Shown here in pieces: positions 1 through 29,491 of a stretch of DNA of 29,491 nt. This DNA is from a virus. The notes under the pieces are model-generated. The model saw only the letters and a list, made by a program, of their open reading frames with translations. It was not told where the DNA came from and did not search any database. The translations under genes were made by a program, and so were the position numbers. Numbering within the stretch: the stretch's first letter is position 1; every line of letters begins with the position of its first letter. Location of the stretch: positions 1-29,491 of IMG/VR virus record IMGVR_UViG_3300027320_000039. The stretch is one strand, 5' to 3'.

Positions 1-2850
1 CATTCTTTCAGCGCCCGAACTACAAAATCCTATTCCATTAAAACCTGATAGCGCTAATAAATCAGTAGAGCCTCCATAAGACATACCATAATAAGCAACT
101 GATGTTCCGTAAAGTGTAAAAGCGTCTGGAGTATTAAAACCGATTTTAGAACCAGCTTGATACATTATACTAATATTACCATTGACACTAATTTTTTCAT
201 TTGGAAGTATTGTTCCAACACCAAAGCTAGTTCCATTATCAAATAATTGACTATTCCCTAAAGTTGACGCTCCAGTAAATTTTGGTAAATAATTAGTCGT
301 TCCCGTTCCTGTAATTGGGTTTGTTAGCGTTGCTTGTTTTCCGTTTAATTGCGTTTGAATACTAGAAGTAACTCCGTCTACATAACTCAATTCTGTATTA
401 GTAATCGTTCCTATTGAAGTGGTGCTTGGTAATACTACAGTTCCCGTAAAAGTTGGACTTGCTAAATTTGCTTTTAAACCTAAATTAGTATCTAAGCTCG
501 TTACTTGACTTTGTGTTATTTGAATAGGCACGTTTGAAATTGCGGTAGTTAAACCTTTTGCATTTACAGTGCTTTGCGCTACATTTGACGCTGTCCCAAA
601 AGTTCCTACGTTAGTATTTACAGTTGCTAAAGTTAAGATAGTTGCTCCCGAAGCATCGCCAGTATGGTTTGCGTTTGAAACTAAAGAGCTGTATTGTGTA
701 TTTGTAGCATTGTCTCCAGTATTACTTCCGCTTAAAGTAGTAATTCCTAACTTTGTTTTAATTGTCGCAGTCGTTTCGTCTCCGGTATTAGTTCCGCTTT
801 GATTTGCAATAGTTGTTAAGTTAGCGTCTGTTACATAACGCTTATTAAGTGAGTCCGCAATGTCGGCAGTTGTAGCATCCGCACCGACGGTCACCAAACC
901 TTTGGAGTCGTATGTAATTTTTGTTTTTGTCGCTGCTACTATTGCAGTATTTTTAACAACTAAATTTGACAAGTCTTGGTCTCCAGTATTAGTTCCGCTT
1001 TGATTACCAATAGTCGTTAAATTTGCATCCGTAACATAACGCTTATTAAGTGAGTCCGCAATGTCGGCAGTTGTAGCGTCTGCGCCAACCGTAACCAAAC
1101 CTTTACTATCGTATGTGATTTTTGTTTTGGTTGCGCCAACAATCGCTGTATTTTTAACAACTAAATTTGTTAAGTCTTGGTCTCCGGTATTACTACCCGA
1201 TAATGTAGTAATTCCTAACTTTGTTTTGATTGTAGCGGTTGTCTCGTCGCCTGTATTAGTTCCGCTTTGATTACCAATAGTCGTTAAATTTGCATCCGTA
1301 ACATAACGCTTATTAACTGAGTCCGCAATTTCTGCCGTCGTAATACTTTTATTTTTCCAAAGAGAAGTTGCACTTTCGTAAGCTAATAATTGATTATTAG
1401 TAACTCCATTAATAGCTACATTATGCAACTCTTGAAGTTCAAAACCATTTTGTATTCTGTAAACTATCGTCCCTAGAGTTGGCGAAGTTCTTATAACGGT
1501 ACCAATATATACCAAATGATTTGGCGCACTAGGTTTTACATTTGTAATAAATCCGGCCGTCGTTGGACTTAAATAAATTGTATCTCCGTCAACCAAAGTA
1601 TCCGAAGTAAAAGGATTAGTCGCGCCTGGTCGAGTGTCTAAATTATCAATTACTCCAATTGTAACGCAATTACCGTCTGAATTATTTGCAATGTCATTTT
1701 CTATAACTCCAAAAGTTCCAGCGCTTGTCCCCTCTGAGTTTGCTATTGACTTAACGAAATTTGGTCGGTTTCCCGTACTTCCTAAAATATAAACAATCGT
1801 ACCTCTGTAAAGAGTCGATCCGGTTGAATTACGTCCGATTATTGTAATTTTATCCGCACTCGTAAAAGTTGGTATATCCTGAGCCGTAATAAAAGGATTA
1901 ACTCCATTCTCTCCGTCGTTAATTAAGTCGCTAGTATTTGTTACCGGAGTTGGAATAGCTGGCTTGTTTAATATTTGAGCTAGGCCACTTATTGCATTCC
2001 AATCGCTATTAACTTGAGCTGCCGGAATAGTAGGCTTATTTAATATTTGAGCGTCTCCAGTTGTAGCGTTCCAATCGGCATTAACATTAACCTCAGCTCC
2101 ATCCTGTATTCCGTCGAGTTTAGTTTTTAATGTATTTGTAAAATCATTTGTACTAAGTCCTTTGCCGGTAATCTTATCGACTTTTAATGCGTCTTGTTGG
2201 TCTACATAGGTAACTGTCGCCAAACCATCAATTGACGGAATAGTAGGCTTGTTTAATATTTCAGCAACTCCACTAGTTGCATTCCAATCGCTATTAACTT
2301 GAGTGTCCGGAATATCATTTGCAGTGATAAAAGGATTAATTCCGTCCGATCCGTCGTTTATTAACTCACTCGTATTTGTAACCTGAGCTGGTATTGTCGG
2401 TTTGTTTAAAATTTCAGCAACTCCGCTAATCGCGTTCCAATCGCTATTAACTTGAGCGTCTGGAATAGTAGGCTTATTAAGTATTTCAGCATCTCCGCTA
2501 ATTGCATCCCAATCAGCGTTGACGTTAACTTGCGCTCCGTCTTCAATTCCGTCAAGTTTTGTTTTCAACGTATTTGTAAAGTCGTTTTCGCTCAATCCCT
2601 TTCCAACAACTTTGTCAACTTTTAAAGCGTCTTGAGTGTCAACGTATGTAACCGTAGCCAATCCGTCAATTGATGGTATGCTCGGTTTGTTTTTAATATA
2701 GTCCGGAGCCTGGTCGTCTATTTGATCCCAATCGCTTTGAACTTGCTCTCCGATTATACGATTAATATTAATAACATAATTATTTGGATTTGCTATAATA
2801 TTAACTTCGTCAACCGCAACTTGTACGTTTATGTCTATAATGTCTGCCAT
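1..2850 (-). CDS. Tail fibre / receptor-binding-type protein, C-terminus outside window
   Basis: The minus-strand frame from ATG at 2850 stays open for 950 codons to the left edge, so the protein is longer than seen. Residues about 1-300 carry repeated DWNA-SG-AEILNKP-IP units, common in phage tail fibres. Residues about 330-480 form a different region (GTIVYILGSTGNRP). Residues about 510-690 hold three copies of an NKRYVTDANLTTI unit, and residues after about 820 read SYVDGVTSSIQTQLNGKQ followed by NYLPKFTG, typical of Bacteroidetes phage fibres ahead of a C-terminal adhesin or chaperone domain. The gene starts 2 bases after the BppU-like gene and is the last visible gene of the portal unit, so it should be a distal, virion-exposed part. 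Fibre identity rests on repeat style and position; the tip domain cannot be seen. Confidence 0.75.
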   Translation of the reverse strand, partial: MADIIDINVQVAVDEVNIIANPNNYVININRIIGEQVQSDWDQIDDQAPDYIKNKPSIPSIDGLATVTYVDTQDALKVDKVVGKGLSENDFTNTLKTKLDGIEDGAQVNVNADWDAISGDAEILNKPTIPDAQVNSDWNAISGVAEILNKPTIPAQVTNTSELINDGSDGINPFITANDIPDTQVNSDWNATSGVAEILNKPTIPSIDGLATVTYVDQQDALKVDKITGKGLSTNDFTNTLKTKLDGIQDGAEVNVNADWNATTGDAQILNKPTIPAAQVNSDWNAISGLAQILNKPAIPTPVTNTSDLINDGENGVNPFITAQDIPTFTSADKITIIGRNSTGSTLYRGTIVYILGSTGNRPNFVKSIANSEGTSAGTFGVIENDIANNSDGNCVTIGVIDNLDTRPGATNPFTSDTLVDGDTIYLSPTTAGFITNVKPSAPNHLVYIGTVIRTSPTLGTIVYRIQNGFELQELHNVAINGVTNNQLLAYESATSLWKNKSITTAEIADSVNKRYVTDANLTTIGNQSGTNTGDETTATIKTKLGITTLSGSNTGDQDLTNLVVKNTAIVGATKTKITYDSKGLVTVGADATTADIADSLNKRYVTDANLTTIGNQSGTNTGDQDLSNLVVKNTAIVAATKTKITYDSKGLVTVGADATTADIADSLNKRYVTDANLTTIANQSGTNTGDETTATIKTKLGITTLSGSNTGDNATNTQYSSLVSNANHTGDASGATILTLATVNTNVGTFGTASNVAQSTVNAKGLTTAISNVPIQITQSQVTSLDTNLGLKANLASPTFTGTVVLPSTTSIGTITNTELSYVDGVTSSIQTQLNGKQATLTNPITGTGTTNYLPKFTGASTLGNSQLFDNGTSFGVGTILPNEKISVNGNISIMYQAGSKIGFNTPDAFTLYGTSVAYYGMSYGGSTDLLALSGFNGIGFCSSGAERM
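820..1345 (-). repeat. Three-copy NKRYVTDANL repeat in the fibre gene
   Basis: Near-identical DNA starting cataacgcttatta occurs at 834, 1035 and 1302, giving repeat steps of 201 and 267 bp (67 and 89 codons). Each copy encodes ADS-NKRYVTDANLTTI followed by QSGTNTGD. The first two copies are almost identical over about 190 bp, so this array is younger than, or more often homogenised than, the 438-bp module. Confidence 0.85.
1880..2690 (-). repeat. Tandem 438-bp module in the fibre gene
   Basis: The block encoding SIDGLATVTYVD, then GKGLS-NDFTNTLKTKLDGI, NADW, LNKPTIP and NPFITA occurs twice. Matching points at about 2666 and 2228 are 438 bp (146 codons) apart. The copies have diverged at many third positions but keep the same order of sub-motifs. 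This is an internal duplication inside the fibre shaft. Confidence 0.8.
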
Positions 2851-2852
2851 AA

Positions 2853-3176
2853 TTATCGTGTTATGTCGTTAGTAATTGTAAATAATCCACTTACCCACGT
2901 ATTAACCTCTCCGTTTTCGGTTGTAACTTGAATGTCATATTTGTAGTCGCAAGCCTCAATATTAATGATTTGCTCATCAATACAAAACTCTCCATTTGTC
3001 GGATCAAAAATTGTAATTGTAGGCTCTAAATAAACAAGTCCTCCAGGTTGTTTTCTCAATTGTATTTTTACTTCTCCATCCGTTAGGTCTAATGGATTTT
3101 CATTTATTATTATTTGAAAGTCCGTTTGTTTGAACGTGTCTCCTCTTTTGGTTGTAAAGTTTAATGTCGATGCCAT
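2853..3176 (-). CDS. BppU N-terminal-like baseplate/fibre-attachment protein
   Basis: This 107-residue protein has no signal peptide or membrane segment and alternates short polar and hydrophobic stretches, as in an all-beta fold. The opening (TTKRGDTFKQTDFQI), the middle (VKIQLRKQPGGLVY) and the ending (YDIQVTTENGEVNTWVSGLF) follow the pattern of the N-terminal immunoglobulin-like domain of baseplate upper proteins and similar fibre-anchoring domains. It sits between the connector gene and the fibre gene, 2 bases ahead of the latter, which suits a protein linking fibre to tail or capsid. The family assignment is from pattern memory only. Confidence 0.5.
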   Translation of the reverse strand: MASTLNFTTKRGDTFKQTDFQIIINENPLDLTDGEVKIQLRKQPGGLVYLEPTITIFDPTNGEFCIDEQIINIEACDYKYDIQVTTENGEVNTWVSGLFTITNDITR

Positions 3177-3238
3177 TTGTTAAAAATTTTTTTAATTTTT
3201 TAATATTCTCCTCTGTCCTTTTGTCTGTTTTCCTCATA

Positions 3239-3748
3239 TTAATATGGTCTGTCTAGCCACCATTTGCCACAAATTAAATTCGAGCGCATTGGGTTGACTA
3301 TATTAGTTGAACTACTAACGTACTCCGGTAAATTAAATTTATACAACCATCTTAACATTCGATCTTGGTACATTTCTGACTTTAATCTCATATTATTAAC
3401 CAAATAATCTACCTCCGTTTTGTCAACGGCTACTGAGTTTTCGGGTTGCGCCTTAAATATTCCGTTATTATTTACTTTATAAGCTCCGATTAATAAATAT
3501 TCAACCGCTGCCGCTGCAATTATAAACGGAACTATATAACCCTCGTAAAGAGTTAAGTAATCGCCATCCAAATCGTCGTTTTCAAAGTCTAAGCAAATCT
3601 TATTATATAAAGTTTCGCCTAAAATCTCCTCTAATCTTATTCTCTGAGCGTCTGCGATGCAAGGAATATATAAATCAATATCAATATTCCCGCCTAAAAG
3701 CGTGTTTTTAGTTAGTTCGTTTTCGCGAAGTAGTATTGTCGTTGCCAT
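3239..3748 (-). CDS. Head-tail connector / adaptor protein
   Basis: This 169-residue protein looks mostly helical. It has an N-terminal LLGGNIDIDLYIPCIADAQ segment, then LEEILGETLYNKI and a hydrophobic helix YIVPFIIAAAAVEYLL. Proteins of this type occur next to the portal gene in Bacteroidetes phages and correspond in position and size to gp6/gp15-type adaptors that bind the portal ring. Its start overlaps the portal stop by one base (TAATG), implying coupled translation. The role comes mainly from position and fold type; no catalytic motif is expected. Confidence 0.6.
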   Translation of the reverse strand: MATTILLRENELTKNTLLGGNIDIDLYIPCIADAQRIRLEEILGETLYNKICLDFENDDLDGDYLTLYEGYIVPFIIAAAAVEYLLIGAYKVNNNGIFKAQPENSVAVDKTEVDYLVNNMRLKSEMYQDRMLRWLYKFNLPEYVSSSTNIVNPMRSNLICGKWWLDRPY

Positions 3749-5475
3749 TATTGTCTATAATTTGGAGTTAATGACCAAAAATTGTTGCTCGGTGAGGCGA
3801 TTTGTGCCACTTCAACCTCATTTTGTTGCCATTGCGCTTGAGGTCTGTCCGCTGGATCTAAGTCTAAAATCATTTTTCGAGCCTCGTTTACTCCGATTTG
3901 TTTATTATTTTTACGTAAATATATTTTTCTCATCCAAAAATGGTTGCAATTTACCCCACCTTTATAAAGCCAAATTGAATAGTTATCCGCTCCGTCTGGC
4001 CCAAGTCCCGGATTAACAACTTTTGTCTCTGCGATTGTAATATCCTCCTTGCGATAAGTACGCGCAGCGCTTACCATTTTATTACAAAAATCTCTTTGCG
4101 CTCCCAAACTACCCTCGTAAGAATATCGTATCTTAAAAAGCTCCGTGTCTTGTTCGCTTGTTACATTTGGGAAACTAGAAAACGACTTAGCTAAATTTAA
4201 AGTTATTTCGTTAATCTCTAGCTCTTTTGTTACCGGTATTGCGTCAATCTCAATCCATTCGTCCTCGTTTAATATTTCGCCCATTTCAATAAGAGCGTCG
4301 GCCACTTGTGAAAGTCCGTTATCGTCTTTTGCGCAGCAAATTTGTTGACTTGCTAATTGAATTGGAGCAACCGTTGGAGTTTCTGCAATTGCTTGCTCTT
4401 CGCCTCTAAGGTTTTCAAATTGTAAGTCCAAAGTAATTCCGTTAACGGCGAATATCTCCATTAAACTATCTAAAATAATTTCTTGTTTTGGTGAAATTAC
4501 ATTTATCATTAATTCAGCAAATCCAACTTTTATCTCCTCAGCGTTTGAACTAAAACCGTTTGCCTCTTTTATCCCTACTAACATCGGAGACGTTAGTTTA
4601 TGAGACGTACAAAGTTGCTGTCTAGCCTCTGCGCTTAAGTACGCATATTGTTGATGAGCGTCCGATACTTCCAAAGCCGAAATTGTAATCTCGCTATCTT
4701 TGTTATCATTCCAATTTAAAAAGAAAGCTCCAGCGTTTTGAGATCCGGTTAAGTGATTTCTAATTTGTCTCGTATTTTCTTGAATTGTCTCTGCGCTCTC
4801 TTGGATACCACAATTCATATTTATAATATGACCGAATGACAATCCTTTTTGAATGTGATTGATTGAGTAATTACTTATTTCTTCCTCCATTTTAGCCCAC
4901 GAAATCCCGGACACGTAACTTGGATTACTATAATAAAATTGCCCAACCTGGTAATCTCTAATTATATAAATTTCTGAGCGTTCGTTTGATCCCTCGCCAA
5001 ATCCAAAAGCGTCGAAACGTTCCGGCTTGTATTTATTTACATTTGAGAAATCATAAGAGTAATAAAATCCTGTAATGTCTCCCTCTTCATTTGCAACCTC
5101 TGGAGCAATCCTTTGTTTTGCAATATGAAAGCATCTCTGTATTTTATTATTTATATATTTTATTTCAATTGATGCCTCGCCAAACATTTCAAAATCCTTG
5201 CATATTTTACGCAAATCTTTTTTAGAAACTAACGACATAATCGCAGCCCATTCGCTTGGCTTTTGTGCTTTGCCAGTTGAAGTCAAACCTTTGCCATAAA
5301 TAAACTGACTATAAGAGTCAATTATCGCTGAGTTAGTTGGTGATCCATTATAAGCATCAATAATTATTTGATAAAAGCTATTTTTATCTCCATTTAAAAC
5401 CCATTTTTTTCCGCTCACTTCTCTAATCTCTGGGCGAATGTAGTTTGATAGGTTAATAATTTGTAATTTTTCCAT
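3748..5475 (-). CDS. Portal protein with extra C-terminal domain
   Basis: The 575-residue length and the N-terminal pattern fit portal proteins: a start near YNGSPTNSAIIDSYSQFIYG, SWAKMEEEISNYSINHIQKG, and a long helical region with SAEARQQLCTSHKLTSPMLVG and GFSSNAEEI. Portals form the dodecameric DNA gate at the capsid vertex. Residues about 440-575 do not look like a portal core. They contain RDFCNKMVSAARTYRKEDI, GPDGADNYSIWLYKGG, and a CNHFWMR cluster with Cys and His, so a second structural domain appears to be fused. The gene follows a 102-residue gene by 3 bases and precedes the connector. The portal call is good; the function of the C-terminal part is unknown. Confidence 0.75.
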   Translation of the reverse strand: MEKLQIINLSNYIRPEIREVSGKKWVLNGDKNSFYQIIIDAYNGSPTNSAIIDSYSQFIYGKGLTSTGKAQKPSEWAAIMSLVSKKDLRKICKDFEMFGEASIEIKYINNKIQRCFHIAKQRIAPEVANEEGDITGFYYSYDFSNVNKYKPERFDAFGFGEGSNERSEIYIIRDYQVGQFYYSNPSYVSGISWAKMEEEISNYSINHIQKGLSFGHIINMNCGIQESAETIQENTRQIRNHLTGSQNAGAFFLNWNDNKDSEITISALEVSDAHQQYAYLSAEARQQLCTSHKLTSPMLVGIKEANGFSSNAEEIKVGFAELMINVISPKQEIILDSLMEIFAVNGITLDLQFENLRGEEQAIAETPTVAPIQLASQQICCAKDDNGLSQVADALIEMGEILNEDEWIEIDAIPVTKELEINEITLNLAKSFSSFPNVTSEQDTELFKIRYSYEGSLGAQRDFCNKMVSAARTYRKEDITIAETKVVNPGLGPDGADNYSIWLYKGGVNCNHFWMRKIYLRKNNKQIGVNEARKMILDLDPADRPQAQWQQNEVEVAQIASPSNNFWSLTPNYRQ

Positions 5476-5478
5476 AAA

Positions 5479-5787
5479 TTATACTTTTAGAACTCCTTTA
5501 TTAAGTTCAAAATTTTCAAGGTCGGTTTGAGCAGTTGCAAAAGCCTTGCCTCTATAAATTAAAATGTCATTTTCATTGATTGTAATCTCGAAACTTTGCC
5601 CCTCTTTAAAAATAGGCTCGTCAAAAATTAATATTAACACACTATTTTGATAATAAGTAGCTAATATTTCAATCTCTGTCGTTGTATCTCGTAACTCATC
5701 GCGTAATAAAAACGTCAATTCACCTCCATTATAAGATCGAGGAATGCATTTGAATTGGTAGGGTGCTGTTAAATTAAATATCCACAT
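5479..5787 (-). CDS. Small conserved-type structural protein, function unknown
   Basis: I do not recognise this 102-residue protein with certainty. It has alternating hydrophobic strands (ELTFLLRDELRD, SVLILIFDEPIF, FEITINENDILIYRGKAF) and is probably a compact beta domain without signal peptide or membrane segment. It is the first gene of the portal-fibre unit, lies 3 bases before portal and directly follows late-promoter-like site A, whose motif ends 5 bases before the start codon. A virion or assembly role is inferred from position only. Confidence 0.6.
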   Translation of the reverse strand: MWIFNLTAPYQFKCIPRSYNGGELTFLLRDELRDTTTEIEILATYYQNSVLILIFDEPIFKEGQSFEITINENDILIYRGKAFATAQTDLENFELNKGVLKV

Positions 5788-5816
5788 ATATATATAACTA
5801 TAAAATAACGTTTTGT
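5788..5816 (-). promoter_or_regulatory. Putative phage late promoter, site A
   Basis: On the minus strand ACAAAAC, ten bases, then AGTTATA (5816-5793) is followed by TATAT and the start codon at 5787. The same two blocks with the same ten-base gap occur at sites B and C. It lacks the Bacteroidetes TAnnTTTG -7 box, so a non-housekeeping sigma or activator is inferred. With the second block only 5 bases from ATG, the transcript would be leaderless or nearly so if that block is a -10 element. Confidence 0.6.
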
Positions 5817-5819
5817 AAC

Positions 5820-5848
5820 AAAAAAAGCCACCGAAGTGACTTTTTTTT
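5820..5848 (-). terminator. Intrinsic terminator with UUCG tetraloop
   Basis: Read on the minus strand, A-tract, GUCAC, UUCG, GUGGC, U-tract forms a hairpin (one G-U pair) closed by the very stable C(UUCG)G tetraloop. It ends the capsid/tail-tube unit about 20 bases after the stop at 5869 and lies just before site A. Confidence 0.85.
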
Positions 5849-5868
5849 AAACAAACTATGAAAGAAAA

Positions 5869-6393
5869 TTAGGAAACAACCACGTCGCTAACCAAAGCCA
5901 TTAATGCGCTTTTAGTTGCTGAGTCCAAAAATGGACTTAAATTACTTTCCTCGGCAGTTATGGTTAATGTAAACCCGGATAAATCCGCTCCGGCGCCTCC
6001 GGTTACTTTTGTGCAGTTTGACATTGTTCCGTTAGCTGCACCAACTAAAAGAATATTTCCATTATAATCCTCTACGAAAACGTAAGGACGAGATGCGCAA
6101 ATTAATTGAATTTGACCTTGTAAGTCAGCCGATAATTTTGGAAGTGTAACCGCTAATGATTGAGCGTTTAAAAATGTTCCGTTATCCTGTGAGCTTGTTC
6201 CGGTTTCTGTTAATGTATTTGTAGTCGCTTTAACTTCGTATTTAAAAACTTCGTCCAAAGATCCCAAGCTCGTAACCTGGTGCGCTGCAATTACAAAAGT
6301 ATAATCGTCATAATTGGCGAAATATAAATTTTTGTAACCACCTCTTTGATCTTTACATCCTAGAAGTTTTCCTTTTGATATAAGACAAGACAT
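5869..6393 (-). CDS. Probable major tail (tube) protein
   Basis: This 174-residue protein begins MSCLISKGKLLGCKDQRGG, an opening I associate with structural proteins directly after the major capsid gene in Bacteroidetes siphophages. It is rich in beta-type segments (YTFVIAAHQVT, YEVKATTNTLTETG, SYVFVEDYNG-like) and ends in a small helical tail. Size and composition fit a tail tube subunit, which would polymerise around the tape measure. It follows the capsid gene after a strong hairpin (6414-6443), which could set the ratio of the two products by partial readthrough. Another decoration or head protein is possible. Confidence 0.5.
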   Translation of the reverse strand: MSCLISKGKLLGCKDQRGGYKNLYFANYDDYTFVIAAHQVTSLGSLDEVFKYEVKATTNTLTETGTSSQDNGTFLNAQSLAVTLPKLSADLQGQIQLICASRPYVFVEDYNGNILLVGAANGTMSNCTKVTGGAGADLSGFTLTITAEESNLSPFLDSATKSALMALVSDVVVS

Positions 6394-6413
6394 ATATTTG
6401 TGATTTTTTTATT

Positions 6414-6443
6414 AAAAACCGCTCAAATTAATGAGCGGTTTTT
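6414..6443 (-). terminator. Intrinsic terminator after major capsid gene
   Basis: AAAAACCGCTCA and TGAGCGGTTTTT form a perfect 12-bp stem around a 6-base loop, with A and U tracts on both sides so it can act on either strand. It lies between the capsid stop (6455) and the start of the next gene (6393). No promoter-like motif separates the two genes, so the downstream gene probably depends on readthrough. Confidence 0.85.
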
Positions 6444-6454
6444 ATGTTAATTAA

Positions 6455-7354
6455 TTAGTCTAAAGATAACCAAACGATTTCCTCAGCGTTGTAATATCCA
6501 ACACCTACAGCGTAAACCACTTTTCCTCTAACTTTTCCAGTTAGTAAACCGATTTCGTCTTCGTCAACTAAAGCAACTTGATTGTAGTCAGCTGTTAAAC
6601 CTGTAGCAAAAACTAAGTTTTTCTTTTCGTAGATAACAACTGAGTTAGCTGGTAATCCGTTTAATACTGTTAATGTGTGACGACCGAATGCCAAAGGAAA
6701 ATCAGTGTTACCCATTCCGTAAGTAATTCCTTGAGTTGACAAGTGGAAAGCGTAAGCCTGAGCAACGTCTGGAGAAACCGCAACGATTAACTCTTTATTT
6801 CTCAAAGCAACTGGCACAGCGCTTAAAGCTGGTTTCAAATATTTAGTCAATACGTTAGCCTCAGTAACGGCAGCGTCAGCAGTTGGTTTGTTAACGTCAG
6901 CGTCAGCAGTAAATTGAGTTAACCAACCGTCAAAGTTAGTTGAAGACGTCCACATGTCAGACTCTAATTTTTCACCGATAGCTCCTAAAACTTCCGCTTG
7001 GATTGCGTCCATAATGTCGCTAGGTGCTGTTCCGTTAGCAGCTCCTCCGCCCATAATTCCGTCAGACCAAGTCTGTCTAAAATCTTCTTTACAAACATCA
7101 AAATCATTTTTGAATTTGAAAGGCTCGATTGCGTTTTCGTTTAATACGATTGTTCCAGCTGGAGCAAATCCGCAAGTGTAAGCAGTTGTCCCGTCTGTGT
7201 AAGCAATTTTTCTCAAAGAGATTTTAAAGTTTACATTCTCAGCGATTGTTACCGCTCCTTTTTCTATTGTGTCAATAGTTTTGAACGCTTGACCGATAAT
7301 TGCACCGGCAGCCGTTCCATTGTAGTTCGATGATACAGTTGTAGTTGTAGCCAT
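6455..7354 (-). CDS. Major capsid protein
   Basis: At 299 residues this has the length and texture of a small HK97-fold major capsid protein: an N-terminal arm, a segment with FDVCKEDFRQTW, a long helix (SDIMDAIQAEVLGAIGEKLESDMW), an Ala-rich spine, and a C-terminal beta domain ending YAVGVGYYNAEEIVW. Its codons are more uniform than its neighbours' (repeated gtt, gct, gaa), as expected for a heavily expressed gene. It follows the protease/scaffold gene by 9 bases and is closed by a strong terminator. The capsid fold is inferred from family resemblance and context. Confidence 0.8.
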   Translation of the reverse strand: MATTTTVSSNYNGTAAGAIIGQAFKTIDTIEKGAVTIAENVNFKISLRKIAYTDGTTAYTCGFAPAGTIVLNENAIEPFKFKNDFDVCKEDFRQTWSDGIMGGGAANGTAPSDIMDAIQAEVLGAIGEKLESDMWTSSTNFDGWLTQFTADADVNKPTADAAVTEANVLTKYLKPALSAVPVALRNKELIVAVSPDVAQAYAFHLSTQGITYGMGNTDFPLAFGRHTLTVLNGLPANSVVIYEKKNLVFATGLTADYNQVALVDEDEIGLLTGKVRGKVVYAVGVGYYNAEEIVWLSLD

Positions 7355-7363
7355 TTTTTAAAA

Positions 7364-8470
7364 TTATTTTTTTAAGTTATTTAATATTTTTTGTGATCTA
7401 GTTAGTTTCACGTTTTTTGTTGAAGTTTCAGCAACTTCCGGCTTTGCTTTTGTTGACGCTTTTACTTCAACTTGAGTAGTTTTAACCTCAGTAATTTGAG
7501 CTGTTAATTCAGTACGAATTGACTCAATTTGTTTTGAAACTTCAATACTCATATTGGTAACGATAGCTTTTATCATTTCCTCAGTAGTCATTTCAACCTC
7601 AACTTCAGCCTCAGCCTCCGGAGTTTCCTCTTCAGCCATTGCGTCTTTAATTTCAGCAATTTTCCCCTCTTCGGTAATTACTAAAATTTTTCCGTCTTCA
7701 AGTTCGTGTTCTCCAACTGGAGCTGGAACTTTGTCGCCATTTTCAGCAACGATAAAAACCGCTTGCTCAGCCTCAAAAGACTCAGCCTCTAAAATAGTTA
7801 CACCATCTTTTAGCATCATTGTAGCCATTGTAACCTCAACGGTTTCAATTACTTCAACTTGCTCAGCCTCGTTCGATAATTTTATCGATGCGAAACCATC
7901 TTTTATCGCGTTAACGATACTCTCTAAATTCATATTGATTTCTGTTTTTAAATTTACTCTCTCCATATCAAAGACTCCGTCAATCGAAAATCCTTTGACT
8001 TTGCCGGTCTTAACGTAGTCGTTCCAAATCTCGTCGTTATTAACTTTCATTAATCCAAACCAGGTGCCAACCTCTTCGTTAAATCCGTAATGTACCGACT
8101 TATCGTGTACCTCGTCTTCTTTTATCCAACTTTCAACAAATGTTACATTTTGGATTTGCTCTCCAGAGTGTTCGATTGTTGAATTATTTTGATATCCTTT
8201 TAAGGCAAAATTTTGTTGAACTTGTTTAATCGTTTCTTTTGGGAATACGATATTAAATTCGTGGCCGTCCTGATTTCTGTAAATCGGTTGGTTAGGAATT
8301 AATATTGCACCCATCAAAATTCTTTGCTCCTCGTTTACGGTTGCTAGTTTAATTTCTTTTTGTTTTGAAAGTGTGATAAAATTAACACCTATCGCCGGAT
8401 CAGAAACTAACGACACACAATATACTCCGTCGTTTTCCTCTTCATTAAATAAAACTTTGTAAGTCTCCAT
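7364..8470 (-). CDS. Prohead protease (XkdF-like) fused to scaffold
   Basis: Residues 1-170 resemble the XkdF-type prohead serine protease: a hydrophobic start, EHSG with candidate catalytic His101, FVESWIK (about 111-117), and GFSIDG with candidate catalytic Ser162. Residues about 175-368 are acidic, low-complexity and probably coiled (EAEAEVEVEMTTEEMIKAI), then end in a Lys-rich tail (ILNNLKK), as in scaffold domains that are cleaved out of the prohead. The protein would organise capsid assembly and then digest the scaffold. It is the first gene of the capsid unit, directly behind site B. Confidence 0.75.
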   Translation of the reverse strand: METYKVLFNEEENDGVYCVSLVSDPAIGVNFITLSKQKEIKLATVNEEQRILMGAILIPNQPIYRNQDGHEFNIVFPKETIKQVQQNFALKGYQNNSTIEHSGEQIQNVTFVESWIKEDEVHDKSVHYGFNEEVGTWFGLMKVNNDEIWNDYVKTGKVKGFSIDGVFDMERVNLKTEINMNLESIVNAIKDGFASIKLSNEAEQVEVIETVEVTMATMMLKDGVTILEAESFEAEQAVFIVAENGDKVPAPVGEHELEDGKILVITEEGKIAEIKDAMAEEETPEAEAEVEVEMTTEEMIKAIVTNMSIEVSKQIESIRTELTAQITEVKTTQVEVKASTKAKPEVAETSTKNVKLTRSQKILNNLKK

Positions 8471-8500
8471 ATATACTATAACTTTAATTTGTTGTTTTGT
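8471..8500 (-). promoter_or_regulatory. Putative phage late promoter, site B
   Basis: Minus-strand ACAAAAC-N10-AGTTATA (8500-8477) is followed by GTATAT and ATG at 8470. Block sequences and the ten-base gap match sites A and C exactly; the distance to ATG is one base longer. It drives the protease-capsid unit and lies at the left end of a gene-free, very AT-rich 308-bp stretch (8471-8778). Confidence 0.6.
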
Positions 8501-8550
8501 TATAAACTTTTTGCATTAAATTTTAATTTAATGACATAACTTTTTTTTAT

Positions 8551-8622
8551 TTTTCAAGCTATAACCTTAAAATTTATTTTTTATTTCAAGTTTTAGCTTG
8601 AAAATCCATATTAATTTTAAGG
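8551..8622 (-). promoter_or_regulatory. Intergenic element with crossing 10-bp helices
   Basis: Two perfect 10-bp complementary pairs interleave here: 8551-8560 with 8595-8604 (ttttcaagct / agcttgaaaa) and 8565-8574 with 8613-8622 (ccttaaaatt / aattttaagg). Their order along the strand is B, A, B', A', so both can form at once only as a pseudoknot; otherwise they are alternative hairpins. A 6-bp hairpin (8585-8602) competes with one helix. It lies between the tape measure stop and site B. A U-rich tail is lacking, so simple termination is unlikely. Confidence 0.45.
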
Positions 8623-8735
8623 CTCTTTTTAAGCGTTTATTTTAATTAAAAGAACTTTATATATATTATATTGTCTTTTTAAAGTTTTTCAATTTAACGC
8701 AAAATCCTAATAAAATCAATATCTCACAGCTCAAG

Positions 8736-8778
8736 ATTTTATCTATAGTAAATATTTTTACTATAAATTTTATCTATA
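8736..8778 (-). repeat. Hairpin flanked by a direct repeat after the tape measure gene
   Basis: TATAGTAAA (8744-8752) and TTTACTATA (8757-8765) form a perfect 9-bp stem with a 4-base loop. The 12-mer attttatctata is repeated at 8736-8747 and 8767-8778, overlapping one arm. It begins right at the stop of the tape measure gene. Without GC pairs or a U tract it would be a poor terminator; a transcript 3'-end stabiliser or protein site is possible. Confidence 0.45.
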
Positions 8779-10668
8779 TTAAATTGACGCGTTTGTAATA
8801 ATATTACGATCCAAAGCCTGAGCCGTACTAACGTCCGACGATACTACATAACTTTTTATTGGTTGTTGACTTTGACTTCCTATCGTCTGAGCAAGTTGGT
8901 TTGTTGAACTCGATCCAACCGTGTTAAAACTTGGGGCTGTCATACTCGGAGCGCTACCACCTTGAGCGCCACCTCCACCGCCACCACCTCCGCCAGGAAT
9001 TTGAACTGAGACGATATCTTGTACCGCTTTAAATCCTGTCGCTGCGATTATAGCAACGTTGGCAATTTTCAATCCAATTTCAAAAGGGGTGACGGTCTTG
9101 GTTGCAAGCTCTGCCGTTATACCCTGATAAGTATTTATCAAAGCCGCTGCCGCTGCCATTGCTTTACCGGCTGCCGTATTTTTACCCAATAAATCTGCGC
9201 CCTTACTTAACGTCTCCGAAGTTTTAGCAAATAAGGCTTGTTTTGCCGCAGCTGTTCTTTTAGCGATTTCAACTTCGGCAGCTCCTTGATCCTCATCGGA
9301 TTTTTTCTTTTTAGCTTTGCCCTCTGCGTCTAAATTTTCTAAGTCAGACAAATGTTGCATCTCAAGTTCAAAAGTACTTTTACCGGCTGCCTCTAGAATT
9401 GCTTTTTTCTCTTCAAACTCTCTTTGAAGTTTTTGAGTTGGAGTCTCTTTGCTTTGAGCTAACTCGTCAATAATTTTCTGCGCGTCGTCTTGTCTTTTTT
9501 TCTCTGCGTCAGCTTGAGACTTATTTAAATCCTCAATTCCTTTTTGTGTCTCTTCGTCAAATTTCTTTTTATCCTCAATCGCTTTTAGTCTCGCTGTCTC
9601 TGCGTCCTCTTTTGCTTTTGTCGCTGCCTCTTTGTTTTTATCGCCTACCTCTTTATTGTGGTTGGTTTGAGATTGTAATACTTCAACCTGGTGACGTCTT
9701 TGAATATCTCTCCTTTCGTCAAATGCTTTTTGTACGTTTTGATTTTGTTTGTTATAATCTAAAATTGATTTGTTGGTAGTCTCTTGTTGTTTTTTAATTA
9801 CCTCCTCGTCTGCATCGGCAGCCTTTAAAGACGCTAAATAATTTTTATTTTTTTCGTAGGTATTAAACGCAATCGCTCTAGCCGATTTTTCGTAAGCAAT
9901 TTTTTCATCAATCAATTTTAATTCTAACGCTCTAATTGACTCCGCACTCGCTCCGGAGGCTTTCGCCATTGCTAGCTCTTGATTTTGTTTTTTCTGCAAT
10001 TCGCTAGAGTTACGCTCCAAAGTTTTGGTTTGACTATCTAGAGCTTTTTTATTTGCGTCAACGGCCTTAGTATTTGCTGCCGCTGCGGCTGAGCTTTCCT
10101 TAAAATAATTAACTAACGCAACTCCGGCAGCAATTAAAGCGACAATTCCGGCCACAATCGCCCCTATTGGGTTTGCCATTATTGCAGCGTTCCAAATATA
10201 TTGACCGACTGTGACTAATTTTTGAACTATTGAATAAGATTTCGCAACGGCTGCTAATTGTTTGAACGAGTCCACGCTCTCTCCAATGGTTTGTAAACCT
10301 TGAGACAAAGCCATTGCGCTTTGAACTTTTAAAAGTGTTTGTTCTACCTCTTTTGATTGACCTCCAAATAACGCTTGCGCTCCTTGAACGGCAGCAAAAC
10401 CTCCAGCAACTCCAGCCAAAGACGAACTCAAAGCCTTAAATTTAGCATCCGGATTAAAGGCATCGGTTAAGTTTTTAGCGTCTGCGATTTTGTCTTTTAA
10501 TTCGGCGGCTTTTTTAGCGGCATTTGCAGCCTCGACAGAAGTAACTCCAAACTTATCGGACAATATAGCGACCTCAGCTTGCGCCTGTCTTAATTGTGAT
10601 TTTAAACTCCCAACGGCCTCGTCTGCGTTCCCTTGTATATTTATGTCAATTACTTTCTCAATCGCCAT
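8779..10668 (-). CDS. Tail tape measure protein
   Basis: This 629-residue protein has the usual tape measure layout: an N-terminal coiled coil (AVGSLKSQLRQAQAEVAIL), hydrophobic helices about residues 150-190 (NPIGAIVAGIVALIAAGVAL), long charged coiled coils about 210-460, an Ala-rich hydrophobic region about 495-560, and a Gly-rich run near 565 before a Ser/Gln-rich end. Tape measures sit inside the tail tube and fix its length. At the usual 1.5 angstrom per residue this would give a tail of roughly 95 nm. Unusually, it is the last gene of the tail unit, after the distal tail genes. Its start lies inside the end of a 48-codon gene. Confidence 0.9.
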   Translation of the reverse strand: MAIEKVIDINIQGNADEAVGSLKSQLRQAQAEVAILSDKFGVTSVEAANAAKKAAELKDKIADAKNLTDAFNPDAKFKALSSSLAGVAGGFAAVQGAQALFGGQSKEVEQTLLKVQSAMALSQGLQTIGESVDSFKQLAAVAKSYSIVQKLVTVGQYIWNAAIMANPIGAIVAGIVALIAAGVALVNYFKESSAAAAANTKAVDANKKALDSQTKTLERNSSELQKKQNQELAMAKASGASAESIRALELKLIDEKIAYEKSARAIAFNTYEKNKNYLASLKAADADEEVIKKQQETTNKSILDYNKQNQNVQKAFDERRDIQRRHQVEVLQSQTNHNKEVGDKNKEAATKAKEDAETARLKAIEDKKKFDEETQKGIEDLNKSQADAEKKRQDDAQKIIDELAQSKETPTQKLQREFEEKKAILEAAGKSTFELEMQHLSDLENLDAEGKAKKKKSDEDQGAAEVEIAKRTAAAKQALFAKTSETLSKGADLLGKNTAAGKAMAAAAALINTYQGITAELATKTVTPFEIGLKIANVAIIAATGFKAVQDIVSVQIPGGGGGGGGGAQGGSAPSMTAPSFNTVGSSSTNQLAQTIGSQSQQPIKSYVVSSDVSTAQALDRNIITNASI

Positions 10669-10796
10669 TTTAATAAGTCTTTAAATTGTTGTAAATAGTT
10701 TTTTTTAAGTTGGTATTTTCCCTTAGCGCTTGCGATTATTTCATTGTGTTCGTATTGCTCAGCGTGTTTGAGCATTTCTAAAATGTTATTTATCAT
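10650..10796 (-). CDS. Small basic protein (48 aa) ahead of tape measure
   Basis: An open frame of 48 codons starts with ATG at 10796, inside an ATGA overlap with the stop of the preceding 677-residue gene, and ends 19 bases inside the tape measure start. It fills exactly the gap between two large genes, which argues that it is translated. The sequence is helical and Lys-rich (MINNILEMLKHAEQYEHNE, then YLQQFKDLLKWRLRK). Function is unknown; the position suggests a tail assembly factor. Confidence 0.55.
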   Translation of the reverse strand: MINNILEMLKHAEQYEHNEIIASAKGKYQLKKNYLQQFKDLLKWRLRK

Positions 10797-12826
10797 AATT
10801 CGTTTAAGAGTTCAATATCGCTCTCTCCAGTTGTTAAGTTAGTAGTAATTTTATTTATTCTAAATAGGCGATCCACGATTTTAAACCTATCATTTAATTC
10901 GAATTTTAAAAGTATTGACAAAGGCAAAATTGCCTTAATTTTTGTTAGTCTATTTTTAGGATTAAAAACTTGCAAAATGTAATCCTGATAATATTTTAAA
11001 AATAAAGTGTCTGTAAAATCATTGCCAAAAGTCCACTCGTTAAGCTCGGCCTTAAAATTTATATTTGACTTACTTACATTTGGATCAAAACTTCTAGAAT
11101 TTGACGGAGCAATATAAGACGTGATTTGTTCTCGAGTTGACGTTGTAGGTCTCCATGACATATTCGCAACTCCGGTAACTAATACCGGATAAAATAAAAG
11201 CGGCTTTCCTAAGGCTGCCTCGTAGTTTCCTGTCGCAGCGTTGAAGTTATCCGTTGCCGAATATCCCCATTGTATATCTAGTGGAGTCGTTCCTCCATTT
11301 ATGTCGAATATTCTCTCATATTTAAAATGAGAAAACGGAAGAGTCACTTTATAAATTGGCCCCTCAATTTCTGGCATTTCATTATAAATCTCTTTTGCCC
11401 AATCGTAGTTAAATTGCTGAGAATGTTTTAAAGCCAATAAAGTTTTTGTGTCTTCAAAACCAAACTCAATTTCTTTAAATGGTAATGCAACGTTTACAGT
11501 TCTTTGATCTACTTTTATATATTGCGTAATATCGTAAACGTCTGAGGTTGCATAAAAATCATTAAGAGTTTTGACAACCGTTATTCCATTTTCAACGTAA
11601 GCCGTCAAATTAAACATTCTAAAAATACCACTTAAAAAATCAATTACTTTTATCTCAGGAATTTGCTGAGCAATATCAAAAATGAAACTTGCATTTGTGT
11701 TGAAAATAGTTGCATAAAAATAATTATATATATTTTCCGGATATCCTTGCTCATTAATTATAGTATAACTAATTGTCAATATCATTTGATCAATTGTAAT
11801 AACAGACTGGCTTTGAATAAAAAAAGTATAACTACCGGCGGGATATAAATATAAAATCGGTAAATCTATTTGAGATCCGTTTAAAGTATTACTCGACCAA
11901 TAAACCGATCCGTTTCTATAAATTATAAATCGGTAGTCAGTTGTCGAGGTAGTTGTTATATCTATAAATGCTGGGCCATCAAAAAAACCTTCGTCAGATA
12001 TAACAAGCTCACTACCAAACTCCCACGTTGTAATTAACTCCGGAGGTAAAATTCCACTTTCAACTCCTTGAACTCCTCCTTTTGCTCTGTGCAACCACAT
12101 AAATAAATTATAGTAGTCTAGATTAGTACTATTAAAAAAGTCGTCGCTAAATACCAACCCGTATTGAGTTCCAATAGCTTGGATTATTGCATCCAAACGA
12201 ATAGCATATTTTAAATCCGACCACAAAAGCCCATGATTATGAGCGCCTCCCGATTGATAATATAAATTAGTTTCGTTTTCGCTATGTCCTGAGCTGCTGT
12301 CAAAATAATATCTATTTGTATGCGATATAAAAGGAGTAATTACATCGGTCGTCGTTGGATCGGCTTGGAATTTTGTCTTAATATTTGTGTTATTATAGGC
12401 TATATTATAGCTTGACAAAGGCAAAACGTTCAATTTATCCTCTCCGATAACGTCTTTTAGGTTAACCGTGTCTCCGTAATACGTTACTTTATAGGCATAA
12501 GGTTGATTATTTTTCATTTCAACCCCCTCAAGTTTGATTTTACCACTGTTAAATCGGTTGGCATCAATCTCAATATAAGCGTCAATCTTTACTCTGGCAT
12601 CAAATCCTCCGTCAATGTCATAATTATAATAGTGTTTAAAGAGTCTATTGTTTTCGTTACTCGCCGGCAAAGTAAACGTCTTAGTAAAATTCGTAAATAT
12701 CAAACTTATATCTTTGACATCCTGGATCACCTGAGTAATTAAGATAGTCTCATCGTTAAATAAGTCACTCCTTTGGAATTTATTTAAGGTATTATTTTTT
12801 AAAAATAAAGCTAAGTTTAATTTCAT
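10793..12826 (-). CDS. Large distal tail / baseplate protein
   Basis: This 677-residue protein opens with short strands and the phrase FTKTFTLPASNENNRLFKHYY, followed by DIDGGFDARVKIDAYIEI and KIKLEGVEMKNNQPYAYKV, a pattern I associate with large tail proteins conserved in Bacteroidetes prophages. The C-terminus (KFELNDRFKIVDRLFRINKI) is also beta-rich. Size and position, after a 373-residue tail protein, suit a tail-associated or hub-type protein at the tail tip. No enzymatic motif (lysozyme or peptidase) is visible. It overlaps the upstream stop by one base (TAATG). Confidence 0.6.
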   Translation of the reverse strand: MKLNLALFLKNNTLNKFQRSDLFNDETILITQVIQDVKDISLIFTNFTKTFTLPASNENNRLFKHYYNYDIDGGFDARVKIDAYIEIDANRFNSGKIKLEGVEMKNNQPYAYKVTYYGDTVNLKDVIGEDKLNVLPLSSYNIAYNNTNIKTKFQADPTTTDVITPFISHTNRYYFDSSSGHSENETNLYYQSGGAHNHGLLWSDLKYAIRLDAIIQAIGTQYGLVFSDDFFNSTNLDYYNLFMWLHRAKGGVQGVESGILPPELITTWEFGSELVISDEGFFDGPAFIDITTTSTTDYRFIIYRNGSVYWSSNTLNGSQIDLPILYLYPAGSYTFFIQSQSVITIDQMILTISYTIINEQGYPENIYNYFYATIFNTNASFIFDIAQQIPEIKVIDFLSGIFRMFNLTAYVENGITVVKTLNDFYATSDVYDITQYIKVDQRTVNVALPFKEIEFGFEDTKTLLALKHSQQFNYDWAKEIYNEMPEIEGPIYKVTLPFSHFKYERIFDINGGTTPLDIQWGYSATDNFNAATGNYEAALGKPLLFYPVLVTGVANMSWRPTTSTREQITSYIAPSNSRSFDPNVSKSNINFKAELNEWTFGNDFTDTLFLKYYQDYILQVFNPKNRLTKIKAILPLSILLKFELNDRFKIVDRLFRINKITTNLTTGESDIELLNEL

Positions 12827-13947
12827 TATATAACGTCATTAATTAAATTATAACTATATTCAAACTCTAGCTCATAATTTATAAGTCTATTTTTTAATTT
12901 TGTTTTTAGCTCAGTCGCTTGAGTTTTAACAATCACTGGCTTTTTATCAATTAAAACTTTCTCGCTTAAAAGTAAATCAGTTATTAATTCCTTATAATTT
13001 TCGTCAACCCAACCTGTATTGGCTTTTAAAACTTGAGTACCTATAAAATTAAAAGATTTGTTTTGCCCTCTTAATGGATTATAATCAACCTCGTTTGGAC
13101 TTAGTTTATAGTCTTCATTTTTTACGCTTAAATTATTTGTTTGAGCTTTGAAAAAAGTAATTGTTTGCCAACCTCCAAAACGATTAATGAAGTCACAAAG
13201 TACCGGAGTGTATTTAACCTCGCATATTGGATAAGTATAAAACGATGGTAAAATTATAGGACTCCCCGTTGCTGGAGTGTATGTAATTGTAACTTTGCAA
13301 CCGTTAATAAATAAATCAAGAACTTTAACAATACTGATAGGAATTTTAGTATTAAACACTCCAGCAAAACCTACCCCAAATGACGCGGTCAAAGAATAAG
13401 CAACCCCATCAATTCTTTCATACCTTATGTCTACAATAGTTGTGGTTGTGGTTGGCTTATCTACAATTAAATTAAAATACTGCATTAAATCATTTGGGTA
13501 TGTTGACTGTTTGTAGTAATAATTATTAATATTTGGATTTGCTAATAACAATATTTTTACTTCGCTTGGATTTTGTATTCCATCCATATAATTAGTAAAC
13601 CCATTTACCCCATAATAATAGGCATCCGTTAATAATACATAAACCGAACTTGAATTTAAATAATATCTTTTAATTCTAAATACACACCATTCATTGTTTT
13701 GCTCAGGATTTCCTACATAATTAGTATACACAGGCGCAATATTCTCGATATATTCTTTTACAAAATTTGAAACGTTGTAACTTGTCAATCTTTGAGCTGT
13801 AGTTGGTATTGGTTTGCTTAATATATATGTCGGAGTCGCTGGCTCAGAACTTCCAGCGTTCCAAATAAATAATTCTATTTTAGATCCCAACTGAGTAGCC
13901 TCATTTATTTGAATTACAAATGGACTTCTAACGTTTACTACTTTCAT
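12826..13947 (-). CDS. Distal tail structural protein
   Basis: This 373-residue protein is beta-rich. Its C-terminal third has YTPVLCDFINRFGGWQTITFFKA, then NPLRGQNKSFNFIG, NTGWVDENYKELITDLLLSE and INYELEFEYSYNLIND, phrases I recall from a conserved tail protein of Bacteroidetes prophages. It is coupled to a 53-codon gene upstream (ATGA overlap) and to the 677-residue tail protein downstream. A distal-tail (Dit-like) position is plausible but not shown by any motif. Confidence 0.6.
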   Translation of the reverse strand: MKVVNVRSPFVIQINEATQLGSKIELFIWNAGSSEPATPTYILSKPIPTTAQRLTSYNVSNFVKEYIENIAPVYTNYVGNPEQNNEWCVFRIKRYYLNSSSVYVLLTDAYYYGVNGFTNYMDGIQNPSEVKILLLANPNINNYYYKQSTYPNDLMQYFNLIVDKPTTTTTIVDIRYERIDGVAYSLTASFGVGFAGVFNTKIPISIVKVLDLFINGCKVTITYTPATGSPIILPSFYTYPICEVKYTPVLCDFINRFGGWQTITFFKAQTNNLSVKNEDYKLSPNEVDYNPLRGQNKSFNFIGTQVLKANTGWVDENYKELITDLLLSEKVLIDKKPVIVKTQATELKTKLKNRLINYELEFEYSYNLINDVI

Positions 13948-14105
13948 ATTGTATGATATTTTGTGTCAATCAATTCGTCATTTATATATATTTCCTCTTT
14001 ACAATCCCATAAAATTATGAATTGACTTGAGTCGATTACATTTTCGCTTTCAATTGTAAAAGTTGGAATAGTATCGTTTTCTTTATAAATTTTTACTTTA
14101 TTCAT
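13944..14105 (-). CDS. Small tail-operon protein (53 aa)
   Basis: A 53-codon frame from ATG at 14105 is joined to both neighbours: TAATG with the stop of the neck gene and ATGA with the start of the 373-residue tail gene. It exactly fills a 157-bp gap in the operon. The protein is acidic with strand-like segments (MNKVKIYKENDTIPTFTIES and FIILWDCKEEIYINDEL). Function is unknown. Confidence 0.6.
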   Translation of the reverse strand: MNKVKIYKENDTIPTFTIESENVIDSSQFIILWDCKEEIYINDELIDTKYHTI

Positions 14106-14626
14106 TATAATTCTTTTAGTGTAAATTTTAAAAACAACTCCAAATCTAAGCCGTATTTTTCAACTATATTATTATCAAAATTTTTATACTCATTGTCAAA
14201 GGCATTCCTAAAAAATCTAGTCTCGTATGTTCCCGTTCTATTTATCGAGTTAGTGATTGACGTCACCATCATTTTACGATTTGCAAATTGACCTCCGGCG
14301 CCTCTCACTCCTTGTATGCCTTTACGCAATACCCACTTATCAATTGCTCCTCGAACAGCATTTGCTCTATATGGAGAGTTCGGAGCTTTTGCACTTGACT
14401 CACTTCCTTTCGTTCCAAAGTCTAACTCTTTCCAATAGTCCTCAGCGTAAAAATCAAACTCAATAGAGTTTTTATTCTCTTTGGCTTTGTAGTCTAACGA
14501 CTTTGATAATTGACCGGATGCGTTGTTCGTTCCATAACGGCCTCCTATTTTCAAATTAAGCCTGGCTCGCTCAACTACTAACGCTCCAAAATCGTTGAGG
14601 GCTTGCTGTACGTTTTTAGTCTCCAT
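14105..14626 (-). CDS. HK97 gp10-like neck / tail-joining protein
   Basis: The protein (173 residues from ATG at 14626) has the usual pattern of HK97 gp10 relatives: an N-terminal helix (VQQALNDFGALVVERARLNL), SGQLSKSLDYKAKENKNSIEFDF, a YWKELDFGTKG turn, and a C-terminal region ending EKYGLDLELFLKF. Such proteins sit at the head-tail interface. An upstream TTG at 14641 is in frame, but ATG at 14626 gives a normal start and an 11-bp overlap with the previous gene. Its neighbours are the tail completion gene and a 53-codon gene. Confidence 0.65.
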   Translation of the reverse strand: METKNVQQALNDFGALVVERARLNLKIGGRYGTNNASGQLSKSLDYKAKENKNSIEFDFYAEDYWKELDFGTKGSESSAKAPNSPYRANAVRGAIDKWVLRKGIQGVRGAGGQFANRKMMVTSITNSINRTGTYETRFFRNAFDNEYKNFDNNIVEKYGLDLELFLKFTLKEL

Positions 14627-15080
14627 TACAGCAAACTCCAAAATCGTTATTCGGTACGCTTATTTCAATATCACACTTCCAACCGTCTAAGGCATTTGTA
14701 AACGCTAATAAAATTGGTTGCAAAGTTGGATCGTTTTGTAATTCAATGTCATTGTCATTACGTTGCAATCTCATTTTTGTAATCATATAATTGAGGATTG
14801 CGTGGCACGTATTTAAGTTGTCGAGTTCGTTGTCGTTCCCAAGAAATTTATCTTTTGCATTTATTTTAGACATATTTCGAATGTCTACAATAGCAACCTC
14901 AAAAGTAAAATTAACAACTCCAGAGCTAATCGTCGAGCTGAGGATATTAATGTGAGCAAGTGGAAAAATATTTTTCTTAACATTGTCGATTATGTCTGTC
15001 CCGTGAGTTATGGTATTTAAAAGAGGTGCGCTTTCCAGCGTACTTTTAATATATTCAATTGCCTGATAAAATGCTCTCAT
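14616..15080 (-). CDS. Tail completion / tail terminator-like protein
   Basis: This 154-residue protein starts with a helix (MRAFYQAIEYIKSTLES), has a central strand region (VVNFTFEVAIVDIRNMS), a helix (LDNLNTCHAILNYMITKMR) and an ending WKCDIEISVPNNDFGVC. Helix-strand order and position between tail chaperones and the neck protein fit tail terminators that cap the tail tube. Three cysteines lie at the end. It overlaps the frameshifted chaperone frame by four bases. Assignment is by position and general fold pattern. Confidence 0.55.
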   Translation of the reverse strand: MRAFYQAIEYIKSTLESAPLLNTITHGTDIIDNVKKNIFPLAHINILSSTISSGVVNFTFEVAIVDIRNMSKINAKDKFLGNDNELDNLNTCHAILNYMITKMRLQRNDNDIELQNDPTLQPILLAFTNALDGWKCDIEISVPNNDFGVCCNGD

Positions 15081-15337
15081 TTTTTAAAGTGATTTTTAAT
15101 TTGTTTTGCCTCCTCTTTGCTTTCGTCGATTAAGTAAGATAATAACGTGAGTGACTCGTGAAGAGGCTCGCCTCCAACTTCTCTAGGCTTAACTCCAAGT
15201 TCTCTTGAAAGTCTAACAAAAGATTGATACCAACCCCACCGGTCTCCAAAACCTCCTCGAGAGATTTCCCCTCCCTCATCGCCTTGCTCTCCAAATGCGA
15301 TAGGATATTGTTCAATAATTCCTTGCTTAAATTCCAA
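15077..15337 (-). CDS. Tail assembly chaperone, -1 frame extension
   Basis: An 86-codon frame begins at TTG in the T9 run, one base back from the zero frame of the 230-residue protein, and ends just before the tail completion gene. It lacks an ATG at its start and carries GGFGDRWGWYQSFVRLS and EPLHESLTLLSYLIDESKEE, which resemble the second domain of chaperones in other Bacteroidetes phages. Expression by -1 slippage would give a fusion of 162 + 86 = 248 residues. Separate initiation at TTG is possible but less likely. Confidence 0.65.
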   Translation of the reverse strand: MEFKQGIIEQYPIAFGEQGDEGGEISRGGFGDRWGWYQSFVRLSRELGVKPREVGGEPLHESLTLLSYLIDESKEEAKQIKNHFKK

Positions 15338-15822
15338 AAAAAAAGTATTGATCCGATAACAACGTCCATTCTAACATCGTTAAATAACTCCGCTTTGCTT
15401 TCGTCTCCGTCGTATGCCTCAATTTGATAAAATGGATAAATCTTTTTTGTTATTGGGCGGTACATTACCGACATTAATAAACTTAAATTCTCATCCGTTC
15501 CTAGTAGTGAGTCCATTGTCGCATGTTCCCCTAGTGTCATCTTATCAAAGTTTGGGATAAAACCATATTCAACCCCGTTCATTTTAAACGTCTTAACTCT
15601 CTCGGGTTTTTGATCTAATACCTTTGCCAATTGCTCCACTATCTCAGCGAAATTGTTAACCGGTATTTTCATAACATCGGCCACGCTGAGGTTACAAAAT
15701 ATAGCAACCATTTGAATGCACACAAAGGTCTCATCGTCCTGGTTGTCTTTTAATACTTTTAAATATCTCAAATATTGAGACAATTTAATCTCCTTTAAAT
15801 CCGTTGGAATAACTACTCTCAT
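15130..15822 (-). CDS. Tail assembly chaperone, zero-frame product
   Basis: This 230-residue product is the first gene of the tail unit, 5 bases after site C. It is mostly helical, with LSQYLRYLKVLKDNQDDETF at the start and FNKMTL-type short motifs (DKMTLGEHATMDSLLG) in the middle. After codon 162 the frame passes a run of nine T, and a second frame of 86 codons begins there and extends past its stop. This two-frame layout is the hallmark of the G/GT pair of tail assembly chaperones, which load on the tape measure. Residues 163-230 overlap the shifted frame, so that DNA would be read in two frames. Confidence 0.7.
   Translation of the reverse strand: MRVVIPTDLKEIKLSQYLRYLKVLKDNQDDETFVCIQMVAIFCNLSVADVMKIPVNNFAEIVEQLAKVLDQKPERVKTFKMNGVEYGFIPNFDKMTLGEHATMDSLLGTDENLSLLMSVMYRPITKKIYPFYQIEAYDGDESKAELFNDVRMDVVIGSILFFWNLSKELLNNILSHLESKAMREGKSLEEVLETGGVGINLLLDFQENLELSLEKLEASLFTSHSRYYLT
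15337..15343 (-). promoter_or_regulatory. Programmed -1 frameshift site (T TTT TTT)
   Basis: Nine consecutive T (15344-15336) give, in the zero frame, codons CTT TTT TTT TGG, so a perfect X XXY YYZ heptamer of type T TTT TTT is in register. Slippage by -1 leads directly into the 86-codon frame. No clear stimulatory stem was found by eye just downstream. Confidence 0.65.
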
Positions 15823-15851
15823 ATATATATAACTAAAAAATGTCGTTTTGT
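15823..15851 (-). promoter_or_regulatory. Putative phage late promoter, site C
   Basis: Minus-strand ACAAAAC-N10-AGTTATA (15851-15828) is followed by TATAT and ATG at 15822, exactly as at site A. It precedes the whole tail operon, from the chaperones to the tape measure. Confidence 0.6.
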
Positions 15852-15869
15852 TTATAAAAATTATTTTGG

Positions 15870-15889
15870 TTGTACGTTATTACGTACAA
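15870..15889. repeat. Perfect palindrome between terminase and tail units
   Basis: TTGTACGT, four bases, ACGTACAA forms an 8-bp stem. The half ttattacgt is repeated inverted as acgtaataa at about 15905, so a second pairing is possible. It lies between the terminase stop and site C. No U tract follows, so it may be a weak terminator or a protein-binding site. Confidence 0.5.
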
Positions 15890-15914
15890 TATTTAACTTT
15901 ATGCACGTAATAAG

Positions 15915-17078
15915 CTACGTAATTATTAAGCGTCTGCTTTTATTTATTGCCAGGCTCATCATTGCAAAGTAACGAAGAGCGTCGATTGCGTGGTTAAATT
16001 CGTCAATAGGTCTGTTTAATTTTTTACCGGTCTTGTCAACGTCCCAGCTGTAGTTCCTCAACTCTTTAATTAGGTTGGTGCTAGACTTAGTGACTAAGAT
16101 TTCCTTTTGCTGCAATACCGATATTCCGTAATTGATTGAGTCCGCACCTTTGACAACGGGTTTAATATTGTAACCGGCTCGTCTTATCTCTTCAATTGAC
16201 TTTGGCTCGGCTGAGTCCGCCCAAATTGGAGCGGTGCGTTCCTGTTTCATTAATCGAATTATATCGGAGTTTAATAGTGAGGTACTATAAATCAATTCGT
16301 CAACGATAATTTTCCCATTGTAATCGTAGACAGCAATGTGAGCGGTTGGGTCATTTGAATAACCAAAATCGAGTCCCGTTCCTAAGAATTTCGCCTCCGT
16401 TGGTATGGTATCGATTTGCTCCCAATTTTGGAATATAACTCCCTCAAGTGAACCAAGTTGGCCGAGTCCGTAAACGTTCCACCAGTTCGCCCAATATGTC
16501 GACGTCTGCGCTTTGTCTTTTGCTTTTTCAATCTCTCGAACGATTGCCGGATCGAGTGCCTCGTTATCTTTGTACGTCAATACGACAAAGTCAGAGTCCG
16601 GATCGTTTAATAGTTCCGTTTGTACCCAAAACTCATTCGTTGGGTTGTAGTCAAGGTATATGAATTTCTTTGTACGGATTGCGAGTTGCTGATAGCTTTC
16701 AAAGTCGATATTATTGCACTCGTTTATAAATAGAATATCACGTCTCGCTCCTCGTAATTTGTCAGGCTGATCCACGCTAAAAAATTCAATATAGGAATTA
16801 TTCGAGAATGTATATTTTAAAGATGAGCGGTTGAAATTTTGATCCTTATAATTGTCGGTTAAAAGCATTATCTTTTGAAAGTCTTTTAAAGCTCCCCTCT
16901 TTAAATGGGGAATGCTCTCACTAACTATTGATATTTCCGAAAATGGATTTTCAATAGCGTAAGTAATAAGTAAAGGTAATATCGAAAACGTTTTGGAGCT
17001 ACTCGTTCCACCTTGCACAATCCGAACTCGTTTTCTTAGTTTGGCAATTTTACTCTGAGCTGTCGTTTTCTGGAACAT
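15915..17078 (-). CDS. terL: Terminase large subunit (PBSX-type)
   Basis: This 387-residue protein is the packaging motor ATPase and nuclease. The N-terminal domain shows a Walker A-type loop QGGTSSSKT (residues 22-30), the Walker B segment DILFINE with catalytic Glu120, and a conserved YLDYNPTNEFWV (about 141-152). The C-terminal RNase H-like nuclease shows LDFGYSNDP with Asp237, WADSAEPKS with Asp288, and NHAIDALRY with Asp366, the three metal-binding acids. Length is typical of compact PBSX-like terminases. Its start lies 29 bases inside the end of the small subunit gene. It is the last gene of the site D unit. Confidence 0.95.
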   Translation of the reverse strand: MFQKTTAQSKIAKLRKRVRIVQGGTSSSKTFSILPLLITYAIENPFSEISIVSESIPHLKRGALKDFQKIMLLTDNYKDQNFNRSSLKYTFSNNSYIEFFSVDQPDKLRGARRDILFINECNNIDFESYQQLAIRTKKFIYLDYNPTNEFWVQTELLNDPDSDFVVLTYKDNEALDPAIVREIEKAKDKAQTSTYWANWWNVYGLGQLGSLEGVIFQNWEQIDTIPTEAKFLGTGLDFGYSNDPTAHIAVYDYNGKIIVDELIYSTSLLNSDIIRLMKQERTAPIWADSAEPKSIEEIRRAGYNIKPVVKGADSINYGISVLQQKEILVTKSSTNLIKELRNYSWDVDKTGKKLNRPIDEFNHAIDALRYFAMMSLAINKSRRLIIT

Positions 17079-17346
17079 CCAAGTCTAAGGAATTAAAAAT
17101 CGGTTTCTCAATACTTATATGTTGGTCGATTGTCTGTTTTGGCATTCCAAAGAAGTATTTAAACCACAATTCAATCGCCCACTTCTCTCCAGCTTGCATC
17201 GCTGCCTCGAGTTGCAATATTGCCTCTGGTAAAAAAGGTTTCAATCTCTCGTAAGTGTCTTGCATTTCGGACTTTGTCATCAATCTTTTGTCGTCTGGCC
17301 TTGTCGCTTTGGTTGAATGTCCTCCGTTTAATTTTCTTTTATCCAT
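17050..17346 (-). CDS. terS: Terminase small subunit-like protein
   Basis: The 98-residue protein lies directly upstream of, and overlaps, the large terminase, the usual place of the DNA-recognising small subunit. It starts with a basic GRP-like tail (NGGHSTKATRPDDKRL), followed by a helical segment (LPEAILQLEAAMQAGEKWAIELWFKYFFG), then the phrase MPKQTIDQHISIEKPIF seen in small subunits of this kind. It is shorter than most small terminases (120-180 residues) and has no clear N-terminal helix-turn-helix, so DNA recognition may be delegated or minimal. Confidence 0.7.
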   Translation of the reverse strand: MDKRKLNGGHSTKATRPDDKRLMTKSEMQDTYERLKPFLPEAILQLEAAMQAGEKWAIELWFKYFFGMPKQTIDQHISIEKPIFNSLDLDVPENDSSE

Positions 17347-17363
17347 AATTTAACACAAATTAA

Positions 17364-17591
17364 CTAATTAATTTGAGCGTTTCCGTTGTATCTCCCTAAA
17401 ATTACTTCGTTATTCATTAAAAACATCGACGTGAACATTTTAAACCCCTTATAAGACTTCGTTTTTAATAACTTGAATAAGTTATCCGGCATCCAAATTT
17501 CGTTCACTGAGAGGTCTGCTGGTGCGTTTTCAATAACAGCATCAAGGAATTTATAAAATTCGTCTTGTTTTTGTTTTTTAGTTACTTTCAT
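17364..17591 (-). CDS. Small protein of unknown function
   Basis: I do not recognise this 75-residue protein. It begins with a Lys/Gln-rich helix (MKVTKKQKQDEFYKFLDAVI), then has short strand-like segments (GFKMFTSMFLMNNEVILGRY). No cysteine pair, signal peptide or membrane segment is visible. It overlaps the preceding zinc-finger-like gene by 14 bases and is followed by the small terminase 17 bases later, so it belongs to the regulator-terminase unit. Confidence 0.6.
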   Translation of the reverse strand: MKVTKKQKQDEFYKFLDAVIENAPADLSVNEIWMPDNLFKLLKTKSYKGFKMFTSMFLMNNEVILGRYNGNAQIN

Positions 17592-17955
17592 ACGAGAATA
17601 ATTTGTATAAATCCTTTATAATCGTCTCGTGAACTTTCGAGCAAGTCGGACAATTAGAATTATCGATGCCAAAATAGTATAAATATAAACCATTTAAATA
17701 ATTTACGTCTTCAAAAACCAACTCAGTTCGTTTTCCCTCAATTACTCTTTGACCTTTTGCCTCTAAAAATAGAGTAAAATGTTCCTTATCAATTGGAGTC
17801 ATTTCAGACTTAACCTTTTTAAAGTTAAAAAGTCTGTTTAATTTAAATTGTCTTTCCTTACAATCTAAGCAAGGCTCAATTCCAACCGCTGAGGTTAGAT
17901 TGGCGACAACGTCTCCAAGTCCTTGTATTTGTTTTTTAGTCCTTCTTTTTGCCAT
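17578..17955 (-). CDS. Protein with two CxxC pairs, probably zinc-binding
   Basis: This 125-residue protein begins with a basic tail and the phrase GLGDVVANLTSAVGIEPCLDCKERQFKLN, followed by a helical middle and CPTCSKVHETIIKDLYKLF near the end. Cys29/Cys32 and the CPTC pair near residue 102 could bind one zinc ion. Proteins with a GLGD-start and a C-x2-C-x-ER motif are familiar to me near the terminase genes of Bacteroidetes phages, with no assigned role. It overlaps the sigma-like gene by 20 bases. DNA or RNA polymerase binding would fit the context but is inference. Confidence 0.6.
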   Translation of the reverse strand: MAKRRTKKQIQGLGDVVANLTSAVGIEPCLDCKERQFKLNRLFNFKKVKSEMTPIDKEHFTLFLEAKGQRVIEGKRTELVFEDVNYLNGLYLYYFGIDNSNCPTCSKVHETIIKDLYKLFSYESN

Positions 17956-18364
17956 TTAGTTTAATTTTTACCATCTTATTAACTCGATGGATAGTTTGAA
18001 TGTGTATTCCGGTTTGTCTTGAGAGTTCACGTTGACCGTGTAGCGTTGAAAGTTCAAATAAAGTCCTTTCATACCAGGTCAAGTCTTTTGAAAGCTCTTT
18101 ATAATCAATTCCGTCGTTATATTCCTCCTCTTCAATTTCAAATTTAGAGAAATCGTCAATTAAAATATCGTTATTTTTAAGAGAGTCATAAAATAATGAC
18201 CTCAAAGTTACAAATATATATCCGTCTGAGACAGGAATAGTCCTATCCGATAATTTAATATACATATTTTGAGTCAACTCGTCTGCTAAGTCTTTGCATT
18301 TACAAATTTGTAAAGCCATTTTTCGCCATTGGGCATCCTTTTTAGCGAGTTCGTTTATAATCAT
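17936..18364 (-). CDS. Sigma-70/ECF-like transcription factor, candidate late regulator
   Basis: The 142-residue protein has the two-domain plan of a short sigma factor. Residues about 15-60 (CKDLADELTQNMYIKL then IFVTLRSLFYDSLKN) resemble region 2, where the order DLADELTQ..Y and the following helix match the ECF core. Residues about 95-138 (LTWYERTLFELSTLHGQ, then RELSRQTGIHIQTIHRVNKM) give a region 4 helix-turn-helix. It lies just upstream of the terminase genes, where many phages encode a late activator. Its own unit is preceded by site D, and sites A-C precede the other structural units, so it is the obvious candidate to read them. A non-sigma DNA-binding regulator is the main alternative. 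Confidence 0.65.
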   Translation of the reverse strand: MIINELAKKDAQWRKMALQICKCKDLADELTQNMYIKLSDRTIPVSDGYIFVTLRSLFYDSLKNNDILIDDFSKFEIEEEEYNDGIDYKELSKDLTWYERTLFELSTLHGQRELSRQTGIHIQTIHRVNKMVKIKLNGKKKD

Positions 18365-18594
18365 AATCGCATTGGATTAAAATACTCACTTAAAAAATGT
18401 AAAACGTGAGATTCATTTTCAATATAGTAAGCCGTCCCTCTGACAATTAAGACGATTTCGTCTGGAGTTTCAACCCAAAAACCATCGATACTATCGACGT
18501 TGACTCTAAAATCCACAAACGATCCGTTGAGTCCGAGATTGTCGTCTTCCTGTTCCAACCACATTTGAGTCGATATTGTGTACGGTTTAATCAT
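18361..18594 (-). CDS. Small acidic protein, first gene of regulator unit
   Basis: This 77-residue protein is unknown to me. It is acidic, with strand-like stretches (FVDFRVNVDSIDGFWVET, EIVLIVRGTAYYIEN) and a terminal helix (VLHFLSEYFNPMRL). It has no membrane segment. Its stop and the start of the sigma-like gene overlap by four bases, so the two are likely co-translated; it could bind or modulate the sigma-like protein, but nothing in the sequence proves that. A TATATTTG box ends only 4 bases before its start codon, suggesting a nearly leaderless transcript. Confidence 0.6.
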   Translation of the reverse strand: MIKPYTISTQMWLEQEDDNLGLNGSFVDFRVNVDSIDGFWVETPDEIVLIVRGTAYYIENESHVLHFLSEYFNPMRL

Positions 18595-18598
18595 TTGA

Positions 18599-18643
18599 CA
18601 AATATAGTAAATATATTAATATAACGGTAAAAAGTTATTTTGT
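18599..18643 (-). promoter_or_regulatory. Composite promoter: site D plus a TATATTTG box
   Basis: ACAAAAT-N10-CGTTATA (18643-18620) is a two-mismatch version of the late motif with the same ten-base gap. Downstream, TATATTTG (18606-18599) is a housekeeping-type Bacteroidetes -7 box ending 4 bases before ATG at 18594. The arrangement could allow basal transcription by the host polymerase and later boosting by the phage factor encoded in the same unit. Confidence 0.5.
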
Positions 18644-18653
18644 AACAAATTTG

Positions 18654-18905
18654 TTAAAAATTAGTTTCAAAATCCGACCATACTTTGACAATACATCCAT
18701 ATTTTGCAAGTTCTGATAATCTTAACTCTTGTAATGGACTCAATATACCATTTTCCTTTTTTACTTCAATAAACGTCGCTTGGCCGTCTTTGATAGCTAA
18801 TAAGTCCGGAATGCCATTTGTTGAGGTCTTAATTAGTTTGGTTACAAAATACCCTTGCGCCTGGAGTTTCTTTTTTATCTTACTTTGGATTTGTTGCTCT
18901 GTCAT
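18654..18905 (-). CDS. VRR-NUC domain nuclease
   Basis: The 83-residue protein is a stand-alone VRR-NUC domain of the PD-(D/E)xK superfamily. It shows an N-terminal helix (EQQIQSKIKKKLQAQGYF), then GIPDLLAI with Asp34, ATFIEVKK with Glu47 and Lys49, and LSPLQELRLSEL with Gln59, ending in a strand (CIVKVWSDF). Phage members are structure-specific endonucleases thought to act on branched DNA in replication or before packaging. The gene overlaps its upstream neighbour by four bases and ends the small-gene chain. Helicases of the SNF2 type, present here at 21320-22552, often accompany it in phages. Confidence 0.85.
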   Translation of the reverse strand: MTEQQIQSKIKKKLQAQGYFVTKLIKTSTNGIPDLLAIKDGQATFIEVKKENGILSPLQELRLSELAKYGCIVKVWSDFETNF

Positions 18906-19084
18906 ATCGCTGAATTATTTATCTCCTCAGCTAGATCGAGCAATCCGTGTTTAATTACTTCCGAATTAAAAGTCAACTGAATTAATAATCCGTAAATAAT
19001 TTGCAAATGTTCGTCGATAGTTAAATCGTCTCTTTGCATTTCAACGCTGTGCGTTATTCCGTAGCATTCAATAGTTATTTTCAT
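18902..19084 (-). CDS. Small protein (60 aa) upstream of VRR-NUC
   Basis: I chose ATG at 19084 rather than an in-frame ATG at 19138: the later start overlaps the stop of a 30-codon gene as TAATG. The resulting 60-residue protein (MKITIECYGITHSVEMQRDD, then LTIDEHLQIIYGLLIQLTF) has a short strand pair and helices, without recognised motifs. The design is like small phage proteins of about 60 residues that regulate recombination or replication, but no function can be given. Confidence 0.6.
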   Translation of the reverse strand: MKITIECYGITHSVEMQRDDLTIDEHLQIIYGLLIQLTFNSEVIKHGLLDLAEEINNSAI

Positions 19085-19176
19085 TATCGTGTCATTATTA
19101 TAATAAACGAAACGGCTAAGGTGATAACTGAAATCCACGCCATTATTTCTATAATTATTTCCTCTTTGTTATTCAT
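19084..19176 (-). CDS. Single-pass membrane microprotein (30 aa)
   Basis: ATG at 19176 opens 30 codons ending in a TAATG overlap with the next gene. Residues about 12-28 (MAWISVITLAVSFIIIM) form one hydrophobic helix after an acidic N-terminus (NNKEEIIIE), so a single membrane span is likely. The start is inside the end of the previous gene. Exact coupling on both sides is the main evidence that it is real. Function is unknown. Confidence 0.55.
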   Translation of the reverse strand: MNNKEEIIIEIMAWISVITLAVSFIIIMTR

Positions 19177-19339
19177 ATTTTTGTCGATATATAGTTAATA
19201 ATTCCTCTAAGGTTAAATTTTTTCCTTTGTAATCCCAAAGGTATATTGAATTAAAATCACACTCCAAACGCAACCAAGTTACAAATTGAATGATCTCGAT
19301 TAAATCGTCGTCCTTTGGGAAGTGTCTTGTACCTTTCAT
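19169..19339 (-). CDS. Small protein (56 aa), function unknown
   Basis: The frame runs 56 codons from ATG at 19339 (ATGA overlap with the preceding stop) to TAA at 19169, overlapping the next start by 8 bases. The protein is acidic and probably helical (DDDLIEIIQFVTWLRLECDF, then LTLEELLTIYRQKYE). No motif is recognised. It is one link of a chain of start-stop coupled genes. Confidence 0.55.
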   Translation of the reverse strand: MKGTRHFPKDDDLIEIIQFVTWLRLECDFNSIYLWDYKGKNLTLEELLTIYRQKYE

Positions 19340-19428
19340 TTTGAGCCTATTTTAATTAAAAAATACCACAACCAAACTATTTTCGGCCTTATAAACTCAT
19401 AGCATAAAATCGCTGCGATTAATTTCAT
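19336..19428 (-). CDS. Membrane microprotein (30 aa)
   Basis: ATG at 19428 overlaps the previous stop as ATGA, and its own stop overlaps the next start as ATGA. The 30 residues contain two short hydrophobic patches (MKLIAAILCYEF and IVWLWYFLIKIG) around RPK, so it may lie in or on the membrane. No function is known. Confidence 0.5.
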   Translation of the reverse strand: MKLIAAILCYEFIRPKIVWLWYFLIKIGSK

Positions 19429-19640
19429 AAATTTTCAATTTCTCGTTTAACTTCTTGCCAAAAATGTATTGTAACGTAATGAGAAGACATCCATAATATT
19501 TCATCAACTAATATTAAAGCGCATTCAATATCTAAAGAATCAAAAACAATATCTCTATTTTTCCAATCGTTTTCAATTTCTCCTCTATTTAAACAAGCGT
19601 ATTTTTTAACTAACTCTTTTGATTTGTCTTTTGGTGTCAT
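19425..19640 (-). CDS. Small acidic protein (71 aa), function unknown
   Basis: The 71-residue protein is unknown to me. It is mostly helical, starting MTPKDKSKELVKKYACLNRG and continuing with IECALILVDEILWMSS and FWQEVKREIENL. The region MTPKDKSKELVKKY resembles the N-terminal helix of a small phage protein often seen with nucleotide or recombination genes, but this is weak. It overlaps both neighbours by four bases. Confidence 0.55.
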   Translation of the reverse strand: MTPKDKSKELVKKYACLNRGEIENDWKNRDIVFDSLDIECALILVDEILWMSSHYVTIHFWQEVKREIENL

Positions 19641-19876
19641 AATTTCTTTACAAAGTTATCATTATAGTCGAACTCCATTTCAAAAATCTCGGAGTTATCT
19701 AAATATTTAAATGTATATATCCAATGAGAGCAAAAGGCTTTTTTTTCGTTGCTCCACTTCTCCGGCATCTCTAAACTTTTAGCCGTTCCAATCATTCGGA
19801 ACTCACGCCCCGAAGTTCCAACCTGAGGCTCTAAGTGAATTGCGATTTTATTATTTTTTACAATTAAGTGTTCCAT
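19637..19876 (-). CDS. Small protein (79 aa), function unknown
   Basis: This 79-residue protein shows strand-rich segments (MEHLIVKNNKIAIHLEPQ, then EFRMIGTAKSLE, WIYTFKYLDNSEIFEMEFDY) consistent with a small beta fold. No catalytic residues stand out. It starts 26 bases inside the end of the upstream gene and its stop overlaps the next start by four bases. Confidence 0.55.
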   Translation of the reverse strand: MEHLIVKNNKIAIHLEPQVGTSGREFRMIGTAKSLEMPEKWSNEKKAFCSHWIYTFKYLDNSEIFEMEFDYNDNFVKKL

Positions 19877-20135
19877 AATATAAATTTTTTATCGCCCAAT
19901 TTGCATAGTCAATAATTTTTTTAAAATCCTCTTTGTCTTGGTCTTTTTTTCTCCAGCAATATTTGTCAATATTAAATTTGCAAATCGCTATAATTTCCTC
20001 CTTACTTAAATTAGCCTCAGCTCGTTCAAATGTATCAATACCGATTTGATATTGCTCCGGCTTTGTAACTCCATTTTCGTCGTAATTGTTTTTGACGTAT
20101 GGATTTGTAATTGTCTCAAAATATTTTTTACTCAT
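19851..20135 (-). CDS. Small protein (94 aa), first gene after leader RNA
   Basis: I place the start at ATG 20135 (MSKKYFETITNPYVKNNYDE). A longer frame from GTG at 20204 would translate straight through the structured leader and adds 23 residues (ILLFCTWRYQSRRVFFYI) of unlikely composition. The 94-residue protein is charged and helical (FERAEANLSKEEIIAICKF, then DKEDFKKIIDYANWAIKN). Function is unknown. It heads the chain of coupled small genes that ends with VRR-NUC, so its expression is set by the leader between 20141 and 20213. Confidence 0.6.
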   Translation of the reverse strand: MSKKYFETITNPYVKNNYDENGVTKPEQYQIGIDTFERAEANLSKEEIIAICKFNIDKYCWRKKDQDKEDFKKIIDYANWAIKNLYYGTLNCKK

Positions 20136-20140
20136 AATAT

Positions 20141-20213
20141 AAAAAAAAACCCTCCTCGATTGATACCGCCAAGTACAAAAGAGAAGGATTGTTAATGTTT
20201 TCACTTTGGCGGT
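20141..20213 (-). promoter_or_regulatory. Structured 5' leader with crossing helices (leader 1)
   Basis: Helix 1 pairs ACCGCCAAAGT (20213-20203, one bulge) with ACTTGGCGGT (20174-20165). The loop contains AATCCTTCTC (20190-20181), which can pair over ten positions (two G-U) with GAGGAGGGTT (20157-20148) downstream of helix 1, followed by U7. The helices cross, so the RNA is a pseudoknot, or switches between helix 1 and a terminator-like helix 2 with U tract. It starts at a good promoter and ends 5 bases before the start codon at 20135. Confidence 0.6.
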
Positions 20214-20217
20214 TGCA

Positions 20218-20250
20218 CAAATATAATAATTTTATTTTAATATATCCAAA
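20218..20250 (-). promoter_or_regulatory. Housekeeping-type Bacteroidetes promoter
   Basis: TTTG (20250-20247), 21 bases, then TATATTTG (20225-20218) matches the Bacteroidetes pattern TTG-N17-23-TAnnTTTG well. Transcription would start near 20213, at the first paired base of leader 1. Confidence 0.7.
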
Positions 20251-20256
20251 TTATTT

Positions 20257-21333
20257 TTAATTTATTTTACTTAGCCATTGCTCATATATATTTGAGGCGA
20301 TTTGTGCTGTCATAATTGGAGGGACTGACATTCCAATTAAATACTCAGGTTTTAAATTTAAAAAATTATAATCCTGAGGGAAAGTTCCAATATTACATAA
20401 TTCAATTTTATTTAATAATCTAGGATAATCAAATAAAACTGTATTATCGTTTGCAATTATAGTTTTATTAACTTCGTTCATTTTAGTAAATTTAAAACCA
20501 AAGTAAGTTGGCTTTTTAAATAAACGATCATTAATGTTACCCAAATCGTTATCAGTAGAAATTTTATTATTCCATAAATGTAAACATCCAGGGGTTAAAT
20601 TCCTATCGGTTAAATCAAAAAAAACATTTTTAAAAGGAATTTCAATCTCATTAAAATTCATTTCAATAGTTGGTAACTCTGTAAACATATCGGCAAAAGA
20701 TAAAAATTGACCCGCTAAGTCTTTACGTAAACATATAAAAAAAACTCTCTCTCTCTTTTGAGGTACTCCCATTTTTGAGGCGTCTAATAAAAAATGTTGA
20801 CAATAATATCCAGCTTTGTCAAACTCTTCATAAATTTTACGGACGTAAGCCTTAGCCTCGCCCATTAATAATCCTTTTACATTTTCAGCGACTACGACTT
20901 TGGGTTGTAATTCTTTTGCTAAGTCAATAAAGTCAAAAAATAAAGTATCTAAAACTTGCTCAGCCTGTCCCTCTCTAAAAACTTTTTCTTTGCCCCAGTC
21001 TTTTTCTCTATTTCCAGCCATTGAAAACGAGCTGCAAGGAGGAGAGCCGTCTAATATATCTAAATTATATAAATCTTTTGGCAAATCTTTACGCTTTGCA
21101 AAAGTAGTTATCGACTCTAAAAAAGAATATTTTGGATTATGATTTTCTTTGTATACCTCAATCATTTTTTTATCAATATCATTATGACCTATAACGTCAA
21201 AACCTGCTAATTTATAACCCATAGTTGATCCTCCTCCACACGCAAAACAACTAAATACTTTGCCTTTGTCTTTTGTAAATTTAGCGTCTTTTAAATTCCA
21301 ATTGTACGGAAATTTATGTTTATTTTCTTTCAT
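20257..21333 (-). CDS. DNA cytosine-5 methyltransferase
   Basis: The 358-residue protein carries the C5-methyltransferase motifs in order: motif I as CFACGGGSTMGY (about 29-40) for S-adenosylmethionine, motif IV GSPPCSSFS with nucleophile Cys100, motif VI VVVAENVKGLL (about 147-155), motif VIII PQKRERVFFI (191-200), and a motif X-like end GMSVPPIMTAQIASNIYEQW. It methylates C5 of cytosine in a specific site. No restriction enzyme is encoded nearby, so it is a solitary phage methylase that may shield the phage genome from host restriction. It overlaps the helicase gene by 14 bases. The target region (about 205-290) is short, so specificity is not predictable. Confidence 0.92.
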   Translation of the reverse strand: MKENKHKFPYNWNLKDAKFTKDKGKVFSCFACGGGSTMGYKLAGFDVIGHNDIDKKMIEVYKENHNPKYSFLESITTFAKRKDLPKDLYNLDILDGSPPCSSFSMAGNREKDWGKEKVFREGQAEQVLDTLFFDFIDLAKELQPKVVVAENVKGLLMGEAKAYVRKIYEEFDKAGYYCQHFLLDASKMGVPQKRERVFFICLRKDLAGQFLSFADMFTELPTIEMNFNEIEIPFKNVFFDLTDRNLTPGCLHLWNNKISTDNDLGNINDRLFKKPTYFGFKFTKMNEVNKTIIANDNTVLFDYPRLLNKIELCNIGTFPQDYNFLNLKPEYLIGMSVPPIMTAQIASNIYEQWLSKIN

Positions 21334-22552
21334 TTTCTTTAAATATTTTAAGTGTATAATCTTTCTTTTTTAATACTGTTTTATAAATGTCAAGTTCGAT
21401 CCCTCCTTTGCTAAATATCCAAAAGATCTCATTTGATTGTCGTTGCATTGTAGTCAAACGATCACGAGATTGCCAGTAACTTGTCGCGCTGAAATCAATA
21501 TTATAATAGACTAAGTATTTTGCATTCTTTAAACTTATTCCCTCACGTCCGGAGACGATTTGCAAAGCAATACATTTGTCGCTATTGTCAAACTCCTCGA
21601 CGTCATTTGTCAAGTTTTCGCCACCAAAAACTTGACATAATGCGTTGTATTCCTCCTTAAATTTATAGAAAATTGCAATCTTAACTCCCTTAAATTTTTC
21701 AAATATAAAATTTGCCTTTGACAAATCAATTACTTTTGAAGTTCCGTCTTCAAATTTGCAAGTCCCTGAGCTTAATTGGTGAATTTTTTGCATCAATTTA
21801 ACTCCGGTATCTCCGAGAATGACCTGGCCGTCTGTATTCTTAACAACTAAATTCTTTTTTAACTTATTAATTATTAAGTTGGTGATAGGTTGCATCTCAC
21901 ATTCAAGGATCATTTCGTTAACTGAGGTTGTAAATCCGGCCTGAGCTTGTGTAAAAGTTATAATATAGTGCTGTGTCATTCTTCGTATTAGCTGCTCTTT
22001 GGCTTGGCTGTAATCTTTTATAATTGCATATCCTAAGCGTTTCTCTTTTACGTCCACATAATCGACAGCCCACTTATAAAAATTCGTGTATTGTTTAAAA
22101 GGCGAATTGTCGCTTATCCAAAATTGGTGAAACCATTGCGAATGACTCTCCGGAGTTGGCGTTCCGGATAAGAATATCATTGGCAATTTTGAATAACGCT
22201 TTTTAAATAGCTGAGCGACTTTATTCGGCTTTGGAAACGCTCCATATTTGTGATGCTCATCCGAAACGACTAAGTCAAAATCGGTATCCTTAATTTTATG
22301 TAAACTTTGATCGTTTATTATTACAATTTCAAACTCATAACCAAAATTAAAATGATCTCTCTCGATGCTTGAGATAGCTTTTTTCTTAGTTACAAATAAT
22401 ACCTTTTTAGCTCCAAAGAGTTTACAAGTTTCCAACGCAATAGCTGTCTTACCAATTCTCACCTCACAGCAATAGTAAACTATTTTTTTATGCGTTAAAA
22501 TATCGACTCCCTCTTTGGCTAATTTTGACTGATAATCTCTGAGTTGTAGCAT
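21320..22552 (-). CDS. SNF2-type (superfamily 2) DNA helicase
   Basis: This 410-residue ATPase shows LRDYQSKLAKEG at the N-terminus, Walker A VRIGKTAIA with Lys35 (30-39), the DEHH box (98-101), motif III SGTPT (129-133), then REGISLKNAKYLVYYN and YWQSRDRLTTMQR (motif VI with arginine fingers) near residues 345-380. The single-chain, compact size is typical of phage SNF2-like helicases. It lies between primase-helicase and methyltransferase (2-base gap, 14-base overlap). It probably remodels forked or recombining DNA, and the VRR-NUC nuclease at 18654 is a frequent partner. Confidence 0.9.
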   Translation of the reverse strand: MLQLRDYQSKLAKEGVDILTHKKIVYYCCEVRIGKTAIALETCKLFGAKKVLFVTKKKAISSIERDHFNFGYEFEIVIINDQSLHKIKDTDFDLVVSDEHHKYGAFPKPNKVAQLFKKRYSKLPMIFLSGTPTPESHSQWFHQFWISDNSPFKQYTNFYKWAVDYVDVKEKRLGYAIIKDYSQAKEQLIRRMTQHYIITFTQAQAGFTTSVNEMILECEMQPITNLIINKLKKNLVVKNTDGQVILGDTGVKLMQKIHQLSSGTCKFEDGTSKVIDLSKANFIFEKFKGVKIAIFYKFKEEYNALCQVFGGENLTNDVEEFDNSDKCIALQIVSGREGISLKNAKYLVYYNIDFSATSYWQSRDRLTTMQRQSNEIFWIFSKGGIELDIYKTVLKKKDYTLKIFKENERK

Positions 22553-22554
22553 AA

Positions 22555-24900
22555 TTAAAAAGCTAAGTCGTTTTCGTCTTCAACCTCTGTAATAAATCCG
22601 TTAATCGAAAATTTACGAATACCTCCGTTTGTCGTGTCTTCTCGTTTCCATTGTTTAAATTCAAAGTAAGTACCCAACCAACGACCAAACCAACTGACAT
22701 TCATATTTCGAGGCATTTCTCTAGATCCGTCAGCATACGATTGCATTATCTCCTTAGTTGTATAAAAATAATCATTTTTCCATAAATACTCATTCTCGCA
22801 AAAGTCATAAAAATCCTCGCAAGTGTTTGCAATTAATTTTTTGGTTTTACCGGTTTTTAGTTCCGAATAAATTAAACCATTTTTAAAATACTTTTGAATG
22901 TTACTTATCATATAATTAAAAAAGTCGTTCCACTCGTTTTCATTCCAACCGTCAAAAAACATTTTACCAAACTCGTTAACTGGTTTGTATTTTTTTGAGT
23001 AGTGTCTAAATAGTTCGATTTCAATTTTACGAGCGTCGTGAGAGTCTCCAACTCCGGATAAAATATAATTTGAGGTAAATAATATCTTAGGACTTTTATA
23101 AAATGGAATTTCAATCGGTTGTAAGTTCTTTTTATTTAAAGTCAAATTTCCTGTTATTATACTAAATAAAGTCTCAAATTTAAACGAGCGCTCCATATCG
23201 TCAAAGCAAATAATATTATCGTCGAGGTTAATCGTTTGATAAGGGAATTGACCTTTATTATTAAATTCCTTTCCGTTTAACGTTACCATTTTTCGCAAAT
23301 GACCTAGAGCCTTAGATATTAAAGTTTTACCAGTTCGTCCGCTTGGGTTGTCATTTAAAGTCTCATCGTAGTAAACAATCGCCAATCCCTCGTCTTGTTT
23401 TTTATATGTATTTAATAAGTAACCGATTGAGGTTTCAAGTGCTATTTTTCTGCTCTCATCCTGGTTTGATATATTTAAAATAAAAGTTTCAAAATCGGAC
23501 TTGTCTTGAGTAATTTTAAAATTGTAATCTATTATGTTTTTTTGCCACACAAAACCTCCAATATTAATATAATCGATAAAATTAACCGAGTCAATTTTTA
23601 CCTCAACAACTTTATTTTTAAAAAATAAATAGGAAGTGTCGGCGGTATCTCGTATCATTGTGAGATCCTTTGTGTCGAGTTGGTTTAAATATCCCTCAGT
23701 GAATTTCGTCGTTGACTTAGCAAAGAAATTGTAGACTTGCATGTCAACCTCAATCACGTGATTAAGTACAAAATCTTTGATTTGCACCTCGTTGACCTCG
23801 TTTATAATATTATTGTAAACTTTGACAAATGTAAACTCTTTGTCATTTAATTGGACTTTATAAAACCCTCGATTTTCTAAAAACAATTTAAATTTATAAT
23901 CGTTTAAAGATAGTTTTCCATTTTTATCGGTATCCCAAAAAACCAAAAAATCGTCCTCAAAATCGAAATCGATTAACTCCTCAATATCTGTATCCGTTAA
24001 TCCGTCTTTTCGAAATTGTTTTTTGGCTTTTTGCACCCCCTTTTTTAATATTTCCTGAGCTTCTCTAATTTTAGTATCGTCAACCAAAGTAAGGCTGTCA
24101 AATTCGCTTGTATTTTTATAAGCACTATTTATAATTGTTTCAAGTTCCGAGTCAGTAAGTCCAGCCGAATAGTAATTTTTAAACAATCCAACCGCCTCGT
24201 CTTTTGGAAGTCCGGCTCTGTTTAATCCGGAGGCCAATTTAAAAAGATTATTATTTCTCTCTCCAGCGTTTAAGGTAAATTTTTTATTAAACCATTTAAT
24301 AATTACGTCGACCTTTTTTGAAGTATCGTTAATTTGAAAATGAGTTGGATAATTATTTTTGCGAGTTATTTCGGTGAACTCGTTTTTTAAAATCCATACT
24401 TTTGAATTATGATTAATAAACAAGTCCGGATCATAACTCTCATAACATACTCGAGATATATCTTTTGTCTTTGTGTCTAGGTTGGTGTCAAAAGTTTCAC
24501 AAAGAGCCTCATAATATTTTTTATGATTTTGTATTTCGGCTGGTATTTTTACAATAGCCTTAACTCCGTTTCCTGACGGACTAATAAAAGCGCTATAAAT
24601 ATACTCATTATCCTGTAGGCTATCGCGTAAGCAAACCGCATCGTCAACGTCGTCAAAATCCAAACACGCAAATCCGGAATGAGTAACGCAATTTTTTGCA
24701 GCTCTTCGAGAAAATTCACCACTAAAACAAACGGACTTTAATTTTCCTTTCGCCTGGTTGCGTTTCTCTTTGTCTGAAATTAATCTTAACGACTCAATTT
24801 TATCTTTATTACTTCCGTCTTTAAAAGATAAAAGTACATTGTCAATCTCATCAAAGAATGGATTTTCAACGTCTGTGATTTTTGAAAATATTGTTATCAT
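22555..24900 (-). CDS. Primase-helicase (BT4734/VirE-type primase + SF3-like helicase)
   Basis: The 781-residue protein joins two activities of the replisome. Residues about 1-175 resemble the BT4734/VirE N-terminal primase-like domain, with LDFDDVDDA (Asp81, Asp83) and ISPSGNGVKAIVK (about 106-119). Residues about 205-275 resemble a primase C-terminal helical domain (NAGERNNNLFKLASGLNRAG). The C-terminal ATPase has Walker A NPSGRTGKTLISKAL (about 512-526), Walker B NIICFDDMER (about 562-571), sensor KILFTSNYIL (about 605) and an arginine segment DSHDARKIEIELF. The last residues, EDENDLAF, look like the acidic, Phe-ended tip of SSB proteins. Two bases separate it from both neighbours. Confidence 0.88.
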   Translation of the reverse strand: MITIFSKITDVENPFFDEIDNVLLSFKDGSNKDKIESLRLISDKEKRNQAKGKLKSVCFSGEFSRRAAKNCVTHSGFACLDFDDVDDAVCLRDSLQDNEYIYSAFISPSGNGVKAIVKIPAEIQNHKKYYEALCETFDTNLDTKTKDISRVCYESYDPDLFINHNSKVWILKNEFTEITRKNNYPTHFQINDTSKKVDVIIKWFNKKFTLNAGERNNNLFKLASGLNRAGLPKDEAVGLFKNYYSAGLTDSELETIINSAYKNTSEFDSLTLVDDTKIREAQEILKKGVQKAKKQFRKDGLTDTDIEELIDFDFEDDFLVFWDTDKNGKLSLNDYKFKLFLENRGFYKVQLNDKEFTFVKVYNNIINEVNEVQIKDFVLNHVIEVDMQVYNFFAKSTTKFTEGYLNQLDTKDLTMIRDTADTSYLFFKNKVVEVKIDSVNFIDYINIGGFVWQKNIIDYNFKITQDKSDFETFILNISNQDESRKIALETSIGYLLNTYKKQDEGLAIVYYDETLNDNPSGRTGKTLISKALGHLRKMVTLNGKEFNNKGQFPYQTINLDDNIICFDDMERSFKFETLFSIITGNLTLNKKNLQPIEIPFYKSPKILFTSNYILSGVGDSHDARKIEIELFRHYSKKYKPVNEFGKMFFDGWNENEWNDFFNYMISNIQKYFKNGLIYSELKTGKTKKLIANTCEDFYDFCENEYLWKNDYFYTTKEIMQSYADGSREMPRNMNVSWFGRWLGTYFEFKQWKREDTTNGGIRKFSINGFITEVEDENDLAF

Positions 24901-24902
24901 AA

Positions 24903-25148
24903 TTACTTTGCTGTTCCGTTAAATTTATAATAGTAAATGTCATTTTTTAAAGTCATAAAATCTAAAATGACGACTCCCTCTGTATCGTAATTTGGAAGTA
25001 AAGTTAACGGAATGCAATTATCAATATCAATTGATCTTAATAATTCATGATAAGCGCTCGAGTGAATAAGTTTTGAGCTAAAAGTTTTGGAGTCTAAGTC
25101 ATCAAATACGCTCTCCATTTCATACTTGTTTGAGATAAATAATTTCAT
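24903..25148 (-). CDS. Small acidic protein (81 aa), before primase
   Basis: I do not recognise this 81-residue protein. It has acidic, helical stretches (MKLFISNKYEMESVFDDLDS, then YHELLRSIDIDNCI) and strands (TEGVVILDFMTLKNDIYYYK). It is the first gene of the replication unit, behind leader 2, and its stop is 2 bases before the primase start. A role as a replication initiator accessory is possible from position only. Confidence 0.6.
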   Translation of the reverse strand: MKLFISNKYEMESVFDDLDSKTFSSKLIHSSAYHELLRSIDIDNCIPLTLLPNYDTEGVVILDFMTLKNDIYYYKFNGTAK

Positions 25149-25150
25149 AA

Positions 25151-25201
25151 TTAAATAAATTTAAAAAGGGATAAATCCACCAACTTCGACACTGGTTTCA
25201 T
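25151..25201 (-). CDS. Possible 16-codon leader peptide
   Basis: ATG at 25201 in leader 2 opens MKPVSKLVDLSLFKFI, with a stop only 2 bases before the ATG of the 81-residue gene. Translation of it would unfold both helices of the leader, so it could couple translation to leader structure. It is short enough to be chance. Confidence 0.25.
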   Translation of the reverse strand: MKPVSKLVDLSLFKFI

Positions 25202-25241
25202 TATCCCTTAGTAATAATGTTTTTTTGATTGTCGAAGTGGT
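25164..25241 (-). promoter_or_regulatory. Structured 5' leader with crossing helices (leader 2)
   Basis: Helix 1 pairs ACCACTTCGACA (25241-25230) with TGTCGAAGTTGGT (25191-25179, one bulge). The loop carries AAGGGATAA (25209-25201), perfectly complementary to TTATCCCTT (25174-25166) downstream, followed by a short U tract. Architecture and order are the same as in leader 1 (promoter box, helix 1, crossing helix 2, U-rich tail, small gene), although the sequences differ, which supports selection on structure. Confidence 0.6.
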
Positions 25242-25242
25242 A

Positions 25243-25250
25243 CAAATATA
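25243..25250 (-). promoter_or_regulatory. TATATTTG -7 box ahead of leader 2
   Basis: TATATTTG (25250-25243) fits the Bacteroidetes -7 element; a clear -33 TTG is not seen (TTAG and TTTA lie at the right distance). Initiation would be at or near the first bases of helix 1, as at the promoter of leader 1. Confidence 0.55.
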
Positions 25251-25299
25251 TAAATTAATTTTTAATAAACTAACTTTTTTTAATCTTTTTTTTAATAAC

Positions 25300-25500
25300 G
25301 GCATAATACAGCAAAAAGACAGCATTTGATTTTTTTGCTGTTGTACTGATAGCGTGGCTTTACATTACATTTTGACTATAAAAAACAGCAAAACAGCATT
25401 TTTTTACTTTTTGCCGAAAAATATTTTTTTTTTATCTTTTATAAAATATATATATAAGAGAGGCGTTTTTTTGTGTTTTGCTGTTTTGCTGTTTTGAGCA
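25300..25500. other. Gene-free AT-rich stretch with TGCTG/CAGCA repeats, candidate replication origin
   Basis: Between the SSB-like gene and the replication unit (402 bases without a full gene) lie seven copies of the 5-mer CAGCA/TGCTG: 25309, 25320, 25336 (inverted), 25386, 25394, 25479 (inverted), 25487 (inverted). Two pairs are 8 bp apart inside AAAACAGC and TGCTGTTT repeats, and the pairs at 25386-25398 and 25479-25491 are inverted relative to each other around a run of A/T including a 9-base TA alternation (25446-25455). An iteron plus unwinding-element layout beside helicase and SSB genes suggests an origin. Confidence 0.4.
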
Positions 25501-25524
25501 AAAAAAAGGAGGCCTAAGCCTCCT
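25500..25524 (-). terminator. Intrinsic terminator after SSB-like gene
   Basis: On the minus strand AGGAGGC, TTAG, GCCTCCT makes a perfect 7-bp GC-rich stem with a 4-base loop, followed by a T run. It lies 27 bases after the stop of the SSB-like gene. Confidence 0.9.
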
Positions 25525-25550
25525 AATTAACCAACAATTAACCAACACTA

Positions 25551-26231
25551 TTAAAAATCTAAATCATCCTCGTCGATAGTCTCTTCGGCTACTTCGTTAT
25601 TGATAGGCTCAGCCTTTGTTAAATAAGTTTTTAAGTAAGCCTCTAAGGTATTAAATGCCTCGTCCGCTAAGTCTGCCTCCGACTCGCTTAATGACTTGTC
25701 AAACTCAAAGCCTGGAGTCGTATATTTAACAGCTCCCTTTTTGCCGTCGATTGCTTTGGCTACGACAACCCATTCGTCTGTTAAACGTGAGCGAGTCTTT
25801 GCTGTGAAATCTCCGTAACTTTGGCACGCTGCGCCCTTAAGTTGCAAATTAGCGATTGAGCCGTCTTCGAGCATACAATAGACGCTCTTAACGTAATGAC
25901 CTCCGGCAGCTTTAATTCTCTCTTTAATGTCCTTATATAAACCCTTAGCGATTTCGTTTCCTTTAAATGGTTTTACAGTCATTTCGTCGCGTGAGATAAA
26001 TTTAACCTCGTTGGAATTGATTTGACTAGAGCTTGCGTCGTTCCAACCTTTTACAGTGTGTAATTCGTCAAGGACTAAAAATTTAAAAGGTAAAGAGATT
26101 GAGACGTTTGCTGAGGTTTCACGATCGTAAAAACTAAAACATTTGTCATTTGATTTCCATTCGATAAATTTAGTCGATGGATTTGTCTGTGGTTGTGAAA
26201 ACGCTTGTTTTCTGTTTGAAATTGTACTCAT
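25551..26231 (-). CDS. Single-stranded DNA-binding protein-like
   Basis: The 226-residue protein has an N-terminal polar tail, then the phrase KFIEWKSNDKCFSFYDRETSA and SLPFKFLVLDELHTVKGW that I associate with phage ssDNA-binding proteins encoded near primases, a beta-rich middle (SVYCMLEDGSIANLQLKGAA), and a very acidic C-terminus ending TIDEDDLDF. Acidic Phe-ended tips are the partner-docking element of SSB proteins. It sits directly upstream of the replication region and behind its own promoter and a pseudoknot leader, as in gene 32 of T4. OB-fold identity is not proven by motif; a recombination mediator is an alternative. Confidence 0.6.
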   Translation of the reverse strand: MSTISNRKQAFSQPQTNPSTKFIEWKSNDKCFSFYDRETSANVSISLPFKFLVLDELHTVKGWNDASSSQINSNEVKFISRDEMTVKPFKGNEIAKGLYKDIKERIKAAGGHYVKSVYCMLEDGSIANLQLKGAACQSYGDFTAKTRSRLTDEWVVVAKAIDGKKGAVKYTTPGFEFDKSLSESEADLADEAFNTLEAYLKTYLTKAEPINNEVAEETIDEDDLDF

Positions 26232-26280
26232 AATTTATTTTATTTATGGTCTGAAATTAAGATGCCCAAACCTTGCATCG
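26232..26280 (-). promoter_or_regulatory. H-type pseudoknot leader of SSB-like gene
   Basis: RNA from the minus strand reads GAUGC (26279-26275), AA, GGUUUG (26272-26267), G, GCAUC (26265-26261), UUAAUUU, CAGACC (26253-26248). Stem 1 is 5 bp, stem 2 is 6 bp (one U-G; a seventh G-U possible), loop 1 is 2 bases and loop 3 is 7 bases, which is close to ideal H-type geometry. The 16 bases from the knot to ATG contain only A and U, giving an unstructured ribosome site. It matches in layout the T4 gene 32 operator. Confidence 0.6.
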
Positions 26281-26294
26281 GTATTATGATATTG

Positions 26295-26326
26295 CTAAAT
26301 TATATAATTTTTTTTAATTAACAAAA
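26295..26326 (-). promoter_or_regulatory. Promoter of SSB-like gene
   Basis: TTTTG (26326-26322), 17 bases, then TATAATTTAG (26304-26295) resembles TTG-N17-23-TAnnTTTG with one deviation in the last box. A transcript from about 26290 would carry the pseudoknot close to its 5' end. It overlaps the end of a 43-codon gene. Confidence 0.5.
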
Positions 26327-26426
26327 TTTTTATGTATAAATTATTAACTCGCTCTGAATTAATACCTCTTTTATAATAAAAATTTAATACTCTTTTGATC
26401 CTGGTTAGTTCGCTCTGTTTATTCAT
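26295..26426 (-). CDS. Small basic protein (43 aa)
   Basis: ATG at 26426 lies 8 bases inside the end of the preceding gene, and the frame has 43 codons, ending inside the putative SSB promoter box. The protein is basic and helical (SELTRIKRVLNFYYKRGINS then ERVNNLYIKILLIKKNYII), possibly a nucleic acid binder. No family is recognised. The short overlap supports translation. Confidence 0.45.
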   Translation of the reverse strand: MNKQSELTRIKRVLNFYYKRGINSERVNNLYIKILLIKKNYII

Positions 26427-26631
26427 ATACCGCCTCCAAATCTAAATAACGATAACTATTTGTAAATTTACCCCAATCAACCAAAACCGGGAGCGCTGGA
26501 GTTCGTTTTTCGTTTTGAAACTCGTTTCCGATTTCAACTATAACTCCGATTTTATCGGTTGGATTGTGTTTGTCGATTTCCATTGCGAAAACGCTTGTCT
26601 CTTTTAATCTTACTTTTTGTCCTATTCTCAT
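26419..26631 (-). CDS. Small protein (70 aa), SH3-like pattern
   Basis: The 70 residues read as a small beta barrel: KVRLKETSVFAMEI, then KIGVIVEIGNEF, ALPVLVDWGKFTNSYRYLDLEAV. This resembles KOW/SH3-like hypothetical phage domains that begin with a G-x-K-V-R-L strand. It starts 4 bases after the stop of the 147-residue gene. Function is unknown; binding to nucleic acid or a protein partner would fit the fold. Confidence 0.55.
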   Translation of the reverse strand: MRIGQKVRLKETSVFAMEIDKHNPTDKIGVIVEIGNEFQNEKRTPALPVLVDWGKFTNSYRYLDLEAVYE

Positions 26632-26635
26632 TTTA

Positions 26636-27079
26636 TTAAAATTTTAGTGATATTGAATTTTTGCGAGGAGTTGTTCCCACTTTGGGAACGTCGTTTCCGT
26701 ATGCGTCGATTATTGGTTGTTTTTGCGCGAGCTTTAATAACTCAACCCTTGCGTCCAGGTCGGCTTTCAATTGGCAATAAATCTCATCCTCAGCGTAGTT
26801 AATTATGTCGCCTCCATTAGTTGGAACGAACTCAACTCCGTAATACTTCAATTTTTCAAATGGTAAATATTTGCGCATCTCTGAGTCAGCTGAATTGATC
26901 ACCTCTTTTAATCGGCAAATATTTGCCATAAATTGATGCTTGTCAACGTGTCCGTTTTCAATTACATTGTCAACCATTCGCTTTCCTGTTAAGATTGCAT
27001 CCTTTTTGGTGAAACTTGGCTCGTACATTGTTACGAATTGCTCCGAATTTTCTAAGAATAAATTTGAACTTGCTCCCAT
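26636..27079 (-). CDS. Conserved-type early phage protein (147 aa), function unknown
   Basis: This 147-residue protein has two helical segments (AILTGKRMVDNVIENGHVDK, KHQFMANICRLKEVINSADS), then GVEFVPTNGGDIINYAEDE, a helix (YCQLKADLDARVELLKLAQ) and a basic end KVGTTPRKNSISLKF. The ending resembles that of a family encoded close to SSB genes in Bacteroidetes phages, with no established function. The stop of a 38-codon gene abuts its start codon. Confidence 0.6.
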   Translation of the reverse strand: MGASSNLFLENSEQFVTMYEPSFTKKDAILTGKRMVDNVIENGHVDKHQFMANICRLKEVINSADSEMRKYLPFEKLKYYGVEFVPTNGGDIINYAEDEIYCQLKADLDARVELLKLAQKQPIIDAYGNDVPKVGTTPRKNSISLKF

Positions 27080-27196
27080 TCAGTTAATTTTTTGATAAGC
27101 GTTACACATTTTTTGATTGTTTGAGTAGTGGATTGACTGGACGGTCTTACGCATCCATTTGTCAAATTTTTTAATTTTTTTTAGTTTCTCTTCCAT
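27080..27196 (-). CDS. Small basic protein (38 aa)
   Basis: ATG at 27196 opens 38 codons, ending TGA directly before the ATG at 27079. The protein is Lys-rich and helical (MEEKLKKIKKFDKWMRKTVQ, then SIHYSNNQKMCNAYQKIN). It overlaps the previous frame by 16 bases. No function is known; the tight packing supports it. Confidence 0.45.
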   Translation of the reverse strand: MEEKLKKIKKFDKWMRKTVQSIHYSNNQKMCNAYQKIN

Positions 27197-27324
27197 TTTT
27201 CTAAGATTTTTTCAATTGTTATTTTTATTTCGTTTTCTGAGTCGATAGGGATCAATCTTTTTATTATTTTAGTTTGAGTTCCCTCTTTAAATTTGGATTT
27301 GCGTCCGGCGTTTCTTTTATTCAT
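27181..27324 (-). CDS. Small basic protein (47 aa), ribbon-helix-helix-like
   Basis: The 47 codons start at ATG 27324, 8 bases inside the end of the 71-residue gene. The sequence NAGRKSKFKEGTQTKIIKRL, then SENEIKITIEKILEKWK looks like small phage proteins of type GRPKKF-T-I-RVP-helix that bind DNA with a ribbon-helix-helix fold. A regulator of early genes is a reasonable guess, no more. Confidence 0.45.
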   Translation of the reverse strand: MNKRNAGRKSKFKEGTQTKIIKRLIPIDSENEIKITIEKILEKWKRN

Positions 27325-27532
27325 TCTCTTCAATCATATTTAAAATATTACTAAGAGTCATTTCAATATCAAAAAACATACAAATTGAACTTGCCTCGCT
27401 AATTGTTAATGCGAAAACGCTTTGATTTTCTGATAAGCTAATTTCTATTTTTTTGGCTGAAGTTGGATATTGCTCTTTTACTAATTTTAATTTTTCTAAG
27501 TATTCCGATTTTAGTCTGTCTAGTAAATTCAT
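27317..27532 (-). CDS. Small early protein (71 aa)
   Basis: This 71-residue protein is mixed: a helix (LLDRLKSEYLEKLKLVKEQ), a strand pair (KKIEISLSENQSVFALTI) and a helix (MTLSNILNMIEENE). The start overlaps the stop of the preceding gene by four bases. No recognised motif. Confidence 0.55.
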   Translation of the reverse strand: MNLLDRLKSEYLEKLKLVKEQYPTSAKKIEISLSENQSVFALTISEASSICMFFDIEMTLSNILNMIEENE

Positions 27533-27723
27533 AATGAATAATAATAATTTAATAATCTGTTTTCAATTTCTAACATTTTTTTTGCTCTTTGCAAGTTGTA
27601 GTTTAAATTTAAACCTAATCCAACCATTTGAATGTGATAGTCGAATTTAAATTGTCCGTTTTCTAACATTTTTAAAACGGCAATTTGTTTTCTGTGTCTG
27701 TGGATCAATTTTTTAAATTCCAT
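27529..27723 (-). CDS. Small basic helical protein (64 aa)
   Basis: The protein begins MEFKKLIHRHRKQIAVLKML and continues with helices rich in Leu, Asn and Lys (LNYNLQRAKKMLEIENRLL). It starts 11 bases inside the end of a 28-codon membrane microprotein and overlaps the next start by four bases. Function is unknown. Confidence 0.55.
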   Translation of the reverse strand: MEFKKLIHRHRKQIAVLKMLENGQFKFDYHIQMVGLGLNLNYNLQRAKKMLEIENRLLNYYYSL

Positions 27724-27799
27724 ATCTAAAAATTATTTGTATTAAAAAATAACTCGCTGCAATAAGGCAAAAGCTGTAATAAATTTTTTTTGATTTCAT
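27713..27799 (-). CDS. Membrane microprotein (28 aa), first gene of early unit
   Basis: ATG at 27799 begins 28 codons (MKSKKIYYSFCLIAASYFLI, then QIIFRYGI). After a basic start the rest is a single hydrophobic helix, as in a small inner-membrane protein. It starts about 25 bases after the predicted transcription start and its stop lies inside the next gene. The promoter position and overlap support it. Confidence 0.45.
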   Translation of the reverse strand: MKSKKIYYSFCLIAASYFLIQIIFRYGI

Positions 27800-27829
27800 A
27801 GTTTGATTATGTGTTTGTTAATAATAGAG

Positions 27830-27837
27830 CAAATATA
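27830..27837 (-). promoter_or_regulatory. Promoter -7 box of early small-gene unit
   Basis: TATATTTG (27837-27830) fits the Bacteroidetes -7 box; the surrounding TTATATATTTG is the same as ahead of leader 2. No well-placed -33 TTG was seen. Transcription to the left would enter the 28-codon gene about 25 bases later. Confidence 0.55.
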
Positions 27838-27890
27838 TAAATCAATTTCAATTAAAGTACCTCGAATTAAAACTTTAACTTTTTATTAAC

Positions 27891-27960
27891 ATTTATGAAT
27901 TATAGGTATTTATTATGAATTATAGGTATTTATCCGTATTTATACGTATTTATACGCAAT
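27891..27960. repeat. Seven-unit array of 10-bp repeats
   Basis: The bases 27891-27960 divide into seven units of exactly ten bases: attTATGAAT, TATAGGTATT, TATTATGAAT, TATAGGTATT, TATCCGTATT, TATACGTATT, TATACGCAAT. Each unit starts with TAT or TTT, so A/T steps recur with the helical repeat. The array lies 53 bp upstream of the early promoter and between it and the spanin terminator. It could be a multi-site operator or a bend. Confidence 0.6.
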
Positions 27961-27967
27961 AGGATAT

Positions 27968-27994
27968 AAAAAAACCACTTAAAAAAGTGGCTTT
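27968..27994 (-). terminator. Intrinsic terminator after spanin-like gene
   Basis: CCACTT and AAGTGG (27990-27975) pair around a 4-base loop, extended by A/T pairs (AAAG with TTTT) and followed on the minus strand by a run of seven T. It stops transcription that leaves the lysis gene 29 bases earlier. Confidence 0.8.
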
Positions 27995-28022
27995 GATTTG
28001 CTTAGGTCTGTGACGTCTCCAG

Positions 28023-28496
28023 TTAAGCGAATAAATTTAGTTTCTTATTTAAGTAGTATAATAAGATTACTAATAATATAAGCCAAAGCCACCAAAATTG
28101 ACTTATAAATGATGGTTTGCGCTCTATTTGTTTAACGCTTGTTTTCGTTTGCGTGGTTGCCTTAATATTTTCTTTGTGACTACTTTGTAATATCTCGTTT
28201 TTTAGTGTCTTATTTGAGCTAGTTTCGTGTCTGTGACGTATTTTAGCATTAAGATAGGAAGTTTTTTTACCCTCACTATCTATAATAACAATCGCTTTGC
28301 AGCTGTCAACCGGCTCAATATAAAAATCATTAACTATTTTATCAATATTATATGCCGTATTGGTAACAATTTTAGTAGTATCTGAGACAGAAATTTCGCT
28401 TTTTGTTGTGATTTCAGTGTTACTTTTGTTTACTTTGCGAGTTCCGCACCCCACAAATAACAATATAATAAGGATATATTTGATTTTATTTTCCAT
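28023..28496 (-). CDS. Unimolecular spanin-like lipoprotein
   Basis: This 157-residue protein has a lipoprotein signal (KIKYILIILLFVGCG, lipobox Cys17), a long polar, probably helical stretch (about 18-130), and one hydrophobic C-terminal helix FWWLWLILLVILLYYL (about 134-149) followed by a short basic end. An outer-membrane lipid anchor plus an inner-membrane C-terminal helix in one chain is the defining plan of u-spanins, as in T1 gp11, which fuse the two membranes at the end of lysis. It lies after the metallophosphoesterase gene (10 bases) and before a terminator. A different periplasmic-spanning protein is possible; no endolysin is visible in the window. Confidence 0.6.
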   Translation of the reverse strand: MENKIKYILIILLFVGCGTRKVNKSNTEITTKSEISVSDTTKIVTNTAYNIDKIVNDFYIEPVDSCKAIVIIDSEGKKTSYLNAKIRHRHETSSNKTLKNEILQSSHKENIKATTQTKTSVKQIERKPSFISQFWWLWLILLVILLYYLNKKLNLFA

Positions 28497-28506
28497 TATA
28501 ATGAGA

Positions 28507-29491
28507 TTATCGGATTTTATTTTCTACTATTCTAAGGTTATTCACCTCGTAATCGCCATTTTTTTCCACTAAAATATGAGCAAAGCCGTTATTCCAACTA
28601 TTAAAGGGCATATATTCTGGCTGTAAACCACATAAACAACCAACGCTCCAGGTCGTTGTTACGTTTCCACTTAAGGAAACCTCCGTATGTTCGGACGTTC
28701 TATGGTGATGCCCAATAATTGAGCTTTCCTTAGCTTTCATATACAAGCCTCGAGCTGGATTAACCGGAGGAGCAAACCCGCTGAAAAATTCGTGTCCGTG
28801 AAGTAGTGGTAATTTACCGGCCTTTGCAATTTGCTTACTTTTTACCTCTTGGACTCCAGCCTCTCCAAATCTTAAGATTGTTGAGAGTTCGAAATCCGGT
28901 ATTCCTAAAAGTTCCGGAGCTTGCAACTTTAAAAAGTTTTGCCAACGATCCTCGTGGTTTCCAATTTTGTAATAAATCGGAGCTTGGAAGTGATCCTGTA
29001 AATTCTTTAAAAAATTACGTGTCATTTCTAACTCGTCGGCTATATTCCTAAGTCGTCTGTCTTTAATAAATCGGCTTAACATATACATGTCAATAGTATC
29101 GCCGTTTAAATAAACGCAATCGATTTTCTCAGACTTTCCGTAATCAATCGCTAACTTAAGAGCGTCGTTATTTTGATAGGGGAAATGAATGTCGCTTAAA
29201 AATAAAATGTTTTTGTTTGGGACAATTACTTCACTTTGTTTTTCATAGTCCGACTCTGGTAACTCAAAATTTTTAGTCATAAATTGTTTTTTTTCCTTAG
29301 TTGTTCTCTCCGATGTTGTTTGTTTAACATTATTATTTAGTTCGCCTCGATGCGATCTAACAATTCCTCTAGCGCTTTCTACACTATTAAAGTCGATTGG
29401 ATAATCCGTAACCAACAAACGACTAATTGCGTTCGTGGATGCGTGTGGAAATTTAAGTAAATATTCTCTAACAATTTCACCTTTATATGTT
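28507..29491 (-). CDS. Calcineurin-like metallophosphoesterase, N-terminus outside window
   Basis: The frame stays open from the stop at 28507 to the right edge (at least 327 codons), so the true start is beyond 29491; TTG at 29418 is only the first possible start inside. The catalytic domain shows the full metal-binding set: FLSDIHFPYQ, LNGDTIDMYM, IGNHEDRW, LHGHEFF and IGHHHRTSEH. It hydrolyses phosphoesters with a two-metal centre; the substrate is unknown. About 90 residues before it (EIVREYLLKFPHASTNAIS, then SARGIVRSHRGELN) look like a helix-turn-helix or Myb-like domain, a combination I recall from Bacteroidetes phages. It is followed by the spanin-like gene. Confidence 0.85.
   Translation of the reverse strand, partial: TYKGEIVREYLLKFPHASTNAISRLLVTDYPIDFNSVESARGIVRSHRGELNNNVKQTTSERTTKEKKQFMTKNFELPESDYEKQSEVIVPNKNILFLSDIHFPYQNNDALKLAIDYGKSEKIDCVYLNGDTIDMYMLSRFIKDRRLRNIADELEMTRNFLKNLQDHFQAPIYYKIGNHEDRWQNFLKLQAPELLGIPDFELSTILRFGEAGVQEVKSKQIAKAGKLPLLHGHEFFSGFAPPVNPARGLYMKAKESSIIGHHHRTSEHTEVSLSGNVTTTWSVGCLCGLQPEYMPFNSWNNGFAHILVEKNGDYEVNNLRIVENKIR

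Follow-up and report, generated by a model that had tools for sequence, protein, structure and literature searches.

The sequence ACAAAAC-N10-AGTTATA, which heads the virion-gene units of the phage DNA analysed here (one IMG/VR virus record of 29,491 bases, called the window below), is quite likely the promoter of an ECF-type sigma factor encoded by the phage itself at positions 17936-18364. In the proposed mechanism, the host RNA polymerase core would be loaded with the phage sigma, with region 4 placed on ACAAAAC and region 2 on [A/C]GTTATA. The polymerase loaded in this way would start every virion-gene unit, and at the unit heads the genes would be translated from mRNAs with little or no leader. 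The unit coding for the sigma and the terminase would be started by a host sigma, and the phage sigma would then reinforce it. The recognition of the promoter by the sigma, the position of the start site and the late timing of transcription are what we infer from the findings presented below.

The motif and the four units

The 24-base pattern occurs three times without a mismatch in the window, always on the minus strand, and its expected number by chance is 0.00 (100 dinucleotide-preserving shuffles of the window). A pattern scan confirmed the coordinates that an earlier note had given for the three exact sites and for a fourth site with two mismatches and the same spacing. The predicted late promoter of unit 1 (5793-5816) has its -35 box ACAAAAC at 5810-5816 and its -10 box AGTTATA at 5793-5799; those of unit 2 (8477-8500; -35 box 8494-8500, -10 box 8477-8483) and unit 3 (15828-15851; -35 box 15845-15851, -10 box 15828-15834) are built in the same way, and all three are kept in relatives. 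The variant site of unit 4, ACAAAAT-N10-CGTTATA, is found at 18620-18643 on the same strand, and relatives carry it at the same place with 0-3 mismatches. The open reading frames downstream of the four sites start at 5787, 8470, 15822 and 18594, at distances of 5, 6, 5 and 25 bases, so that the 5-6 bases proposed earlier for the exact sites were also found by measurement.

All four first genes lie on the minus strand. Unit 1 begins with a gene for 102 amino acid residues (5479-5787), followed by the portal gene (3748-5475, phrog_33693), and continues leftwards. Unit 2 contains an XkdF-like protease as its first gene (7364-8470, Pfam Peptidase_S78_2) and a capsid candidate. The first gene of unit 3 (15130-15822, 230 residues) belongs to the MRVVIP family (phrog_32199), and the unit extends from it to 8779. 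Unit 4 consists of a 77-residue gene (18361-18594), whose product gave zero matches in a Pfam search, then the sigma-like gene and the gene of the terminase large subunit (15915-17078, minus strand, Pfam Terminase_3 and Terminase_3C).

The motif stands at unit heads only and is absent from internal genes. The earlier claim that the window holds no other copy is correct at 0-1 mismatch, where only the three exact sites were found, but a further match with two mismatches exists at 12880-12903, inside a gene and lacking GTTA. Matches with three mismatches are at the level of chance (15 against 11.2 expected). No element common to the regions upstream of the motif was found in the four units, and no known RNA family was found in the window.

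Conservation in related viral loci

For comparison, 160 loci encoding relatives of the portal or of the sigma-like protein were fetched, many of which overlap in origin. The exact motif occurs 102 times in them at a spacing of 10, while spacings of 5-9 and 11-20 bases gave zero exact box pairs. An ATG lies at most 15 bases away in 101 of these 102 copies. Redundancy was handled by counting every different sequence once, one mismatch being allowed (n=121). The ATG follows after 5 bases in 94 of these and after 6 bases in 4, and the remaining sites, with gaps of 10-11 or 25-26, belong to the sigma unit, except for one without an open reading frame. The gene families headed by the motif in relatives are the same four as in the window. 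The spacer is rich in A+T and varies between units, and ACAAA and GTTAT are almost invariant.

The signal is bipartite, and its two boxes go together. This follows from 108 distinct sites at which [AC]GTTATA stands 5 or 6 bases before the ATG of a reading frame of at least 60 residues: 105 of them also carry the upstream ACAAAAC box with 0-2 mismatches. As an exception, the site before the protease in two distant phages has the GTTATA box, and the ACAAAAC box is not clear.

The fourth site differs in another respect. The earlier note had described all the sites as lacking the housekeeping TAnnTTTG box; such a box is indeed absent near the start at the three exact sites, but a perfect Bacteroidota -7 box, TATATTTG, was found by pattern scan at 18599-18606 (minus strand), between the unit 4 site and the ATG at 18594. 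Of 43 distinct sequences, 40 keep a TAnnTTTG box at this place, which in some relatives overlaps the GTTATA box itself. The presence of the variant motif together with this conserved box suggests that the sigma/terminase unit probably has a dual entry and regulates itself. The idea of a self-contained late regulon must be modified to this extent, although the position at unit heads, the phage specificity and the strict spacing all speak for it.

A second form of the motif in P12024-like phages

The closest named phages are the Nonlabens phages P12024S and P12024L, with portal proteins 39-40% identical to that of the window. Their records annotate gp33 and gp35 with Sigma-70 region 2, and promoters are not annotated in them. 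Inspection of all gene starts of P12024L revealed a related dialect, AAACA-N15/16-[AC]GTTAnT, mostly AAAACA-N17-GTTAAT, which is followed by 4-5 bases and an ATG at seven unit heads; the gap is 5 bases in six of them and 4 in one. The pattern ACAAA-N14-CGTTAAT has five exact matches each in P12024S and P12024L, where 0.42 would be expected by chance in P12024S at up to one mismatch.

Nine related contigs were analysed together with the two phages. The viral scan for this dialect also gave numerous copies of a repeat unrelated to it, and these were set aside. AAACA-N16-CGTTAAT was found 24 times at spacing 16 and at most twice at any other. At gene heads, 25 of 27 sites lie exactly 5 bases from the ATG, a count to be read with the selection of these contigs, for which the 5-base gap was a condition; the unbiased case is P12024L itself. 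Compared with the P12024 dialect, that of the window has a spacing shorter by 2 bases. Region 2 is recognisably common to the sigmas of both dialects and region 4 has diverged. This would fit a sigma whose region 2 reads the GTTA common to the dialects and whose region 4 reads the -35 box, which is shifted between them.

The sigma-like protein

The product of 17936-18364 (minus strand, 142 residues) remains below the Pfam cut-off and gave no sigma match there. TIGR02937 is matched along most of its length, also below the cut-off. A relative in L139, 67% identical to it, and gp35 of P12024L are both above the cut-off of Pfam Sigma70_r2. A model of the protein was built with AlphaFold from 29 members of the family and has a mean pLDDT of 76.9. 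It shows two helical domains, with helices in 2-67 and 88-137, and a low-confidence linker between them. The best PDB matches of the model are ECF sigma factors, with a probability of 1.0, a best E-value of 1.9e-3 and a low global TM-score, which is compatible with domains that move freely against each other; taken by itself, region 2 superimposes on 1h3l with an rmsd of 2.5. A PDB sequence search with the single window sequence gave nothing relevant, and a search with the sigma profile gave weak ECF matches. According to the model, the protein is of the ECF-type sigma fold and has regions 2 and 4 only. A tblastn search of 50,697 phage records (E<=0.01) returned only P12024S and P12024L, and homology to phiEco32 gp36 or to 7-11 gp47 was not detected in it. 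A phage RNA polymerase was also considered as the reader and rejected, none being recognised among the window proteins searched, in a record that may be incomplete.

ECF sigmas usually work without an activator. This argues against the motif being served by a host sigma helped by an activator of the phage that binds DNA, and against a phage sigma that depends on a co-activator, for which the product of 17578-17955 would be a candidate. Two further arguments are that the TAnnTTTG box is missing from the three exact sites and that, from lineage to lineage, the promoter boxes change along with the sigma. We consider such an arrangement unlikely, although the gene of the conserved Cys-containing protein (17578-17955) adjoins that of the sigma, and a separate promoter of the same class precedes the gene of a similar protein in the P12024-like phages. 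In addition, an extra regulator of phiEco32, gp79, stimulates sigma-dependent transcription (PMC8948821).

Promoter or translation signal

An intrinsic terminator is located at 5820-5848 on the minus strand, only 3 bases from the unit 1 promoter, as a hairpin GTCACTTCGGTGGC followed by T7. In 24 distinct upstream sequences from relatives, the stem covaries and TTTTTTGTTACAAA is constant; variants such as GCTCC/GGAGC, CCCAC/GTGGG and GACTAC/GTAGTC are matched on both sides. Transcripts from upstream should mostly stop here, and a new start would therefore be expected in the 29 bases that precede the unit 1 ATG. Since the terminator abuts the motif, readthrough cannot easily supply the transcript.

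The coupling of the two boxes and this covarying terminator beside one of the sites indicate that the motif is a promoter and not a translation signal. The fixed 5-base distance to the ATG could also be expected of a translation-initiation or mRNA-regulation element in a 5' leader, with transcription beginning further upstream, and the Bacteroidota rely little on Shine-Dalgarno pairing. However, an element acting near the start codon alone would not need the ACAAAAC box, and the unit 4 copies are situated 10-26 bases from the ATG. The absence of the motif from internal genes, the lack of anything shared upstream of it in the four units, the stop 3 bases before it in unit 1 and the two-box geometry of the ECF promoter type all point in the same direction. 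A leader element is thus improbable, and it was rejected as the main reading.

Specificity for phage DNA

The motif followed by N5 and ATG was searched for, without regard to the encoded proteins, in 2.9 million viral contigs, and at least 119 stretches carry it. Among the matches listed, 6 look like chance loci (manual classification); the others stand before genes already known from the units or before their apparent homologues in more distant phages. The sigma is encoded in 22 of the 25 long records among the matches listed, in some cases as a very distant form (E-values from 6e-6 to 5e-10). The other three are chance matches, so that the sigma is present in all 22 long records whose motif heads a unit. 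The association of the motif with the sigma-like gene is borne out in this way, and the matches listed in the viral scan come almost only from one phage kind. The phages concerned are lake and sea viruses of apparently Bacteroidota-type bacteria.

The same pattern was searched for in 84,980 prokaryotic species, one genome per species, and gave 30 matches spread over unrelated phyla. A rough estimate of the number expected by chance, ignoring base composition, is also 30 (257 billion bases x two strands / 4^17). The frequent occurrence in unrelated host DNA, which the earlier note had named as a danger to its proposal, was looked for and seen only at the level of chance, and the motif is not a general host promoter. 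Although ECF sigmas are common in Bacteroidota, the capture by the phage of a host alternative-sigma promoter is extremely improbable in view of these scattered matches, and a host origin of the motif was rejected.

Predicted start site and probably leaderless mRNAs

Five bases separate the end of the -10 box from the ATG, and in the promoters read by the sigmas of phiEco32 and 7-11 transcription starts 6-9 bases from the element (PMC8948821). With the start distances of ECF and phage sigmas, the +1 position is predicted to fall on the A of the AUG or within about 2 bases of it. No GTG or TTG was found at the start position of a unit head. The fixed gap of 5 bases in both dialects and the absence of these codons are what a leaderless mRNA would demand, and by this analogy the mRNAs of the unit heads are probably leaderless or nearly so. 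A pyrimidine at -1 occurs at 9 of 10 heads as against 41 of 76 other starts (p=0.028), which is a weak signal. It is possible, and we propose it only tentatively, that in this whole phage family the turn to late transcription also changes the way in which translation begins: with +1 at the A of the AUG, the virion genes would have leaderless mRNAs and enter the ribosome by a pathway unlike that of the early genes.

Comparison with known systems

Transcription control in Bacteroidota phages has been little described, and none was found among the papers searched that reports a regulon under a phage sigma for them. The present analysis offers a code for promoters together with the protein that probably reads it, the dialects of two lineages and, in the cultivated phages P12024S and P12024L, a system for testing them. 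If the mRNAs are leaderless, the virion-gene programme would depend on leaderless initiation, which would be a rare case; its hosts rely little on Shine-Dalgarno pairing. Each sigma with the promoters of its dialect could also become an orthogonal expression part in Flavobacteriia.

It is useful to compare the motif with the ECF promoter of M. tuberculosis sigma-H, GGAACA-17-GTT (PMC6411747). The two are alike in geometry, in the GTT core of the -10 box, in the stringent spacing and in the recognition by regions 2 and 4 (PMC6411747), which in the phage is proposed. The AAAACA-17-GTT of P12024 has the same geometry as the sigma-H promoter. ECF-type promoters have a rigid spacing near 16-17, and here there is essentially one spacing per dialect, 2 bases shorter in the window lineage. 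However, the promoters of the sigma-H kind serve cellular regulons, while here the regulon is one of virion genes.

P12024S and P12024L (genus Inhavirus) resemble the window in the homologous sigma-like gene upstream of the terminase, in the motif at unit heads and in the 5 bases to the ATG. They differ in the AAAACA-N17-GTTAAT dialect and in the strongly diverged region 4 of the sigma.

Examples of phage sigmas that have late promoters to themselves are already known from phiEco32 and 7-11, and the window agrees with this kind in encoding a sigma-70 family protein and in having a common non-host consensus upstream of virion genes. The late promoters of phage 7-11, GTAAtg-(16)-aCTA, are read by the sigma SaPh711_gp47 (PMC8948821). 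As is proposed here, a small phage sigma is combined with a bipartite promoter of non-host consensus heading late genes; the sequence and the host are different, and the sigmas have no detectable sequence relation. In phiEco32 the middle and late promoters, tAATGTAtA, are read by gp36 (PMC8948821), and the phage sigma redirects the host polymerase to virion genes as is proposed here, but the promoter is a single element without a -35 box and ours is bipartite. The word "leaderless" is absent from the text of PMC8948821. What is new here is the phage group, the consensus with its two dialects, and the strict coupling to the start codon, which predicts leaderless mRNAs for the virion genes.

The unit that carries the sigma gene and the terminase gene likely has a dual promoter, made up of the fourth copy of the proposed phage promoter motif ACAAAAC-N10-AGTTATA and a housekeeping box. 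The box, TATATTTG, is a perfect match on the minus strand (18599-18606) and is placed between the motif copy and the ATG at 18594; at the head of the sigma unit in some relatives it overlaps the motif itself. The ECF-type sigma gene is followed on the same strand by a gene (17578-17955) for a conserved, Cys-containing protein of 125 amino acids (phrog_32048), a candidate co-regulator or packaging protein. In P12024-like phages, a group named for the related Nonlabens phages P12024S/L, a similar protein has its own promoter of the same class.

Upstream of unit 2, which contains virion genes, lies a stretch of 308 bases without a listed ORF (8471-8778). The 12 bases preceding the motif, AAAAAGTTTATA, are almost invariant among the relatives of this unit. 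Inside unit 2, an intrinsic-terminator-like hairpin, aaaaaccgctcattaatttgagcggttttt (6394-6454, minus strand), separates the capsid candidate (6455-7354) from the gene at 5869-6393, and may limit downstream expression. An inverted repeat, ttattacgt...acgtaataa, is found between the terminase gene and the promoter of unit 3 (15852-15914, minus strand) as a candidate terminator or binding site.

A near-identical sequence with a 12-aa ORF, ggggtcatgtctAAAACAtcctgaaatctaagccCGTTAATccacgATG, is unrelated to the promoter family. It recurs across many viral contigs (L319, L323-L325, L328, L329, L331, L339, L342, L346, L349, L357-L359, L361, L364, L367 and L368) and looks like a repeat element.

The early region contains a C-5 cytosine DNA methyltransferase gene (20257-21333, minus strand) adjoining those of a helicase and a BT4734-like primase. 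The P12024L locus (L265, 16409-18037) is annotated with a protein that has a 2OG-Fe(II) oxygenase domain, as well as with a beta-glucosyl-HMC-alpha-glucosyltransferase, a pair that points to possible base hypermodification; neither has a counterpart in the record annotation of P12024S.
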